From Desulfovibrio sp. UCD-KL4C (GTDB lineage: Bacteria > Desulfobacterota > Desulfovibrionia > Desulfovibrionales > Desulfovibrionaceae): DNA of 64,000 bases. Shown piece after piece: positions 1 to 64,000 of the stretch. Within the stretch, counting starts at the first letter, position 1, and every line of letters starts with the position of its first letter. The notes under the pieces are model-generated. The model had not been told where the DNA came from and did not search any database. It worked only from the letters and a program-made list of their open reading frames with translations. The stretch spans positions 62,001 to 126,000 of the forward strand of contig NZ_VCNC01000004.1 in assembly GCF_006210265.1 (NCBI RefSeq), written 5' to 3'. Made by a program: the position numbers and the translations under genes.

Positions 1-864
1 GACAGTATGAACTATTCCTTTGGGTTTACCCGTGCTGCCGGAGGTATAAAGAATGAAAAGCGGATCGTTTGAATTAAGCGGAACAGGAGCGCAGCAATCA
101 AGGATGTCTTCGGCCGCCATTTCTTCATGCCACCATGTGTCTCTGCCTTCAATAAAGTCGATTTTATTACCGGTTCTTTGAACAATAATGACTTGCTCAA
201 TTGACGGGCATGAAAGTAAAGCTTCATCCACATTCTTTTTCAGGGGAATTGTTTTACCGTTTCTTAGGACTCCGTCGCTTGTGATCAGAACCTTGGCATT
301 GCAATCAAGAATACGGCTTTGTAGGCTGATTGCTGAAAATCCTGCAAAAACTATGGAGTGTACAGCTCCGATGCGTGCGCAGGCGAGCATGGCTATAACC
401 TGCTCTGGGACCATGGGCAGGTAAATTGCAATTCGGTCGCCTTTGCTGACACCCATTTTCGTTAGCACATTGGCAAATCTGCATACTTTGCGGTGCAGCA
501 TCTGGTATGTGAAGACAAGCACATCTTCTTCAGGTTCACCTTGCCATATAAGTGCCGCTTTATTTCTTCGTCCGGCTGTTAGGTGACGGTCGAGGCAATT
601 GTATGCTGCGTTAATCCTTCCGCCCTTGAACCAGCTGTATTCATGTTTTTCAGAGTCAGAAGCTAGAGTTTCCCGAAAATCACGATTCCAGTGGAGCAGG
701 TTCCGCGCTCTTTTAGCCCAGAATTCTTCGGGATCTTTTGCTGCCTTTACGAATATTTCATCATATTGTTCTATACTTTTGATAAAAGCCTGATTTTGCA
801 TATCGGCAGGCGGGTCAAAAGTTCTCTGTTCCGTGATCAAATTTTCAATGGATTTTTCACTCAT
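1..864 (-). CDS. acs: Acetyl-CoA synthetase, AMP-forming (N-terminal part, cut by window edge)
   Basis: Activates acetate with ATP and CoA to acetyl-CoA in the cytoplasm. Reading the minus strand from the ATG at 864 gives 288 open codons running off the left edge, so the C-terminal half is missing. The adenylate-forming P-loop YTSGSTGKPKG lies close to the cut, preceded by an ANL-enzyme core with GDRIAIYLPMVPE and ACARIGAVHS, as in acetyl-CoA synthetases. The N-terminal region with DPEEFWAKRA matches the acetyl-CoA synthetase N-domain. It is divergent from the Pat-type lysine acetyltransferase at 1089. Enzymes of that type inactivate Acs by acetylating the catalytic lysine, so the pairing supports acetate rather than another acyl substrate. 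The catalytic lysine itself is outside the window. Confidence 0.9.
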   Translation of the reverse strand, partial: MSEKSIENLITEQRTFDPPADMQNQAFIKSIEQYDEIFVKAAKDPEEFWAKRARNLLHWNRDFRETLASDSEKHEYSWFKGGRINAAYNCLDRHLTAGRRNKAALIWQGEPEEDVLVFTYQMLHRKVCRFANVLTKMGVSKGDRIAIYLPMVPEQVIAMLACARIGAVHSIVFAGFSAISLQSRILDCNAKVLITSDGVLRNGKTIPLKKNVDEALLSCPSIEQVIIVQRTGNKIDFIEGRDTWWHEEMAAEDILDCCAPVPLNSNDPLFILYTSGSTGKPKGIVHTV

Positions 865-1088
865 AGTATTTACTCTGATAATTCCTGTCTGTTCTTAATT
901 TTTACACCTTAAGTAACTATATACTCTGTTTCAATTAAGTTGGATAGTGTTGAGCTCCTAATTTCAATCCTACATAATTTCTGTTACTGGTAGGATTCAT
1001 GGTAGTTTATGCTTGATAATGCTTTCAATACATAGGTATGACGACATAGAGCTGTTCTTTATCTTTTCAATATTAAAAAGAGGCTTTC

Positions 1089-3797
1089 ATGAGTGTTGTT
1101 AATCTGGAGTTCCTTTTTCAGCCTAGATCCGTAGCCGTTATCGGGGCTACCAATGAACCTGGTAATCCAGGCAATATTCTTATGCGTAATCTCATGGGCG
1201 GCGGTTTCCTCGGCCCTGTTATGCCAGTAAGCACAGATGCGGAAGCAATCTCAGGAGTTCTTACATATAAGGATGTGGAAGGACTGCCTAAGATTCCTGA
1301 TCTGGCTATTATCTGCCGCCCGCTTAAGGAATGCCCTGAATTGCTCATGAAGTTGCGCAAAAGAGGTGTAAAAGCGGCGACTTTGATTGGTCCCGGATTT
1401 AGCGAAATGAGTGAAGAGGATAGAAGTAAGCTCAGTAAAGAACTTCTAAAAGCAGCAAATTCTCCGCAGATGCGAATTCTGGGGCCGAAAAGTCTCGGCT
1501 TTATTAACCCTTCATTAAATTTGAATGCCAGTATAGCTCCTCTCCCTGCCAAAGCCGGAAAGATCGCATTTGTTTCGCAGTCTGACAGTTTTATACCTAC
1601 AGTTCTTGACTGGGCACATACCAATGATATCGGATTTTCTCATGTTATTTCTATGGGCAGCAGGATAGATCTGTCTTTCGGAGATGTGCTTGATTATCTC
1701 GGCTCTGATTCTTATACCCGCTCTATTCTGCTCTATATTGAGTCTATTAACGATGCCAGAGACTTTATGTCAGCCGCCAGAGCCGCTTCACGCAATAAGC
1801 CTGTGCTGGTAATCCGGCCCGGTCTTGCCATTCAGCAGGTCACACAGGAACTCGCTCAACTTGGTAGTTCTATGAGCGCGCGTGTTGATGAAGTTTACGA
1901 TGTGGCTTTTCGCCGTGCTGGGATGTTGCGGGTCCAGACTATTGATGGGCTGTTTGATGCTGCCCAGACTCTTGCCAGTCTCCGTCAGCCGGTCCGTGGC
2001 AACAGATTGGCAGTTCTTGCGAATGGAGCAAGCGCAGGACTGACAGCCGCAGACGGTCTCGTCAGGCGTGGTGGCAAGCTTGCTAAAATTTCAGATGAGA
2101 CAATAGAGAAGCTTGATAAGCTTTTGGCAGGAAGATGGGGGAAATCAAATCCGGTCAATGTGGGTTTTGATACATCCGGCGAGACATATCTTGAAGCTGT
2201 AAAGATTCTTATTAAAGACAAGGGTGTGGATGCTGTTTTAATTGTAAATGTTCCCTTTTCAGGCGTTTCGGGTGTTGAAACAGCTGAAATACTGGCCAAA
2301 GGTCTAAAAAAGATCAGGCGTATGGTTTTGACGGCGTGGCTTGGGTCCGGTATGTCCCGTAAGGCTAGAAAAGTTTTTTCTTTTGCCGGAATACCGACCT
2401 ATGAAAGCGCAGATCAAGCTGTGCGTGCATTTATGTATATGGCTGAGTATCAGCGAAATCAGGAGCTTTTGACTGAAACTCCTGACTCACTTCCATCTGA
2501 CTTTTTCCCTGACACCACCTCTGCGCGTGAGATTGTCCGTAAAGCTCTTGCAGAGGGCCGCGAGACTCTAAATGAGCCGGAATCACATCGCGTTCTTGCT
2601 TCTTACGGTATCCCGGTGGTTGAAACCAGAATAGCTGTTTCAGCGCGTGAAGCCGTTATTGCCGCTGGCGAATTAGGCTGTCCTGTCGCACTTAAAATTC
2701 GCTCTCCGCAAATCAGCCAGCCTTATGATGTTGGGGGAGTTGTCCTTGACCTTGAAAGCCCTGAAAAGGTTTGGGAATCAGCAGCGACTATGTTGACCCG
2801 TGTGAACAGGCAAAGACCTGATGCTTACATTGAAGGGTTTATTGTTCAGAAAATGGGTAGAAGATCCAGAGCACACGAATTATTTATTTCAGCATCAGTT
2901 GATCCGACTTTCGGGCCTATGATTCATTTCGGACATGGCGGAATGACCAGAGAAGTCGTTCGTGATCAGGCTATATCATTAGTTCCCCTTAATATGAGTC
3001 TTGCCCGTGAAATTATCAGCCGGACTCATATTTTCAGATTGCTTTTCGGAACTCCGACTCAGCCGCCTGTGGATATTGAAGATCTTTGTCTGACGCTGAT
3101 TCAGGTTTCCCAGCTTTTTATAGATATCCCGCAAATTGCGCATCTAGATATTAATCCGCTTTATGCCGATGACTCCGGGGTGCTTGCTCTGGGCGCAAAA
3201 ATAAGGATTGCCGAATGCGGAGAGAATTGCCCTGAGCTTGCAATCAGGCCTTACCCTAGAGAACTTGAAGAATGTGTGGTGCTGCGTGACAGTCGTCAGG
3301 TAACACTGCGGCCCATAAGACCGGAAGATGAGCCGGCTCATTATACTTTTTTAGAGCAGGTCTCAGACGAGGACATGCGGATGCGCTTTTTTGGTGTGGT
3401 CCGTAGAAATTTTGATCATAAAGACATGTCCCGTTTCACTCAGATTAATTATGACCGTGAAATGGCTTTTATTGCTACAGCCATAGGCCCGAAAGGGACT
3501 CCTGAAACTCTCGGTGTTGTGCGTACTTCAACCAAACCGGATAACTCTGAGGCCGAATTTGCAATACTTGTCAGGTCTGATCTTAAAGGAACTGGTCTTG
3601 GCAGTATGCTTTTCCACAAAATTATTCGCTATACCCGTGAACGGGGAACTCATTGGCTGGTTGGGCAGACTTTGTTTGAAAATAAAGCCATGCAGGGATT
3701 ATCGCGTAAATTCGGGTTTGAAATAAGTGAAAACTACGAAGAGGATCTGGTAGAAATGAGACTTGATTGTACTAAAAAGCCAGAAAAGAAGAAGTAA
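1089..3797 (+). CDS. Pat/PatZ-type protein lysine acetyltransferase (acyl-CoA synthetase-like domains fused to GNAT)
   Basis: 902 residues, close to E. coli PatZ. Domain order: CoA-binding Rossmann domain (about 10-130), succinyl-CoA-ligase-like domains (about 150-460), ATP-grasp domain (about 490-700, with GCPVALKIRSP) and a C-terminal GNAT domain (about 730-890) with the acetyl-CoA loop DLKGTGLGSMLF. NDP-forming acyl-CoA synthetases have a phosphohistidine in a SHTG-type loop. Here the matching stretch before DEVYDVAFRRAG reads LGSSMSARV and has no histidine, as in PatZ. The synthetase half is therefore probably a CoA/acetyl-CoA sensor and not an enzyme. Likely role: acetylation of Acs and other proteins. 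It is divergent from acs across about 220 bp. The ATG at 1089 follows AAGAGG. Confidence 0.88.
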   Translation: MSVVNLEFLFQPRSVAVIGATNEPGNPGNILMRNLMGGGFLGPVMPVSTDAEAISGVLTYKDVEGLPKIPDLAIICRPLKECPELLMKLRKRGVKAATLIGPGFSEMSEEDRSKLSKELLKAANSPQMRILGPKSLGFINPSLNLNASIAPLPAKAGKIAFVSQSDSFIPTVLDWAHTNDIGFSHVISMGSRIDLSFGDVLDYLGSDSYTRSILLYIESINDARDFMSAARAASRNKPVLVIRPGLAIQQVTQELAQLGSSMSARVDEVYDVAFRRAGMLRVQTIDGLFDAAQTLASLRQPVRGNRLAVLANGASAGLTAADGLVRRGGKLAKISDETIEKLDKLLAGRWGKSNPVNVGFDTSGETYLEAVKILIKDKGVDAVLIVNVPFSGVSGVETAEILAKGLKKIRRMVLTAWLGSGMSRKARKVFSFAGIPTYESADQAVRAFMYMAEYQRNQELLTETPDSLPSDFFPDTTSAREIVRKALAEGRETLNEPESHRVLASYGIPVVETRIAVSAREAVIAAGELGCPVALKIRSPQISQPYDVGGVVLDLESPEKVWESAATMLTRVNRQRPDAYIEGFIVQKMGRRSRAHELFISASVDPTFGPMIHFGHGGMTREVVRDQAISLVPLNMSLAREIISRTHIFRLLFGTPTQPPVDIEDLCLTLIQVSQLFIDIPQIAHLDINPLYADDSGVLALGAKIRIAECGENCPELAIRPYPRELEECVVLRDSRQVTLRPIRPEDEPAHYTFLEQVSDEDMRMRFFGVVRRNFDHKDMSRFTQINYDREMAFIATAIGPKGTPETLGVVRTSTKPDNSEAEFAILVRSDLKGTGLGSMLFHKIIRYTRERGTHWLVGQTLFENKAMQGLSRKFGFEISENYEEDLVEMRLDCTKKPEKKK

Positions 3798-3824
3798 AAG
3801 CGGACTTCATTTTGATAATCTTAA

Positions 3825-3859
3825 AACTCCCGGGCCTGAATAAGTTCAGGCCGGGAGTT
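3825..3859. terminator. Bidirectional hairpin terminator between convergent genes
   Basis: A GC-rich inverted repeat (AACTCCCGGGCCTGAA, loop TAAG, TTCAGGCCGGGAGTT, one bulged base) lies between the stop codons of the Pat-type gene and the C69 peptidase gene. A T-rich stretch follows it on the plus strand and A-rich sequence precedes it, so it can serve both genes. Confidence 0.8.
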
Positions 3860-3865
3860 CTTGTT

Positions 3866-5605
3866 TTAATGTTCGCCGGGTTGTTTGGTGTAGGTCAGCG
3901 GGCCTTGTTCATATCCGACTTTCTTCAGCCACCACGCCGGATAGAAGACAGGAGTGCCAACCCCGGCTGAAGTGTTAAGATAACCGTCATTATATTTGAT
4001 GTAGAGGGTTTCAGATAGCTTCCACCAATCTTTTAAAATATTCTGAGCATTGGTATCACAATATTTTGTGAGCATCTGTTTTGCTTCAGCCAATTTTTTA
4101 TTTTTGATAAGACCAAGTGCCGTTTTTTCAATTTCAGCCTGTTTGCCGAATGCTTCCGCTTCATAGTTATCACGCACAGCCTTAATATCTTTTATCATAT
4201 AAGAATATTTGAGCATTGCATAATTAGCTACATAGTTAAACGCTGTCCACATGCTGTTGTGGCTGAATTTAAGAATGTCAGCCTGCTGGAGCGGGGCTGG
4301 CAGGTTGTTTACCCCTGCGTAAAAAGGCATCAGGCAGGCAGTTGCCGGACGGTCAGGTCCGAACCATGTGAGTCCGCCGATAGTGTCCGGTAATCCTTTG
4401 CGGGACTGGTTTACGTAAGCATAAACACATCTGTAAATGTTAAGTGGACGTTCAAATGCTCCTTTGAGCGGAGTGAGAGCTTCATCGTTGCCGGAGGTAG
4501 CTTCGGCCTGTCCTTCAAATCTGTTAGGATTATTGAAAGGGCCAGATGCCATGCCTTTGGTCAGGTCGAATTCTGTTCCTTCATAGTTATCTCTGTGAAT
4601 AGAGAAAATATTTTCGACGCTGAGTTTGTTATCCGGTTTAATGGCGAATGGATATTCCTTCGTCATCGGTCCTTTCACCCATGCAGAAAGTTTTTTGGAT
4701 GGAGCAACCAGAGACTGTGCTCTCCAGACTCTTCGTAGGGAGTAATAGGGGTGGTGATATTCTCCGTCACCATAGACTTTAGTCCAGTCCAGTTTTCCTT
4801 CTTTAGGAGACCACCAGCCTTTTTCTTTTGCAGCTGAAAAGATGTTTTTGGAATACATCATGTCGCGCGTGTGTTTGCGTACTTCACGGATGCGGAACTG
4901 GTTTGCGGCAACAAAAAAACTGTCATCCGGAACGCGCTGAGCAACCCATACGCCGTTTGTTCCTTCTTCATCATAGCCGCACATTTCCATAACCCACCCT
5001 TCATCGGGATCTGCAACAAGTAGTGTTTCTCCTGTTCCATAATAGCCGTACTTATCGATAAGTTTTCCCATGAGCTTTACAGCGTCACGTGCTTTTGTGC
5101 ATCGCTCCAAAGCAACCCGTGAGAGTTCAGATGAATAAAATAAACGTTTGCCGGAGGCTGGTTCAGGTTCGACTTTAGCCTTATCGGTACATTCACCGAT
5201 GGAAAGCTGGTGCTCGTTCATAATGGCGTAGTTGGCATCAAAATATGCGTAGGTGTGTTTGACCTGAGGAATAAATCCAATGGGTACGCTTGAAGGATCG
5301 CCTGGAGTGTTATAACCGGGGCCACGTTCTTTTGATACAATCCTGTGAGTTTCAGTTGCCCCCCATTCCGGCTTATATCCCAAAGAGCAAGCGTCGTAGT
5401 ATACGGCACGCATGCTTCCTTTTTTATGATCCATTGCAGGAACATATATAAGCCGCCCATCTCCAAGCCCGTCGTCGGAATGCGAAACCATCACTGAGCC
5501 GTCAGCAGATGCTTTTTTACCTGTGATAGTGGTTGTGCATGCTGATGCAGGATATGCTGCAAGCAGAATTGCTCCAACCACAAAGGTCAGCAGAAGTTTT
5601 TTCAT
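3866..5605 (-). CDS. Exported dipeptidase, peptidase family C69 (formerly U34)
   Basis: About 579 residues. Starts with a signal peptide (MKKLLLTFVVGAILLAA) ending in ASA, so cleavage exposes a cysteine at the mature N-terminus (CTTTITGKKAS). In this Ntn-hydrolase family the N-terminal Cys is the nucleophile, which explains the junction. Other C69 features are MVSHSDDGLGDGR early on and GETLLVADPDEGWVMEMCG in the middle, followed by a conserved VAANQFRIREV-type segment. Probable role: hydrolysis of dipeptides in the periplasm. An ATG 12 bases further upstream (5617) is open, but the start at 5605 has a GAGG six bases before it and gives a cleaner signal peptide. Shares a terminator with the convergent Pat-type gene. 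Confidence 0.85.
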   Translation of the reverse strand: MKKLLLTFVVGAILLAAYPASACTTTITGKKASADGSVMVSHSDDGLGDGRLIYVPAMDHKKGSMRAVYYDACSLGYKPEWGATETHRIVSKERGPGYNTPGDPSSVPIGFIPQVKHTYAYFDANYAIMNEHQLSIGECTDKAKVEPEPASGKRLFYSSELSRVALERCTKARDAVKLMGKLIDKYGYYGTGETLLVADPDEGWVMEMCGYDEEGTNGVWVAQRVPDDSFFVAANQFRIREVRKHTRDMMYSKNIFSAAKEKGWWSPKEGKLDWTKVYGDGEYHHPYYSLRRVWRAQSLVAPSKKLSAWVKGPMTKEYPFAIKPDNKLSVENIFSIHRDNYEGTEFDLTKGMASGPFNNPNRFEGQAEATSGNDEALTPLKGAFERPLNIYRCVYAYVNQSRKGLPDTIGGLTWFGPDRPATACLMPFYAGVNNLPAPLQQADILKFSHNSMWTAFNYVANYAMLKYSYMIKDIKAVRDNYEAEAFGKQAEIEKTALGLIKNKKLAEAKQMLTKYCDTNAQNILKDWWKLSETLYIKYNDGYLNTSAGVGTPVFYPAWWLKKVGYEQGPLTYTKQPGEH

Positions 5606-5903
5606 AGTGAGCCTCATGACTGTTAAGGAAATTAAATATGCTTATTTTGTAAATCAGAATAGTTTTATAGCATATGTTGAAGCTGGGAACAATTGCCGTG
5701 ACGTTTTATTAAACGGATAGTTAATAAATATTTTAGAGACTCTATCACGGTTGATCTTAGACTCATCAACATTTTGAATTCTTATATTTCTTTAACTTCT
5801 AGGCGTATAAATAGTTTTTTATAAGCCTGCTTGCAAAAACATGCTTCTGGTATGTATGGTGTCTCCATAAAACTGAAACTTATCAAACTGGCGGAGACCC
5901 AAA

Positions 5904-6602
5904 TTGAGAAAATTGTTTACAATTTTTAGTACATTGATCCTGATCTTATCAACAACAGTAATCAGTTCTGCCCAAAACGGCACTGCTGTTCCTGCCCAGC
6001 CGTTACTTGATGCAGATCAGGCTTTTGTTCTTTTAAAAGAGGGTAATTTGCGGTTTGTGAAAGGCTCCAGCGTTTATCCAAATCAAACTTCGTATCAGCG
6101 GAAGGTGCTGGCTCTGAAAGGGGAGCGGCCATTTGCAACCGTTGTTACAGGGGCAGATTCCAGAGTTGATCCGGTCTTGATTTTTGATCGCGGCCTTGGT
6201 GATTTATATACGGTAAGAAGCGCGGGTAATGTGGCCGGAACAGATACGCTGGCCTCTGTAGAGTATTCAATGATTACACTCGAAACACCGTTTCTAGTCA
6301 TCATGGGACATACAAGGAGCAGTATTATCAAAGCTGCAGTGGATAAAGTGACTGTAAAGGGATATCTGTTGCAATTGGTTGGTAAACTTGATCCGGCTAT
6401 AAAAATGACCAAGCTTATGTATCCTTCGCTAAAAGGAAAGGATTTGGTGGACAAGGTTGCTGAAACAAATGTAAGGCAGGTTTTACGTGATATTTTAGGT
6501 CATTGCCCCGCAGTTCTTGAAAAAGTCAGGTCCGGTAAGGCACAGGTTATGGGTGCAATTTATGATACGGATACAGGCGTCGTTAAATGGCTTGGACCTT
6601 AG
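5904..6602 (+). CDS. Exported beta-carbonic-anhydrase homologue lacking both zinc cysteines
   Basis: 232 residues with an N-terminal signal peptide ending near SSAQ. The fold is recognisable as beta-carbonic anhydrase: GNLRF, then PFATVVTGADSRVDP, DLYTVRSAGNVAGTD, SVEYSM and VIMGHTRSSIIKAAV. In active enzymes the first motif is C-x-D-S-R and the second G-H-x-x-C-G. Here Cys is replaced by Gly (GADSR) and by Ser (GHTRS), while the Asp, Arg and His remain. Two of the three protein zinc ligands plus the partner are thus altered, so normal carbonic anhydrase activity is doubtful. It may bind another ligand or metal. The start is TTG at 5904 with GGAG seven bases before it; no ATG fits. Confidence 0.75.
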   Translation: MRKLFTIFSTLILILSTTVISSAQNGTAVPAQPLLDADQAFVLLKEGNLRFVKGSSVYPNQTSYQRKVLALKGERPFATVVTGADSRVDPVLIFDRGLGDLYTVRSAGNVAGTDTLASVEYSMITLETPFLVIMGHTRSSIIKAAVDKVTVKGYLLQLVGKLDPAIKMTKLMYPSLKGKDLVDKVAETNVRQVLRDILGHCPAVLEKVRSGKAQVMGAIYDTDTGVVKWLGP

Positions 6603-6608
6603 GTATAG

Positions 6609-7994
6609 TTAATCCGTTTGGATGTCGTAAGATTTAAGCTTACGATATAATGAACTTCTCTCAAGACCAATGGCGTCTGCCAATTTTGATACACTGCCTT
6701 TGAATTCTTTCAGTTTTGCTTCAAGGAATTGGGCTTCAAAATCAGCACGTGCTTTTTTGAAATCCAGTTGTCCTTCTGGAATTTGAGGAGTCTGGTGATT
6801 CTGCTCAGTTCTTTCAGCTTGTGCTCCGTATACAATTTCCGGCGGCAGATTCTCCGGGCCGACTTCCTTGCCTCCGAACATGATAAGCATCCGTTCAACA
6901 AAATTTTTGAGTTCACGAACATTGCCAGGCCATGCGTACTCAGTCAGCATTTTTAATGCAGTGTCTGTAAATGTTAACGGTTTTAAACCGTGTTGTCTGT
7001 TTAGCCTTGTGATGAATTCTTCAATAAGGAGCTTAATGTCTTCAGCTCTTTCTCTTAACGGTGCAATTTCCAGTGGAAAAACTTTCAGTCTGTAATATAA
7101 ATCTTCACGGAAATTACCGTTTTTAATTTCTTGAAAAAGATCTTTGTTTGTTGCCGCTATAACGCGGACATTAACGTTTATTGTTTTACGACCACCTACT
7201 CTTTCAAAACATTGCTCTTGAAGAATTCGAAGTATTTTTGCCTGTGTTTTAAGGCTCATATCACCAATTTCGTCAAGGAAGAGCGTTCCAGAATCTGCTA
7301 GTTCAAATTTTCCTTCCTGCGCTTTTTCAGCTCCGGTGAAAGCACCTTTTTCGTGACCGAACAGTTCTGACTCGATAAGTTCTTCCGGTATTGCTGCGCA
7401 GTTTACAGCCACTAGTGGTTTGTCTTTGCGAAGGCTTTGTGAATGAAGTGAGCGGGCGACTATTTCCTTACCGGTTCCATTCTCTCCGGTGATAAGAACC
7501 CACGCTTCCGTCGGGGCAACTTGTCCGATAACTTCGCGCATGTGGACAATTGTTTCTGAGTGTCCGGTTAACTTTGCGGGCTGTTCAGTTTCAATTCTGG
7601 TTCGTAGGGCTTTGTTCTCAGATTGTAATCTTGAAAATTCTACTGCTTTTTCAGCTGTGATAATAACTTTTTCCAGTGAAAGCGGTTTTTCAATAAAATC
7701 AAATGCACCTTTTTTAATTGCAGATACGGCGGTTTCAATATTTCCGTGGCCTGAAATCATAACAACAGGCAACCAGTCCCATTCTTTTTTTATGCGCTCC
7801 AGAACTTCAAGTCCATCCATACCGGGCAGCCAAATGTCAAGAAAAATAAGATCAGGCATTTCTTCAGATAAAGTTTGCAATGCCGCTTCACCGCTTTCAG
7901 CTTCGCTGACAGAAAAGCCTTCGTCTTCTAAAACGCCTCTTAAGGAATATCTGATACCGTCTTCATCATCGACAATGAGTATGTTTTTTGTCAT
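6609..7994 (-). CDS. ntrX: Sigma-54-dependent response regulator, NtrX type
   Basis: 461 residues in three parts. Receiver domain (1-120): acidic pair D9/D10, phospho-acceptor D53 in FLDIWLP, K103. AAA+ sigma-54 activator domain: Walker A GENGTGKE near 170 and the sigma-54 contact loop GAFTGA near 217. C-terminal Fis-type helix-turn-helix (about 425-455, KLADAIGLERSSLYRKLKSY). Activates sigma-54 promoters when phosphorylated. The likely kinase is the NtrY protein encoded at 9548, two genes upstream on the same strand, with an HD-GYP regulator between them. It starts 10 bases after the HD-GYP stop codon, so the two are probably co-transcribed. Its stop lies six bases from that of the convergent carbonic-anhydrase homologue. 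Confidence 0.9.
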   Translation of the reverse strand: MTKNILIVDDEDGIRYSLRGVLEDEGFSVSEAESGEAALQTLSEEMPDLIFLDIWLPGMDGLEVLERIKKEWDWLPVVMISGHGNIETAVSAIKKGAFDFIEKPLSLEKVIITAEKAVEFSRLQSENKALRTRIETEQPAKLTGHSETIVHMREVIGQVAPTEAWVLITGENGTGKEIVARSLHSQSLRKDKPLVAVNCAAIPEELIESELFGHEKGAFTGAEKAQEGKFELADSGTLFLDEIGDMSLKTQAKILRILQEQCFERVGGRKTINVNVRVIAATNKDLFQEIKNGNFREDLYYRLKVFPLEIAPLRERAEDIKLLIEEFITRLNRQHGLKPLTFTDTALKMLTEYAWPGNVRELKNFVERMLIMFGGKEVGPENLPPEIVYGAQAERTEQNHQTPQIPEGQLDFKKARADFEAQFLEAKLKEFKGSVSKLADAIGLERSSLYRKLKSYDIQTD

Positions 7995-8004
7995 TTAATA
8001 TCCG

Positions 8005-9408
8005 TTATTGGGCGAATGAAAAAGTTTCGTGTTCAATAATACTTATGCAGGCATCTACAACATCAGCATCATAAACAATTCCGCGCCCTTTTACAATTTC
8101 TGCAATAGCTTTAGTAAATCCGAGAGCTGGACGGTATGGTCTGTGCGAACTCATTGCTTCAACAACATCCGCAACTGCGATTATTTTTGATTCCGGCAGT
8201 ATAAAATTTTTTGTCAAACCTTTGGGATATCCTGTCCCGTTAAGCCTTTCGTGGTGCTGCAGTACTATTTTTGCAACAGGCCATGGGAAAGATATCCCTT
8301 TAAGAATTTCATAACCGGCTTCAGGATGAATTTTAACTAAATTCATTTCCAAATCAGTAAGTCTTGTAGGCTTAGATAAAATTTCAGCAGGTATAGAAAT
8401 TTTTCCTATATCGTGGAGAAGTCCAGCAATTCTAACGCAATTAATTTGTTCTACCGGTAAACGAAGTTTCGCCGCTATTCTGGTGGCCAGTTCCGCAACT
8501 CTTTCCTGATGGCCGGATGTATAAGGGTCCCGTTTTTCTGACATGATAGCAAGAGATGAGACCGTTTCGTCAAATGCCCGCCGTAATTGTTTAAGGCTGT
8601 TTTTTAATGCCATTTCACTTTCTTTGATTTGGGATATATCCCGCATGACAACAACAGTACCCATAAGTGTATTTCTATCTTTAATCCTGGAAATATTTAC
8701 TGAAACAGGAATAAATTTAAGCTTTGTTTTAAGGGCAATATTATCAATTGATATTGTTTTTTCAGATTTTTTTTTGAAATCAATTAAAAGATTCAAAGGA
8801 TTTAATGTGCTGCAATCAACCATATTAATTTCTGTATTGAAATTTTTTGTGCAGAGCTCTTTCTCAGAATATCCAAGCATAATAGCTGCCGTTTTATTAG
8901 CTGATTTGATTGTTCCATGCTGATTTGTCGTGATAACTGCGTCACCAATGCTGTTGAATGTAGTTTCAAGCCAGCGACGACTTTCTTTAATAGAACTTTC
9001 CGCTTTGTGCTTATAAAGAGCCATTTCAATTGTTAGGCTAAGCTCTCTGTCCTCGAAGGGTTTGATTATGTAACCGAAAGGTTCTGTGATTTTGGCTCGT
9101 TTCAGCGTTTCGTCGTCAGCGTAGGCGGTAATATAAATAACTGGAATTGAATTTTCATCATTGATTGCTCGGGCTGTGTCTATGCCGTCCAAATCTCCTT
9201 CAAGCATTATATCCATCAAAATAAGATCAGGAGATTGTTGTAAAGCGATTTCAATGGCGGCGATTCCATTGGAAGCAACACCTATTACCGTGTAACCTAA
9301 GATTTGAAGTCTTGCTTTTATATCAAGGGCGACAATCGCTTCATCTTCTACGATAAGAATTCGCAGTGTTCTATTGCTCGATTCTGTCTTTATTGGATAA
9401 GAAGGCAT
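8005..9408 (-). CDS. Response regulator with PAS and HD-GYP domains (c-di-GMP phosphodiesterase)
   Basis: 467 residues. N-terminal receiver domain with acceptor D66 in LILMDIMLE (about 15-130), PAS domain (about 140-260, WLETTFNSIGDAVITT), a short linking helix, then an HD-GYP domain (about 285-460). The hydrolase motifs are complete: GLLHDIGKISIP, the HHERLNGTGYPKGL segment carrying the GYP signature, and VADVVEAMSSHRPYR. HD-GYP proteins of this composition degrade cyclic di-GMP. It lies between ntrY and ntrX on the same strand, which suggests that c-di-GMP turnover and the NtrYX response are linked. A promoter-like sequence precedes it (9447-9474), so it need not depend on transcription from ntrY. 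Confidence 0.88.
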   Translation of the reverse strand: MPSYPIKTESSNRTLRILIVEDEAIVALDIKARLQILGYTVIGVASNGIAAIEIALQQSPDLILMDIMLEGDLDGIDTARAINDENSIPVIYITAYADDETLKRAKITEPFGYIIKPFEDRELSLTIEMALYKHKAESSIKESRRWLETTFNSIGDAVITTNQHGTIKSANKTAAIMLGYSEKELCTKNFNTEINMVDCSTLNPLNLLIDFKKKSEKTISIDNIALKTKLKFIPVSVNISRIKDRNTLMGTVVVMRDISQIKESEMALKNSLKQLRRAFDETVSSLAIMSEKRDPYTSGHQERVAELATRIAAKLRLPVEQINCVRIAGLLHDIGKISIPAEILSKPTRLTDLEMNLVKIHPEAGYEILKGISFPWPVAKIVLQHHERLNGTGYPKGLTKNFILPESKIIAVADVVEAMSSHRPYRPALGFTKAIAEIVKGRGIVYDADVVDACISIIEHETFSFAQ

Positions 9409-9446
9409 ATAAAACTCGGTAGTTATATGTGTTTTATTAAAAGAAA

Positions 9447-9474
9447 ATTATAATTTTGAATGCAGATCGCACAA
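9447..9474 (-). promoter_or_regulatory. Possible sigma-70 promoter for the HD-GYP / ntrX pair
   Basis: On the minus strand TTGTGC is followed by a 16-base spacer and a perfect TATAAT, ending about 40 bases before the HD-GYP start codon. The -35 box is weak. Confidence 0.4.
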
Positions 9475-9547
9475 AATTGAAATTCTTTTATAACAGGTAT
9501 ACTTTAACCACGAGTTATGATTGCAGGCAAGTACAAGGAGCAATTTA

Positions 9548-11740
9548 TTAGGTCGGTAGTTCAATAACAAATACGGTTCCATGAGGCTGCGCAGGTTTAA
9601 CTCTAATAAATCCGCGATGATCAGTGATAATCGACTTTACAATAGTCAGCCCTAAACCTGTACCGCTTTTTTTACTGGAGAAATACGGCTCAAACATTCT
9701 TGAGCGTTCGTCGGAGGACAGCCCGGGGCCGTTATCTTGAACTTCAATTCTTAGCCAGCCAAGAGTTGGGTCATGCATCACGCTGATTTTAACTGACGGG
9801 TTTTCGCAGTCGCCAAGTGCTTCTGCCGCGTTTGTCAGTAGGTTAATGAGTGTTCTGCGTAATGCTTCATGATCAAGCTCTTGATCCGGTATCTTTGATA
9901 AGAGTTCAAGATCCCATGAAATGTTAGTGTGGCTGTTGCGGTACATGCTGACAATTTCTTCAAGCAAAGGAGTAATATTGCCAGGTGTAAGCTTTACTTC
10001 TGGAAGTTTGGCGTAGGCAGAAAACTCTTGAACCATTTGCTGCAGATGTTCAACCTGTGTGATAATAAGGTCGGTACTTTCTCTGAAAACACCATCTGTT
10101 ACCTGTTGTCCGAATTTTCTTTGCAATCTTTGCGCTGAAAGTTTGATAGGGGTCAGCGGATTTTTTATTTCATGAGCAATTCGTCTTGCCACTTCACGCC
10201 ATGCAGCAATTCTCTGCATTTTTTCCAGCTCAGTGATGTCCTCAAAAACGGCTATAATACCATTATTTCCGTTTGTGGATTTTAGTGCGACAACATTAAC
10301 CAGAAATTTACGATGTCGTCCTTCAACCATCAGTGAAAGCTGTCTCTGCCATTGCGAGTACGGACTTGACGCCATGTGAGATCTTGCATCTGAAATGAGT
10401 GAAGCCAAATCTCCTTCCGGGAGAAGGGATAGTGGGTCTTTGCCGTGAACAAATCTGGCGGTAATGCCGAGCATTTCTTCAATGGCGTTGTTTACCGTAC
10501 TGATCTTTCCTTGCTCATCAAGAGAAATAACCCCTGCGGTGATGTTGTTGAGAACCGCCTCCATGTAACGCCCTCTGCGTTCTAATTCCTGATTTTGTTG
10601 GGCAAGACGGTCATTGGCTGTTTTTAGACTTTTCTGGCTTTCTTCAAGGTCTTCAGCCATGCGGTTGAAGGATTGAACCATGAATCCCAGCTCGTCATCA
10701 GAATTATCTTCAAGACGGACGGTAAGGTCTCCTCGGGCAATTCGCTGGGAACCTGCCGCAAGTGCCTGTATAGGAGCGGATAATTCTTTAGAAAGTCTGA
10801 ACCCGAACCAGATTGAACCAAGGATAATGAGCAGAGTTGTTACACCTAACGTGAGATACAGACTCATCTTAAGCGGGTATTTTAAGGTCTTGAGCTGTTT
10901 GTATTCATCAAGACCTCTGACAACCTTGTCCAATTTAAAAAGCAATCCCTGACCGATATTTTCGCCTATAATCAGAAAGCCTGTGCGGGCATCATCAACA
11001 GGTAGAACCCCGATAACCATATCATTACCGGGCATAGGGTGGATGGTTGACCAGAAATGGGGGTGTTCCCGCATATTTTTCCAGTCAACTTTATTATAAA
11101 TTTCAGACCATGCTTTTTCCCATGATCCTTCGGAATGCCAGTTAAGCTTTTCCCCGTCAGGCTGTAATACGCCTAATAAACCAAGATCGTACTCACCTAA
11201 TTTTATGGTGAGAAACTGGTTCATGCTTTTGCCGCCCCATGCATAATGGTTTGCTTTGATGGTTTTTAGAACATTATTCCCTCTGCGTTCGAGTCCCTGC
11301 TGCGCAGAAGCATAGAAGGCGCGACCAAGCTCAAGTGATTGAACCATTGAGTCTTCAACCTGATTCTTAAACCAGTAATCCACCGAAACCTGTACAAACT
11401 GCATTGCCATAAAAAACATGAGCAGAGTAGGGATAAGTGATAGCGACATGAACGAAAGAACCATTCTTGTTCGGAGTTTTGAGCCTAGAACCTTTCTGCG
11501 TCTTTCCAGAAGCAGTTTAACTCCGTTACGGACAACAATAAAAAGAACAACCAGCAGCAAAATAAAGTTCAGATTGAAAAGACCAACAAAGAGATAAGAG
11601 TTTACGCCTATGTACTTAAGTTGAACAAAACTTAAAGCTACAAAGATAAGCAGGCATAGAAAAGCTACAAAGTATTCACGCTGTCTTTTTTTGCGTTGTT
11701 TAGTGTCAGGTACACTTACTTTAATGGAGTCTTCGTTCAT
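9548..11740 (-). CDS. ntrY: Membrane sensor histidine kinase, NtrY type
   Basis: 730 residues. Two hydrophobic hairpins in the first 120 residues, an extracytoplasmic sensor region (about 130-285), another membrane segment (about 290-315), HAMP (about 318-370), a coiled-coil linker, PAS (about 385-500), then the kinase core. The H-box reads RRIAHEIKNPLTPIKLSAQR, typical of NtrY. The ATP-binding domain has LLTNAAEA, DNGPGLS and GTGLGLTIVKSI. It autophosphorylates and is expected to phosphorylate NtrX (6609). The DUF4390 gene starts the cluster and ends 19 bases upstream, so both are probably transcribed together. The signal sensed is unknown; nitrogen status is only the textbook guess for the family. 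Confidence 0.9.
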   Translation of the reverse strand: MNEDSIKVSVPDTKQRKKRQREYFVAFLCLLIFVALSFVQLKYIGVNSYLFVGLFNLNFILLLVVLFIVVRNGVKLLLERRRKVLGSKLRTRMVLSFMSLSLIPTLLMFFMAMQFVQVSVDYWFKNQVEDSMVQSLELGRAFYASAQQGLERRGNNVLKTIKANHYAWGGKSMNQFLTIKLGEYDLGLLGVLQPDGEKLNWHSEGSWEKAWSEIYNKVDWKNMREHPHFWSTIHPMPGNDMVIGVLPVDDARTGFLIIGENIGQGLLFKLDKVVRGLDEYKQLKTLKYPLKMSLYLTLGVTTLLIILGSIWFGFRLSKELSAPIQALAAGSQRIARGDLTVRLEDNSDDELGFMVQSFNRMAEDLEESQKSLKTANDRLAQQNQELERRGRYMEAVLNNITAGVISLDEQGKISTVNNAIEEMLGITARFVHGKDPLSLLPEGDLASLISDARSHMASSPYSQWQRQLSLMVEGRHRKFLVNVVALKSTNGNNGIIAVFEDITELEKMQRIAAWREVARRIAHEIKNPLTPIKLSAQRLQRKFGQQVTDGVFRESTDLIITQVEHLQQMVQEFSAYAKLPEVKLTPGNITPLLEEIVSMYRNSHTNISWDLELLSKIPDQELDHEALRRTLINLLTNAAEALGDCENPSVKISVMHDPTLGWLRIEVQDNGPGLSSDERSRMFEPYFSSKKSGTGLGLTIVKSIITDHRGFIRVKPAQPHGTVFVIELPT

Positions 11741-11759
11741 AATATGTATTAAATTGTCG

Positions 11760-12371
11760 TTAGTAAGTAAAATCGAGCTTGTATGTTGCGGAAGGAACTA
11801 TATCCCACGACCAGAAAAACAGCGTCTTTTTAAGCCATTGAGGAATATCTGTCTGGTCAAGGTGCACATCCAGCTTGAGTATGTACTGTTCACCTCGCTT
11901 GAGAGAGCTCCATGGGCCTAAATCCATTACGATTGAATTCCATCCATTCTGGAGGAGCATAGTGATTTTCTTATCTCTCAAGGCAATGCTATTTCCAAAC
12001 TTCTCAAGGATAAATTCTTTTGAAAGGGAGCTGTAGTAAAGTTTATCCGTGTAAACTTTACTTGCAATTTTCGAGTCAGGCCACATGGATCTGCGAAGGT
12101 ATAAGGCCGCTTTGCACTCAAGTTTCAGTTTAATTCCGTTTTCAAGAGCTGCTTCTGTTTTTGTATCGTCTTTAAGCTCCAGCCCGAACCGTGCCATTAT
12201 CGCCCCGGCCTGGTTGTCTAGGACCAAATTTTTTAAATTAAGCGAAGCTGCATTGGCACAAGATGGTGAGAAAAGTGAAATTATAAAAATAGTGCAGAGA
12301 ATTACCAATAAATTAATTGATAAAGTGAGTGCAGGAAAGGTGTTACGTGCGGTCAAATTTTTAGCCGTCAT
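11760..12371 (-). CDS. DUF4390 exported protein, ntrY-linked
   Basis: 203 residues beginning with a long hydrophobic signal segment ending near SCANA. The body is beta-rich with a conserved pattern of NGIKLKLECKAALYLRRS, followed by DKLYYSSLSKEFIL and a C-terminal FFWSWDIVPSATYKLDF. I recognise this as the DUF4390 family, which commonly lies directly upstream of an NtrY-type kinase. The function is not known; a periplasmic accessory or sensory role for NtrY is a reasonable inference from that linkage and from the 19-base spacing here. It is divergent from the DUF748 gene. Confidence 0.75.
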   Translation of the reverse strand: MTAKNLTARNTFPALTLSINLLVILCTIFIISLFSPSCANAASLNLKNLVLDNQAGAIMARFGLELKDDTKTEAALENGIKLKLECKAALYLRRSMWPDSKIASKVYTDKLYYSSLSKEFILEKFGNSIALRDKKITMLLQNGWNSIVMDLGPWSSLKRGEQYILKLDVHLDQTDIPQWLKKTLFFWSWDIVPSATYKLDFTY

Positions 12372-12538
12372 TTGGTGTCCTTTAAAAAGATCTTTCTTTT
12401 AAGTAGACTAACAGTAGCTTTTCAATAGTTCAACACTATGATTGGCTATGCAATAAATTCGTATTGAACTATTTTTTTATAAAAATATAATGTAAAGTTT
12501 TGCGTATGATGATTAATGACGTAGATACGGAGAGTCTT

Positions 12539-15500
12539 ATGTTAAAAGAGTTATATATTAAATGGAAAAATTTGGACCGAAAAATTCGCTGGGGTTCGAT
12601 TCTCTCTACAGTTTTTATTGTGTACACTTTAATCGGATTTCTTCTTGTTCCGGCTATATTAAAGAGTGTTATTCGAAGTAAATTGCCGGAGCTGCTTAGT
12701 CGTCCGGTTGAGATTAAAGACGTCGGGTTTAACCCGTTAACTCTGGACTTGCATCTCGAAGGATTTAGAATCGGCAAAAAAAGTGGTGAAGGGAATCTTT
12801 TCGCATTCACAACCTTTGATGTTAATTTTGATTCATTTTCACTCTTCAGGTTTTCCGCCATATTTGATGATCTTAAAATATGCGACCCTCAAATTGATGT
12901 AACTGTTTTTCCCGAGGGCAGCAGTGTTTCAGATCTTTTATCTGGATCAGAAGGTGAAGATAAAGCTGAGAAAAAAAGTACGGGCTTTTTCCCGTTTATC
13001 GTACGTGATCTTTCTATAAGTAACGGAACCTGTAAAGTTTATGATGATTACAGACATTTTCAGCATGCAATTTCAGATTTGAATCTTGCGGTGCCTTTTA
13101 CTTCATCCCTTTCCAGAGACAGCGATGAATTTGTTCAGCCGTCGCTTTCAATGGTTATAAACGGTACTCCGTTTGTTCTAAAGGGTAAGACCTTACCGTT
13201 TAAAAATACACTTTATACCGAATTCAATTTCACTTTAGAAAAGGCTGATCTCGGTGAGTATTGGGTTTACCTACCTATTTATAACACTACTATTCTCAAA
13301 AGCGGAACCCTCAGCGCTGATTTAAATTTGACTTTTGATCGCAACGAAGATGCACTGTCTACAGTGAAGCTGGGTGGAAAGTTTTTTGTCAGAGACTTTG
13401 ATTTGGTACGTAAAAGCAAGCTTCCAATTTTAAAATTTAAGCAACTTGATATTGATATTGCCGAGTTTGGACTTTTAAGAAGAATTTTTAAAATTAATGC
13501 TGTTAATTTAACTGATCCGTTTCTTAAAATAGCGCTTAAGCCTGATGGCTCTCCTGATATATTGGATATTATTCCCAAATCTGTTTCTGCCAGTCAGAAC
13601 GCGACTGTTGAAACAACTCTAAAAGGAGAGGACGAAAAAGGTCCTGATTTCTTGGCTGAAATTGGAAGTGTAAGCGTTACCGGAGGACGTGTTGATTTCA
13701 CAGATAACTCTTTCGGAAATGGGTTTACGAAAATAATAGGGCCGATTTCGGTTACGGCTGAAAATCTTAGTACAGAAAAAGGCAAGGCTGGAACTTATAG
13801 CGTAAATGTAGGGACTGAAGGCGATGAAATTGTAAAAGTTGACGGATCATTGGGGCTGATTCCTCTTGCTGTTAAAGGGGTTGCCTCTGTCACAAATCTA
13901 AATGTTCCCGACTATCAAAAATACATGGAAGATAGTGTTCCGCTGGCAGTTACATCCGGTAAAATTAGCCTTGGAACTAATTTTAACATAGTTCCTGACA
14001 ATAATGGGCTTATTCGGCTGGAAGGCACAAGGCTGAATGTTAAAGATTTAGCCCTTAGCCCCAAAAGTGGAGGAGATCCCTTAATCTCGCTGGGAGGGTT
14101 TGCCGCTTCCAACGGAACTATAGATGTAGGGGAAAAGTCGGTAGTTATCGACTCAGTTGATTTTCATAAGGCTCTGATCAAATTGATGCGTGACCGCAAA
14201 GGGATTGATCTTATAAAGTTGATGGAAAAGCATCAGCAGGAACTTGATGCAAAGAAAGCTTCTGTCGTTGTAGGGAATGGTACAGCTGTATCCTCAAAGG
14301 AGGTCCAACCCGCAACGGAAGAAAGTTCTGATAAATCCGATGCGGGAGTCTGGAAGGTTGCGATAAATAGTGTGAATCTTACGGATTCGTCTTTTGATCT
14401 GGTAGATAAGGCTGCAACGAAAAAAACAACAACCGACATCAGCGAACTGCATGGTTCCATCAAAGGAATAAGTTTTCCTGAGAACAATCCTCTAAGCCTC
14501 ACCTTGGAAGGTGTTATTAATAAAAGAGGGAATTTAAAAGTCAGTGGGCAAGGTGTGCTGTCACCTGTGAAAGTTACGGGAGATTTGTTTGTCCGTAAGC
14601 TGAGGCTGCGTGATTTTAACGGCTATCTGCCGCCTGAAATGCAGATGAATATAGCGCGCGGACATCTGGATGTGTCTGGTCAATGGACTTTTGATGCAGA
14701 AGATAAAGCTTTAGCGACATATAAAGGTAAGGTGCAGGTAAAAGATCTGCTTTTGCGTGATCGCAAGGGTGATCGGCAGTTTTTTCATTTAAACGAAATA
14801 GCTGTTAGGGATATAGATTTCGCATCTGATCCTCTTAAGGTGAATGTGCGACTTATAAATGTGCTTTCTCCTGAAATCTTTGTTGATAAAGAAGCTGACG
14901 GAACATTTAATATCTCCAGAATTATCACAGGTAAGCTTGCAGTTCCTGTTGATGAAAAAGTTTTGGAGAAGCAGGCAGAAGCAGCCGTGTCAAAAGTTTC
15001 GGTTGGCGGTGCAGGCGAACCTTTGGCTGTTGATTCCATAAATGCTGCTTCGGTTGCAAACTCTACTTCCGCTGAAACAAGTTCTTCGACAAGCTCTGAT
15101 AATTTTATTTTCTTAAATAAAATAGCGATGACTAACGGAACCGTTTTATTCAAGGATCACACTGTTTCTCCTGCATTTGAGTTGGACATTGCCAAAATGA
15201 CATCTGCTGTGCGCGGACTTGAACTTCCTAATGGTAAACGGACAGAACTGTCATTTAACGCAACTCTTGATCAGCAGGCGCCGCTAGTTGCAGAGGGGTA
15301 TTTACAGCCCACAGAAGATGGGGCTGACACAGATTTGAAAGTTACGCTTATTAATCTGGATATGACTCAGCTTTCGCCCTATACGAGAAAATATATTGCT
15401 TATCCTGTAAGTACAGGGATGCTTAGTGCGGATGTGGGGATAAGTCTTAATGGAAAGGTTTTATCTACCAACAATGTTTTTGATATTTATCAGTTTGATG

Positions 15501-16276
15501 TGGGCAAGAAAGTAGATAGTCCTGATGCACCGAATATTCCTATCGGGCTAGGCCTCGCTTTGCTCAGAGACAGCAGCGGGAACATTCGTCTTGATATTCC
15601 AGTTGAAGGTAACGTGGATGATCCTCAGTTTAGGCTGGGCAGAGTCATCGGGAGTGCTATTCTCAATATTTTGGTAAAAGCGGTCACTTCACCCTTTGCG
15701 CTGATCGGCGCAATGATCGGCGGTGGTGAAGACATGGATGTTTTGGTGTTTGAACCGGGATTAGCTGTGCCGCAGGATTCATCTAAGTCCAAAATTGATT
15801 CGGTCGCAAAGGCTATGAAATCACGCCCTGGACTTAAGCTTGAGATCAGCGGGTTTACTTCTCCGCAGGACATTCCCGCTCTTGAGATTGCCATGTTCAA
15901 ACGAATGGTTGCAAAGCCGAAGTTTCTTGAACTTGAATCAGACGGCAAAGCCCCTGCATCAATTGATGATGTGGTTATAAGCCAAGAAGAATACCCAGAA
16001 TATCTTGAAGAGGCATACAGTGAAGCTCCATTTGAAAAGCCTAAAAACTTCTTAGGAATGGTTGAGAGTAGGCCAGTGCCGGAGATGGAGCAGGCCATTC
16101 GTGATTACATAAAGGTGACAGATACAGATTTGGCAGAACTGGCAAGGCAGAGAGCTGAGAAAATCCGTATTATTTTAACTTCTGATAAGGGCGTAGAGCC
16201 CGAGCGGGTTTTCCTTAAAAGAGCAGCAACAGGCAAGGGGGCTGGCCCGAGGGTTGAACTTGGGTTACAGGATTAA
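12539..16276 (+). CDS. Giant DUF748 / AsmA-like envelope protein
   Basis: About 1245 residues. A single N-terminal membrane segment (STVFIVYTLIGFLLVPAIL) is followed by a long, repetitive beta-rich body of the AsmA/DUF748 type (PVEIKDVGFNPLTLDLHLEGF near the start; ITVTDLxxPDY-like turns later). A C-terminal part after residue 1080 resembles an OmpA-like region without a clear peptidoglycan motif (LKLEISGFTSPQ, LARQRAEKIRIILTSDKGV). AsmA-like proteins are thought to bridge the periplasm and carry phospholipid or assist outer-membrane assembly. Upstream TTG and ATG codons (12500-12511) are open, but the ATG at 12539 has GGAG seven bases before it and places the membrane helix normally. A small lipoprotein gene follows by 28 bases. 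Confidence 0.75.
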   Translation: MLKELYIKWKNLDRKIRWGSILSTVFIVYTLIGFLLVPAILKSVIRSKLPELLSRPVEIKDVGFNPLTLDLHLEGFRIGKKSGEGNLFAFTTFDVNFDSFSLFRFSAIFDDLKICDPQIDVTVFPEGSSVSDLLSGSEGEDKAEKKSTGFFPFIVRDLSISNGTCKVYDDYRHFQHAISDLNLAVPFTSSLSRDSDEFVQPSLSMVINGTPFVLKGKTLPFKNTLYTEFNFTLEKADLGEYWVYLPIYNTTILKSGTLSADLNLTFDRNEDALSTVKLGGKFFVRDFDLVRKSKLPILKFKQLDIDIAEFGLLRRIFKINAVNLTDPFLKIALKPDGSPDILDIIPKSVSASQNATVETTLKGEDEKGPDFLAEIGSVSVTGGRVDFTDNSFGNGFTKIIGPISVTAENLSTEKGKAGTYSVNVGTEGDEIVKVDGSLGLIPLAVKGVASVTNLNVPDYQKYMEDSVPLAVTSGKISLGTNFNIVPDNNGLIRLEGTRLNVKDLALSPKSGGDPLISLGGFAASNGTIDVGEKSVVIDSVDFHKALIKLMRDRKGIDLIKLMEKHQQELDAKKASVVVGNGTAVSSKEVQPATEESSDKSDAGVWKVAINSVNLTDSSFDLVDKAATKKTTTDISELHGSIKGISFPENNPLSLTLEGVINKRGNLKVSGQGVLSPVKVTGDLFVRKLRLRDFNGYLPPEMQMNIARGHLDVSGQWTFDAEDKALATYKGKVQVKDLLLRDRKGDRQFFHLNEIAVRDIDFASDPLKVNVRLINVLSPEIFVDKEADGTFNISRIITGKLAVPVDEKVLEKQAEAAVSKVSVGGAGEPLAVDSINAASVANSTSAETSSSTSSDNFIFLNKIAMTNGTVLFKDHTVSPAFELDIAKMTSAVRGLELPNGKRTELSFNATLDQQAPLVAEGYLQPTEDGADTDLKVTLINLDMTQLSPYTRKYIAYPVSTGMLSADVGISLNGKVLSTNNVFDIYQFDVGKKVDSPDAPNIPIGLGLALLRDSSGNIRLDIPVEGNVDDPQFRLGRVIGSAILNILVKAVTSPFALIGAMIGGGEDMDVLVFEPGLAVPQDSSKSKIDSVAKAMKSRPGLKLEISGFTSPQDIPALEIAMFKRMVAKPKFLELESDGKAPASIDDVVISQEEYPEYLEEAYSEAPFEKPKNFLGMVESRPVPEMEQAIRDYIKVTDTDLAELARQRAEKIRIILTSDKGVEPERVFLKRAATGKGAGPRVELGLQD

Positions 16277-16304
16277 AACCTTAACCTATTAGGAGTGATG
16301 GCTC

Positions 16305-16475
16305 ATGCAATTAATGAAAAAACTGGTATTTGTTCTGTGCCTGGTAGCGTTTATGTCAGCGGCTTACGGCTGCGAAAAAGAAGGTCCTGCTGAAAAAGCA
16401 GGTAAGAAGATGGATCAGGCCATTGATAAGGCCGGGGATACTTTGAAAGATCTTGGCGATAAGGTTAAAGAGTAA
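16305..16475 (+). CDS. Small lysine-rich lipoprotein (56 aa)
   Basis: A short gene with AGGAG nine bases before the ATG. The product starts MQLMKKLVFVLCLVAF, a signal peptide, and reaches a cysteine at residue 23 in SAAYGC, a weak but plausible lipobox. The mature part is about 34 residues of charged amphipathic sequence with repeated K-x-x-D turns (KKMDQAIDKAGDTLKDL). Probably anchored in the outer membrane. It is downstream of the DUF748 gene by 28 bases and is followed directly by a strong terminator, so it ends that transcript. Function unknown; small lipoproteins of this look are common in Desulfovibrio-like genomes. Confidence 0.7.
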   Translation: MQLMKKLVFVLCLVAFMSAAYGCEKEGPAEKAGKKMDQAIDKAGDTLKDLGDKVKE

Positions 16476-16482
16476 TGTTTAA

Positions 16483-16517
16483 AGCCTGACCAAAATTATT
16501 TGGTCAGGCTGATTTTT
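16483..16517 (+). terminator. Rho-independent terminator
   Basis: Perfect 10-bp stem AGCCTGACCA / TGGTCAGGCT with an 8-base loop followed by GATTTTTT, directly after the small lipoprotein gene. Confidence 0.85.
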
Positions 16518-16528
16518 TGAATTGCTTG

Positions 16529-16887
16529 CTACTTTTTATCGTTGTTTTTGAGAAAATCTAAAATTTGACTCGGAATTTTCTGAACTTCGCCCCCTCTCCC
16601 TTTTTAACCTTTATGTCTTCACTTTTTTCTGGTTTATCAGCATCGCCTTGAGCGGAAGGATTTGCTTCGCTCTTATCATCTTTTTTAGCTGTATCTGTCT
16701 TTTCGTTCTGTGCAGTACTGTAAAGATTACGTGCTTCGTCTGAGATTTCTACTTATGTATCAGATTTATCAGCATCTTCACTTGCTGATTTCTGATCAGC
16801 TGCTTTTATTTCATCAACATGAACATTGAATACACTTTCTGCTTTCTGATCAAAGACGCCTGTGCCTGCATACATATCGATTTTCAT
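16529..16887 (-). pseudogene. Decayed small gene: in-frame stop plus a probable frameshift
   Basis: An AAGGAGG ribosome site sits four bases before an ATG at 16887. The frame runs 44 codons (MKIDMYAGTGVFDQKAESVF and on) to a TAA at 16755-16753. It then continues in the same frame with protein-like sequence (VEISDEARNLYSTAQNEK, then a Lys/Asp/Glu-rich stretch). Near a run of G residues at about 16583-16590 the reading changes by one base. The original frame gives a basic nonsense tail, whereas the neighbouring frame gives GEVQKIPSQILDFLKNNDKK and a stop at 16529. A one-base deletion in the G run plus a nonsense change explain this best. The intact ancestor would be about 118 residues, acidic and soluble, of unknown function. 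Sequencing error is the main alternative. Confidence 0.6.
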
Positions 16888-17060
16888 TTTTCCTCCTTAT
16901 CTAAGCGAAGTTGATTAGTTAGGCTTATGGGGAATAAATTTTGTTGATTATTCTGCTTATCGGTATGCTGATTTGAGACTTTAGAGTTATGCTAAGAGCT
17001 ATTAATTTTTTGTTAAGGAAAAGTGGGGCGATTTTTGGGGGGGTAGCTAGGTGGGTAGAT

Positions 17061-17100
17061 AATAGTAAAAAGACGCTGGAACTAACGTTTTTTTACTATT
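17061..17100. terminator. Hairpin terminator downstream of the acyltransferase gene
   Basis: An 11-bp perfect stem AATAGTAAAAA / TTTTTACTATT encloses ACG/CGT and the loop CTGGAACTAA. On the minus strand it lies 37 bases after the acyltransferase stop codon. Confidence 0.6.
17077..17088 (+). repeat. 12-mer TGGAACTAACGT, copy 1
   Basis: Identical to 18329-18340. The match extends to 15 of 17 bases upstream. The copies lie in the hairpin loops of two terminators that bracket the acyltransferase gene. Confidence 0.6.
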
Positions 17101-17136
17101 ATAGTGTTTGTATTTTATATTTACTGAAGAAACGTT

Positions 17137-18201
17137 TTATTTGTTTAAAAATTTCTTTTGAGTAAATTTTAGCATAGGCTTTTCAAGAGTAATATAAGCT
17201 AAATAGGATGCTGTTATTGCAAATAATAATAAAAATAGTGTTAATGTTCTTGGGGAAACTAACGGAGGTAAATCAAGTTTCACCCATGTTTTAACAAAAA
17301 AAGTCATAAGTAATGCGTGGAGGAGGTATAATGAATACGAACTGTCTCCAATTTTATGTAGTATTTGAGGGAAGTTAACTCCTCTATATTCTAGACAAAT
17401 AAGAGCATATACTATGAGGCTGGAGCTTCCTCCCCATCTGATAATATATTCCCAGCTAAATCCATTAGGTGTTAGTGTTGTAGAAATATTGTAGTAAACA
17501 ATTATAAAATATATTATTATAAGTAGATAGGCATATAACTTAGGTAAGAGTAGTTTGTTAATATACATTTTAGCAATAAAAATACCAATGACAAATTCAT
17601 ATAAGAGGGGGCTTTGAAGTATCCCAAATGTATCTTGAGTTGGCTGAAGTAGAAAACTTAATGCATAAGCTAGAGAAATTATGCTTATAGCTAAGATAAA
17701 TTTGTCACCTTCAATAATTGATATTAATAATGAAATGGTGAAGATGATATAAAAAGTCATTTCAAAAGTTAAAGTCCATGAAATAGGTAGTAAACGATAC
17801 CCTGGTGTGAGCAAGCTAGAGAGTACAATTGTTTTAAAGCTATGAAATTGTCCTCCACTTGAAAAGATGTAAGAGTATATTGCATATGCAGACAATACAA
17901 TCCAGTACATTGGGTAAATTCTTAAGATTCGTTTACATGCAAAATTTTTACAAAATTTTAGGTTAATTTTTTTGTCGGTAACAACATAGGCCATCACAAA
18001 TCCGCTAATTATAAAAAAAATGTCTACACCACTTCTAAAGAAAGATTCAAATTTTGCCAGACTTTCATAACTGGGCATATTAAAATGAGCAGAATATACC
18101 TTCGTACTAAAATGGACATGACTAAAGCATACCAAAATGGCCGCAATAGCTCTTAATATTTGTAGAGAGTTTAACTTGTTATATTGAGATCTATTTGTCA
18201 T
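17137..18201 (-). CDS. Membrane O-acyltransferase, acyltransferase family 3 (OafA/YrhL-like)
   Basis: 354 residues with about ten hydrophobic membrane segments. The N-terminal part has the family pattern LQILRAIAAILVCFSHVHFS, with the conserved histidine, followed by FFRSGVDIFFIISGFVMAYV. Enzymes of this family move acetyl or other acyl groups onto membrane-exposed sugars such as O-antigen or exopolysaccharide. It stands alone between two terminators, with clearly more AT-rich composition than the tkt and DUF748 genes on either side. The two terminator loops share a 12-mer. These facts suggest insertion by horizontal transfer. The acceptor cannot be told from the sequence. Confidence 0.82.
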   Translation of the reverse strand: MTNRSQYNKLNSLQILRAIAAILVCFSHVHFSTKVYSAHFNMPSYESLAKFESFFRSGVDIFFIISGFVMAYVVTDKKINLKFCKNFACKRILRIYPMYWIVLSAYAIYSYIFSSGGQFHSFKTIVLSSLLTPGYRLLPISWTLTFEMTFYIIFTISLLISIIEGDKFILAISIISLAYALSFLLQPTQDTFGILQSPLLYEFVIGIFIAKMYINKLLLPKLYAYLLIIIYFIIVYYNISTTLTPNGFSWEYIIRWGGSSSLIVYALICLEYRGVNFPQILHKIGDSSYSLYLLHALLMTFFVKTWVKLDLPPLVSPRTLTLFLLLFAITASYLAYITLEKPMLKFTQKKFLNK

Positions 18202-18320
18202 GGATCGCCTATTTTTTAAGAGGTAGTTTTTAAGTCAAATTTTTAATTTATGTTGTTTTTAATAAAAAATCAATTTTTGATTGTTATCTCTATTTTTAGT
18301 AATTATTCTTTAAATAACAT

Positions 18321-18354
18321 AAAGCCGTTGGAACTAACGTCCCAACGGCTTTTC
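18321..18354. terminator. Hairpin terminator downstream of tkt
   Basis: AAAGCCGTTGG / CCAACGGCTTTT with loop AACTAACGTC, 36 bases after the tkt stop on the minus strand. It also has a T tract on the plus strand. Confidence 0.7.
18329..18340 (+). repeat. 12-mer TGGAACTAACGT, copy 2
   Basis: Second copy of the 12-mer found at 17077-17088, in the loop of the tkt terminator. Confidence 0.6.
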
Positions 18355-18389
18355 TAATTTGTATTCTTAATTCTATTTAAAAATCAGTA

Positions 18390-20372
18390 TTAGAACTGAT
18401 CTTTCATAATCTTAGCGAGATTGTCAGCGGTAAAGCCGTATTTTTCAGCGAGCTGTCCGGCAGGTGCGGATGCGCCGAAGTGGCTGATTCCGAGTACTGC
18501 TCCGTTGAGGCCCACGTATTTGTACCAGATTTCCGGACGACCTGCTTCTGCTGCAACACGTGTTGTAACAGATGGATCGAGAACGGAATCTTTGTATGCC
18601 TGATCTTGTTCTTCGAACAGTTCCATTGAAGGCATGCTTACTACGCGGATTTTCTTATCTTTAATCATAGCAGCTGCATCAATTGCCAAGGATACTTCAG
18701 ATCCTGCTGCAATAGCGATCATGTCCGGTGTGCCTTCACAATCTTTTACTATGTAACCACCGCGTTTAACGCCTTCTTCAACCTGTGGGAACTCGTCTTT
18801 ACCCATTACAGGCAGTCCCTGACGGGTCAGCATGAGGCTGGATGGACGATCGGTCTGAGTCATTGCTATTTCTACGCATGCTGCTGTTTCTCTTGCGTCG
18901 GCAGGTCTCAGTACCAAATGGTTCGGAATGAGTCTCAGAGAGGCTACATGTTCGATTGGTTGATGAGTCGGGCCGTCTTCACCTACATAGAATGAATCAT
19001 GTGTGTAGACGTAGATAACAGGCAGTTTCTGGAGTGCGGACATTCTCATACCGTTTCTGCAATAGTCAGAGAAGGTAAGGAAGGTTGCACCGAAAGGAAT
19101 TACGCCGCCGTGCAGAGCCATACCGTTAAGGATAACGGACATTGGGAATTCTCGTACACCGAAAGCAAGGTTTCTTGAAGAGTAACCGTCGGTAGCGAAA
19201 TCGCCTACTTTCTTGCGGAAATTTGCAGTCTGGTTGGACGGGTCAAGGTCAGCGGAACCACCAAGTAATGTTGGAAGCTGATCGGTGATAGCATCAAGGC
19301 ATGCACCCCATGCTTTTCTTGTCGCAACAGACTGACCTGCTTCAAATACAGGAAGATTCAGTTTGAGATCGCTGCGTGACTTGTTGGATTCAGCCCAGAA
19401 ATCAGCAATTTCTTTGTTTTCGGCTAAGACTGAATCAAGCTTAATCTGCCAGTCAGCAGCAAGTTTTTTAAGGTCAGGGAAACGGGAGCGGAAATGTTCA
19501 ACAACATCTTCAGGCACATAGAAAAGTTCGTCTTCAGGAAGACCGAAACCTTTTTTAGTAGCGGCGATTTCTTCATTGGAAAGCGGGCTGCCGTGTGTGC
19601 TGTGGCTGCCTTCAAGAGTTGCAGCTCCGGCTGCCATCTTGGTTTTACCGATGATGATAGTCGGCTTGCCTGTTTCAGCCTGTCCGGCTTTTATTGCCTT
19701 GCGGATAGCTTCGTGGTCGTGTCCGTCAATTTCCAGAACCTGCCAGCACATGCCTTCGAAAACTTTTTTGAAATCTGTACAGTTACAGCGACAGGTGGGG
19801 CCAGCTAACTGAATGTCGTTACTGTCATAGAAAACTATGAGTTTGCCGAGCTTCCAGAGTCCTGCAAGGGATGCTGCGCCAAGTGATACAGGTTCCTGAA
19901 AATCACCGTCAGAAGAAAGAACATATGAGTAATGATCAACAACATCGTCGTTGGTCTTGGCGCTTAGAAATGCTTCTGCTGTTGCCATACCTACGCCGAC
20001 GCAGAATCCCTGTCCTAAAGGTCCGCTTGTTGCTTCAACACCGGGGGTGACATCGTGTTCAGGATGACCGGGGGTGATGGAACCGAGCTGACGGAACTGT
20101 TTAAGATCTTCAATTGTGATCAGACCTGCAAGATGCAGAATGCTGTAAAGAAGTGGGGATTCATGACCGGCAGCAAGTACGAAACGGTCTCTGTTGAGCC
20201 AGTTTGTATTGGTTGGGTCATAACGTAAAAAATCTTTATAGAGGACATATGCAAAGTCCGCAGAAGACATGGATCCGCCGGGATGGCCTGAATTAGCCTT
20301 GCGGATGGAATCCATGATCAATCCCTTGATGACGTTAACTGCTTTCTGGTCCATCTGACTGTTGTTACTCAT
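18390..20372 (-). CDS. tkt: Transketolase
   Basis: 660 residues, the usual full length. Thiamine-diphosphate enzyme of the non-oxidative pentose phosphate pathway, moving two-carbon ketol units between sugar phosphates. Visible features: substrate and cofactor histidines in ANSGHPGGSMSSADF, TPGHPEHDVTPGVEATSGPLGQG, the metal-binding SDGDFQEP with YDSNDIQLAGP, and in the pyrimidine domain a GVREFPM segment with YVGEDGPTHQPIEH. The usual G-D-G of the metal motif reads S-D-G here, with the Asp retained. It lies 78 bases after rpiB, which supplies ribose 5-phosphate. A terminator between the two (20413-20445) implies at least partly separate transcription. Confidence 0.95.
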   Translation of the reverse strand: MSNNSQMDQKAVNVIKGLIMDSIRKANSGHPGGSMSSADFAYVLYKDFLRYDPTNTNWLNRDRFVLAAGHESPLLYSILHLAGLITIEDLKQFRQLGSITPGHPEHDVTPGVEATSGPLGQGFCVGVGMATAEAFLSAKTNDDVVDHYSYVLSSDGDFQEPVSLGAASLAGLWKLGKLIVFYDSNDIQLAGPTCRCNCTDFKKVFEGMCWQVLEIDGHDHEAIRKAIKAGQAETGKPTIIIGKTKMAAGAATLEGSHSTHGSPLSNEEIAATKKGFGLPEDELFYVPEDVVEHFRSRFPDLKKLAADWQIKLDSVLAENKEIADFWAESNKSRSDLKLNLPVFEAGQSVATRKAWGACLDAITDQLPTLLGGSADLDPSNQTANFRKKVGDFATDGYSSRNLAFGVREFPMSVILNGMALHGGVIPFGATFLTFSDYCRNGMRMSALQKLPVIYVYTHDSFYVGEDGPTHQPIEHVASLRLIPNHLVLRPADARETAACVEIAMTQTDRPSSLMLTRQGLPVMGKDEFPQVEEGVKRGGYIVKDCEGTPDMIAIAAGSEVSLAIDAAAMIKDKKIRVVSMPSMELFEEQDQAYKDSVLDPSVTTRVAAEAGRPEIWYKYVGLNGAVLGISHFGASAPAGQLAEKYGFTADNLAKIMKDQF

Positions 20373-20412
20373 TTTGAGTTTTCCTCATTAAATCTTGGGT
20401 ATTTTATATAAT

Positions 20413-20445
20413 GAAAAAATCCCGTCAGCCTCGGCTTTCGGGATT
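20413..20445 (-). terminator. Terminator after rpiB
   Basis: On the minus strand AATCCCG, an inner AGCC/GGCT pairing and CGGGATT are followed by TTTTC, just after the rpiB stop codon and before tkt. Confidence 0.65.
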
Positions 20446-20450
20446 ATATC

Positions 20451-20882
20451 CTATAATTGGTCGAACATATTGATTCTGCGCATGTGACGTTCACCTTCAA
20501 ATTCGGTGGTCATGTATGCACGGATAATCTCTTCAGCAAGGCCTTGCCCGATGACTCTTTCACCCAGACACAAAATGTTTGCATTGTTGTGTGCGCGGGC
20601 CATTTTCGCCATGTATTCATTTGTACACATAGCGGCGCGGATGCCTTTGTGTTTGTTTGCAGCCATGGACATGCCGAGGCCAGTTCCGCAGATTAGAATT
20701 CCCCGGACTTCATCGGTTACTTTTGAAGCTACTTTTTCAGCATAGACAGGATAGTCGCAGCTGACGGCGGATTCAGGGCCGGCGTCTTCAACCTCATACC
20801 CCATTTCTGTAAGTACTTTTTTGGCGAATTCCTTGAGAGCGAACCCTCCGTGGTCTGATCCGATTACTACTTTAGCGGCCAT
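20451..20882 (-). CDS. rpiB: Ribose-5-phosphate isomerase B
   Basis: 143 residues, normal for RpiB. Interconverts ribose 5-phosphate and ribulose 5-phosphate. The N-terminal GSDHGGFALK, the catalytic cysteine in ILICGTGLGMSMAANK, and the substrate-binding NEYMAKMARAHNNANILCLG are all present, followed by the C-terminal arginine-rich RHMRRI. An ATG six bases upstream is open, but the AGGAG abuts it; the ATG at 20882 has that AGGAG at proper spacing. Upstream of tkt, so the two give a pentose-phosphate pair. Confidence 0.93.
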   Translation of the reverse strand: MAAKVVIGSDHGGFALKEFAKKVLTEMGYEVEDAGPESAVSCDYPVYAEKVASKVTDEVRGILICGTGLGMSMAANKHKGIRAAMCTNEYMAKMARAHNNANILCLGERVIGQGLAEEIIRAYMTTEFEGERHMRRINMFDQL

Positions 20883-21043
20883 CTCCATCTCCTGATTTCT
20901 GTGGATTAACAGTCATTCTAAAAAAATTACCTTTTCAAACGCAATAAAAATCTCATGCGCCAGTAAGCAGTTAACTATCTGTCGATTTAGAGATTCTAAA
21001 GTGTCCGGAGTTTGGGTCTATGAACAACCAGTGTATTTTTCTA

Positions 21044-21367
21044 CTACAAACCCATCTTACGTTCGTTGTCGCGGCGTTTGACGTCTCGCTTCGCAGACTG
21101 CTCTTTTTTAAGCTTGCTGATTTCTTCTTTAAAAAAATCAATTTGCTTGCTGCAAAGTTTAATATCGCCTTCTGCGTCATCGCAAGTAAGCTTTCCGAGA
21201 AGGGCGTATTCTCTTTCGAGACGTTTTTCAAGCTGGCTAATTTCAAAATTTCCAAGCAATCTGGTAAAGATTCCCTTCAATTCTTGTACCCAAACGGTCA
21301 GCCCTTTCTTAAAATTATCAATAACTCCTGTACCTTTGTTAGTGCAGGTGCTGTTTTGTTCACTCAT
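21044..21367 (-). CDS. Small coiled-coil protein of unknown function
   Basis: 107 residues, soluble, no signal peptide. A short N-terminal segment is followed by an amphipathic part (GVIDNFKKGLTVWVQELKGIF) and heptad-like helices rich in Leu, Lys and Glu (ISQLEKRLEREYALLGKL, then FFKEEISKLKKEQSAK), suggesting a coiled coil. The C-terminus is strongly basic (DVKRRDNERK). GGAGA lies seven bases before the ATG, and the gene follows the LolB-like lipoprotein gene by 32 bases, so it probably belongs to the rpoH-headed transcript. Longer overlapping frames on both strands in this region lack such support. I do not recognise the family. Confidence 0.6.
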   Translation of the reverse strand: MSEQNSTCTNKGTGVIDNFKKGLTVWVQELKGIFTRLLGNFEISQLEKRLEREYALLGKLTCDDAEGDIKLCSKQIDFFKEEISKLKKEQSAKRDVKRRDNERKMGL

Positions 21368-21399
21368 TTTATTCTCTCCATAACAAAACTAAATTTTTT

Positions 21400-22200
21400 T
21401 TAAGAAATATTACTATTCACGCTTCGATCAAGTTTTATGATCTCAGTTCCGTCAGGAATAGCCATTTCAAGAGATTTATTATCCCATTTATGGCTGGTAA
21501 AATATCTTGATTTTATCCGCAGTACAGCTTTTGCTCCGGTTGCTGTGTAAACGGTAATTTTCTCAGGTAGATTTTTACCGGAATTATCAAGTTCATATGA
21601 GCCCATTTCCATTTTCCAAGGAAGTTCTCCTCGTCCACTCATTTCTATAGGTATTCCCTGTTGCGTGAGCGTGATTGAACTGATGGGGCCGTGATCGAAA
21701 GTATATAGCAGTCCCTTCTTGTTTTTATCAATGGCAACGGTATCAAAAGAACTTGGAATGAAGCTTGGATAGCAACCTGCAATAAGTCCTGCAAGGTCTT
21801 TTAAAGCGAATGGAAACGGCAAGCCCAGCAGTCTGACAGCACGCTCTGATACTGAATGTGTATAGGCCGTTTTCTCCTCTGGATAAAAAGCGGTCAGTCC
21901 GTTGTCATCCTCGCGGATATGAGCGAGATATGTTCCGATTCCGGCCCGCACATCTAGGCGTAGCGGAGAATTTAGATCTCCCCACAAGCTCATAATTGTT
22001 CGGTGCCCATGACCTTTTTCTGTAAAGTAGAGGCTGGCTGTAAATTTTACTCCAGTGGCATTGCACATGCCGTATTCATTTCTGAATTTAGAGTAAATTT
22101 TATTCGAATTATGAACTTGAATATTTTTGGCACTGCATCCTGCAACCAGTGCTGCCATGGTCAGAACAAGGAGTGCTGGCCGCCATAATTTGGAGATCAT
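21400..22200 (-). CDS. Exported lipoprotein, LolB/DUF4292-like
   Basis: 266 residues. Signal peptide with a clear lipobox (MAALVAGCSAKN), so it is anchored by its N-terminal cysteine. The rest is beta-rich with a pattern like LolA/LolB or DUF4292 lipoproteins: SGVKF-like N-terminal strand, WGDLNSPLRLDVRAGIG, and later YTFDHGPISSITLTQQGIP followed by LPEKITVYTATGAKAVLRIK. Such folds carry or insert lipids or lipoproteins at the outer membrane. The ATG overlaps the stop of the TPR gene (ATGA), so translation is probably coupled. The family assignment is by pattern only. Confidence 0.6.
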   Translation of the reverse strand: MISKLWRPALLVLTMAALVAGCSAKNIQVHNSNKIYSKFRNEYGMCNATGVKFTASLYFTEKGHGHRTIMSLWGDLNSPLRLDVRAGIGTYLAHIREDDNGLTAFYPEEKTAYTHSVSERAVRLLGLPFPFALKDLAGLIAGCYPSFIPSSFDTVAIDKNKKGLLYTFDHGPISSITLTQQGIPIEMSGRGELPWKMEMGSYELDNSGKNLPEKITVYTATGAKAVLRIKSRYFTSHKWDNKSLEMAIPDGTEIIKLDRSVNSNIS

Positions 22201-23951
22201 AACGAATCCAGTTTCTTGCGCAGTTCTTTGTTTTCTGGATTAAGCTTAAGAGCTCTTGTATAGGCTTTCCTAGCTTCTATCTTGTTTTTTTTGGCCACAG
22301 CGATATCCCCATAGTGTTCCCACAGTTCTGGCTGTTTGGGTTCAAGGGAAAGAGCGCGTCCTATGTTTTTCCATGCTTCATCAAGTTTACCCTGGCGGTA
22401 AAGAACCCACGCCATGGAGTCTAGAATAAATCCGTTATCCGGTTTAAGTTTATTCGCTCTTGATATTAAAACCATCGCCCGATCAAGTTGTATGTTCTTG
22501 TCGGCAAGAATGTACCCTACAAAATTTAGAGCATCTGCGTGGTCCGGCTGCATGGAAATAATCTTTTCCATATATTTCAAAGTTTGGTCAGTGTTGCCTT
22601 TTTTTTCTTCGACCATGCCCAGTTGGAAAAGAATCTGGGTTGAATCAGGAATATTTTTGTATCCGCGTAGAAGAGTTTCTTCTGCTTTTTTAGGCTGTTT
22701 ATGATCCATTTGCAGAGCTGCTTCCATCAAAAAGAAGTTTGGGTCATCAGGGAACTCTTTTTGTCCTTCACGCAGAACCGCTAAGGCTTCATCGTTTTTA
22801 TTAAGCTCAATAAGCAGATGGGCTTTGAATTGAATGCTGCGGTCATAATGATCGCTGCCTTTTTTTATTTTGCTTAGAAACTCAAGAGCCTTGCCGGGAT
22901 CGTCTTCTCCTTCGTAGGCAATTGAGGCTTTGAAAAAGTAGTAAGCATCCGGAACATCTTTTTCTTTAACGAAAATATCTAAGACAGTTGATGCCTGCCC
23001 GTAAAATTTGCCGTTTAAAAAAGTCTGAGCCGCTTCAAGTAAAAAAGAAGTGCTCCTCGGTCCTTCAAGAACAAGCGAAAGTCCTCGATCAGGGTTGTTA
23101 AGTTTGAGGCACAGTTCAATAAGGCGCAACCGGATATGACTTGAGACCTCAGGGAACTCGAGCATCTTTGTGTAAATTTTTTCAGCTGAGTCATAGTCTT
23201 TTTCAAGCTCATATAAATAAGCCAGTTCGCCCCAAGCTTCTATGTAGTCAGTTTTTATTTTAACAGTTTTCTGAAGAGCTCTTATAGCCTGTTTGGTCAG
23301 CCCAAGTCCTGCACTTGCTTTTGCATAATAGTAGAGGATTTCAGATGTTCTTTGCCCTGCCGGAATAACTTTCAGAATATCCAGAGTCTGCGCGAATTTT
23401 TTTTGTTCCAGCATAATTCGTGCAAGTTGGGTTTTGACAACAAGATCCTTGGGGTGTCTGCGAATATAATCCTGAAGAACTCCCTCGGCATCCGCAGTTC
23501 TGTTGTCAACAAGATAGGTGCTGGATAGACTCATGGTCAGGTCACTATCTTCAGGGAATTTCTGGAGGCCTTCTTTCAAAGCTTCCCTAGCATCATCAAT
23601 TTGCTGGGCTGCCCAGAAAAGAGAAGCTTTTTCAGCATAAAGCTGGGCACTTGGTTCAACTTTTAGGATGCGGTCTAAGACAACAAGAGCCTTTTGCTGC
23701 AGGCTCGTCGCCTTCTCTGACTCTTCTTTGGTTTTAACCCCGTTGCGCATTATCTGTCCGAATCTGGATAGAAAATCTTGATAAACAAGGTAGTCGTAAG
23801 TCAGTTGGCTTTCCGGGCTTAGTTGGGGATTTACAGCTAAGCCGTCAGTTCCGTTTTTGGCAGCACATCCGCTTAAAGCAAAAACAAAAAGCATTGTTAA
23901 GGCTATGGCAGAGTATGTTTTTTGGCGAATATTGGGTGCTGAATTAATCAT
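22197..23951 (-). CDS. TPR-repeat lipoprotein
   Basis: 584 residues. The N-terminal signal peptide ends in a lipobox (FALSGCAAKN), followed by about a dozen tetratricopeptide repeats spanning most of the protein, for example KIYTKMLEFPEVSSHIRLRL, LEYMEKIISMQPDHADALNFVGY-type units and a final WEHYGDIAVAKKNKIEARKAYTRAL-type unit before the C-terminus. TPR lipoproteins act as scaffolds for envelope complexes. Start and stop overlap its neighbours by four bases on both sides, showing a tightly coupled operon with the HD-domain gene upstream and the LolB-like lipoprotein downstream. The partner is unknown; the linked lipoprotein is the obvious candidate. Confidence 0.8.
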   Translation of the reverse strand: MINSAPNIRQKTYSAIALTMLFVFALSGCAAKNGTDGLAVNPQLSPESQLTYDYLVYQDFLSRFGQIMRNGVKTKEESEKATSLQQKALVVLDRILKVEPSAQLYAEKASLFWAAQQIDDAREALKEGLQKFPEDSDLTMSLSSTYLVDNRTADAEGVLQDYIRRHPKDLVVKTQLARIMLEQKKFAQTLDILKVIPAGQRTSEILYYYAKASAGLGLTKQAIRALQKTVKIKTDYIEAWGELAYLYELEKDYDSAEKIYTKMLEFPEVSSHIRLRLIELCLKLNNPDRGLSLVLEGPRSTSFLLEAAQTFLNGKFYGQASTVLDIFVKEKDVPDAYYFFKASIAYEGEDDPGKALEFLSKIKKGSDHYDRSIQFKAHLLIELNKNDEALAVLREGQKEFPDDPNFFLMEAALQMDHKQPKKAEETLLRGYKNIPDSTQILFQLGMVEEKKGNTDQTLKYMEKIISMQPDHADALNFVGYILADKNIQLDRAMVLISRANKLKPDNGFILDSMAWVLYRQGKLDEAWKNIGRALSLEPKQPELWEHYGDIAVAKKNKIEARKAYTRALKLNPENKELRKKLDSL

Positions 23952-24736
23952 ATAATGGGGGTTGGTTTTTTTTCGGTAGAGTATTCTGGAGTTTTGGAAA
24001 ATTCAATCAGGCGGTCATAAATAGCAGATCCTATTGTTATGCCTTGGTGAATCATTTCAGGGCCGTATTTTTTACCGGTATCTGTTCTGAAAGTAGATTC
24101 AATGGATTTTATCATTTCCAGACCGTTTGGGAATTTTTCAATGATTTCCTGTAGTGTCCAGTCTTCGTAATCGCATATTTCCCAAAGGGTAGTTGAGAAA
24201 TTATCTGGGCCCCACCGGAATTTATCGGCATCGTATAGTGCGCCGCTAAGCAGTTCCAGCTCAGGATCATCAACGATAGGAATTTCTGGTTTAAAGGCCT
24301 CGTGTCGTGCAATTGATTCTGAAATAAGATCTTTGCTTCGTTCTGAAAGCGGATACTTATTTAAAATAACCCGCGAAGTTTCTGATCCGCGCAGGGCGTG
24401 GTTGTCTTCCAGTCTGCAACAGTCATGAAGAAGACCGCAGAACTGAGCAAGCAGAACAAGCTCTCTTACAGAGTCATGAGGTAGATGATCACCGTCTTTA
24501 AGAACTATTGCCCCGGCTTCTATAGCCACCTTTTTTGAGTGGTAAATACCGTGAGCATATTCATCGTAAAGAAATGGAAGAACATCTTCCTGTAACCTTA
24601 TTACAAGCGGATGATCGAAAAACATTGCATGTGAAAATTCAAGCTGGGTATCAGCATCGCGATAAAATTGCGGTACCTGCTGAGATGCGGCTATGGTTTT
24701 GGCTTCTTTCTTCAGTTCTTTGAATAGTTTAATCAT
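23948..24736 (-). CDS. HD-domain phosphohydrolase-like protein
   Basis: 262 residues, soluble. The metal ligands of the HD superfamily can be placed: H in YAHGIYHSKKV, the HD pair in FCGLLHDCCRLED, and a later D in LYDADKFRWGP. A helical segment SRVILNKYPLSERSKDLISESIARHE between them is typical of HD hydrolases. Substrate unknown; the family includes nucleotide phosphohydrolases and signalling phosphodiesterases. The start overlaps the end of the sigma-factor gene by eight bases and the end overlaps the TPR gene by four, so it is translated as part of the same operon. Confidence 0.72.
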   Translation of the reverse strand: MIKLFKELKKEAKTIAASQQVPQFYRDADTQLEFSHAMFFDHPLVIRLQEDVLPFLYDEYAHGIYHSKKVAIEAGAIVLKDGDHLPHDSVRELVLLAQFCGLLHDCCRLEDNHALRGSETSRVILNKYPLSERSKDLISESIARHEAFKPEIPIVDDPELELLSGALYDADKFRWGPDNFSTTLWEICDYEDWTLQEIIEKFPNGLEMIKSIESTFRTDTGKKYGPEMIHQGITIGSAIYDRLIEFSKTPEYSTEKKPTPII

Positions 24737-25712
24737 TGTCTGGTATCCAATCTTCAGAAAAATCTGTTACTGTTTCGGCTAGATGTTCTCTCAGCTTGCT
24801 TAACAACCGAGCTTCAATCTGGCGGACTCTTTCTCTGGTCACTCCGAATTCTTCGCCTATTTCCCTAAGTGTGCGCGGAGAATCAGAGAGTAATCTGTCA
24901 TCTAATATGACTTGTTCTTTATCGTTTAATTTATGCGCTACTGTCCTAAGTTGCTCAAGCAATAAAGCCGAAATCTCTTTATTGGCAAGAGTTTCTTCTA
25001 TACCCATGCCTAAGTCCGGCAAAAAATCCATTCGTGTGGCTTCAGAATCATCACCGAATTTGAGATTCAGTGAGAGGTCATTCTTTGCCAGCCTTTGATC
25101 CATTTCCGTAATCTCTTCTTCTGTGACATTGAGATTTTCGGATAATACTGATGTTGTAGGGTCAAAACCCAGAGTTTGAAGCCTTTGACGTTCTTTGTTC
25201 AGGTTATAAAACAGTTTTCGCTGAGTCTGGGTGGTTCCTATTTTAACCATGCGCCAGTTGTCCATGATATATTTCAGAATGTAAGCCTTAACCCAGAACG
25301 CAGCGTAGTATGAAAATTTAATTCCTTTATCCGGGTCAAATTTATTAACCGCTTTCATAAGACCTACATTTCCTTCCTGAATAAGGTCCAGCACATTCTG
25401 CATCCAGCGCCGCTGGAAGTCCATTGCAATTTTTACCACCAGTCTAAGATGTGAAGAGACAAGACGGAATGCTGCTTCCTGATCTCCATTTTCTTGTACT
25501 CTTTTTGCTAGTTGAAATTCTTCATCAGGCTCAAGAAGAGGAAAGCGGCTTATCTCATTAAGGTAGAGATGTAGCGGATCTTTAGTTGCGATTTCGCCCT
25601 TAGCTCGAGGAGTCGGTAGAAAATCAGGTTCGATTTTTACCTCGTCTAGGATTTCTTCATCGTCTTCAATAAGCTCTGGGATTATCGGTTCTTTCTTTTG
25701 TTCTGATTTCAT
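24729..25712 (-). CDS. rpoH: RpoH-like sigma-70 family factor
   Basis: 327 residues. An N-terminal acidic extension of about 45 residues precedes sigma region 1.2 (PLHLYLNEISRFPLLEPDEE). Region 2 is complete: RLVSSHLRLVVKIAMDFQR, DLIQEGNVGLMKAVNKFDP and FSYYAAFWVKAYILKYIMDN. A segment matching the RpoH box follows (TQRKLFYNLNKERQRL). Region 4 ends with the helix-turn-helix TLREIGEEFGVTRERVRQIE. The RpoH box points to a heat-shock type factor, but a general-stress role is possible in this lineage. It heads a minus-strand operon with HD, TPR and lipoprotein genes, joined to the first by an eight-base overlap. Confidence 0.82.
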   Translation of the reverse strand: MKSEQKKEPIIPELIEDDEEILDEVKIEPDFLPTPRAKGEIATKDPLHLYLNEISRFPLLEPDEEFQLAKRVQENGDQEAAFRLVSSHLRLVVKIAMDFQRRWMQNVLDLIQEGNVGLMKAVNKFDPDKGIKFSYYAAFWVKAYILKYIMDNWRMVKIGTTQTQRKLFYNLNKERQRLQTLGFDPTTSVLSENLNVTEEEITEMDQRLAKNDLSLNLKFGDDSEATRMDFLPDLGMGIEETLANKEISALLLEQLRTVAHKLNDKEQVILDDRLLSDSPRTLREIGEEFGVTRERVRQIEARLLSKLREHLAETVTDFSEDWIPDND

Positions 25713-25892
25713 TGACCGGGTAATTTCCTGTACGGCTGATATTTTTTGAACTTTGCTTTACGTTGAGTGTCATATTTAGAACATATAAGGATATAGTTTT
25801 TATTTGTCCTTTTCAACGTTTTTAAGTAGAAGCTATTCGAAGTGATTGTAACTTAAAATTTCGGGTTTTATTTATAACCTTTGGAGTCTCTT

Positions 25893-28313
25893 ATGTCGGA
25901 TTTTCGTAAAGCTCTGCGCGATGATCGCGTTTATTTCTTTGATGGTGGATATGGAACACTTCTACAGGGAAGAGGTCTTCCTGCAGGAATGTCTCCTGAG
26001 CTTTTCGGTTTGGAGAGTCCAGAAGTTATAAAATCGGTGCATCAGGATTATGTTTCTGCTGGAGCGAATGTTCTTACCACTAATACTTTCGGCGGAAGCA
26101 GATTAAAACTCGGGGCTGATGTCGATGTTATCGGCCTTAATAGAGAAATGGCTCTTCTGGCCAGATCCGTTGCCGAGGATAAAGTCTTTGTTGCAGGTAG
26201 TGTCGGTCCGACTGGACACTTTGTCCAGCCTCTTGGAGAAATGACCTTTAAAGAGATGGTCGAAGTCTATAAAGAACAGATTCAAGGGTTGGTTGAGGGG
26301 GGAGTAGACCTGATTTTAGGTGAAACTCATTTTGATCTTGCTGAGGCAAAAGCGGTTGTTGTTGCAACCCGCGAAGTTTGTGATCTGCCAGTAGCTCTTT
26401 CGATGACATTTGAATCTCCTTCTGCCTGTCTTACAGGCTCTTCCCCGCTTACATTTATTGATACCATGCAGAACATGGGTGTTGAGCTGATGGGAACCAA
26501 CTGCAGTGCCGGGCCTGAGCAGATATATGATGTTTTAAAATCCATGCAGCCTAGGCTTTCCAGCCCGTTGCTGGTTGAAGCAAATGCAGGACTCCCTGAA
26601 TTAGATGAAAATCGTAATACTGTTTTCAGGCTTCAGCCTGAACCGTTTGCTAAGCAATCTGTCCGTTTTCTTGAAGTGGGAGCAAAATTCATTGGCGGTT
26701 GTTGCGGAACTACTCCTGATCATATCAGAGCCCTTAGGAATATTGTAGGCGATGTAAAATGGAAGCGTCCTGTTCCAGAAGATAATTGCCAGATGGTTCT
26801 TACTTCTCGTGCGCAGTCCGTTAAAATAGGATTTGATCAGCGCGGTGTAATTATCGGTGAGCGCATCAATCCTACAGGAAAAAAAGTTTTAAGTGCCGAA
26901 CTTCAAAAAGGACAGTTTACTGAGGCTATGAAGTTTGCCGCAGAACAGATTGCAGCCGGTGCCCCCGTGCTGGATATCAATGTCGGAGCTCCTTTGGTTG
27001 ATGAAGTTAAAGCTTTGCCTTCCCTTGTTAAAGAAGTGATGGCGCAGTTTCCAGCTCCTTTAAGTATTGATTCTACAAATCCGGATGCAGTTGAAGCCGC
27101 ATTATGGAACTACGCAGGTTCTCCGCTGGTCAACTCCATCAGTGGTGAGCCCGGGCGCATGGAGCGTCTTGGACCGCTTTGTAAGAAATTCGGAGCTCCT
27201 TTTATTTTGCTGCCTATAATCGGTAGTAAACTTCCATTCACATGTGCGGAAAGAATTGAAGTTGTTACCAAACTTCTCGAAGAAGCTGATTCTTACGGCA
27301 TCCCGCGTAGGCTAATAATGGTGGATGCTCTTGCTTTGACTGTTTCATCCAAGCCGGAAGCAGCAAGGCATTGCCTAGATTTTATAAAACATTGCAAAGA
27401 AGAATGGAATCTACCTACTGTCTTGGGTCTTTCCAATGTTTCATTCGGATTACCGGCTCGCGAACTTCTTAACTCAAGCTTTTTGACTCTATGTCAGGGG
27501 CAGGGGCTTTGTGCATTTATAGCTAACCCTAATTCTTCAAGGCTTAGAGAAAGCCTTTATTCCGCAGAAGTCCTGCTTGCCAGAGATTCTCAGGCTGAAC
27601 AGTTTATAGAGCAGTATGCCGGATGGACTCCTTCGGGTGACGGTGGACAGGCTGCCGGCGGGGGGCAAAGTCAGGGAAAGCCGAAAACCGGAGCTGAAAA
27701 TCTTTTTGAGGCAGTTGTTTCAGGGGACAGGGGCGGAATACTCGAACTTGTTGAAAGAGATCTTGCCGGAGGGCGTGATCCTTTTGCTCTTGTTAATGAC
27801 GACCTTATTCCTGCCATTATGGAAGTCGGTGAAAAATACGAGCGCAAAGAATATTTTCTTCCACAGCTTTTGCAGTCTGCCGAAACTCTCCAAAAAGCAT
27901 TTGAGAAACTCAAGCCTCTCCTTGAAGCGGCTGGTGGACAACAGAAGCAGGACGTAATTGTCATGGCTACAGTTGAAGGTGATATTCATGATATCGGTAA
28001 AAATATTGTCTGTCTCATGCTTCGTAATCATGGTTTCGATGTGGTTGACCTTGGTAAGGATGTTCCAGCAAAAACAATTGTTGATGTTGCACAAGAGAAA
28101 GGAGCTAAAATTATAGGACTTTCCGCTCTCATGACAACTACAATGGTTAGGATGGAAGATACTATAGGCCTCTTAAAAGAGCGCAATCTTGACATTAAAG
28201 TCATGATCGGAGGCGCGGTTATAACCGGAGGGTTCAGCGAATCTATCGGTGCTGACGGTTGGTCTACTGATGCTGTTGCAGCTGTGAAGGTTGCTAAAAA
28301 CCTGTTGCAGTAA
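25893..28313 (+). CDS. metH: Cobalamin-dependent methionine synthase lacking the activation domain
   Basis: 806 residues. Domains: homocysteine S-methyltransferase barrel (about 1-290) with the zinc cysteines in GTNCSAGPEQ and FIGGCCGTTPDH; pterin/methyltetrahydrofolate-binding barrel (about 310-570, GVIIGERINPTGKK, DINVGAP); a linker rich in Gly/Gln; then the helical cap and cobalamin-binding domain (about 620-806) with the B12 ligand in GDIHDIGKNIV. The roughly 330-residue AdoMet-dependent reactivation domain of long MetH is absent, as in many anaerobes, where a separate protein may reactivate the enzyme. An upstream TTG (25881) is open, but the ATG at 25893 follows GGAG at good spacing. 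Followed by a terminator. Confidence 0.92.
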   Translation: MSDFRKALRDDRVYFFDGGYGTLLQGRGLPAGMSPELFGLESPEVIKSVHQDYVSAGANVLTTNTFGGSRLKLGADVDVIGLNREMALLARSVAEDKVFVAGSVGPTGHFVQPLGEMTFKEMVEVYKEQIQGLVEGGVDLILGETHFDLAEAKAVVVATREVCDLPVALSMTFESPSACLTGSSPLTFIDTMQNMGVELMGTNCSAGPEQIYDVLKSMQPRLSSPLLVEANAGLPELDENRNTVFRLQPEPFAKQSVRFLEVGAKFIGGCCGTTPDHIRALRNIVGDVKWKRPVPEDNCQMVLTSRAQSVKIGFDQRGVIIGERINPTGKKVLSAELQKGQFTEAMKFAAEQIAAGAPVLDINVGAPLVDEVKALPSLVKEVMAQFPAPLSIDSTNPDAVEAALWNYAGSPLVNSISGEPGRMERLGPLCKKFGAPFILLPIIGSKLPFTCAERIEVVTKLLEEADSYGIPRRLIMVDALALTVSSKPEAARHCLDFIKHCKEEWNLPTVLGLSNVSFGLPARELLNSSFLTLCQGQGLCAFIANPNSSRLRESLYSAEVLLARDSQAEQFIEQYAGWTPSGDGGQAAGGGQSQGKPKTGAENLFEAVVSGDRGGILELVERDLAGGRDPFALVNDDLIPAIMEVGEKYERKEYFLPQLLQSAETLQKAFEKLKPLLEAAGGQQKQDVIVMATVEGDIHDIGKNIVCLMLRNHGFDVVDLGKDVPAKTIVDVAQEKGAKIIGLSALMTTTMVRMEDTIGLLKERNLDIKVMIGGAVITGGFSESIGADGWSTDAVAAVKVAKNLLQ

Positions 28314-28330
28314 TTAAGTCACTCCAATAA

Positions 28331-28372
28331 GGCCGCCGTTAGAAAGAGATTTTGCGGCGGTCTTGTTTTTTT
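28331..28372 (+). terminator. Terminator after metH
   Basis: GGCCGCCG pairs with CGGCGGTC around a 16-base loop, followed by TTGTTTTTTT. Confidence 0.75.
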
Positions 28373-28463
28373 GTGAAAGGTTGCTGTTTTTGAGTTCTTT
28401 TAAAGAATCTGTTAGGGCTGACTTAAATTGTTTCGGATTAAACGATTTTATACTGGGAGTAGT

Positions 28464-28949
28464 ATGAGATTTATAAATAAAATTTGTTTAATAATGGTTC
28501 TATTTTTGATTTTGGTTGCTGGTTGTAGCAAAGCTGAAACAGTCGGTGAAGTTAAAACCCTAAATGCTCAGGCTGTTCAAGATGTTATCGCGCAGGCAAA
28601 AGGGAAAGTCGTAGTTGTCAATTTCTGGGCAACATGGTGTCCTCCCTGCCGTGCGGAGATCCCTGATCTGATTGAATTGCGTAAGAAGTTCTCCGATGAC
28701 GATCTGATGATGATCGGAGTTTCTGTAGATTCAGGCGTAGATATCGTGAAGGAATTTATGGGCAAAGAAGCTAAGTTTAATTATCCTATATATTTCGCAG
28801 ATAGTGATGTTGCAGGATTTTACGGGATTGAAAGCATTCCGAGGACTCTTGTTTTTAGCCCCGCAGGTGAAAAGGTTTTTGATAAATCAGGCAGTTTTCC
28901 CGGCTCCATGTTTGAGGCCTATATCAACAAACTCCTTAAGGATCGGTAA
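28464..28949 (+). CDS. TlpA/ResA-like thioredoxin-fold lipoprotein
   Basis: 161 residues. A signal peptide with lipobox (LILVAGCSKAE) anchors it to a membrane outside the cytoplasm. The thioredoxin fold carries the active site WATWCPPCRAEIP and the cis-proline segment GIESIPRTLVF. Proteins of this type reduce periplasmic disulfides, for example in cytochrome c maturation. A TTG at 28428 would add 12 residues, but GGGAG precedes the ATG at 28464 by four bases and only that start gives a clean signal peptide. The GNAT gene follows after five bases, which indicates a common transcript. Confidence 0.85.
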   Translation: MRFINKICLIMVLFLILVAGCSKAETVGEVKTLNAQAVQDVIAQAKGKVVVVNFWATWCPPCRAEIPDLIELRKKFSDDDLMMIGVSVDSGVDIVKEFMGKEAKFNYPIYFADSDVAGFYGIESIPRTLVFSPAGEKVFDKSGSFPGSMFEAYINKLLKDR

Positions 28950-28954
28950 AATCT

Positions 28955-29413
28955 GTGGCGATTATTAGAAAAGCTAGAATGGAAGATGCTGAAGGTATCC
29001 ATTCAATCATAAAAGAAAGTACAAAAAATGCGATGGTTCTCCCTCGCTCCAGATCCTCAATTTATAATCATCTTCGTGATTTTTTTATTGCAGAGGCGGA
29101 AGATGGACAGGTCGTCGGATGTTGCGCGCTCAGCATTACATGGGATTGCCTGGCAGAAGTTCGCTCGCTCGTAGTTACCCCTGAAGCTCGCGGGTCTAAT
29201 CTGGGTGGCAGAATGGTCGAAGCATGCGTTCAGGAAGCTAAAGGTCTGGGGGTGTGCGAAGTTTTTGTTCTCACGAATATTGAGGATTTTTTCAAGAAGC
29301 AGGGGTTTGCCGCGACGGATAAGAATATTCTTCCTCAAAAAGTATGGGCGGATTGTATTAATTGTCCGTTGTTTCCTGATTGCGACGAAATTCCAATGAT
29401 AATGAAACTTTAA
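28955..29413 (+). CDS. GNAT N-acetyltransferase, probable short ArgA-type N-acetylglutamate synthase
   Basis: 152 residues. GNAT fold: N-terminal strand IIRKARMEDAEGIHSII, central LAEVRSLVVTPEARGSNLGGRMVEA with the acetyl-CoA loop, and VFVLTNIEDFFKKQGF. The C-terminal signature WADCINCPLFPDCDE occurs in the short, kinase-less N-acetylglutamate synthases of deltaproteobacteria. This would make it the first enzyme of arginine biosynthesis, but other acceptors are possible. The start is GTG at 28955, five bases after the TlpA-like gene. No other arginine gene is nearby. Confidence 0.7.
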   Translation: MAIIRKARMEDAEGIHSIIKESTKNAMVLPRSRSSIYNHLRDFFIAEAEDGQVVGCCALSITWDCLAEVRSLVVTPEARGSNLGGRMVEACVQEAKGLGVCEVFVLTNIEDFFKKQGFAATDKNILPQKVWADCINCPLFPDCDEIPMIMKL

Positions 29414-29441
29414 ATATATTAAATTAATAAGGAATTTAGAT

Positions 29442-29966
29442 ATGGGCCATTGCCTGAAAGAAGTGTTTTCTTCTGAAGTTATTGCAGCTAGAATTAAAGA
29501 ACTTGGTAAAGATATTTCTGAAACATATGGAGAGCAGCCTTTAGTGTGTGTATGTGTACTAAAAGGTGCCTATCTTTTTTTTGCAGACCTGACGCGTAGT
29601 CTTAAGGCTGAAGCAGAAATAGATTTTGTGCGTCTTTCAAGTTATGGGAGCGGAACTAGCAGAACAGGTAGCATGAATTTTTCAAAAGATTTGGAAAGCG
29701 ATATTGCCGGTAAGCATGTTCTTATTATAGAAGATATTGTGGATACTGGACATTCTGTTGAATTTTTGAAACATGTTTTTTCTAAGCGTAATCCACTCAG
29801 CATTAAAACATGTTCTTTGATTGATAAAAATGAGCGTAGAGAAATTGATTTGAAGGTCGATTTTTCAGGTTTTGTTGTTGAGGATGGCTTTCTTGTAGGA
29901 TACGGAATGGACTACGCAGAGAAATACAGGTATCTAAATGCAGTATATGAATTAGAGAATGACTAG
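29442..29966 (+). CDS. hpt: Hypoxanthine (guanine) phosphoribosyltransferase
   Basis: 174 residues, typical length. Purine salvage: joins hypoxanthine or guanine to PRPP. The PRPP-binding loop reads VLIIEDIVDTGHSVEFL. Other family segments are PLVCVCVLKGAYLFFADL, the flexible loop DFVRLSSYGSGTSRTG and the purine-contact region VVEDGFLVGYGMDYAEKYR. AAGGA precedes the ATG by eight bases. It lies 28 bases after the GNAT gene. Confidence 0.92.
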   Translation: MGHCLKEVFSSEVIAARIKELGKDISETYGEQPLVCVCVLKGAYLFFADLTRSLKAEAEIDFVRLSSYGSGTSRTGSMNFSKDLESDIAGKHVLIIEDIVDTGHSVEFLKHVFSKRNPLSIKTCSLIDKNERREIDLKVDFSGFVVEDGFLVGYGMDYAEKYRYLNAVYELEND

Positions 29967-30041
29967 TTATATAAGTTTATGTATTAATTTTTCAATGATT
30001 TGCATTGATTTAAACCTCTTGAAGAGCAGGTAGAGCGGTCC

Positions 30042-31397
30042 ATGATTATTACATGTCCCAACTGTGCGACCAAGTTCAACTTACCGGATAGTAAAATTCC
30101 AGCAGGCGGAGCTAAAGTTAAGTGCTCTAAATGTGCGAATGTTTTTAAGGTAACCCCACCTGCTTTAGAGCCGGAAGACGAAGTTGCGTCTATGCTCGAA
30201 GAAGAGGTTACTCCTGCTCCTAAGCCAAAGCCAGCACCTACACCGGAACCAGAGCCAACTCCGGAGCCAGAAGCTCCTGCTGAAGATGAGTTGGATGACG
30301 ATTTCATGGGTGAAGATTCAAGTGAAGAAGCTGGTGATAGTCTGGATGAAGATCTTTTTAGTGCCCTCGGAGCAGATGACGAAAAAACTGCTGCCGGAAC
30401 TGATGATCTGGAGGATGACCTCTTTGGTTCAGCTGATAATGGTGGTGACGCTGATTTAGGTGCGGACCTTTTTGATGATGATGAGCCTGCCGCAGCAACT
30501 GCTGACGGTGAAGATGCTTTTGATATAGATGATGAACTTTTCGGCAGCGATGGCGACGAGGAAGTCAAAGGAGATTTTGAAGAATCTTCTACTGATATTG
30601 ACGAAGATATCTTTGGTGAAGATGACGAAACGGAATCTTTTTCTGAAGACGAGCTTTTCGCAGATGATGAAGAGGTAGAAGAAGAGACTTACGAGGACGA
30701 TGATTCTCTCGAGGAAGAAGAAACCTTTGTTGAAGAGGATGAAGAGGACCAAAGTTTTTCTCTTGATGATGGAGAGATAAACGGATTCGACCTTGATGAA
30801 GGGATAACGCATTCTTCCAGCAAAAAAGGCAAGAAGAAAAAAGGTAAAGGAATGATCATTACTTTGATCATTGTTCTGCTTTTCGTCGGAGGAATCGGGG
30901 CTGCATGGTATCTTAAACTCTGGGAAAAACTTCCGGATGGTACTCCTTTTATTTCTTCTTCCGACAGCGGAGATATGGATGCGTCTGAGCCTCCGTCTAA
31001 AAGATTTAGTAAATTTTCATTTAAAGATTTACGCCAATTCTATGTGAATAATGATAAAGCGGGACAGCTTTTCATTATTGAAGGTAAGGTTGTAAATAAT
31101 TTCAGTAAACCTAAAGAGCTTATTGAAGTTGAAGCGCAGCTTTTTGATGATAAAGGGCAGGTGCTTGATTCTCAAAGACTTCTTTGTGGAAACAATCTTT
31201 CATTGTTCCAGCTTGAAGTTCAGTCCAAAGAGGAAATTGAAGCCGCATTGGCTTCTAAAGTAGGTATTTTATCTAATAATACTTTGCTTAAGCCGGGAAT
31301 GGATACACCTTTCATGGTTGTGTTCTTCAAACCTTCTCCGGCAGTCAAAGAATATGTGATCAATGTGGTGGAAGCAAAGAATCCGCCTAAAAAATAG
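30042..31397 (+). CDS. Zinc-ribbon, acidic, membrane-anchored DUF3426 protein
   Basis: 451 residues in four parts. An MJ0042-type zinc ribbon at the N-terminus (CPNCATKFNLPD, then VKCSKCANVFKV). A proline/glutamate segment PKPKPAPTPEPEPTPEPEAP. About 190 residues extremely rich in Asp and Glu with repeated DDLFG/DEDIFGEDD motifs (about 80-260). A basic cluster (KKGKKKKGKG) leading into one membrane helix (MIITLIIVLLFVGGIGAAWY, about 272-295). The C-terminal beta domain (about 320-451) fits DUF3426. The zinc ribbon and acidic arm would lie in the cytoplasm and the C-terminal domain outside. The function is unknown. It is separate from hpt by 75 bases and ends at a terminator. Confidence 0.75.
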   Translation: MIITCPNCATKFNLPDSKIPAGGAKVKCSKCANVFKVTPPALEPEDEVASMLEEEVTPAPKPKPAPTPEPEPTPEPEAPAEDELDDDFMGEDSSEEAGDSLDEDLFSALGADDEKTAAGTDDLEDDLFGSADNGGDADLGADLFDDDEPAAATADGEDAFDIDDELFGSDGDEEVKGDFEESSTDIDEDIFGEDDETESFSEDELFADDEEVEEETYEDDDSLEEEETFVEEDEEDQSFSLDDGEINGFDLDEGITHSSSKKGKKKKGKGMIITLIIVLLFVGGIGAAWYLKLWEKLPDGTPFISSSDSGDMDASEPPSKRFSKFSFKDLRQFYVNNDKAGQLFIIEGKVVNNFSKPKELIEVEAQLFDDKGQVLDSQRLLCGNNLSLFQLEVQSKEEIEAALASKVGILSNNTLLKPGMDTPFMVVFFKPSPAVKEYVINVVEAKNPPKK

Positions 31398-31467
31398 ATA
31401 TTGTTTTGCAGTGTAATTCTTTAGAGATAAAGAGTGCTGTTAAATTGAATCATTAGATTTAAATATG

Positions 31468-31497
31468 AAAAGCCGGACTGATTGTCCGGCTTTTTGT
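31468..31497 (+). terminator. Terminator upstream of radA
   Basis: AAAAGCCGGAC / GTCCGGCTTTTT with a short loop, followed by GTTTA; ends the DUF3426 transcript. Confidence 0.8.
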
Positions 31498-31525
31498 TTA
31501 TGGTTTTACCACTGCGGAGATGCTG

Positions 31526-32848
31526 ATGAAGACTAAAGATATTTACGTTTGTTCCAGTTGCGGAGCACAGGCTATTAAGTGGCAGGGGCAATGCCCTCGT
31601 TGTGGTGAATGGAATACACTTCAGGAAAAAGTTGTTGTCCGTAAAGGCGGCTCAGTAAGCCATATCCATGCCGGTGTAAAAGTTACAGCTTTAGCCGATA
31701 TTTCGATTGAGAACACACAGGCTCGTTCAACTGGATTTGCTCCGCTTGATACTGTGCTAGGTAAGGGGTTTGTTCCCGGTGGAGCTGTGCTTGTTGGCGG
31801 CGAACCCGGTATCGGTAAATCAACCTTGCTACTGCAGCTTGCTGCTGCTCAGTCTCAGATGGGTAATCATGCAGTATATTTTTCCGGTGAGGAATCTTTG
31901 GCTCAAATCAGGGGCCGTGCTGAAAGGCTTGGATTACTTGATTCGGGGCTTCTCGCCATTGCCAGCACTTCTTCGGATGAAGCGCTTGGAATTCTTGAGG
32001 GGCCTGAAAAACCGGATCTTCTTATTATTGATTCTGTGCAAACGCTCAACTCTTCACGTGCGGAAGGTATTCCGGGGTCTGTAAGTCAGGTTCGTGCTGT
32101 TTCATCTGAACTTGTTGATGCAGCTAAGAAGACCAAAACGACTCTGATACTTGTCGGGCATGTGACTAAAGACGGACAGATTGCCGGGCCTAAATTACTT
32201 GAACACATGGTAGATACGGTCTTGTATCTTGAAGGTGATCGCAAGCATATGATGCGCATTATGCGTGTGCTTAAGAATAGGTTCGGTCCGAGTGATGAAC
32301 TGGTTGTTTTTTCCATGCGCGAATCAGGCATGGAAATAGTAGAAGATCCTTCAACTCTTTTCCTTGGTGATAGAGACGATTCTTTTTCAGGCGCAGCCGT
32401 TGTTATGGCAATGGACGGGCACAAACCCTTCGCAGTTGAAGTGCAGGCTTTAGCGAGCCGTTCTGTACTTTCCATACCACGTAGAACCGCACTTGGTTTT
32501 GATACCAACAGGCTTAATCTTATTCTTGCTGTGCTTGAAAAAAGGCTGAATTTAAATCTCGGGCAGCTTGATATATATGCCAAAATAGGAGGAGGACTTG
32601 CTATGCGTGATCCCGGTCTTGACCTTGGAGTAGCTGCCGCAGTTCTTTCTTCTTTTTATGATCGTCCGGTTCCATCTGGAGCAGTCTTTTGGGGCGAGGT
32701 TGACCTGAATGGGCGTATACGTCCGGCATCAGGCGGGGAAACAAGATTAAAGCAGGCTGGACGACTAGGATACGGTCCTATTTTTCAGTCCGAAACATGC
32801 CGGACTTTGGATGAATTGCAGAATAAACTTTTTGGGCCCAACGATTAG
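31526..32848 (+). CDS. radA: DNA repair protein RadA
   Basis: 440 residues. RecA-like ATPase that helps branch migration and recombination repair. N-terminal zinc ribbon (CSSCGAQAIKWQGQCPRCGEW), Walker A GGEPGIGKST, Walker B LLIIDSVQT, the RadA-specific KNRFG motif in RVLKNRFGPSDE, and a C-terminal Lon-protease-like domain (LGVAAAVLSSFYDRPVP, FWGEVDLNGRIRP). An ATG at 31520 is open, but the GGAG lies right against it; the ATG at 31526 has correct spacing. Confidence 0.95.
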   Translation: MKTKDIYVCSSCGAQAIKWQGQCPRCGEWNTLQEKVVVRKGGSVSHIHAGVKVTALADISIENTQARSTGFAPLDTVLGKGFVPGGAVLVGGEPGIGKSTLLLQLAAAQSQMGNHAVYFSGEESLAQIRGRAERLGLLDSGLLAIASTSSDEALGILEGPEKPDLLIIDSVQTLNSSRAEGIPGSVSQVRAVSSELVDAAKKTKTTLILVGHVTKDGQIAGPKLLEHMVDTVLYLEGDRKHMMRIMRVLKNRFGPSDELVVFSMRESGMEIVEDPSTLFLGDRDDSFSGAAVVMAMDGHKPFAVEVQALASRSVLSIPRRTALGFDTNRLNLILAVLEKRLNLNLGQLDIYAKIGGGLAMRDPGLDLGVAAAVLSSFYDRPVPSGAVFWGEVDLNGRIRPASGGETRLKQAGRLGYGPIFQSETCRTLDELQNKLFGPND

Positions 32849-33073
32849 CATATTAATTAAGAATAGATGATTTAGTCTTCGGCTGGACCAAAGTGGACAA
32901 TCCCCTTAGGAAACCACATCATGGGCATTCTATTTGGACTTGTCTTATGTAAGCTATATGTTTTAAACACAAGATCTTGAATATTTGATATATCAGTCAA
33001 CTAAAAGTTTTTGGAGATTCTTAAGCCGTCGGAGACTATTTTCCTCCGACTAATTTCAATCGAGAGTATATAA

Positions 33074-34177
33074 ATGAAAAAAGTTTTCTTGGTAGCCGGA
33101 GCGCGTCCTAACCTGATGAAAGTAGCCCCTATTTTTAGGGCATCGCGTAATCTAGAATCTATTGAATGTGACATAGTTTATACGGGGCAGCATTATGATC
33201 GCCAGATGTCTCAGGTTTTCTTTGAAGATCTGGATATTGATGAACCTAAATATAATATGGGTAAATCTACGGGGTCCCATGCTGAACAGACTGCTGCGAT
33301 AATGGTCTCCTTTGAAAAAATGTGTGTTGAACATAAGCCCGATTTAGTCGTTGTTGTTGGGGATATTAACTCCACTCTGGCTTGTTCCATTGCTGCTCGT
33401 AAACTGCATATCCCCGTAGCACATGTTGAAGCAGGACTAAGGAGTGGCGATCTGGATATGCCGGAAGAACTTAATCGTATGGTTACCGATTCAATCAGTA
33501 ATTTATTTTTTACAACTGAAGAACACGGATTTGAAAACTTATTACGCGAAGGTAAAGACGCATCTTCAATTTTTCAGGTCGGTAATGTCATGATCGACAA
33601 TTTGTTCTATAATGTAAAACGGCTGGGAGGTGATGTGACTTCCGGTTATGAATCGCGTCTATTAAAAGAAAAGGTTGGCAAATATGCTTTCCTGACCATG
33701 CATCGTCCTTCAAATGTAGATTGCAAGGATGTGTTGAAAGGTATTGTCTCCGCTCTCAATAAAATTTCAGAGAAATTGCCAATTCTGTTCCCTATTCATC
33801 CGCGCACAGCGAAGATGATGGAAGAGTTTTCGATTTCTTTTTCAGAGAATGTGCATACTTTTCCGCCTCTTTCGTTTCGTGAGTCTCTTTACCTGTGGAA
33901 AGACGCACAGGTTGTGATTACTGACAGCGGAGGATTGCAGGAAGAGACTACCGCTCTAGGTATTCCTTGCGTTACTGTGCGTAAAAATACAGAACGTCCT
34001 GTAACGATTGATCTGGGAACGAATGTTCTTGCCGGAGTTCTGGAAGATGATATTTTGCGAGAAGTAGAAGCTGCGCGGGCAAAGACAGGTGCGCCTGCTC
34101 CTGATATCCCCGGTTGGGACGGTCACGCCGCAGAACGTATCTGGGGAATCTTGATTGAGTATTTGAATCGGGATTAA
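33074..34177 (+). CDS. wecB: UDP-N-acetylglucosamine 2-epimerase (non-hydrolysing)
   Basis: 367 residues, the usual length. Interconverts UDP-GlcNAc and UDP-ManNAc for surface polysaccharides. Family segments: GARPNLMKVAPI at the start, YTGQHYD, VVVGDINSTLACSIAARK, VAHVEAGLRSGDLDMPEELNR, TMHRPSNVD, IHPRTAKM, and DSGGLQEETTALGIPCVTVRKNTERP near the C-terminus. A small hairpin (GTCGGAG / CTCCGAC, about 33026-33048) lies in the leader without a T tract. The gene is flanked by terminators and so is a single transcription unit, apart from the glycan clusters downstream. Confidence 0.93.
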   Translation: MKKVFLVAGARPNLMKVAPIFRASRNLESIECDIVYTGQHYDRQMSQVFFEDLDIDEPKYNMGKSTGSHAEQTAAIMVSFEKMCVEHKPDLVVVVGDINSTLACSIAARKLHIPVAHVEAGLRSGDLDMPEELNRMVTDSISNLFFTTEEHGFENLLREGKDASSIFQVGNVMIDNLFYNVKRLGGDVTSGYESRLLKEKVGKYAFLTMHRPSNVDCKDVLKGIVSALNKISEKLPILFPIHPRTAKMMEEFSISFSENVHTFPPLSFRESLYLWKDAQVVITDSGGLQEETTALGIPCVTVRKNTERPVTIDLGTNVLAGVLEDDILREVEAARAKTGAPAPDIPGWDGHAAERIWGILIEYLNRD

Positions 34178-34211
34178 ACAGCTAAATCTTATTTTGTGTT
34201 TTTTAATTGTA

Positions 34212-34245
34212 GGGGTTACCATAACGGTAATCCCTTTTTTTCTTT
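34212..34245 (+). terminator. Terminator after wecB
   Basis: GGGGTTACC / GGTAATCCC with a five-base loop followed by TTTTTTTC. Confidence 0.75.
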
Positions 34246-34285
34246 TTAATGGTAGCTGGTTTAATTTTTTGAATAGGAGAATGTT

Positions 34286-34732
34286 ATGCCGGATTCTACT
34301 TCAGGTTCACTACATATTGTTTGCTCTAAGTGTCAGGCAATAAATAGAGTTATTTCAGATAAACTTATCGATAATCCTACATGCGGTAAGTGCGGTGAAT
34401 TAGTGCTTAGTTCAAATCCTCTTGATTTGAATGATTCTACCTTTGAGAGGTTCATCTCAAAAACAGATCTGCCTGTACTGGTAGATTTTTGGGCTCCATG
34501 GTGCGGGCATTGCCGGACAATGGCTCCATCATTTGAGGCTGCTGCTAAAGAATTGTTTCCCAAAATTCTGACTGTTAAAGTGGATACTGAAAATTCAAAA
34601 GCGATGGCTGCCAGATTTAACATTAGATCATTACCAACTATAGCCATTTTTAAAAAAGGTAGCGAAGTAAATCGTATTTCTGGTGCTATGTCCACTCAGC
34701 AGATTGTGGAATGGGCAAAGTCGTATTTATAA
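34286..34732 (+). CDS. trxC: Thioredoxin 2-type protein with zinc ribbon and WCGHC active site
   Basis: 148 residues. N-terminal zinc ribbon (VCSKCQAIN and PTCGKCGEL, about 13-40) fused to a thioredoxin domain (about 45-148), the layout of Trx2. The redox motif is FWAPWCGHCRTMAP. Most Trx2 proteins have W-C-G-P-C, and the histidine variant is typical of protein disulfide isomerase, which is more oxidising. The cis-proline is in RSLPTIAIF. No signal peptide, so cytoplasmic. AGGAG lies six bases before the ATG. Confidence 0.87.
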   Translation: MPDSTSGSLHIVCSKCQAINRVISDKLIDNPTCGKCGELVLSSNPLDLNDSTFERFISKTDLPVLVDFWAPWCGHCRTMAPSFEAAAKELFPKILTVKVDTENSKAMAARFNIRSLPTIAIFKKGSEVNRISGAMSTQQIVEWAKSYL

Positions 34733-34750
34733 TAATTCAATGAAGATGTA

Positions 34751-34800
34751 ATTTTCATCCCGCCCTATTGTAAAGTATACACTGAGCGGGATGAAAAATT
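34751..34800. terminator. Bidirectional terminator between convergent genes
   Basis: TTTTCATCCCGC and GCGGGATGAAAA form a 12-bp stem around a 22-base loop, between trxC and the lipoprotein gene on the other strand. Confidence 0.75.
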
Positions 34801-34805
34801 ATAGA

Positions 34806-36953
34806 CTATTTTTCTTTTTTTACAGTTAAGATTACTGGAGCGGCCGTTACCAGTCCCGTAGCAACTATTTCCTTTCCGCGTATTCCTTTTATCTCGACAA
34901 TGACGTTTGTTCCTACATTTAAATCAGAAAGAGGAATTGTTATCAGGCCATCTCTAGGAACTGTCCGCCAACCTGGGAATTTTTTGTTTAGTATAAAACC
35001 CTTCTGCTTTAAGACTGAGTCTTTAACAGCGCCATTTTGTATTTTCATTAAGCAGGTTGCTCCGCCTGTCTTCACCCCGCTAAAGACAACTTGAAATTTG
35101 CCTTGCCCTTTTTCTATAACAATATTTTTCATGGTAGAGTGTATTTTAAAAGAACATTTTTTCGAAGATTTTTTATCTGCCATCTGATATAGCACTGAAT
35201 TTTTTTGTTTTCTGCCAGAGAAGCTGAGTTTCATTCTAGCAGAATTAAAACCCTTTATGTTTTGTAATGATTGAAAAGATACTGTGCACCCCGTTCCATC
35301 CGTAGTACTTACAATTGAGAATGGGGGGAATGTTAGCATCTTTTTGTTAACGAACGCTGTTAATATCGGCTTAATTGTTTTTTTACTGAGATTAATCCCG
35401 CCAGTGATAAAGACACTTGTTGTCGTTCCATCGTCAATTGCAGGAAATATGAATTGAGGATTAGGCAGAATTGCATCAGCCTTTTTAGGTATAATGTTGG
35501 ATTTAACTTGAAACGAAGTGTATGAATATTGTCCACCGACCCAAAGATTTGCAATATCGGTCCAAATTTGCTCTTTGATCAGTTTAGCCGCTTTGCATCT
35601 AATAATTGTATTTGCTTTATCGTCAGCATACCCCAAAGATTCGCAAAATTTGTCATAATGGGTATCGAAACAATCCCAACGATTAGTTTGAACGTCCGCA
35701 GCAAGTTTAATAAAATTAGTAGCAACTTTTGTGTCAGTATAACTGCCAGGATTAATATATTTAGGGAAAGGAATTTCGTATTTCTCTAAGATTAGAGCGG
35801 CCTCACTTATCATGGTGGATTTTTCTGTCCATTTAAGTTCTTTTCCATTTTCTGTGTTTACAAGAGTTGTCCGCGTTAGAGCCATTAACTTGTTATTTTG
35901 TTTATTGGGAACCATAAGTAAGAGTGTTACATAGTGAGTTCTTGGAATCATTATGTATTTTTTTTCATTACCTTTTTCGTTTGCAGTAAGCATTGCTCCA
36001 AAACGTACGCGTATAGAATTGTCGCTAATTCGTCCTACTGTCATTAAGCTATTGTAATTTTTACCTGTTGTTTTTAAAAAGTTTTTAGCTGTTGATGAAA
36101 AACCTGCTTCTGCGCCGATTCCATTAATTGTAGCCATTAAGGCCATTCCAAGCTGAAGAATTTTTTCATTTGTGCGATTATATGAAGAGCTTTCTAAGTC
36201 TTCAGTAGCAAGAAGCGGAATTACATATGGATTTCGTGCTGTGGCGTTATTCTTTCCGAACTCTTCACAAGTAGGATCGGAAAATCTATCCGGAAAAAAT
36301 GAAATGGTAGAGTACGCATCATATGGAGCTTCATGGGTTTTGGGATTAAGCGAAACCTGCATTCTTACAAGGTAAGGAGTGTACCCATCTCTTTTTGAAG
36401 CATATTTAACATACTTATTTAATAGTTTAACTTCTTGATATAATGCTGTTGCTGCAGAGTAGCGCAACCTAGGATTTATAATGGTACTCTCTAATTCTTT
36501 ATTTTCTGAAGAACTCATAAGTCCTGCTTCATTGTGATTTATATTGAGCCCGCTGATGTCTGGTTGCGTAAAGGATTTAGTTTTTGACTCACTAAATGAA
36601 TCAGCGACTTCGCTTCCTTTAAGGCTAGTGGCGGTTGTTGAACTAAGAGACCCCGTCAGTCCGGCTTTTAAATATGCACTGATCGCTTTGAGTACTAATT
36701 TATCTTCAGCAAAGGTGGTAGGTATCGCTAGCTTGAAGGCTTCTGCAGAATCAATCTTAAAGTCAGGTTGCAATTCGTCTTTTATTTCGTCCCAAGGAAT
36801 TACAGTTAGGACACTTACGTGAGTGGAAGCAATTTTGTGTTGGTAGTTTTTATCGTAGGCTGTTTTTTGATATCTAGACGGGAGCGTTTTATAACACCCG
36901 AGCATTATTGCCAAGCCGATAATAGTGCTAAGTACAATGATTTTCTTACACAT
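34806..36953 (-). CDS. Large lipoprotein of unknown function
   Basis: About 715 residues. Signal peptide ends in a lipobox (GLAIMLGCYKTL). No known family is recognised. A long Ser/Thr-rich region (about 95-150, GSLSSTTATSLKGSEVADSF) precedes a central domain with KYASKRDGYTPYLVRMQVSL and RVRFGAMLTANEKGNEKKYIMIPRTH, which resembles beta-barrel or sandwich surface proteins. The C-terminal 200 residues consist of short beta-rich segments that look like Ig-like modules. GGAGG lies five bases before the ATG at 36953; an ATG at 36965 is open but lacks such a site. It stands alone between terminators. Composition is AT-rich like the glycan cluster. Confidence 0.6.
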   Translation of the reverse strand: MCKKIIVLSTIIGLAIMLGCYKTLPSRYQKTAYDKNYQHKIASTHVSVLTVIPWDEIKDELQPDFKIDSAEAFKLAIPTTFAEDKLVLKAISAYLKAGLTGSLSSTTATSLKGSEVADSFSESKTKSFTQPDISGLNINHNEAGLMSSSENKELESTIINPRLRYSAATALYQEVKLLNKYVKYASKRDGYTPYLVRMQVSLNPKTHEAPYDAYSTISFFPDRFSDPTCEEFGKNNATARNPYVIPLLATEDLESSSYNRTNEKILQLGMALMATINGIGAEAGFSSTAKNFLKTTGKNYNSLMTVGRISDNSIRVRFGAMLTANEKGNEKKYIMIPRTHYVTLLLMVPNKQNNKLMALTRTTLVNTENGKELKWTEKSTMISEAALILEKYEIPFPKYINPGSYTDTKVATNFIKLAADVQTNRWDCFDTHYDKFCESLGYADDKANTIIRCKAAKLIKEQIWTDIANLWVGGQYSYTSFQVKSNIIPKKADAILPNPQFIFPAIDDGTTTSVFITGGINLSKKTIKPILTAFVNKKMLTFPPFSIVSTTDGTGCTVSFQSLQNIKGFNSARMKLSFSGRKQKNSVLYQMADKKSSKKCSFKIHSTMKNIVIEKGQGKFQVVFSGVKTGGATCLMKIQNGAVKDSVLKQKGFILNKKFPGWRTVPRDGLITIPLSDLNVGTNVIVEIKGIRGKEIVATGLVTAAPVILTVKKEK

Positions 36954-37051
36954 ACCATCCTCCATGATTTAATTTACATATAGAATGTCATTGTTTTATT
37001 TATAGCTAAGGTAGGGTCGTATATTTCTTTTATCATATTTATAAAAATAAA

Positions 37052-37075
37052 AAAGTCCGGCGCGAGCCGGACTTT
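37052..37075 (-). terminator. Terminator after the first KAS-III-like gene
   Basis: Perfect 10-bp stem AAAGTCCGGC / GCCGGACTTT with loop GCGA. On the minus strand a T tract follows, 31 bases beyond the KAS-III stop codon. Confidence 0.8.
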
Positions 37076-37105
37076 AAAATTAAAATTATGATGATTTACA
37101 ATAAA

Positions 37106-38080
37106 CTAATATTCAATAATAGCTCCAGACCAACTGAGTCCAATTCCGAAGCCGAATAGTAATATTTTGTCACCGCGTTTAAGCTCACCGCGATCTTCAG
37201 CTCTTTTCATCGCGATGGGGATAGAAGATGAAGTTATGTTTCCTACTTCTTCAAGGTCGATAACCAATTTTTCTTCCGGTATGGAAAGTTTTTTACCAAT
37301 CTCTACAAGCACTTTTCGGCTGGCTTGGTGGAAGATGAAAAGGTCAATGTCATCAAGTGAAATATTTGCAGTCTTTGCAAGCTTAGTTATTTCAGGAGGA
37401 ATTGTTTTGATTGTAAATTGGAGAACTTTGTAACCATCCATCTGGAAGTCAGGGCTTGGAATTGGTGCTTCAGGATCTTTACCTGTTGTAACACTAACTC
37501 CTGTATTTTCGCATATAATAGATTTGTAGCGACTGCCATCAGTTCCAAACTGGAAGACAGGTGGAATAGTTGGCTTATCGATGATGGTTGCGCATGCCCC
37601 ATCTGAAAAGAGTAGGAAAGCTTTATTCGTATCGGGGTCGATAATTTTTGAGTAATTATCAACTGTAACAAGAAGTACTCTTTGAGAAATATTGGCAGCC
37701 AGATAAGCGTAAGCTGTTGAAAGTCCGTAACAGAATCCGCTGCAACCTAAGCTGATATCAAAACACTTGGTGGATGAAGGAAGTCCAAGTTCGTGCTGTA
37801 AGCATGCCGAAACATGCGGGAGAAGATTATCAGGAGTTTGAGTACAGACTATAAGAGTGTCCGGAAACTCTGATTTTGAAATATTTTTAAGGACTTTTTC
37901 AGCGGCGTTGTGAGCCATTTGAAGAGTTGTTTCATCTTTCTCTGCATGATGTAGAAAACGAACGCCTGTTTTGGGTAGAGAATTGCGGACATGCCATTCC
38001 GGTTTGCGTTTATCTAGCTCTAAACAATCAACTGTTTCATCAGGGATATAGTATTCTATTGTATTAATAATAGGCTTCAT
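37106..38080 (-). CDS. KAS-III-like 3-oxoacyl-ACP synthase, stand-alone paralogue
   Basis: 324 residues. Thiolase-fold condensing enzyme. The catalytic triad is visible: Cys in SLGCSGFCYGLS, His in FIFHQASRKVL and Asn in EEVGNITSSSIP. The C-terminal GFGIGLSWSGAI is typical of FabH. Such enzymes join an acyl-CoA to malonyl-ACP. It is a close paralogue of the protein encoded at 60833, sharing long identical runs by eye. The ORF can be extended upstream to 38224, but the extra 48 residues are unlike any KAS, and the ATG at 38080 fits the paralogue start. No ACP or reductase lies beside it, so it probably works with partners from the other cluster or serves a separate acyl pathway. Confidence 0.82.
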   Translation of the reverse strand: MKPIINTIEYYIPDETVDCLELDKRKPEWHVRNSLPKTGVRFLHHAEKDETTLQMAHNAAEKVLKNISKSEFPDTLIVCTQTPDNLLPHVSACLQHELGLPSSTKCFDISLGCSGFCYGLSTAYAYLAANISQRVLLVTVDNYSKIIDPDTNKAFLLFSDGACATIIDKPTIPPVFQFGTDGSRYKSIICENTGVSVTTGKDPEAPIPSPDFQMDGYKVLQFTIKTIPPEITKLAKTANISLDDIDLFIFHQASRKVLVEIGKKLSIPEEKLVIDLEEVGNITSSSIPIAMKRAEDRGELKRGDKILLFGFGIGLSWSGAIIEY

Positions 38081-38296
38081 AGATTTTTCCGTAGTTAATT
38101 TAGTGTATATGCCACTAACTATGTGGGAGCACGATTGTTTATAGTATGTGCTGCGTATTTTTATAAAGGAGAGGAATCGAACGATACATTCAGATGTGTA
38201 TTTAATCCCCGACACTGCAAACACGGCTCTAATAACGATTATTCAGGCTTGGCGCAAGGTAATAAAAGTAGACATTTAATATTGCTTTATAAAATA

Positions 38297-38329
38297 AGAG
38301 CCCGATGTTATTATATAAAATCGGACTCT
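38297..38329 (-). terminator. Probable terminator after the exported 196-aa protein
   Basis: AGAGCCCGAT and ATCGGACTCT pair with one mismatch. On the minus strand TATTTTAT follows, 33 bases beyond the stop codon. Confidence 0.5.
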
Positions 38330-38361
38330 AGAACTTTTTAAATAGAATTAACTTTTAGTAT

Positions 38362-38952
38362 TTAGTTGCTCTCATTGATAATTTTAATCGCTTGCGGAAT
38401 AAATAAGCCGAATGAATCATGAAGTCCGGACATCAGTTTGCCTGCATTTTTACCAGTATTAGCAAATGCTTTTTGCTGTTTGGAAATATAATTCTTTGAA
38501 AAAAGTAGTTTATTATTTTTCGTCACCATGCCATCAAGTTGAACTTTATATTTCATTTCCATTTGTCCGGGCCGGTCTACATAAACTTTATTAGCGACTC
38601 CGGTAATAATGAAATTGTCTCCAGCTTCGTCCATTGTTTCAAAATATTCAACATTGTAACCTTCTGATTTCAACTGAGTATAGAGCGATTTAGCCATCCA
38701 TGTGCCTACATCTATTGAAGGGATATATTTAAACAGATTGCTCTGACCAATTTCTTTGATCGGTGAGCTTTCAGTAAATTTAACAACCGCAATTTTAGTT
38801 GAACATGGAGGAGAGTCTATTTTGATCGGAGTGTAATCAAGAGTAAGAATGGTTTCTTTCATCTTTTTTTCAGCAGAAAATCCCGAAGAGGGAAGCATTA
38901 GAATTGCTGCAGCAAGAAGGAATACAGCTATGATAAGAGGCTGCTTTTTCAT
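38362..38952 (-). CDS. Exported protein of unknown function (YajG-like pattern)
   Basis: 196 residues with a signal peptide (FLLAAAILMLPSSGFSAEKK). The mature part begins with short beta segments and a STKIAVVKFTESSP run, then WMAKSLYTQLKSEGYNVEYF and FIITGVANKVYVDRP. This resembles YajG-like or LPS-assembly-type proteins that have an alpha/beta domain followed by a strand-rich region. No lipobox is seen. Divergent from the GT-C gene across 218 bases, which supports a promoter region between them. No function can be assigned. Confidence 0.55.
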   Translation of the reverse strand: MKKQPLIIAVFLLAAAILMLPSSGFSAEKKMKETILTLDYTPIKIDSPPCSTKIAVVKFTESSPIKEIGQSNLFKYIPSIDVGTWMAKSLYTQLKSEGYNVEYFETMDEAGDNFIITGVANKVYVDRPGQMEMKYKVQLDGMVTKNNKLLFSKNYISKQQKAFANTGKNAGKLMSGLHDSFGLFIPQAIKIINESN

Positions 38953-39170
38953 GATTTCTCCTTTTGTTGTACGATGAGGTAGGAATAAATTTGTATTATT
39001 AGCAAATATACTGGAATTGTAAGCTTACTGTCAAAGTTCTTTTAGAATGAGTGTTTTTTATTTGAAGAAGCTACTTTGTTAAGCGGGTTGACCGCGTGCG
39101 TACACTTGGATTACTTGCAATACTACTGTCAAAGAACGAACATATTAAAATAACATAAGGCTCATAATAT

Positions 39171-40694
39171 ATGATTGACAATCGTACTCGTTATAATTTT
39201 TCAGATTTCTCCATAAATTTATTTTACGTGCTGGGTATAGTCGTTTTATCTATAGCAGTACGTATTCTATCACTTGAGTATATAGAAATAGGCGGGGACT
39301 CGCTTGCTGCTTGGGAAAATGTCGTTAACCTCGTTAATAATGGCTGTTACATAGAGTGGACTCATCATACTATTAGGTGGGCTATCAATCTACCGCTGTA
39401 TTTGATGCTTAAAGCATTCGGAACGGCTTCCGCTAATTATTATATTTTACCGATTTTTTATTCTGCGATCAGCGCTGTGCTTGTTTTTTATGTCGGATCT
39501 GTTTTGAAAAATAGACGCTTCGGCTTTTTATCTGCTCTGCTCCTTATTTTATATCCTAAAATGACAACTATGGGCAGCCAGCTTTGGCCAGGGCTCTACG
39601 AAATGACCTATTTGCTTGGATGTGTTCTTGCTTTGCTTTATTGGCGTAAGAATGGGTTATGGCAACTACTCGCTATTGCAGGGGTTCTTGCCGGATGTGC
39701 ATGGGGTTCGCGGGTTACCAGTATTTACTATGGTCCCGGAATTTTGGCTTTACTTTATATTGGCAAAAAAAGAGTAAGCCCAATACTGATTTTTTCTATT
39801 TTTTTCTTAGCAGTTGTCGCACTTGAGTGGGGTTGTTTTTATAATATAACAGGAAATGTTTTAGGTAAATTTAGCATTATTCTTCGCAATCATGTTTCGC
39901 AAGGTCAATTGCTAGTAACACCCGGAGAATATCTGCTTAATTTTCTTGATCTAGTAAAATTAAGAGGACTTTTGATCGTATTTTTGGCTGGTTTTGCGGT
40001 TTCCATATGGTTTATCAGACGAGGAGACGACAATGAAAAGTGTCTATCCGTTTTGTTTTTGGGGGGGCTGTTTTTTAGCGTATATATGCTCTGCAGTCTG
40101 CATCCTCTTAAACTGGCAGCCCCTGTCGGCAGTAGGTATCTTACCGCTGGCACGCCATACTTAATAATGATTCTTTTATTAGGTCTTAGAAAGTGGCGTG
40201 GGTCTTCTCCACGCGCTGCAAAGTTCTTTAAGTACGGTTTGATTATCGCTTTTGCCGCATTTACCCTTAAAGAAGTTCCTTCGCAGAATACTTTTAGTCG
40301 GTTGCAGGAAGATTTACAAAACGGACGTATCATTGCTGAAGAAAAAATCCCGGTTCTTATGCGATACACTACATGGTCTCCGAATATTATTGAGCAAGGT
40401 GTTATGAGCCTATTCGGGTATGATAAACAGGGACGGCTTAAGATAAACGAAGATAGAAAGATGCTGAAGAACGCCCGCCGGATGAGCATTATGATTTTCA
40501 GTAAGCAGACGGATGAGAATTATAAACCTGAAAATATTAATGGATACTACTATTTTTATTCTGGCAATAAAGACGACTTGGCTAAGGCCACACGGGTTGG
40601 TATTTCGGATTTTGACCGCAAGGGCCATAAATTGAGGATAATTTCTAAAAAATTACTACCGCAGGAACTTTTGAAAGGGGCTTCGATAAAATGA
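39171..40694 (+). CDS. Membrane glycosyltransferase, GT-C type (ArnT/PMT-like)
   Basis: 507 residues with about ten membrane helices in the first 370. After the first helix a periplasmic loop contains EIGGDSLAAWENV, the place where GT-C enzymes carry their catalytic Asp or Glu. They use lipid-phosphate sugars and act on the outside of the inner membrane. The C-terminal 120 residues are soluble. First gene of a plus-strand glycosyltransferase group; its stop codon overlaps the ATG of the GT2 remnant (ATGA), and the GtrA gene follows. Such trios (GT-C, GT2, GtrA) usually decorate a surface polymer with a polyprenyl-phosphate-linked sugar. Confidence 0.7.
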   Translation: MIDNRTRYNFSDFSINLFYVLGIVVLSIAVRILSLEYIEIGGDSLAAWENVVNLVNNGCYIEWTHHTIRWAINLPLYLMLKAFGTASANYYILPIFYSAISAVLVFYVGSVLKNRRFGFLSALLLILYPKMTTMGSQLWPGLYEMTYLLGCVLALLYWRKNGLWQLLAIAGVLAGCAWGSRVTSIYYGPGILALLYIGKKRVSPILIFSIFFLAVVALEWGCFYNITGNVLGKFSIILRNHVSQGQLLVTPGEYLLNFLDLVKLRGLLIVFLAGFAVSIWFIRRGDDNEKCLSVLFLGGLFFSVYMLCSLHPLKLAAPVGSRYLTAGTPYLIMILLLGLRKWRGSSPRAAKFFKYGLIIAFAAFTLKEVPSQNTFSRLQEDLQNGRIIAEEKIPVLMRYTTWSPNIIEQGVMSLFGYDKQGRLKINEDRKMLKNARRMSIMIFSKQTDENYKPENINGYYYFYSGNKDDLAKATRVGISDFDRKGHKLRIISKKLLPQELLKGASIK

Positions 40695-40792
40695 AAACAG
40701 CCGTTTTAATTCCATGTCTGAATGAGGAGACTGGAATACTTAAACTTCACTTTGCCTGCAGTGACTTGTCAGAACTGTTGCTTAAAAGATGA
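40691..40792 (+). pseudogene. Remnant of a family-2 glycosyltransferase (33 codons)
   Basis: The start is intact and reads MKTAVLIPCLNEETG, the invariant N-terminus of polyprenyl-phosphate-sugar GT2 synthases. After about 15 residues the sequence departs from the family and stops at codon 34 (ILKLHFACSDLSELLLKR). The normal length is 230-330 residues. The ATG overlaps the stop of the GT-C gene and its own stop overlaps the ATG of the GtrA gene, both as ATGA. The flanks of the old gene thus remain while the body is gone, which points to a clean internal deletion. The product can have no GT activity. Confidence 0.7.
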
Positions 40793-41184
40793 TTTGGATG
40801 GCAGAATTGTTGATAAATAACAGGTTTTTGCGTTTTTGCTGCATTGGCGGACTGGGGTTTGTAGTTGATTCTGGGATTACATATGGCCTTGTTGGCTTAG
40901 GTTTTCCGTCTCTTGCTGCAAGAATTCCTGCAATATTAATTGCTTTGACTGTATGTTATAAGTTTCACCACGGATTTACTTTCCGCAAAGAAGGTAAAGC
41001 TCCTTGGCGCGGGTGGTATAAGTTTTTAGTGTCTAACAGTATTGGCAGCAGTGTTAACTACGGGTGCTACGCTGTAGTTCTGCTTGTGTGGCCTGTCGCG
41101 CCGCTTATTCTACCACTGGCTGTAGGGTCTGGAGTAGCTTTGATTGTAAATTACACTTTATCCACACGCTATGTTTTTCGGTGA
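40789..41184 (+). CDS. GtrA-family membrane protein (sugar-lipid flippase)
   Basis: 131 residues with four membrane segments: FLRFCCIGGLGFVVDSGITYG, SLAARIPAILIALTVCYKFH, VSNSIGSSVNYGCYAVVLLV and ILPLAVGSGVALIVNYTLS. The pattern RFCCIGGLGFVVDSG and NYTLSTRYVF is the GtrA signature. GtrA proteins are proposed to flip undecaprenyl-phosphate-sugar across the inner membrane. The ATG overlaps the stop of the GT2 remnant. The flippase is complete although its usual partner GT2 is deleted, so it may depend on another GT2 or be on the way to loss. Confidence 0.85.
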   Translation: MIWMAELLINNRFLRFCCIGGLGFVVDSGITYGLVGLGFPSLAARIPAILIALTVCYKFHHGFTFRKEGKAPWRGWYKFLVSNSIGSSVNYGCYAVVLLVWPVAPLILPLAVGSGVALIVNYTLSTRYVFR

Positions 41185-41321
41185 TTTTATATAAATGTAG
41201 ATTTATTTTTGGAACAAAAAGGCGTCTGGACTTTATTTAAACGGTGTGCTTATTTCGGCACATTCAAAAAAGTAAGTTGATTTTTGAATTATTATAATTT
41301 TGAAAGTGAGTTCTTTAAATA

Positions 41322-42356
41322 GTGAATGATATAACTGCAATTAATCCGAAGAGAATTCTGGTCTGTCAATTACGGCAAATCGGGGATGTCGTTTTATCTA
41401 CGGCATCCATATCTTTGTTGCATAAAAAATTTCCGTTGGCTGAGATTCATATCTACACCGAAGAAAAATGCGTTCCTGTTTTTGATAATAATCCTGCAGT
41501 TAAGCATGTTTGGTCCATTAATAAGAATGATCTGCGTAATCCATTTAAAGCATTAGCTTTTTATCGTAAAGTAGGAAAGGCTGGTTATGACCTTGTTGTA
41601 GACTTTCAGCAGCTTCCCAGGTGTCGGTGGATGCTTTTATTTTGTGATGCACCTGTGCGGCTTTCATTTAATCCTCCGTGGTACAATCGGTTTTTATATA
41701 CGAACTGGCCTGAGTCTATCCCAGGTGGTTACGCAGCAAAATATAAGGCTGGGGTTCTAAAACCTTTAGGGATAGAATGGGAAGATGCTAAACCCCAGAT
41801 TTTTATCAGCGAGAAGGAACGGAAGGACGCTGGATTATGTCTTGCTTCACTTGGTGTAAAGGACGATGAGATTTTAATTACTTTAGATCCTTCTCACAGA
41901 AGATATACCAGAAGATGGCCGGCAGAACATTATGGCAAACTAATCTCGTTGTTGGCTGAACGGATTAAAAATATTAAATTTTTTATTATTTATGGCCCCG
42001 GAGAGAAGGACATAGCGGTAAAAGTTAAATCAATATCTGGTCTTGCGAGCAGATGTGTAATGCTTGAAAAAGCAGGGTCATTGCGACTTATGGCCGCTCT
42101 TATTAAGCGAGCTGTTTTACATATAGGGAACTGCTCTGCGCCGAGGCATTTTGCCGTTGGAGTCGGGACACCGAGTATAACAATTCCAGGTTCTTCTAGT
42201 AGTGCGTGGACTTTTCCTTCTCCTGATCACATAGAAGTGGTGCCTGAGCTTGAATGCCAGCCATGTAGCTGTGAAAGTTGTTCCAGAGGTGATCTGGCAT
42301 GTCTTAACGATTTATCTCCTGAAGATGTGCTCGTGAAGGTTTTAGATAAACTTTGA
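41322..42356 (+). CDS. Family-9 glycosyltransferase (heptosyltransferase-like)
   Basis: 344 residues, GT-B fold. N-terminal NPKRILVCQLRQIGDVVLSTASI and the C-terminal nucleotide-sugar site region HIGNCSAPRHFAVGVGTPSITIPGSS match GT9/heptosyltransferase proteins. Usually the sugar is heptose or a similar residue added to LPS core. An unusual cysteine cluster (ECQPCSCESCSRGDLACL) lies near the C-terminus and resembles the cysteine-rich end of some GT9 members. The start is GTG at 41322 with only a weak ribosome site. It lies 137 bases after the GtrA gene and is followed after 22 bases by the CPBP protease. Confidence 0.8.
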   Translation: MNDITAINPKRILVCQLRQIGDVVLSTASISLLHKKFPLAEIHIYTEEKCVPVFDNNPAVKHVWSINKNDLRNPFKALAFYRKVGKAGYDLVVDFQQLPRCRWMLLFCDAPVRLSFNPPWYNRFLYTNWPESIPGGYAAKYKAGVLKPLGIEWEDAKPQIFISEKERKDAGLCLASLGVKDDEILITLDPSHRRYTRRWPAEHYGKLISLLAERIKNIKFFIIYGPGEKDIAVKVKSISGLASRCVMLEKAGSLRLMAALIKRAVLHIGNCSAPRHFAVGVGTPSITIPGSSSSAWTFPSPDHIEVVPELECQPCSCESCSRGDLACLNDLSPEDVLVKVLDKL

Positions 42357-42378
42357 GTTTTTTTGTTAAGCAAAAATA

Positions 42379-42858
42379 ATGTTGGAGATTAAAAATAGGT
42401 CATTTATGGTTTATGAATTTTTCGTAAACAGAATTATTAAAGGGAGTTGGAATCAGCTGAAATGGGGAGCATGTAGTTTTACTGACCCTATTTTTTATCT
42501 GTTTTTATCTTTTGGCTTTGTCGGGCTCTACGTACCAAGTCCTGATTTAAAGCTTTCGCTTGCATTGCTGTTTGCTAAGGCTTTCATAGAAGAATTGTTT
42601 TTCAGATTTCTTCTTCAAGAGGGTCTTGATCGTTTTTTACGTTATAAGTACAGGGTTGGCCCTCTTAGTCTTGCTAATGTTCTCGCTTCACTTATTTTTT
42701 CAAGTATGCATTTAGTTAGCCAACCTTTAAACTGGGCTGCACTCACTTTTATTCCTTCACTTGCTTTTGGATTTATATGGCAACGCTACCGTAGCGTTGT
42801 TCCGGGAACAATCATTCATTTTGCTTATAATGCCTTTTTGTTCTATCAGTTCATGTAA
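42379..42858 (+). CDS. CPBP-family glutamic intramembrane protease (myxosortase/MrtJ-like candidate)
   Basis: 159 residues and four or five membrane helices. All three CPBP catalytic motifs are present: EELFFR in KAFIEELFFRFLLQEGL, FSSMH (F-x-x-x-H) in ASLIFSSMHLVSQP, and HFAYN (H-x-x-x-N) near the C-terminus. Small CPBP proteins are the proposed processing enzymes for the MYXO-, JDVT- and Synergist-CTERM sorting tails. The 747-residue protein at 48843 ends with such a tail, and secretin, GspE and oligosaccharyltransferase genes lie between. This makes a sorting-protease role likely, though that is inference; other CPBP proteins cleave prenylated or unrelated substrates. It lies 22 bases after the GT9 gene. 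Confidence 0.72.
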   Translation: MLEIKNRSFMVYEFFVNRIIKGSWNQLKWGACSFTDPIFYLFLSFGFVGLYVPSPDLKLSLALLFAKAFIEELFFRFLLQEGLDRFLRYKYRVGPLSLANVLASLIFSSMHLVSQPLNWAALTFIPSLAFGFIWQRYRSVVPGTIIHFAYNAFLFYQFM

Positions 42859-42882
42859 ATTAAAATGTGAAGACAGCTTCGC

Positions 42883-42911
42883 TTGACGGATTTTTGCAAG
42901 TATAGGATGAT
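42883..42911 (+). promoter_or_regulatory. Possible sigma-70 promoter for gspD
   Basis: TTGACG, a 17-base spacer and GATGAT (4 of 6 to consensus) lie about 120 bases before the gspD start. Confidence 0.35.
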
Positions 42912-43029
42912 TCTTTCTATATATATTGAAGAGGTAGATGTTTTAATAAATTGTTTTGAGTTTTTGAATTTATACCAAGATTTTATTTTTGAAAAATTAT
43001 TCTTTCCAAATTGAACTTCGGTGGAGACT

Positions 43030-45033
43030 GTGAAACTGAATATGTTTAAATTATTATATAAAGTAGTGATTGCACTGGCTATAGCCATTACGCTCATGTC
43101 ATCAGGGGCTTTTGCCCAACCTGAAGGCGGTGATTCTGTTCATGCTAACTTGGAAAGTATCTCTCTAGCAGAATTTGTAAAATTTGTCGGACGATATACT
43201 GGACGAAATATTGTCTTTAATAAAGCAATCTTACCAGGGAGTCATATAAGTATCTACGCAGGGCAGTCTTTGACTGAACCTGAACTTATGGCTGTTTTTC
43301 AGCAAGTTCTTTCAGGCGCAGGGTTTTATGCTGTTACACGTGACAACGTAACTTATATACTGCCCTCAAGAGATGCCAAGATGATTTCTCCAACTATTAA
43401 ATCTAATTCCTTAGGTGGGTCGGGGGAAGAGATTGTTACTTCTGTTTTTCAGCTCGCAGGGAAGATGGCTCCGGATAAGGTGACAGATCTTTTGAAGCCC
43501 TTTGCCTCACAGATTGGACAAGTTACTGCAGTTCCAATGGCTGATGCCGTGCTTGTCCGGGATTTGCAGTCAAATGTTGATAAAATGCGTAAATTGCTTG
43601 GAATTGTTCGTAAAATTGGAGCCGGGCAGGATACAGCGATTATTGACTTACAAAAAACAAGTGCAAAGTCTGTCGCCGCTAAGCTTGAGTCGTTTTATAA
43701 GAAACTGTCAACTGTGGGTAAAGTTGGTAACGTTCCTGTCATTGAATCAGTCGAGTGGGCAAACAGTCTTCTTGTTTCAGGAAGCGCAGATCAGTTGACC
43801 ACTATACGCACTCTTGTTTCGAAGCTTGATAAGGCAACTGACTCATATTCTAAGCTTAAAGTTTATCGGTTGCATAATATTGAGGCTGTTGTTGCCGGAG
43901 ATGTTTTAAAAAGCCTGGTCACCGGTGGTGGTATCCCTAGCTCAAAAAGCTCTGCTGAGGGTGGTGCTGGAGCTAAGGCTTCCGATAAAAATGATTCATT
44001 AGGCTCTGATAATAATGATGGCATGCAGGTTTCAGCAGATGAGACGACTAATACCTTAATTGTTATGGCCGATGCCACTCAAATTCCTCAGATAGATAAA
44101 TTTGTTGAGCAGCTCGATCAGCCTCAAGATCAGGTTTACATAGAAGCACTTGTTATGGAAACTACACTTAGCAATGCCAAAGAGTTCGGGGTTGAATGGG
44201 AGGGAGCTGTAAAAATGGGCGACAGTGTTTCTACTATAGGAAACACTAAGACATCTGGTAGTAATTTAGCAAGCTATGCTGCTAATCCAAGTGCTATGCC
44301 TGGTGGATTTTCCATGGGGGTTTTGGGGGATATGATTTCGTATGGAGGCAAGAGCTATCCTTCAATTGCTGCTTTAGTTAATTTTACTAAATCTTCCTCA
44401 GACTTTAATCTTATTTCAGCTCCTCAGATTATGGCAATTGATAATTCTGAAGCAGAGATCTTTGTAGGTGAAAACAGGCCGTATAAAACAGGTGAAAGTT
44501 CTACTTCAGGGGATTCTGTTGTTGCCACGTACTCATATAAAGACGTTGGTATAAAACTTAATATTAAGCCGCATATTAATCGTGAAGATGGAATGGTAAA
44601 GCTTGAACTGTACCAGACATATAACCAGATGAGTACGTCTGGGACACTGGAGCTTCCCGTCACAACTGACCGTACTACAAAAACAACAGTCCTTCTAGCT
44701 GATGGCTCAACGATGGTCATTGGTGGTTTAATCCAATCCAATAAATCTAGAGGACAAAGTGGTGTTCCATATCTTTCTGATTTGCCGCTGCTGGGGTGGC
44801 TGTTTAAAACTCAGACTAACAGTGATGACAAAAGTACTTTAATGATTTTCTTATCTGCTCGTATAATCAGAACAAATGAGCAGCTTGAAGCTCTCAGTCA
44901 GGCTAAAATGAATAAGTATCGCAATCAGAGAGTCAGGATAAATAGTTTTATTGAAAAAGAATTTAATACTTATAAAAATAACGATACTTCGAAAAATAAA
45001 CCTGAAGTATCTTCAACCCAGTCTGATGGTTAA
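43030..45033 (+). CDS. gspD: Type II secretion outer-membrane secretin GspD
   Basis: About 667 residues. Signal peptide (VVIALAIAITLMSSGAFAQ). Periplasmic N-domains follow: N0 with LAEFVKFVGRYTGRNIVFNK, then N1-N3 repeats (DKVTDLLKPFASQIG; TAIIDLQKTSAKSVAAKLE; LKVYRLHNIEAVVAGDVL), with a Gly/Ser/Asp-rich loop inside N3. The secretin domain follows: QVYIEALVMETTLSNAKEFG, VGENRPYKTGES, SYKDVGIKLNIKPHIN and VIGGLIQSNKSRGQSGVPYL. Forms the ring through which T2SS cargo leaves. The start is uncertain: GTG 43021, GTG 43030 or ATG 43042; 43030 lies just after GGAG. It is followed by gspE after 12 bases. No other T2SS gene (gspF, G, L, M) is in the window. Confidence 0.9.
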   Translation: MKLNMFKLLYKVVIALAIAITLMSSGAFAQPEGGDSVHANLESISLAEFVKFVGRYTGRNIVFNKAILPGSHISIYAGQSLTEPELMAVFQQVLSGAGFYAVTRDNVTYILPSRDAKMISPTIKSNSLGGSGEEIVTSVFQLAGKMAPDKVTDLLKPFASQIGQVTAVPMADAVLVRDLQSNVDKMRKLLGIVRKIGAGQDTAIIDLQKTSAKSVAAKLESFYKKLSTVGKVGNVPVIESVEWANSLLVSGSADQLTTIRTLVSKLDKATDSYSKLKVYRLHNIEAVVAGDVLKSLVTGGGIPSSKSSAEGGAGAKASDKNDSLGSDNNDGMQVSADETTNTLIVMADATQIPQIDKFVEQLDQPQDQVYIEALVMETTLSNAKEFGVEWEGAVKMGDSVSTIGNTKTSGSNLASYAANPSAMPGGFSMGVLGDMISYGGKSYPSIAALVNFTKSSSDFNLISAPQIMAIDNSEAEIFVGENRPYKTGESSTSGDSVVATYSYKDVGIKLNIKPHINREDGMVKLELYQTYNQMSTSGTLELPVTTDRTTKTTVLLADGSTMVIGGLIQSNKSRGQSGVPYLSDLPLLGWLFKTQTNSDDKSTLMIFLSARIIRTNEQLEALSQAKMNKYRNQRVRINSFIEKEFNTYKNNDTSKNKPEVSSTQSDG

Positions 45034-45045
45034 TAGGTTATTAAA

Positions 45046-46530
45046 TTGAAAAGTTCATATGACCTTAGTACGGTTCCTCGTGACGTAGTGGATCTTTTTT
45101 TAACATTTCCACAACGAAGTGAGTTTATTCCTGTAGAAGTCAGCGACCGCGAGATTAAGGTGTTGCTTCAGAATGAAAGTTCGTTACCGATGGCCGATTT
45201 TCTTGCTTGGAAGCTGGGGAAAAAAGTTACAACAAAAATTGTTGAAGAAGATCAATTTTTCCCATTGCTCGAGCAGGCATTGACTGTTTGGGAAGAAGAA
45301 AGTTCCATAGAGTCTGAATCTGAGGAAGGTGGAGCAGGCGAAGACGGCGAAGATCTTTTGGGCTGGTCTCATGATGATGCTCCAATTGTTCGTCTTGTGA
45401 ATAAGACTATGCATCAGGCCATAACTTCTGGAGCAAGTGATATTCATTTTGAAGGTCAGGGCAACAATTTTGTTGTTCGCTATCGGCAGGATGGAGTACT
45501 TAAAGCCGTTAAACGTCTAGATAGAGGGCTGCAAGCGACAATTATTGCGCGTATTAAAGTTATGGGTGAGATGGATGTTGCGGAGAGTCGTAAGCCGCAG
45601 GACGGAAGAATTTTTATTAAACTCGGACAGAAAGAAGTTGATGTCCGTGTCTCTACAATTCCTACAATGAGCGGAGAAAAGGCTGTTCTGCGTATCCTAG
45701 ACCGCTCAAAAAATATACTTAACCTCGAAGATTTAGGTCTCAAAGGTAAAGATCTTGAGCTATTCCGAAAAGTTCTTGCTCAGCCGCATGGGATTGTTCT
45801 TGTCACAGGGCCTACAGGGTCCGGTAAAACTACAAGTCTTTATGCAGGACTCAGTGAATTGCCTCGCGAAGATAAAAATATCGTTACTGTTGAAGATCCT
45901 GTTGAATATCAACTTTCCGGGATTAATCAGGTTCAGGTAAATAAAGCCGCGGGCATGACTTTTGCCACCACAATTCGTTCATTCCTTAGACAGGATCCTG
46001 ATATTATTCTGGTTGGTGAAATTCGAGATCAGGAAACAGCCAGTACTGCAGTGCAGGCTGCGCTTACGGGTCATCTTGTTCTTTCCACATTGCATACCAA
46101 TGACGCCGCAACAGCTGTGACCAGAATGCTTGATATGGGGATTGAACCATTTTTGCTTGCGTCGTCTCTTTCATTAGTTCTCGGACAAAGGCTGGTTAGA
46201 GTTAACTGTCCTCATTGCTCTGAAACAGTTTCGGTTTCTGAACATACTATTAAGCTTTTTGACGATATGGAAGATTTACCTACGGTTCAAACGGCCGGCA
46301 CTGGCTGCGAGCATTGTAATTTTACAGGGTTCAGTGGTCGAAAAGGTGTTTACGAATTAATTCCAGTGACTGAAGACATGCGTGGCCTTATTATGGATGT
46401 CGTGTCTGCTGACCGCATTAAAGCTTACGCTAAAGAACAGGGCCGCGAAACTATGGTCGATCATGGAATCCGCCTTGTTCGTCAGGGGATAACTACTCTT
46501 GAAGAAGTTGTCAGGGTTACAAAGCTGTAA
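45046..46530 (+). CDS. gspE: Type II secretion ATPase GspE
   Basis: 494 residues, the usual length. Powers pseudopilus assembly from the cytoplasmic face. N-terminal part (about 1-110) is variable and acidic. The ATPase has Walker A GPTGSGKTTSLYAGL, the Asp box VTVEDPVEYQ, Walker B DIILVGEIRDQETA, the His box HLVLSTLHTNDAA, and a four-cysteine zinc element (CPHCSETV with CEHCNFTG). The start is TTG at 45046 with a weak AGG. It is translationally close to gspD (12 bases). The stop is 62 bases before the oligosaccharyltransferase start. Confidence 0.92.
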   Translation: MKSSYDLSTVPRDVVDLFLTFPQRSEFIPVEVSDREIKVLLQNESSLPMADFLAWKLGKKVTTKIVEEDQFFPLLEQALTVWEEESSIESESEEGGAGEDGEDLLGWSHDDAPIVRLVNKTMHQAITSGASDIHFEGQGNNFVVRYRQDGVLKAVKRLDRGLQATIIARIKVMGEMDVAESRKPQDGRIFIKLGQKEVDVRVSTIPTMSGEKAVLRILDRSKNILNLEDLGLKGKDLELFRKVLAQPHGIVLVTGPTGSGKTTSLYAGLSELPREDKNIVTVEDPVEYQLSGINQVQVNKAAGMTFATTIRSFLRQDPDIILVGEIRDQETASTAVQAALTGHLVLSTLHTNDAATAVTRMLDMGIEPFLLASSLSLVLGQRLVRVNCPHCSETVSVSEHTIKLFDDMEDLPTVQTAGTGCEHCNFTGFSGRKGVYELIPVTEDMRGLIMDVVSADRIKAYAKEQGRETMVDHGIRLVRQGITTLEEVVRVTKL

Positions 46531-46592
46531 TTGCATCATATTAACACATCTTATTTTTACCAAGATATTAGCATCATAGAGTGGAGCTCAAC

Positions 46593-48704
46593 ATGAGGCA
46601 GGAATTTCAAAAACCGGCTTGGATGAATGATTGGAAAGTTTTTTTAATTTTTTCATTGATATCATTTGCATTCGCATTTGGACTTAGGTGTTTGGATTTG
46701 CAGAAATGGAGTAACCCTTCATTTATTGTTCATGGTGAATACATAATGGGAACACATGACGCCTATTATTGGCTTGCCGGAGCAAAAGGGGTTGGAAGCG
46801 CCGTAGGCAATCCTATGTCGGAACTGGTACGTTTTCTAGGTAGCTTAACTGGCGTTCAATACGGTAATATTGCATTTTGGCTTCCGGCTGTATTTGCAGG
46901 TTTTTGTGCAATCGCCGCCTTTGCTTGGGGTATGCTTGTTCGCGGTCCTTGGGTTGGGCTGGTAAGTGCAGTGTATGCGACATCCATTCCTGCATACTAC
47001 TTTCGAACTAGACTTTCATATTACGATACAGATGTTGTGACTCTTTTTTTACCTCTTTTAATCTCTGTCCTTCTTGCAAGATGGGTTTGCCAAGGGATTA
47101 GAACATCATGGCTTCCTCAAAAAGGAGCAGAAATAAAATTTAATCCTACACTGATTGATTATTGTCTTCCTATTTTCGCTGGGGCCATAGCTGCATATGG
47201 TAAATTATGGCATAGTGATGTTTTAACCTTTGCTATTCTTGTCGCGCTTATTGCACTTGGCCTTTCTGTTGTCTGCGGAACTAAAAATAATCGTCCTGAA
47301 CTTCTGCGTGGCTTGGTCCTGTTCTTTTTGGTTGCCTTTGTCGGTTGGATTGGTTTTGTTCTTGCGATTTTGTTCCTGATTGCAATGTCGTTTTCAGCTG
47401 TCAGAGATCATAAATTTTATAATAGTATTTATTTATACTTGTTAATACTGCTGGCTATTTTTGCCTTAAGTGGATTGGGGCAAGATTTGCTAGTTGTCAT
47501 TTCTATGAAAATTGGCTCCTATATTAAGCCCGTTGCTGATACTTCAACAGGGATCTCAGGGCCACAATATCCAGGTATAGCTCAAAGTGTCATTGAGGCT
47601 CAAAATATAAGTTTTGATGCTTTGTTTTCGAATTTGACGGGAAGTATTTTTTTGGGATGGTTAGGATTTTTATCATTCGTTTTTGTAGTCTTAGTTAATC
47701 CAACGAGTCTCTTTTTGGCCCCGTTTGCCGCAATAACCTTTGCTGCTGTTTATATGGGCGGGCGTTTTGCTATGTTCGGCGGTATTGCGTTGGGGCTCGG
47801 GCTAAGTTTTACATTAGCTTGTTTTATTGAGCGTTATGCTAATTTTACGACAAATAAATTAGTGTTAGGTGTTGTCCAGTCTTTAGTCATAGTCGGTCTT
47901 CTTTTTTCAAATATATTTACAATATACGAAGGGGCTCCTGCAACTCCTATAATGGGGAAAAGTCACGCAAAAGCTTTGATTGAAGCCGGCAAGAAAATGT
48001 CTGATGATAGTACTGTGTGGACGTGGTGGGATTGGGGTTATGCTACTATGTACTACACTGGGGTTAATTCATTCGCGAATGGCGGAAATCATGCTGGTCG
48101 TATTTTATACCCACTTAGTTTGGCCTTCACTACTCCTTCATATTTACAGTCTAGCCAGCTTATTAAATTTAGTGCTGCTAACGGTAACAATCCTGCTGCT
48201 GTCTGGAGTAAGATTTCAGCAAAAAAAGTGCATAAAATGATTCAATATTTGGGACAAAGTAAAGTTAACTTTCCGAAAACAGCTAAGCAGTATTTGGTGG
48301 TAAGTTGGGAAAATATTAGACTTGCATACTGGATACTTTACTATGGCGGTTGGGATGTCATAAGTGGAAGTAGTATACATCCTACGGTTCTTTCTGTCAC
48401 TAAACCTTTTGACTTGAATTTTGAGTCTGGGGAATTTGCAATTAGAGGAGAATCTCAAATATCCTTATCTTCTTATGATTTTTTAAGAAGAAAGCAGAGA
48501 AATTTTAAAGTATTCCCCAATTCAGTAGGCCCGCATCTTTTGTATAATGAGCCGAGTACGCAAGCCTTCCTTGTTGATGACTTTGTAAACTCAAGTATGC
48601 TCGTAAGATTATTGATTGAAGATCCTTCTACACCTGAATTGGCTAGCCATTTTAAACTTGTTTATGAGGGTTTTCCATTAGTTAGAATTTATGAAGTTAT
48701 TTAG
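46593..48704 (+). CDS. pglB: Oligosaccharyltransferase, STT3/PglB family
   Basis: 703 residues. About 13 membrane helices up to residue 430 and a C-terminal soluble domain. Three STT3 signatures are visible: the first-loop Asp in MGTHDAYYWLAGAKG, the second-loop D-x-D in SYYDTDVVTLFLPLL, and the sequon-binding WWDWG in DSTVWTWWDWGYATMYY (PglB and STT3 have WWDYG). Transfers a lipid-linked glycan to asparagine in N-X-S/T sequons outside the inner membrane. PglB is known from Desulfovibrio, with a GlcNAc-type glycan. GTG at 46581 is open, but the ATG at 46593 has GGAG six bases before it. The next gene encodes a secreted protein with 19 sequons. Confidence 0.85.
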   Translation: MRQEFQKPAWMNDWKVFLIFSLISFAFAFGLRCLDLQKWSNPSFIVHGEYIMGTHDAYYWLAGAKGVGSAVGNPMSELVRFLGSLTGVQYGNIAFWLPAVFAGFCAIAAFAWGMLVRGPWVGLVSAVYATSIPAYYFRTRLSYYDTDVVTLFLPLLISVLLARWVCQGIRTSWLPQKGAEIKFNPTLIDYCLPIFAGAIAAYGKLWHSDVLTFAILVALIALGLSVVCGTKNNRPELLRGLVLFFLVAFVGWIGFVLAILFLIAMSFSAVRDHKFYNSIYLYLLILLAIFALSGLGQDLLVVISMKIGSYIKPVADTSTGISGPQYPGIAQSVIEAQNISFDALFSNLTGSIFLGWLGFLSFVFVVLVNPTSLFLAPFAAITFAAVYMGGRFAMFGGIALGLGLSFTLACFIERYANFTTNKLVLGVVQSLVIVGLLFSNIFTIYEGAPATPIMGKSHAKALIEAGKKMSDDSTVWTWWDWGYATMYYTGVNSFANGGNHAGRILYPLSLAFTTPSYLQSSQLIKFSAANGNNPAAVWSKISAKKVHKMIQYLGQSKVNFPKTAKQYLVVSWENIRLAYWILYYGGWDVISGSSIHPTVLSVTKPFDLNFESGEFAIRGESQISLSSYDFLRRKQRNFKVFPNSVGPHLLYNEPSTQAFLVDDFVNSSMLVRLLIEDPSTPELASHFKLVYEGFPLVRIYEVI

Positions 48705-48725
48705 TTCAGGAATCTAATAAATGAG

Positions 48726-48754
48726 TTGAATTATAGATTGTTTAAGGTTATAGT
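48726..48754 (+). promoter_or_regulatory. Probable sigma-70 promoter of the surface-protein gene
   Basis: TTGAAT, a 17-base spacer and TATAGT (5 of 6 to consensus) lie about 90 bases before the ATG. A separate promoter would allow much higher expression than the upstream oligosaccharyltransferase. Confidence 0.45.
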
Positions 48755-48842
48755 GTCATCGTATTTTAGATTAAAATCTTGAAAACATTGGGTTTTTGGG
48801 GTTTTTATTTTGTTAACTTAAACTTAAGGAGATCTTTTCATT

Positions 48843-51086
48843 ATGAAAAAGATTACAGTTCTCTTTACAGTATTGCTGATGCTGGCAGCTTCCAGTGCAT
48901 TTGCAATTGATGCTGTATTCCCAACTGCTTTGAACGGAACCGCTGCGATTGACAGCAAGCAGACTACCTCTGTCACTCAGGTATACAAAGCTGAAACTGC
49001 TAAAACTAACCGGGTATTTATCGGTTTTACAGTAAACGCTTCAAGGTCTGCGTTTAATGGTAAAACTGGAGAAAACGCAACCTTTATTCCTTTTAATGCT
49101 TCACATGTAAACATTTTGAGTGCTACAGATGTTTCATCCGCTGCTCAACACGATGGTAACTCCACTCTAAGTGCTAATTTTGGTTTTTTTAACTCCACTT
49201 CAGCCATTCTCCCAGCTGTAATTGCACAGAATAACGGTACTGATGGCGGTGGTGCTGGACAGAATGCGACTTTTATTCGTGCTAATTCAGTAACATTTGG
49301 TGTTCCTGGTACCGCTACAAGTGCTGTTCTTACAAAACTTCCAGGTCTTGTAACTATAGGCCAGTTTAACTCTACAGCAGCTGTTGCTGCAGGTCATGGT
49401 GCTCCTACTGGCATGAATCCTTTCTTGGGAATTCATACAGGTTCTTATGACCTAGTTGCTGCTCTTTCAAACTCAACAATTACTACTCTTAGTGAGAACG
49501 CGGCTGGTGATAGTGCTAGAAATAACGCTGATAACTTAGGTACATCTTTCATGATGTCCTACGTAAATGGTACTGTTGTTGACGCTGTCTACGATTCTGC
49601 CCGTTGGGATTACTATGCAGTCGGTTATGATTATGATTTGCACAAATCAATTTATATCATAGGTCAGGTCTACCTTGATACTGCTCCAACTACTACTGCA
49701 ATTCAACAAGCTTCAAATGCCAGAGCTAAGTTTGTTGTTTACAATGATGACAGAACAGTAACTAAAGGAAATGATTTTACTGCTAAAACTTACGCTTACA
49801 ATGCTACAACAGTTCAAGCAGCTGACGGAACAATCAAAATTACTCGTACCAATTCTGGTTATGACCTGATGCAGTATGGTATTATGAATAAAGATCGTAA
49901 TATGATTTCCGGTCTGACTTATAACGCAAAAGTCGGTGCTACCAATCAGCCTGTACGTTTCTTTGCTGTCATGATCAAAAATGGTCAGTACTTAAGCTCT
50001 CGTGATTTTGCAAACCGTGGTTATAAAGCCATTTATTCCGGTTTTGGTGGTGAAGGTCAGCGTTCTAACAACGCAACTCAGGGTATCATGTCTTTGTCAG
50101 CAGATGCTAATCTAAACGTAGATACGTTTATTGCTAGAAACGATGCTGATGGTGTTCTAACTGCCTCTACTGAACTTTTCGGTGAGCAGCAGCAAACAAT
50201 TACTGATGCAAGTATTACTCTTGGAAAAACTAATGTTTTCAAGGCAAATTCTCAGTCTAACATGACTCTGGTTAATACTGATGGAAAAACTCCATTAGCT
50301 AACTTCTACGGTAAATTTGCAGAAAACAAAGCTTACGCAGTTGGTATTTATCAGCCAATAATTGCTAAAGTAAAAAATGGTTTTGCTCTTTCTGTTATGA
50401 TTCCTGATTCTGCTCTTGTTAGTCCTGTAGACGTGGCTCCTAAAGATTACCAGTTCAATGGTACTATTGCATCTACTACTACTCCAGCTGGACAACAGCG
50501 CTTCGTACGTAATAGTACTGATTACTCAAACAAAGCTCTTCGTAAGGCTTGGCCTGCAATAAGCTCTGATTTTGTACCTTTAACTGGAGCAATTGGGTTC
50601 AACTCAACACTGCATCCAGCAAACGCCGATCAGATTAAGAATGGCAAATTCTATCAGACATTCCGGGTTAATTTCACTGGAGTTGCAGGACGAGTAGATA
50701 CTCTTGCTCTGTACAAATTGATGGCAAATAGTCATTCTGCTCATAGACTTACTTATGCCTCATCAGAGACCGAAGGTATGAACTATGATGGAGCATGGTG
50801 GATTTCAGACTCAGATGGTGACGGATATAAAGGTCTTACTTCTGCCCTTGTCGCTTCAAACAATTACTACTTGAACTATACTCTCAAAGATAATGGTAAT
50901 TATGACTTTGTTAGAGGCAACAGCAAAGGTCAGTTTGGTGACCCAATTGTCCTCGGTAGCATCTCCCCTAGCTCTTCTAGCTCCTCCGGTTGTGTATTCA
51001 ACCCTGCTGCTAGCTTCGGCTTAGAATGGTTGTTGCTGATGCTCGCTCCTATGGTTGCTATCGTTCGTAGCCGCTTCAAGAAATAA
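48843..51086 (+). CDS. Putative N-glycosylated surface protein with C-terminal sorting tail
   Basis: 747 residues. Signal peptide ends in SSAFA (about residue 21). The body is beta-rich and Ala/Asn/Thr-rich without a family I know. By my count it has 19 N-X-S/T sequons, 17 of them N-X-T, spread over the whole length (examples NGT at 31, NST in FFNSTSA, NFT in RVNFTGV, NYT in YLNYTLK). Only one has an acidic residue at -2. The C-terminus from 708 is a Ser run, Gly-Cys (Cys 717), a hydrophobic helix (FGLEWLLLMLAPMVAIV) and a basic end (RSRFKK), as in MYXO/JDVT/Synergist-CTERM tails. The codon choice (CGT, AAC, GGT) looks that of an abundant protein. An S-layer-like role is possible. A terminator follows. 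Confidence 0.75.
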   Translation: MKKITVLFTVLLMLAASSAFAIDAVFPTALNGTAAIDSKQTTSVTQVYKAETAKTNRVFIGFTVNASRSAFNGKTGENATFIPFNASHVNILSATDVSSAAQHDGNSTLSANFGFFNSTSAILPAVIAQNNGTDGGGAGQNATFIRANSVTFGVPGTATSAVLTKLPGLVTIGQFNSTAAVAAGHGAPTGMNPFLGIHTGSYDLVAALSNSTITTLSENAAGDSARNNADNLGTSFMMSYVNGTVVDAVYDSARWDYYAVGYDYDLHKSIYIIGQVYLDTAPTTTAIQQASNARAKFVVYNDDRTVTKGNDFTAKTYAYNATTVQAADGTIKITRTNSGYDLMQYGIMNKDRNMISGLTYNAKVGATNQPVRFFAVMIKNGQYLSSRDFANRGYKAIYSGFGGEGQRSNNATQGIMSLSADANLNVDTFIARNDADGVLTASTELFGEQQQTITDASITLGKTNVFKANSQSNMTLVNTDGKTPLANFYGKFAENKAYAVGIYQPIIAKVKNGFALSVMIPDSALVSPVDVAPKDYQFNGTIASTTTPAGQQRFVRNSTDYSNKALRKAWPAISSDFVPLTGAIGFNSTLHPANADQIKNGKFYQTFRVNFTGVAGRVDTLALYKLMANSHSAHRLTYASSETEGMNYDGAWWISDSDGDGYKGLTSALVASNNYYLNYTLKDNGNYDFVRGNSKGQFGDPIVLGSISPSSSSSSGCVFNPAASFGLEWLLLMLAPMVAIVRSRFKK

Positions 51087-51139
51087 TTTGAAGTAAGCTT
51101 GAACAGTTAGCAGGTCCATTGGATCTACAGCTTATATTA

Positions 51140-51173
51140 GGGAACCGTCTGAAAAGTCGGTTCCCTTTTTTTG
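51140..51173 (+). terminator. Terminator after the surface-protein gene
   Basis: GGGAACCG / CGGTTCCC around a ten-base loop followed by TTTTTTTG. Confidence 0.85.
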
Positions 51174-51270
51174 TTAGTTGTAAAATAATGAGAAAAAGTA
51201 TGGCCTACGGATCAGCAATCCTTAAGAATTTTGCATAAGATGAAATATGTCATTTAGAATTAATGGAATA

Positions 51271-51304
51271 AAAAAGCACAGCTTAAATTTAAGCTGTGCT
51301 TTTT
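51271..51304. terminator. Perfect palindromic bidirectional terminator
   Basis: AAAAAGCACAGCTTAAA and its reverse complement TTTAAGCTGTGCTTTTT adjoin, forming a 17-base perfect palindrome arm. It ends the glycan cluster on the minus strand, 28 bases after the epimerase stop. Confidence 0.8.
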
Positions 51305-51332
51305 CATGTGTAGGATATAATGCGGAAGTTAA

Positions 51333-52295
51333 CTATTTAGTAATAGCTTTAATATACCAATCAATACTTTTCTTTAGACCTTCAGAAAATGGAGTCAGCC
51401 TGAACTCTATCATTTTTTCAAGCTTTTCATTACTAGCATTATGGCAGAAAACATCTGAATTTCTGGAAGTTTTTTTAAGGATTTCACCTTTGTAATTCAT
51501 TTCGTGGGCTATTGTCTCAATTACTTCTTTAATGCTCACCTGATTGTGAGTTGAAATATTTACAGACTCGCCTTTTGGGAGCTTATCAAAGACATTAACA
51601 ATTGCATCGACAGTGTCATGTACATAGATAAAATCGCGGCTCTGAGAGCCTGTTCCGTGAATCTCAAGTGGTAGATCGTTTAGCACTCGAAAAACAGTTA
51701 TAGGGATAACCCCGGCCAATTCTCCCTTGTAATTTTGGCGCGGACCGTAATTATTAAAAGGGCGAATGATGAATGAGTCGAGATCATACATTCTAACGTA
51801 GGTTTCAACAGCTAAATCAGCAGCAGCTTTTCCTGCAGCATACAAAGTTGTGGGATTACGTGGATGCGCTTCATCCATTGGCTCATAGATTGCAGTACCG
51901 TAAACTTCAGATGTGGAGAAATGACAAAGAGTTGTAAATGCATTTTTACGTTGAAGTTCAAGCAAATTTAGAACTACTTTGGTATTTGTCTCAAACGAAT
52001 TTGATGGATTCATGAATGAATAATTGAGAGCCTTTGTAGCACAGTTGAAAACTATATCTATGTCATGGCGTTCAAAAATATATTCAAGTGAAGTCGCAAA
52101 TTCTGCATCATCTTTATAAAGAATTGATCCATGCGAAATTGCTTCTTCTAAATTATTTTCATTTCCAAGAAAGAGGTTGTCAATTATAACAACCTCTTTA
52201 GCTTTCATATCAAGTAAGCGGTCAACAAGGTGGCTGCCTATAAAGCCAGCTCCGCCAGTAACCAAAATAGTGCTCCCTTTAATTTGAGGACGCAT
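51333..52295 (-). CDS. NAD-dependent sugar epimerase/dehydratase (extended SDR)
   Basis: 320 residues. Rossmann motif TGGAGFIGSH, Ser in CHFSTSEVYG, catalytic Y-x-x-x-K in LYAAGKAAAD and the sugar-contact RPFNNYGPRQN. This is the UDP-glucose 4-epimerase / dTDP-glucose dehydratase class; whether it epimerises or dehydrates cannot be told. The TSEVYG motif occurs in both types. Last gene of the minus-strand glycan cluster, six bases after the Gfo/Idh gene and followed by a terminator. Confidence 0.82.
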   Translation of the reverse strand: MRPQIKGSTILVTGGAGFIGSHLVDRLLDMKAKEVVIIDNLFLGNENNLEEAISHGSILYKDDAEFATSLEYIFERHDIDIVFNCATKALNYSFMNPSNSFETNTKVVLNLLELQRKNAFTTLCHFSTSEVYGTAIYEPMDEAHPRNPTTLYAAGKAAADLAVETYVRMYDLDSFIIRPFNNYGPRQNYKGELAGVIPITVFRVLNDLPLEIHGTGSQSRDFIYVHDTVDAIVNVFDKLPKGESVNISTHNQVSIKEVIETIAHEMNYKGEILKKTSRNSDVFCHNASNEKLEKMIEFRLTPFSEGLKKSIDWYIKAITK

Positions 52296-52300
52296 ACTTA

Positions 52301-53296
52301 CTACCTTTTACATTTGCAATTGTTACCGCATTCAACAATCTTAAGAGCGAGAGCAAGAGATTCTAGACCGTCTTCACCTGTCACTAGTGGAGTTTTACCA
52401 GTCTTACAGCATTCTAAAAAGGCTTCAACTTCAAGACGTAGTGGCTCTTTTTTAAGCACTCTGAAACTGGTGAAATCACCTTCCGCTACGCCAAATTTAG
52501 TGAAAAACCATTCGCTTTTATTTTCATTAACTTCAGCTGCATAATTTGAATGAAAAGAAAGTGTTTGATTAAGATAGTCGACAGTGAACATGCCATTTTC
52601 ACCAGTAATTGCAATTTCACGTACTTTAGTTGGAGTCACCCAGTTTACATCAAGAATGCCAAGAACACTATTTTCAAATCGGAGTAATCCGAAAACAATG
52701 TCTTCATTATCTGTATTCATTACTTTTGAAACTTCAGCAGTCATAGTTGATACTTCTGACTGTGAAATATAGCGCATCATATCTAGTTCATGTGTTGCTA
52801 GATCACTAGCGACACCTACATCCGTTATACGTCCGGGGTAAGGTGACTGCCTACGGGAATGGATAGTAAAAATTTTACCTAATTCACCGTTTGCAAGTCT
52901 CTGCTTAAGTTGTTGAATTGCAGGGTTAAATCGCTCTATATGACCAACTTGCAGTGTTTTTCCCACATTGTTGGCTTTTATAATCATCTCACGAGCTTCT
53001 TCAACTGTTTTTGCAATGGGTTTTTCTACTAAAACATGTATTCCTGCATCAAGGCAGTCCATTGTCGCTTGCATATGGAGCTTTGTCGGCAATGCAATGG
53101 TCACAGCATCTGGTTTTTCTTTTTCTATAAGCTCCTTGTAGTCAGAATATGCTCTCCCGCCATACAACGAACATAGTCTCACGGTCTGCTCTTCGTTTGG
53201 ATCGGCTATGCCAACTAGTTCGCACCCAGCTATATCTGAGTAAAGACGGACATGATTTTGGCCCATAGATCCTGTTCCAATTACTGCTACTTTCAT
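52301..53296 (-). CDS. Gfo/Idh/MocA-family oxidoreductase (nucleotide-sugar dehydrogenase-like)
   Basis: 331 residues. N-terminal Rossmann motif VIGTGSMGQNHVRLY, the signature HVLVEKPIAKTVEEA and a beta-sheet C-terminal domain, with the catalytic His region DLATHELDMMRYI. In this kind of cluster such proteins (WlbA, WbpB, GnnA) oxidise the 3-hydroxyl of UDP-GlcNAc derivatives so that a DegT aminotransferase can add an amino group. The DegT enzyme at 59725 and the WlbB-like acetyltransferase at 55083 fit that route. AAGGAT precedes the ATG at 53296. Function by context; the substrate is unproven. Confidence 0.78.
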   Translation of the reverse strand: MKVAVIGTGSMGQNHVRLYSDIAGCELVGIADPNEEQTVRLCSLYGGRAYSDYKELIEKEKPDAVTIALPTKLHMQATMDCLDAGIHVLVEKPIAKTVEEAREMIIKANNVGKTLQVGHIERFNPAIQQLKQRLANGELGKIFTIHSRRQSPYPGRITDVGVASDLATHELDMMRYISQSEVSTMTAEVSKVMNTDNEDIVFGLLRFENSVLGILDVNWVTPTKVREIAITGENGMFTVDYLNQTLSFHSNYAAEVNENKSEWFFTKFGVAEGDFTSFRVLKKEPLRLEVEAFLECCKTGKTPLVTGEDGLESLALALKIVECGNNCKCKR

Positions 53297-53318
53297 ATTT
53301 AAATCCTTGTGATAATGT

Positions 53319-54338
53319 TTATTTCAAATTTCCAAGTTCTAAAATATCTTCCACAATAGGAAGTTCTGGGTACTTAGAAATATGTCTAGAAATAATTCGA
53401 TTGTATTGTTCCTGAGACTTACATGATTCAAAACTTTGACCTTCAATTAATTTATTACAATTATTTGAAGATAAATACTTTGTTACAAGCATAAAACTGT
53501 CCCCAGTTTTAACCAGAAAATCTCCATTCGCAAAAGTTTTGATGATTGAGCCTGGATTTTCGTTAGAAAAATAATCAAGAAAATATGGGTAAGCCTGCAA
53601 GAAAAATATTTTTTCATTTCCTAGTAAAGAAAAAGCTCCGGGATATGGCTCCGTTAACGCTCTAATGAAATTATGAATGGTTAACGATGATTGAAACCAG
53701 TCAATTTCACCATCTTCAGGTTTGCGCATTGGAAGGTATTTAGGAATCCCTGTTTGTTCAGTAAAATGACTATTTATAATAGAATTATCTTCAATAGAAT
53801 CAATGAACATCTGAGCCGTTAACTGTGATACTTTATGATGAGTAGATGCGATTGTATCAAACTGGCTAATTTCGAAAGTACAATCTTTTATAGTTGCACC
53901 GTCATCAATGCCTGGGGTAATCTTAAATATAGACAGGTTAAATGACGTTTTTCCTAAAATCAAAGCCCAATTTTGAGGGGATCTCCCTCTACCTTCGGTG
54001 ATTCCATAAGGGCTTCCATGTGATCCTACTGCACAGATAGAGCAATGGCTAATGAGCCATTCCGGTATTAATCTTTGCCAGCCTGCAACTAGTAAAATGT
54101 CAATTTCAATATTCAGTATTTTTTGTTGATCTGACGCATCTCTCAACGAGTAATCGGAGATTTCAACATAGTTAATTCCTTTATTTTCGCAGATTTCTTT
54201 CTGATCTACGAATCCAGAGATATTAGCTGTATTAGTTAAAGGAGATAAGCCAATAACAGTATCAACTGTGATGGCCGATGCAACTGAATTAAGAACATCA
54301 ATCCCAGAAAAAATGGTATTTAAAATCACAATTTTCAT
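53319..54338 (-). CDS. Formyltransferase-family protein (sugar N-formyltransferase-like)
   Basis: About 339 residues. The N-terminal domain is of the methionyl-tRNA / sugar formyltransferase class with the segment GSHGSPYGITEGRGRSPQNWA and the Asp in TPGIDDGATI. The classic triad is Asn-x-His ... Asp; here the Asn position reads Gly (G-S-H) while His and Asp remain. This occurs in some subfamilies with a GRGRSP loop, so activity is not excluded. The C-terminal part is beta-rich. Likely adds a formyl group to an amino sugar made in this cluster. A TTG at 54347 is open, but the ATG at 54338 follows AAGGA. It overlaps the ribosome site of the deacetylase end. Confidence 0.7.
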   Translation of the reverse strand: MKIVILNTIFSGIDVLNSVASAITVDTVIGLSPLTNTANISGFVDQKEICENKGINYVEISDYSLRDASDQQKILNIEIDILLVAGWQRLIPEWLISHCSICAVGSHGSPYGITEGRGRSPQNWALILGKTSFNLSIFKITPGIDDGATIKDCTFEISQFDTIASTHHKVSQLTAQMFIDSIEDNSIINSHFTEQTGIPKYLPMRKPEDGEIDWFQSSLTIHNFIRALTEPYPGAFSLLGNEKIFFLQAYPYFLDYFSNENPGSIIKTFANGDFLVKTGDSFMLVTKYLSSNNCNKLIEGQSFESCKSQEQYNRIISRHISKYPELPIVEDILELGNLK

Positions 54339-54343
54339 GAGAA

Positions 54344-55075
54344 TCAATCCTTTTCGATACTATACTTGTTAAGCTTGCCAATATCACGAGCAAACGGAGG
54401 ACTAATAGAAAATAAGTCATTTACAACTTGAAAGTGCTTGTTAATAAGACATTCAAAAATAGAGCAATAATTTTGTGTGTTAGTTTGGTAGTGTAGCGGA
54501 TGCAACAACATTTGAATCGGCTTAATTTTAGAAAGATATACCCATTCTATAGGATCTTTACCTCGAAAAGACATACAGGAATCAGAAATATAGTTTTCAT
54601 CTGTAAAAAAAGATGGATCATAGGCGTTTACGAAGTTTTCAAATATAGGAAATTGTCCGTGAATTGATGGGCAATGTAGACTAATTGAGCAAACCTTCTG
54701 ACCAATAATATTCTCAAGAATTGTAGCTTCATTTTTAGCATGACTCAGCAATTCATCCTCACTGGCTTTAGGATAACATGTAGGGTCAAAGTGAAGCGCA
54801 ATTTCACTTCCTAGTTCTGAAATTTCTCTAAGATTTTTGGTGTTTTCGTGTGAATTAGGATTATAAAGAGGAGATGTTGCCATTATGAAATTAGTTGAAA
54901 CAACGTTTGCTTTAGCTTCTTTTTCAACTAAGCGTAAACAAAAGTCTATCGACAAATCAACGTCGTGTCGAAGAAGTAGACCAGGAGTTTTCCAGCTGAA
55001 ATCTTTAAACAGATAAGTTTTAGTTGTATCACTTATAGTTTTCAAAAATTTAACATAATCACTATCAGTAAACAT
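54344..55075 (-). CDS. Polysaccharide-deacetylase-like protein
   Basis: About 243 residues. The N-terminal segment GLLLRHDVDLSIDF contains the R-H-D-V-D motif used by the NodB/deacetylase fold for metal and base residues, followed by SEIALHFDPTCYP and later SLHCPSIHG, which can supply further histidines. The family removes N-acetyl groups from sugars or is a sugar-processing relative. An ATG at 55102 is open, overlapping the upstream gene; the ATG at 55075 follows AGGG and starts seven bases after that stop. It precedes the formyltransferase, so deacetylation followed by formylation of the same amino group is a plausible order, though inferred. Confidence 0.65.
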   Translation of the reverse strand: MFTDSDYVKFLKTISDTTKTYLFKDFSWKTPGLLLRHDVDLSIDFCLRLVEKEAKANVVSTNFIMATSPLYNPNSHENTKNLREISELGSEIALHFDPTCYPKASEDELLSHAKNEATILENIIGQKVCSISLHCPSIHGQFPIFENFVNAYDPSFFTDENYISDSCMSFRGKDPIEWVYLSKIKPIQMLLHPLHYQTNTQNYCSIFECLINKHFQVVNDLFSISPPFARDIGKLNKYSIEKD

Positions 55076-55082
55076 TTTAGCC

Positions 55083-55679
55083 CTATTTATAGTTACTTTC
55101 ATTTATAATAATTGCGCTTTTACAATGCTCACAAGTCAATTCAATATTCGGAGTGTTTGTCGGCTCTAGCGAAAACTTGTTGCCACAAGGGCAAACGTAA
55201 CCTCTGAGCCGTGCAGGATTACCATAGACTAATCCATAATCAGGAACATCTTTGGTTACTACACTTCCTGCGCCAACAATAGCCCATTTACCAATTGTCG
55301 TGTTACAAACAATTACAGAGCCAGCGCCAATTGCTGCACCAGATTTTACGAGAGTTTCGTAGCATTTCCAATCACTGATATCCATTAAGGATCCATCACT
55401 ATTTACTGCTCTTGGAAACATATCATTAGTAAAACAGACAGATGGACCGATGAAGACACCATCTTCTATTGTTACGCCTCTAAAAATATTGGCGTAGTTT
55501 TGGATTTTAACATTGTTTCCGACGATAGCTCCAAAGTCAATAAAAGCTCCTTTTCCAATAATACAGTTTGAGCCAATCATAGCATTTTTTCTAATTTGAA
55601 CATTTTGCCAAATATATGTTTTACCGCCAACACTTGCTTCTTGGTCAATGTCTGCAGTAGGGTGTGTATAGTATTTCAT
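55083..55679 (-). CDS. Left-handed beta-helix N-acetyltransferase (WlbB/WbpD-like) with C-terminal zinc ribbon
   Basis: 198 residues. Hexapeptide repeats from about 10 to 150 (VGGKTYIWQNVQIRKNAMIG, then IVGNNVKIQNYANIFRGVTI, VFIGPSVCFTNDMFPRAVNS). The FTNDMFPRA loop is typical of WlbB/WbpD/QdtC, which acetylate the 3-amino group of 2,3-diamino sugars. The C-terminal 35 residues carry a C-x-C ... C-x-x-C zinc ribbon (YVCPCGNKFS with LTCEHCKSAI), found in several family members. It uses acetyl-CoA. With the Gfo/Idh oxidoreductase and DegT aminotransferase in the cluster it suggests a 2,3-diacetamido sugar. Confidence 0.82.
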   Translation of the reverse strand: MKYYTHPTADIDQEASVGGKTYIWQNVQIRKNAMIGSNCIIGKGAFIDFGAIVGNNVKIQNYANIFRGVTIEDGVFIGPSVCFTNDMFPRAVNSDGSLMDISDWKCYETLVKSGAAIGAGSVIVCNTTIGKWAIVGAGSVVTKDVPDYGLVYGNPARLRGYVCPCGNKFSLEPTNTPNIELTCEHCKSAIIINESNYK

Positions 55680-55748
55680 TTTTAATATAATTTGTTAAGG
55701 TTACGAAATAAAATTGAATGACAACAGATAATGTTTTCAAAAAAATTA

Positions 55749-56831
55749 TTATGAGATTGAATTTATAATATTGTTAAAATGTTTTATACAAATATGCCAA
55801 CCATGGTTTCTAACTAACCATTTCTGTCCTTTACTTCCGAGTAATAAAAGTTCTTTTTTGCTGTTACAGCTGAGCAAAGTGTCACAGAGAGATTCTTTTT
55901 TTATATTACAATTAAGAATCGGCGGCAGATCTGAGCCATATAGTAGTGAAGCAGAAGCTTTACTAACGTAAGTTAAAACAGGTTTTCCTAAAGACATTGC
56001 CTCATGTGCAATACCTCCCATCCAGCCAACATAAAATTGGTCAACAATTACATCTGCAAAATTCATATATTTGACATACTCTTCAAAGCGTAATTTCTTA
56101 AGCCAAATATAATTATTTGAATATTTAGATATAGATGTTTTTTCTTGTAAATATTTCCAGTCCTTACCATGTTCTATCAAATAACATTTAGCGTTTAAAC
56201 CAGATGCAAGAGCCTTATCAAATTCTTCAAAGAAAATATCATTACCTTTGGATTGCTTTAATTTTTTCTGTGATAAAAAATCTATTCTTGTCGGGTGAAA
56301 AAAAATTATTTCTGAAAAATTATTTACGGCACAGTTTTTCTTTAAAAAGCGATGTGGATAACGGAAAAAAGAAACGTTTTTTATATTATGTTTGTTCAGA
56401 GTCTGAAGGAAATCCTTTCTAGGGTTGATTAAATTTATGTTAACTGATTTTAAAACATATTTATAAACATACGATAAAAATTTTTTTTTATTAATTAATT
56501 CAGACATGTCTGAGCCTGTTGGAATGTTAATTGTTGGGGGGAGATCTAGTACTTTTTTAAAGACCCACCACAAATGCAAAGACAAGGGAAGGCTTCCTGT
56601 AAAAGTGATTATCAAATCTGCTTTCTTGGTTTCCTTAATGAGGTCTATTGTTTTTTTGGTGTATTTAATTTGAGTAGAGTTTGGCAAAGGGCTGACAAGA
56701 CCTTTGCTCGTATGATTATATTGATATCTTTGATGCCTTGCAATGGTTACATCGTATCCATTATTGATTAAGAATGTGCCAAGAGTTATATCGCAATCTG
56801 CAAGCGCCCCAAAAATGAGTATTTTTTTCAT
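55749..56831 (-). CDS. Glycosyltransferase, GT-B fold (family-4 like)
   Basis: 360 residues, GT-B fold. N-terminal LIFGALADCDITLGTFLINNG, TGSDMSEL in the middle, and the C-terminal donor-binding region EEYVKYMNFADVIVDQFYVG, GGIAHEAMSLGKPVLTYV with the glutamate that family-4 enzymes use. The body is Lys/Asn-rich, more AT-rich than housekeeping genes here. Adds a sugar to the growing surface glycan; donor and acceptor are unknown. It follows the methyltransferase gene by two bases. Confidence 0.72.
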   Translation of the reverse strand: MKKILIFGALADCDITLGTFLINNGYDVTIARHQRYQYNHTSKGLVSPLPNSTQIKYTKKTIDLIKETKKADLIITFTGSLPLSLHLWWVFKKVLDLPPTINIPTGSDMSELINKKKFLSYVYKYVLKSVNINLINPRKDFLQTLNKHNIKNVSFFRYPHRFLKKNCAVNNFSEIIFFHPTRIDFLSQKKLKQSKGNDIFFEEFDKALASGLNAKCYLIEHGKDWKYLQEKTSISKYSNNYIWLKKLRFEEYVKYMNFADVIVDQFYVGWMGGIAHEAMSLGKPVLTYVSKASASLLYGSDLPPILNCNIKKESLCDTLLSCNSKKELLLLGSKGQKWLVRNHGWHICIKHFNNIINSIS

Positions 56832-56833
56832 AT

Positions 56834-57982
56834 CTAACTTAGTTTTGGGTAGTGAAGATTTACATTCTCCTCAGATAATTTTGCTATCACGGCATCAATA
56901 TATAGAGGGCTTACAGCTATAAAAACATCTGTTATTCCGAGTTTTTTAATTGCTGAACGATTATAAATAGGAATACCAAAAACATCTTTTTCTTGATGAG
57001 AAGAGTCTTCGTCAATGTAGCAAGCGATGTCGCTTAGAGGAACGTTACAATACTTAGGCGTCATACGTCCAAGAGTGCTACATCCAAAAATGGCATACTT
57101 ACTTTCAGAATTTTTCTTTAAGTACATATCAGTAAAGCTGTCAAAAAAAGAACTGCAAATTTCTGTGTTTTTATTTATTATTTTTAAATTTTGAGCATAT
57201 GGATTTGTGTTAATTTTTTTAGTTGGATCTTTTTTTAATGCTGCATATAGAGGAACTTTATCTTCAACGATATTTTCAATAGTAAGCCCCGCTCTTATCG
57301 CTAAATTTTCTAAAGAATATTTGGTCATTTTTGTTAAGTGGTCAATGCAAAAGAAATCACCAGGGATCATCGAGAAATTAGGAACTTCAATAAAAATAGT
57401 TCCACCTTCTGCTAAATGCTTCGCTTGCCATTGTAAAAAATCAAGTGGGTTATTTACATGTTCAATTACACTGAACGAAATTATCAGGTCAAATTTTTTG
57501 GGAAGTAAATCTAGTTCGTTATAAGGTGTTTGGTAAACCTTGGAAATTTCATTGATTGATAACAGATCTCTCTGTCCCATATTGGGTTCGAGAGCATTTA
57601 TTTCCCAGTCATTAATTTTCGAGCAAAAATATTTTAAGAAATCTCCTTTGCCAGCGCCTAATTCTAGTAGACTCCTCTTGGTGTTGAGATCCACAAGCTC
57701 GTTAAGCTTTTTAAAATTAAGTTCTGTTCGAGAAACTTTTTTGGACTTATTAAAAAAAGTAAGAGCTGCTCGCGGCTTAAATTTTTCTTTTAAATAAAAG
57801 TTGGAACCTTCGGCCCTAATTCCTTTGCTGTTAAATATTAGGCCACATTCAGTACATATTTTAATTTTGAGACTAGCATTCTCAACAGTTTTAAAATTTG
57901 AAGCGATGCATGTTCCGCTATAGTCTGGGAAACAGTCTTCTAAATTAGTAGATGAGCATACAGGGCATATTTTATTATTCAT
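56834..57982 (-). CDS. Zinc-finger SAM-dependent methyltransferase (sugar C-methyltransferase type)
   Basis: 382 residues. N-terminal zinc knuckle (CPVCSSTN, then KICTECGLIFN), followed by a class I SAM domain with LLELGAGKGDFLKYF and IISFSVIEHVNNPLDFL, and a C-terminal domain with YAIFGCSTLGRMTP. This is the domain order of the TylCIII/NovU type of sugar C-methyltransferase. The substrate may also be another carbohydrate or protein. Overlaps the ATP-grasp gene by eight bases and ends two bases before the glycosyltransferase. Confidence 0.78.
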   Translation of the reverse strand: MNNKICPVCSSTNLEDCFPDYSGTCIASNFKTVENASLKIKICTECGLIFNSKGIRAEGSNFYLKEKFKPRAALTFFNKSKKVSRTELNFKKLNELVDLNTKRSLLELGAGKGDFLKYFCSKINDWEINALEPNMGQRDLLSINEISKVYQTPYNELDLLPKKFDLIISFSVIEHVNNPLDFLQWQAKHLAEGGTIFIEVPNFSMIPGDFFCIDHLTKMTKYSLENLAIRAGLTIENIVEDKVPLYAALKKDPTKKINTNPYAQNLKIINKNTEICSSFFDSFTDMYLKKNSESKYAIFGCSTLGRMTPKYCNVPLSDIACYIDEDSSHQEKDVFGIPIYNRSAIKKLGITDVFIAVSPLYIDAVIAKLSEENVNLHYPKLS

Positions 57983-59051
57983 TTCTATTTCCTTTCTCCG
58001 GTATAAATTGATTTTTTAGTGAGCGAATTGCAAGTCCGTGTGTATATGGAATTTGCTTAGAAGTGAAATCCTTCGATGTCAGTTCAGAAATCATGATTTC
58101 CGGATCATTATGACCACAAAGAGCCCTTATTGATGTTGTTCCAGAAAATCTAGGATTTATTTCAAAGATATAGATATCTTCATTATGGATACGACATTGA
58201 ATGTTTAGTGGCCCAATAGATCCAATCGCATTCGCAACGTTGAAGGCAAACTTTTTTAGTTTTGGGTAATCTCCAACGTGTCCCTGTGAAATTCCTGTGG
58301 ATATTATTAGATTGTCATCTTTGATACGTTTGAAACATTGATTTTTTACAATATTTCTAACAGATAATGTGGAGGTCAGATTCCGCTTCAACACAAAGGC
58401 AGAATAAGCTTTTGCCTGTTGGTTAGACATTACACCAATAGTATATTCTTCATTGTAACTTCCAACATACTCTTGAGCTATGAATTGCCCATGCGAAGTG
58501 AGTTTAATATAATTTAATATGTGTAGTGCTTCTTCTCTGGATTGAATAATATAAATATCTTTTGAGCCACCAGCACCTACATTTGGTTTAAGTACGTATG
58601 GCGGCATAATTTCTTTTTCTATACTGTCAAGAATCAGTTCAACTCTCTTCTCTAAATGTATTTTAACAGTTCGAGGATAATTAAAGTTATTTTTTTTTAG
58701 GAATTCTACTGTTTTTTCTTTATCTAAGCATGTGTCTAAGACTTGCTCAGTGTTCATGAGTAAGGTGATTCCTTTTTCTTTAAAAAGTCTTCTGTGCTTA
58801 GAAATTACAGCTAACTCAGCTTCTGAACCAGGAATAAGCATTTCAATCTTTCTATCAATGCATGTTTCTAAAATAAAGTTGATATAAATTTTGCTTGAAG
58901 CAAGTGGAGCTAGAATAAAATTATCTGGATTTCCAGTTGTAAGTGGTACAATGTTAGTTATACTGATTTCATAATCAGGAAGGTTTTGCAAAGCACTATA
59001 AATTTGAGCTCCGACATTTGCATCGCCTACTGCAGTTATCATTATATTCAT
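57975..59051 (-). CDS. ATP-grasp enzyme (carbamoyl-phosphate-synthase-like)
   Basis: 358 residues. N-terminal Rossmann-like domain (GDANVGAQIYSALQN), then the ATP-grasp fold with PYVLKPNVGAGGSKDIYII, FIAQEYVGSYNEEYTIGV and the metal-binding FEINPRFSGTTSIRAL. Such enzymes join a carboxylate to an amine or alcohol with ATP. In glycan clusters they often attach an amino acid or organic acid to a sugar. It lies between a methyltransferase and a metallophosphoesterase and abuts the latter with no spacing. Substrate unknown. Confidence 0.78.
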   Translation of the reverse strand: MNIMITAVGDANVGAQIYSALQNLPDYEISITNIVPLTTGNPDNFILAPLASSKIYINFILETCIDRKIEMLIPGSEAELAVISKHRRLFKEKGITLLMNTEQVLDTCLDKEKTVEFLKKNNFNYPRTVKIHLEKRVELILDSIEKEIMPPYVLKPNVGAGGSKDIYIIQSREEALHILNYIKLTSHGQFIAQEYVGSYNEEYTIGVMSNQQAKAYSAFVLKRNLTSTLSVRNIVKNQCFKRIKDDNLIISTGISQGHVGDYPKLKKFAFNVANAIGSIGPLNIQCRIHNEDIYIFEINPRFSGTTSIRALCGHNDPEIMISELTSKDFTSKQIPYTHGLAIRSLKNQFIPEKGNRNE

Positions 59052-59723
59052 TTAATTATCCAGTTTTTTTAGTACACTGTTTAAGGATATTGATTCATTA
59101 AAAGGTTCACACATTTTAAATAACGGCGAAGGGTTATAGCTTAAAGTTTTAAACTTAAATTTGTTGTCTTCAAATACGAGATAATTAGCTCTACATGGAC
59201 CTCTCCGTGGGAGGCCTACGGATCCAATGCTGTATATAGATTTATTGGCAATATCAACTTTAAACTGTACATGATTGTGGCCAATAAAAAAAACATCTGA
59301 ATCGAAGTCTAGAAAGCGATGATGGTTATCACTGTCTTTATATATGTATTCATCAATTGACCAAGGGGATGCGTGTGTGATCATGCATTTTTGGTTATTA
59401 ATGGTCAAATAGACTTCTTTTTGTAAAGTTTGCAGCCAAAATAATATTTCATCATTTTTACTTAAATCAAAATATTCATGATACTTTATTAATAGCTCAT
59501 TAGTTGTGTATGAGCCTTTTGTTTTTAACAACATGTGCTCATGGTTGCCTTCGATACACGTAGCATTTCTTTCGATAAGAGCTTTAACGCATTGTTTATA
59601 AAAAGGTAAGTATCCTAAAGTATCTCCCAAAACATAAATGTCATACGAAAGCGGAATTTCGTTAAGAACTTTTTCAAGGGCAAAATGGTTCCCATGTATA
59701 TCAGCTAAAAAAGCTATACACAT
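59052..59723 (-). CDS. Metallophosphoesterase (calcineurin-like)
   Basis: 223 residues. The metal ligands of the calcineurin fold are all present: D-x-H in FLADIHGNH, the GDTLGY motif, GNHEH in CIEGNHEHML, H in ITHASPW and GHNHVQF. It is a stand-alone phosphatase or phosphodiesterase without signal peptide, so cytoplasmic. Its position between the DegT aminotransferase and the ATP-grasp gene (one base on each side) makes it part of the glycan operon; it may remove a phosphate from an intermediate. It is not a common member of such clusters. Confidence 0.85.
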   Translation of the reverse strand: MCIAFLADIHGNHFALEKVLNEIPLSYDIYVLGDTLGYLPFYKQCVKALIERNATCIEGNHEHMLLKTKGSYTTNELLIKYHEYFDLSKNDEILFWLQTLQKEVYLTINNQKCMITHASPWSIDEYIYKDSDNHHRFLDFDSDVFFIGHNHVQFKVDIANKSIYSIGSVGLPRRGPCRANYLVFEDNKFKFKTLSYNPSPLFKMCEPFNESISLNSVLKKLDN

Positions 59724-59724
59724 T

Positions 59725-60816
59725 TCATTCTTCCATAAATTCGCGGATTAAATTGCATACTTTTAAAGACTCAACTTGGTCAAAGCATGGAAGCGTAATT
59801 AATTCTTCTTGAAGTAATTTTGCGCTTGGACAAATACAATCGTATTTATTTGAATAGTAAGTAAGTCCGCTTAAGCAATAAGTTCCGATCGTTGACTCCA
59901 CACCCTTTTCTCTTAGAAACTTAATAAGTTCGTCTCTAGAATAGTTTTCGGGGACTCTGTAGACCAGTGATTGAATATTATGGATGCCTGTATATGTTTT
60001 TTCTTGTGGAATAAAACCTAGTGGGAGCAGCTGCCGATCAAATTCTTTTTTAGCTTCATTTCTTTCTTCAACAATTTGATCTAATTTTTTAAGCTGTGAA
60101 ATACCCATTGCAGCTTGAAGTTCAGTCATCCTGAAATTATAGCCAGCCTCAACAAAATCAAATTTTCCATCTTGTACTGTGGCACCATGGTTGAGTAATA
60201 TTTCTAGTTTCTCAGCATAATCAGGATTGTTTGTTGTAATGGCCCCACCTTCTCCGCAAGTTAATAGTTTTCTCGGGTGAAAGCTAAAACAAGTAAGATC
60301 AGAAATATTACCACTTTTAACTCCGTTTATGGAGCTACCTATAGCGCAAGCAGCATCTTCAATTAAAGGCAGATTACTTTTCTTACATATTTTTTTAATT
60401 GCATCTAAACCAGAAAGGTTACCAAAGGCATCAACAAAAATTACTGCTTTGGTTTTTGACGTAATTTTATTTTCTAATTCAGATGGAAGCATATTGAATG
60501 TTTCGAGTGAAACATCAGCAAATATGGTGGTTGCTCCTACTTCTTCAACAACATTTGCAGTAGCTGGAAAGGAAAAATCAGATACAATAACTTCATCTCC
60601 CACTCCAATTTTTAGAAGTTTAAGACATGCATACAAGGCTGTAGTCGCAGATGTTGTTGCAAAACAATACTTAGCAGAAGTGTATTCACTAATTTTTTCT
60701 CTAAAATTTGCTATAAAATTACCTTTTGTAAACCAGCCGGAATCAAAAATAGTTTCAAAATCAGTTGCAACGTCTTTAAAGTCTATATATGGCTTTATTA
60801 ATGGTATTTTATTCAT
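59725..60816 (-). CDS. DegT/DnrJ/EryC1/StrS-family PLP aminotransferase
   Basis: 363 residues. PLP enzyme that aminates nucleotide-linked keto sugars. ATTATTALYACLKLL-type N-terminal region, IEDAACAIGSS, and the Schiff-base region SFHPRKLLTCGEGGAI with the PLP lysine. The C-terminal part carries LVYRVPENYSRDELIKFLREKGV. Works after an oxidoreductase such as the one at 52301. It starts 17 bases after the KAS-III stop codon and is followed by the metallophosphoesterase. Substrate cannot be told. Confidence 0.87.
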   Translation of the reverse strand: MNKIPLIKPYIDFKDVATDFETIFDSGWFTKGNFIANFREKISEYTSAKYCFATTSATTALYACLKLLKIGVGDEVIVSDFSFPATANVVEEVGATTIFADVSLETFNMLPSELENKITSKTKAVIFVDAFGNLSGLDAIKKICKKSNLPLIEDAACAIGSSINGVKSGNISDLTCFSFHPRKLLTCGEGGAITTNNPDYAEKLEILLNHGATVQDGKFDFVEAGYNFRMTELQAAMGISQLKKLDQIVEERNEAKKEFDRQLLPLGFIPQEKTYTGIHNIQSLVYRVPENYSRDELIKFLREKGVESTIGTYCLSGLTYYSNKYDCICPSAKLLQEELITLPCFDQVESLKVCNLIREFMEE

Positions 60817-60832
60817 TATAAAACGGCCTCAT

Positions 60833-61801
60833 TTAATAGTTAAAAATTACTCCGCTCCAGCTAAGCCCTATGCCAAAACCGAAGGTTAATATTTTACTTC
60901 CTCTTTTAAGCTTACCTGCTTCTTCTGTTCTTTTAAGAGCAATAGGAATTGATGAAGAGGTTGTGTTGCCAACTTCTTCAAGATCAATAATAAGTTTTTC
61001 ATCCGGTATATTTAATTTTTTACCTATGGACTCTAGAACATATCTGCTTGCCTGGTGAAAAATAAAAAGATCAATATCATCTAATGTTAAATTAGCCTTT
61101 TCAACTAATTTCAAAATTTCTGTCGGTATTGTACCTAAAGTAAAAAGAAATACACCGTATCCATCCATTTCAAAGTTAGGCTTTTGAATTGTATCCTGCG
61201 AGGCTTTTCCGGTAACGACTGAGATTCCAGAATTTTCACATATAACAGCTTTATTTCGACCGCCGTCAGTTCCAAAATGAAAAATAGGATCATTATCAGG
61301 ATTTTCGAGTACTGTGGCGCTGGCCCCGTCTGAAAAGAGAAGGAAAGCTTTTTTATTTTCAGAGCTAATAATTTTTGAATAATTATCAACTGTTACCAGT
61401 AATACTCGTTTTGAAATTCCAGCTTTAAGATAACAGTATCCTGTTGCCAGCCCATACCCGTAACCGCTACAGCCTAAGCTAAGGTCGAAGCATTTTGTCG
61501 AACGATCTAGTCCAAGCTTATCTTGAAGCATTGCGGAACAATGTGGCAATAAATAGTCTGGTGTCTGTGTACAGACAATCAGGGTATCAGGCTTTTTCTC
61601 AAGTCCTTCGAGAGCTTTAGATGCAGCTTTATAAGCCATATCGAGAGTTGTTTCTTCAGCCGCGGCATGATGAAGGAATCTTACCCCTGTTTTAGGAAGG
61701 GTGTCAGAAATATTCCAATCCGGTTTTTCTGTATCGAGCTGAACGCAGTCGATAGTCTTTTCCGGTAGGTAATATTCAACTCTATGGATAAAATTAGGCA
61801 T
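60833..61801 (-). CDS. KAS-III-like 3-oxoacyl-ACP synthase of the glycan cluster
   Basis: About 322 residues. Catalytic triad: Cys in SLGCSGYGYGLA, His in FIFHQASRYVL and Asn in EEVGNTTSSSIP. It has long identical runs with the protein encoded at 37106, so the two are recent paralogues. A cognate ACP gene overlaps its start (ATG at 61801 lies eight bases before the ACP stop), and a ketoreductase lies upstream. KAS-III, ACP and ketoreductase together can make a short 3-hydroxyacyl-ACP, which an acyltransferase could put on an amino sugar. Acyl length is not visible. Confidence 0.85.
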   Translation of the reverse strand: MPNFIHRVEYYLPEKTIDCVQLDTEKPDWNISDTLPKTGVRFLHHAAAEETTLDMAYKAASKALEGLEKKPDTLIVCTQTPDYLLPHCSAMLQDKLGLDRSTKCFDLSLGCSGYGYGLATGYCYLKAGISKRVLLVTVDNYSKIISSENKKAFLLFSDGASATVLENPDNDPIFHFGTDGGRNKAVICENSGISVVTGKASQDTIQKPNFEMDGYGVFLFTLGTIPTEILKLVEKANLTLDDIDLFIFHQASRYVLESIGKKLNIPDEKLIIDLEEVGNTTSSSIPIALKRTEEAGKLKRGSKILTFGFGIGLSWSGVIFNY

Positions 61802-62033
61802 CAATTAATCCGTTAGCATCAAGGGTTGTGATAATTTCTTGTACTGAAAGGGCAATAGCGAGTTCAGGAATATTAGCAGCTTTACCACCTGTTGCCTGAT
61901 CAATACGCATTAAAATCTGTAGCTGTGCAAGACTGTCCCATGCGTCTAGTGTTTGTGAAGAGTCAGCGATTGTGATGTCTTTTTTATGATTTAGAATTTC
62001 TTTAATGATTTCTAATAGCTCTGATTTTTTCAA
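61794..62033 (-). CDS. Acyl carrier protein of the glycan cluster
   Basis: 79 residues. The phosphopantetheine attachment serine is in LDAWDSLAQLQILM (motif W-D-S-L), with helices before and after as expected (LLEIIKEILN and PELAIALSVQEIITTLD). Housekeeping ACPs have G-x-D-S-L; the W-D-S-L form is usual for dedicated carriers in polysaccharide and secondary pathways. It must be modified by a phosphopantetheinyl transferase encoded elsewhere. Overlaps the KAS-III gene by eight bases, so they are translated together. Confidence 0.85.
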   Translation of the reverse strand: MKKSELLEIIKEILNHKKDITIADSSQTLDAWDSLAQLQILMRIDQATGGKAANIPELAIALSVQEIITTLDANGLIDA

Positions 62034-62106
62034 TGTAAAACTCTTTGTTTTAAAGTATTAAAGGGATTTTGAAGGTTTACTACACTTTACTTTTTTGTAT
62101 AGCAGG

Positions 62107-62799
62107 CTACATTAATCCACCATCAATTGTAATTTCTGATCCATTCAAATAATCTGATTTGATAATAAATTCGATTGCATAGAAAATATTATCACATTTT
62201 CCAAACTGAGCTGAAGGGATCTTTTGCAAAATATCTTTTTGCTTGTTTTCATTAATTGACTTTGTCAGGCCTGTATCGAAATAGCCAAGAGTTAAAATAT
62301 TTGCAGTAATTCCAAATCTTCCATACTCGTGCGCAATCGTTTTAGTCATCGCTGTTACAGCTGCTTTGCTCGCTGCATAGGGGGCAGCTCCAACCACAGC
62401 GTTTTTTGCAACTACTGATGAAATATTGATTATTCTTCCCCACCCAGCTTTCATCATTGCGGGGATTACCGCTTGGAGTATCTTAATCCCACTATTTAAA
62501 TTTATATTGAGAACTGAATCCCATTCTTCAGGGGTATAACTAATGAAAAGTTTGTCCACAGAGATGGCTGATAAGTTGATTATGGTTATTTTTTCTTTAA
62601 TTTTTTCTATTTGCTTACAAAAAGAGATTATTGAATCACTTTCGGTAATATCAAGCTCTAAGCAGGTGAAATTTTCATGTTTTATAAATGCAGATAGCTT
62701 ATTCGAGTTCCTTGTTGTCCCTAAGACTTTATTCTTTTCAAGAAGCATGGGGAGAATTTGTCTTCCTATATCACTTGAAGCTCCGATAAGAATAATCAT
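62107..62799 (-). CDS. Short-chain dehydrogenase/reductase, FabG-like
   Basis: 230 residues. Rossmann motif LIGASSDIGRQ, catalytic Ser in NISSVVAKNAV, Y-x-x-x-K in PYAASKAAVT, and the C-terminal GSEITIDGGLM as in FabG-type 3-oxoacyl-ACP reductases. Next to the ACP and KAS-III genes it probably reduces the 3-oxoacyl-ACP to a 3-hydroxyacyl form. Its start overlaps the AAC(3)-like gene by four bases (ATGA). A sugar-reductase role cannot be excluded. Confidence 0.82.
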   Translation of the reverse strand: MIILIGASSDIGRQILPMLLEKNKVLGTTRNSNKLSAFIKHENFTCLELDITESDSIISFCKQIEKIKEKITIINLSAISVDKLFISYTPEEWDSVLNINLNSGIKILQAVIPAMMKAGWGRIINISSVVAKNAVVGAAPYAASKAAVTAMTKTIAHEYGRFGITANILTLGYFDTGLTKSINENKQKDILQKIPSAQFGKCDNIFYAIEFIIKSDYLNGSEITIDGGLM

Positions 62800-63797
62800 G
62801 ATGTTGGTTCCTTATCAGGGTAGAGAATACCATTTTTTTTGTTAAAAAATGCTAACAGAATCATTGGTTTAACAATTTTTTTTAAAAAGAAATTTTTGAG
62901 TTTGCTAGGTTCTGTGTGCCAATATTTTTTTTGCTGCACAAGTTTTTTCATAGCGTTTAGCTGTTTGTGCAGATCTAATGAGTAGAAATCTAAAGTTTGG
63001 CCAAAGAAAAATTTTTGTGGTTGGGCGTCTGTCCCAGTAAAAATGTCATAATTAGCTTTGTAGAATGCAAAAGCATCCGTGTCGTTGAAAGGGGTATTTA
63101 TTTCTTTTTTATCAATAAGTAACCGGCACATGATTGGGGTTTCTAAGTCATGATATCCTGGAATATTTTTCGGCACAAACTGTTCAATGTAGTGGAAGCT
63201 TATAGATGTAGGATAAACTCCAATAGATAATTCTTTTGCTTCAAGGGCGTACATTCTTGCAAACGGTGAGTTTGGTCCGTAGCAGTTGCTGGAATTATGG
63301 TGCTCAGCAACAATCCATTCAGCATTTTTTCCAAATGCACAGACGGAGTGTGTAGGATGTATACTTCTTAAAACTCCAGCCGTTCTTCTGAAAAGTTCGC
63401 TTACGAGGTTGAGTTGATCTATACTCGTTTTGGGATCGAAAAGAGGGTTGTCAGCTAAAAAAAGAATAGGGCTCTTGTTGAAAGTATAGGAGGACATTAC
63501 TAGGGTACCGTCTGGTGTGAAGTAATCCATAAGCTCTTTTAGAAAAGCTTTAACACCTCCTTCAAAAGCCATTGCCGCGGAAAGAGATATTCTTACAAAT
63601 ACTGTGTCAGACGGTAAGATGTTTGCTTTTTTGAGTTGCTTTGCTATTTCAGTCGTTGAAATGCTTCCCTGAGAATAATTGAGGTTATACCCTGCTCTTT
63701 TTTTACGGTTTAAAGCCTGACGTGCTTTGTTTGCTCGGATAGGAGCATACTTCGCATAGACAGTTCGAACTATTTTTCGGTAAAAATTCAAAAGCAT
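62796..63797 (-). CDS. AAC(3)-family N-acyltransferase-like protein
   Basis: 333 residues. A basic N-terminal helix (about 1-35) precedes the AAC(3) fold: SDTVFVRISLSAAMAFEGG, PDGTLVMSSYTF, SIHPTHSVCAFG, NCYGPNSPFARM and SIGVYPTSISFHYIEQ. AAC(3) enzymes N-acetylate aminoglycosides, but members in surface-glycan clusters modify amino sugars and can use acyl-ACP or acyl-CoA. Upstream gene of the acyl set (SDR, ACP, KAS-III), so the set's acyl group may be transferred by it. Overlaps the SDR gene by four bases. Confidence 0.8.
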   Translation of the reverse strand: MLLNFYRKIVRTVYAKYAPIRANKARQALNRKKRAGYNLNYSQGSISTTEIAKQLKKANILPSDTVFVRISLSAAMAFEGGVKAFLKELMDYFTPDGTLVMSSYTFNKSPILFLADNPLFDPKTSIDQLNLVSELFRRTAGVLRSIHPTHSVCAFGKNAEWIVAEHHNSSNCYGPNSPFARMYALEAKELSIGVYPTSISFHYIEQFVPKNIPGYHDLETPIMCRLLIDKKEINTPFNDTDAFAFYKANYDIFTGTDAQPQKFFFGQTLDFYSLDLHKQLNAMKKLVQQKKYWHTEPSKLKNFFLKKIVKPMILLAFFNKKNGILYPDKEPTS

Positions 63798-63886
63798 TTA
63801 ATTGATCTCAATTTGTTGTTTTTATAGTTTGTTAAGAAAAACTGAACGTATTGTCAATATGAAAGATCGGTGAGATTGTTTTAAGT

Positions 63887-64000
63887 CTATATAATATCGC
63901 GGTATAAAATTGTCTTAATTTTTTTTAATTCAGCTAACATTCTATCAATTTTGTTATTTTTTATAACGTCATACGGGTCGAAATAATGAGACAAGAAGAG
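63887..64000 (-). CDS. C-terminal end of an unknown protein (cut by window edge)
   Basis: On the minus strand the frame entering at 64000 stays open for 37 codons and stops at TAG (63889-63887). The end reads SHYFDPYDVIKNNKIDRMLA, then ELKKIKTILYRDII, which is helical and Lys/Ile-rich, similar in composition to the glycan-cluster genes. It lies about 90 bases upstream of the AAC(3)-like gene. The family cannot be determined from this piece. Confidence 0.5.
   Translation of the reverse strand, partial: LFLSHYFDPYDVIKNNKIDRMLAELKKIKTILYRDII

Follow-up and report, generated by a model that had tools for sequence, protein, structure and literature searches.

In the window analysed here (the whole 64,000-nucleotide stretch from Desulfovibrio sp. 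UCD-KL4C), five open reading frames follow one another on the forward strand at 42379-51086: a protease, GspD, GspE, an STT3-type oligosaccharyltransferase and a large, putatively exported protein, hereafter the target (Table 1). All reading frames of the original prediction were recovered at this place, in the order and on the strand it gave, and the kinds of gene it named were confirmed. The comparison of gene order proposed with it also turned out in its favour: the order MrtJ-GspD-GspE-STT3-target is unbroken in 15 of 17 genomes of the genus (own genome included), MrtJ adjoins GspD in 16 of the 17, and the GT9-like gene lies 5' of MrtJ in 16 of the 17 (with an extra ORF in between in one of these 16). 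The order is broken in two genomes. At the G002 locus GspD, GspE and the target are absent and MrtJ and STT3 are retained; in G010 the module is broken and the retained STT3 adjoins another tail protein (1226 aa). A search for a full-length target gave no hit in either genome. With so few breaks in the order, and with a tail almost letter-identical among targets that are on average about 39% identical, the conservation of module order and tail is, judged by these alignments, beyond chance. A scan of 41000-51600 gave 31 promoter sites, where shuffles give 25.1, and 9 terminator sites, where shuffles give 8.8; the transcript limits are therefore left unset.

Table 1. Features of the module and its upstream neighbour (positions in the window).
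Feature	Position	Strand	Basis
GT9 heptosyltransferase-like gene, upstream of protease	41322..42356	+	PF01075 64 bits
MrtJ-type CPBP glutamic intramembrane protease, 159 aa	42379..42858	+	NF033192 83.7 bits (cut-off 75); PF02517
GspD, T2SS secretin	43021..45033	+	TIGR02517 424.5 bits (cut-off 351)
GspE, T2SS ATPase	45046..46530	+	TIGR02533 573.4 bits (below cut-off 630); PF00437 465 bits
STT3/PglB-type oligosaccharyltransferase, 707 aa	46581..48704	+	PF21436 and PF02516 above cut-off
Target, 747 aa, putative exported protein with 19 sequons and C-terminal sorting tail	48843..51086	+	
Probable signal peptide, target residues 1-21, ends ASSAFA	48843..48905	+	read from sequence; crude predictor
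C-terminal domain, target residues ~618-705, common to other tail proteins, probably choice-of-anchor U-like	50694..50957	+	
Sorting tail GCVFNPAASFGLEW, hydrophobic helix, RSRFKK	50988..51083	+	alignment and genome search

The protease is the sole PF02517 match in its genome (E 0.001) and contains EExxxR and two histidines, which we take to be the CPBP catalytic residues; E71, E72, R76, H111, H147 and N151 are invariant in 17 aligned sequences (its own included). The suggestion that it is a myxosortase of the MYXO-CTERM type had to be dropped: it exceeds the MrtJ cut-off, whereas scores with MrtX (24.4 bits, cut-off 180) and MrtC (43.6 bits, cut-off 195) are far too low, and the MYXO-CTERM model has no match to the target. 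By these scores protease and tail belong on the MrtJ/JDVT-CTERM side. The features of JDVT-CTERM-like systems are present (Gly-Cys motif, hydrophobic helix, basic end and an MrtJ-type protease in the same genome), at scores under the cut-off of 27 for the tail model NF033191: 12.3 bits for the target, 19.6 as the best of the own genome and 24.3 as the best among ten relatives scanned. MrtJ-family matches at E 1e-10 occur in 34 of 395 genomes sampled from the phylum, three of them (own included) above cut-off. Four neighbours of MrtJ in G074 include no candidate for a lipidating enzyme (they are of the Usp, glutamine cyclotransferase, phosphoesterase and SelB families).

The tail of the target was read correctly in the original prediction: G716-C717 is followed by a hydrophobic stretch and RSRFKK. 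More generally the tails have the pattern GCxxNPxAxF[GS]x[ED]W-helix-basic, with G, C, N, P, F and W ahead of the helix invariant in 18 aligned tails. Searched as a whole, the target matches no family convincingly (a single NCBIfam match at E 0.15, none in Pfam), and AlphaFold2 on two sequences yielded no usable model (mean pLDDT 29.8). Along 131 aa, with the tail counted in, its C-terminal domain shares 41% identity with a 1217-aa tail protein that matches the choice-of-anchor U model NF041766 (32.9 bits, cut-off 32). The same profile is above cut-off in 4 of 10 other tail proteins, one of which has its best match internally, and has no match in the target itself. With rank 20 among 271 genes, the target shows no more than a moderately strong codon bias.

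Protease and tail closely follow each other among 78 genomes: 27 have both, two the protease only (G049 and G072), none the tail only and 49 neither (7, 1, 0 and 35 when counted by genus). All 27 tail-bearing genomes thus carry the protease, and by this comparison the two form a pair. The proposed pairing with a tail therefore stands, but not the idea of a single likely target, as genomes of the genus encode 1-10 tail proteins (three in the own genome, with C1:529643 and C4:446125 beside the target). At E 1e-6 the own genome is the only one with the tail among the 395 sampled, a strict limit that would also miss weaker variants. From 99 tail places (the sum of per-genome counts at E 0.01) 82 distinct proteins of at least 17 bits were recovered; 80 of these enter the sequon counts below, two being too short, and all were kept even where the start is crude or the tail lies off the called end.

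Type II secretion goes with the protease, as had been predicted. At E 1e-10 GspG is matched in 29 of 29 protease-positive genomes (one match being partial) against 15 of 49 protease-negative ones, and above the curated cut-off in 28 of 29 against 11 of 49. MrtJ also lies about 6 kb or less from T2SS genes in G038, G039, G042 and G072, so that on comparative grounds the T2SS both accompanies the protease and is linked to it. In the own genome the one GspF-type protein is encoded 52 kb downstream, together with GspC, GspG and GspK (GspF and GspG above cut-off, the GspC and GspK models matching below theirs).

The oligosaccharyltransferase contains THDAYYW, YYDTD, SVIE and WWDWG, presumably the catalytic motifs of PglB-type enzymes, and aligns to the PglB structure 5ogl in the PDB (E 5e-21). 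WWDWG and SxxE are kept in 20 of 20 aligned sequences, YYDTD in 19. The score with the PglB equivalog model NF050801 (79.5 bits) is far under the cut-off of 1300; we therefore describe the enzyme as one that probably works like PglB and do not class it as a PglB equivalog.

Counting the target gave the predicted 19 N-X-S/T sites, 17 of them N-X-T. Over the target family (17 members, including those of G038 and G039) we find 287 N-X-T against 97 expected from composition-preserving shuffles and 88 N-X-S against 77; for the 43 other tail proteins of the genus (the 1226-aa protein of G010 among them) the values are 184 against 155 and 119 against 169. Grouped by neighbourhood, the 16 genus tail proteins beside STT3 (again with the 1226-aa protein, which by itself shows no excess at 13 against 12.6) hold 335 sequons against 167 expected, with 147 for the reverse motif. 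The remaining 42 hold 290 against 313, which for this genus does not support the reading of all tail proteins as N-glycoproteins. In other genera, 22 tail proteins hold 163 sequons against 103, of which 53 are in the target homologues of G038 and G039; without these two N-X-T still amounts to 72 against 38, and the excess is therefore not confined to the target family. An exception within the genus is L257 of G012 (18 sequons against 8.7), and in G039 a further tail protein, L229, has 15 against 5.1.

Own-genome controls show no overall excess, with 155 sequons against 152 in 57 exported-like proteins (target included) and 380 against 387 in 210 soluble ones. A second exported-like protein of the genome (12500-16276) reaches a z of 3.2, similar to the 3.1 of the target, and the case for N-glycosylation is therefore one for the family as a whole, with the members being related to each other. 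In pairwise comparisons of the 17 aligned members Asn is kept at 63% within sequons, 41% within the reverse motif and 30% elsewhere; where Asn is kept, the motif is kept with it in 93% (reverse motif 43%). The predicted N-glycosylation is thus supported for the target family by the N-X-T excess and the well-kept sequons, and the attachment of a glycan we infer from these. Acidic residues at -2 of the family's sequons are scarce (4% against a background of 6.7%), which fits the relaxed Desulfovibrio PglBs that, in the available part of the source, accept N-X-T without an acidic -2 residue when tested in E. coli (PMC4894442).

Overall, we consider it probable, with some way to go to certainty, that the module is a surface-display pathway for an N-glycoprotein, coupled to the T2SS and built from known parts. 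Comparison carries the protease-tail pairing, the co-occurrence and linkage of the T2SS and the conserved N-X-T excess; the single chemical steps and their order, among them lipidation, cleavage and secretin passage of the target, are put forward here from the genes present. Sec would export the target, which its C-terminal helix would keep in the inner membrane. In the periplasm the neighbouring PglB-type enzyme would move a lipid-linked glycan onto many N-X-T sites, a glycan that may begin with a bacillosamine-type sugar from PglC/D/E/F-like genes beside GspF. A general acyltransferase would probably attach a lipid to the invariant Cys of the GCxxNP tail, after which MrtJ would cleave next to the Cys and remove the helix. 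The folded glycoprotein would then pass the outer membrane via the GspD secretin, with the lipid keeping it attached. Several tail proteins would use MrtJ and the T2SS, the transferase acting mainly on the adjacent target. A bolder version, which we hold tentatively and at somewhat less than even chances, sees in the module a bacterial equivalent of the way archaea assemble S-layer glycoproteins. N-glycosylation would be built into the T2SS operon, and a densely N-glycosylated protein would be folded and exported by the secretin, its lipid anchoring being the work of a dedicated tail protease; glycosylation would act as a secretion or quality-control step.

It might be argued that two independent systems are merely neighbours here, namely tail sorting and a general N-glycosylation whose gene for PglB ended up inside a T2SS operon; the target would then be glycosylated with no step coupled to secretion. 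Of the 78 relatives, 61 have an STT3 match, and 34 of these belong to the 49 protease-free genomes. Counted by genus, STT3 shows no association with the protease (7/1/26/9, p 0.66); G049 and G059 have the protease without an STT3 match and the match in G031 is weak. STT3 as a general part of the protease system is ruled out by this co-occurrence across genera. Moreover, STT3 survives without the target in G010 and G002, and the only clear sequon excess within the genus is that of the target family. Independence is nonetheless rather unlikely in our view, given that STT3 lies inside T2SS operons of three genera in differing arrangements (directly 3' of GspF in G038 and G039), that tailed, sequon-rich targets occur in all three, and that GspF has PglC/D/E/F-like genes next to it in 11 of the 16 genus genomes examined, though these genes could instead serve LPS or other glycans. 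By family the genes beside GspF match Bac_transf, PglD_N and TIGR03570 above cut-off, together with aminotransferase and dehydratase families; the PglC-like gene lies at C4:151783-152382. For this genus, and partly for two more, the predicted unit of five holds up, whereas across genera STT3 is uncoupled from the protease.

We give little credence to the tail being an ordinary C-terminal anchor, with the proteins staying in the inner membrane on its periplasmic side and the CPBP protease doing other work. A hydrophobic helix with a basic end is what any anchor has, and cleavage and surface location are predicted; yet the six invariant residues ahead of the helix, the close co-occurrence with the protease, its MrtJ membership and the occurrence, in other phyla, of Gly-Cys tails encoded close to relatives of MrtJ all speak against this. 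Least plausible of all is that the excess of sequons reflects an Asn/Ser/Thr-rich structure and has nothing to do with glycosylation (Asn 8.8% in the target, Ser 9.7% and Thr 10.5% in the family), since composition-preserving shuffles yield half as many sequons and the reverse motif is rarer still, the excess is limited to N-X-T, Asn is retained twice as often within a sequon, and 40 of 86 sequon columns are found in one member only, so that sites turn over at a held number.

Archaeosortases are a protease family with no known relation to CPBP. The closest analogue of the whole logic of the preferred pathway is archaeosortase A with AglB in Haloferax, where the S-layer glycoprotein is a sorting-protease substrate, N-glycosylated by AglB and surface-located; as far as the source extends, that system is archaeal and type II secretion is absent from it (PMC8241124). 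Among CPBP systems, MrtJ/JDVT-CTERM shares the glutamic protease, substrates that combine a Gly-Cys motif with a helix and a basic end, and a target gene near the protease. In the portion of PMC11980579 used it consists of two neighbouring genes, has one target and turns up sporadically among beta- and gammaproteobacteria, whereas here the tail is below cut-off, genus genomes have 1-10 targets, and the protease sits beside GspD with STT3 and an N-X-T-rich target. MYXO-CTERM with myxosortase MrtX has in common the CPBP protease, the invariant Cys, many substrates, presumed lipidation and T2SS-dependent surface display (both predicted from genes in our case); it differs in the protease subfamily and in its tail model, and the main text of that paper as accessed contains no word with the stem 'glycosyl' (PMC11980579). 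The Desulfovibrio PglB is likewise a PglB-type single-subunit transferase, with no link to the T2SS or tail sorting in the excerpted source (PMC4894442). In Vibrio, GlyGly-CTERM, which goes with rhombosortase, is a C-terminal tag on T2SS surface proteins (PMC13393428) and PglL O-glycosylation influences the T2SS (PMC6901666); these involve a rhomboid protease and an O-linked transferase, and the sections available mention no operon shared with the substrate. Among the matches listed from the open-licence PMC literature, none is a bacterial N-glycoprotein doubling as tail-sorted T2SS cargo.

In this group of sulfate-reducing bacteria the module appears to join steps that have mostly been studied apart: synthesis, glycosylation, outer-membrane passage and tail trimming. 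If the proposed pathway is true, a secretin lets a heavily N-glycosylated folded protein through, the target family is a natural substrate set for testing relaxed Desulfovibrio-type PglB enzymes, MrtJ sorting widens from one target to many, and bacteria have a parallel to the way archaea sort their N-glycosylated surface proteins. With the tail model, surface proteins of these bacteria can also be listed from sequence.

The original prediction placed five genes in order on one strand, and all of them are present at the places given and in that order, on the plus strand. Family models identify an MrtJ-type CPBP protease, GspD, a GspE-like ATPase (scoring below the GspE cut-off) and an STT3/PglB-type oligosaccharyltransferase; the 747-residue target gives no convincing family-model match. 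The protease is the sole PF02517 match in its 3.93-Mb genome (E 0.001), and its presumed catalytic residues are invariant across 17 aligned sequences (own included). The transferase can be aligned to 5ogl (E 5e-21), a bacterial PglB whose structure has been solved, and retains the WWDYG, DxD and SxxE motifs of this family.

Locations of the module genes and of further features mentioned in the text
Feature	Location	Strand
CPBP protease (MrtJ)	window 42379-42858	+
GspD	window 43021-45033	+
GspE-like ATPase	window 45046-46530	+
STT3	window 46581-48704	+
Target	window 48843-51086	+
AsmA-like protein	window 12500-16276	
Ketoacyl-ACP-synthase-III-like genes	window 37106-38224; 60833-61804	-
Glycan-synthesis stretch	G000:C4:126001-146000 (L105)	
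Lipoprotein-like gene	L100:14887-16263	
Relocated STT3	G010:C1:1634000-1650000 (L082)	
In-frame stop in target copy	G014:C5:116755-117030 (L066)	

Conservation of the gene order in relatives had been proposed as a check, and is borne out in most genomes of the genus. Among 78 genomes (own included), 17 belong to this genus, putatively Maridesulfovibrio and hence mainly marine. Fifteen of the 17 keep the full order GT9-MrtJ-GspD-GspE-STT3-target, one of them with an extra ORF between GT9 and MrtJ. In G002 MrtJ adjoins STT3, and GspD, GspE and the target are missing at that place. In G010 the first four genes stay together, with STT3 some 314 kb distant; there, apart from GspD and GspE, it is again directly 5' of a tail-bearing protein (1226 residues, same tail as the target, other family). 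In G014, the closest relative, the target gene has an in-frame stop close to its start and may thus be inactive or mis-assembled. Outside the genus, G038, G039, G042 and G072 have MrtJ-like genes no more than about 6 kb from T2SS genes, and in G038 and G039 GspF is directly followed by STT3. In six g34 genomes (G049, G054, G058, G062, G066, G074), G059 and G031, the stretches read show the protease with no T2SS gene next to it.

The pairing of tail and protease is tight. A tail model (E 0.01) matches in 27 of the 78 genomes (1-10 matches per genus genome, three in the own genome); all 27 have a protease match (E 1e-5), and none of the 49 protease-free genomes has a tail. G049 and G072 have a protease and no tail match at this threshold. 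Counted by genus, both are present in 7, the protease only in 1, the tail only in 0 and neither in 35; Fisher p values for the co-occurrence tables ignore kinship within genera. The consensus end of 18 aligned tails is SSSSSSGCVFNPAAGFGLEWLLLMLAPxxAxxRSRFKK, in which G, C, N, P, F and W are invariant. Seven of ten other tail proteins scanned show propeller-, FG-GAP-, NHL- or LVIVD-type repeats above the Pfam cut-off (some also with Ig-like or PKD domains), and four of the ten a choice-of-anchor U domain above cut-off. At 21 of 77 loci of wider MrtJ relatives a crude rule finds a Gly-Cys tail protein, several of them in Campylobacterota with the form GGGCTYNP..FD; STT3 matches at two of the 77, apparently the already counted G009 and G039. 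On this evidence the window tail is a JDVT-CTERM-type relative that falls below the JDVT-CTERM model (12.3 bits, cut-off 27).

Type II secretion follows the protease likewise: GspG matches at E 1e-10 in 29/29 protease-bearing genomes against 15/49 others, and above the curated cut-off in 28/29 against 11/49 (in G042 GspG is matched only in part, where a contig ends). The single GspF-type protein of the own genome lies 52 kb downstream of the module, accompanied by GspC-, GspG- and GspK-like genes and further pseudopilin-like ORFs. A gene for a 458-residue, lipoprotein-like and weakly beta-propeller-like protein heads the GspG-K run, with a similar ORF at the same place in G001.

Directly past GspF, on the same strand, are KdsD-, AsnB-, GT4-, PglC-, PglD-, PglE- and PglF-like genes (named from Pfam and NCBIfam families). 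The row is complete in 11 of the 16 genomes of the genus that were examined (G000, G001, G003, G005, G006, G007, G010, G011, G012, G013 and G014). It has no PglD match in G008, is rearranged or cut by the stretch examined in G004 and G015, and is interrupted by a contig end in G009; G016 shows no Pgl match within its 16-kb stretch. PseB, LegC and WcaJ models match these putative donor-sugar genes below their cut-offs, so that family names do not fix the exact sugar. The glycan-synthesis stretch past the window end, between the module and the remaining T2SS genes, has enzymes resembling the pseudaminic-acid pathway by eye.

The 19 sequons (N-X-S/T) originally counted in the target raise the question whether they go beyond composition, and in its family they do: all 15 members of the genus exceed their shuffles (z 2.3 to 5.9). 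Together, the 16 tail proteins that adjoin STT3 in the genus hold 335 sequons against 167 in shuffles (reverse motif 147); the G010 neighbour, unrelated to the target family, is not above shuffle expectation. Among the 42 remaining tail proteins of the genus the count is 290 against 313 expected, and own-genome controls show no overall excess (155 against 152 in 57 exported-like proteins, target included; 380 against 387 in 210 soluble proteins). With G038 and G039 added (n=17), the family excess is one of N-X-T (287 against 97 expected; N-X-S 88 against 77). Genus tail proteins outside the family have N-X-T 184 against 155 and N-X-S 119 against 169; those of other genera have 72 against 38 and 38 against 43, and this N-X-T surplus suggests that some of them may be modified too. 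Within the sequons of the target family, Ala, Gly and Ser predominate at the middle position, and acidic residues occur at -2 less often than in the background; PMC4894442 reports that Desulfovibrio PglB enzymes accept a minimal N-X-T that lacks an acidic -2 residue. Asn is retained twice as often in sequons as elsewhere, and where it is retained the sequon is intact in 93% of comparisons (reverse motif 43%). Though indirect, these patterns argue strongly for N-glycosylation of the target family. One of the exported-like control proteins, a 1258-residue protein encoded in the window and AsmA-like by eye, has 15 sequons against 7.2, an excess like the target's.

For MYXO-CTERM, Cys lipidation, cleavage by a CPBP protease and T2SS transport have been proposed, with the cleavage step reported in Myxococcus (PMC11980579). 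Extended by homology, the window tail would undergo the same three steps, and the addition would be that a transferase from the same gene block N-glycosylates one cargo. An archaeal precedent is the Haloferax S-layer glycoprotein, a surface protein both sorted and N-glycosylated (PMC8241124), and in Vibrio the T2SS is reportedly affected by O-glycosylation (PMC6901666). In the open-licence literature searched, MYXO-CTERM does not occur together with Desulfovibrio, JDVT-CTERM is named in a single paper, and oligosaccharyltransferase, type II secretion and C-terminal sorting are uncombined in titles and abstract starts among the matches listed. The individual parts of the module are already known; what looks new is their combination and the variant of the tail.

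Finally, two similar genes, ketoacyl-ACP-synthase-III-like by eye, flank the module.
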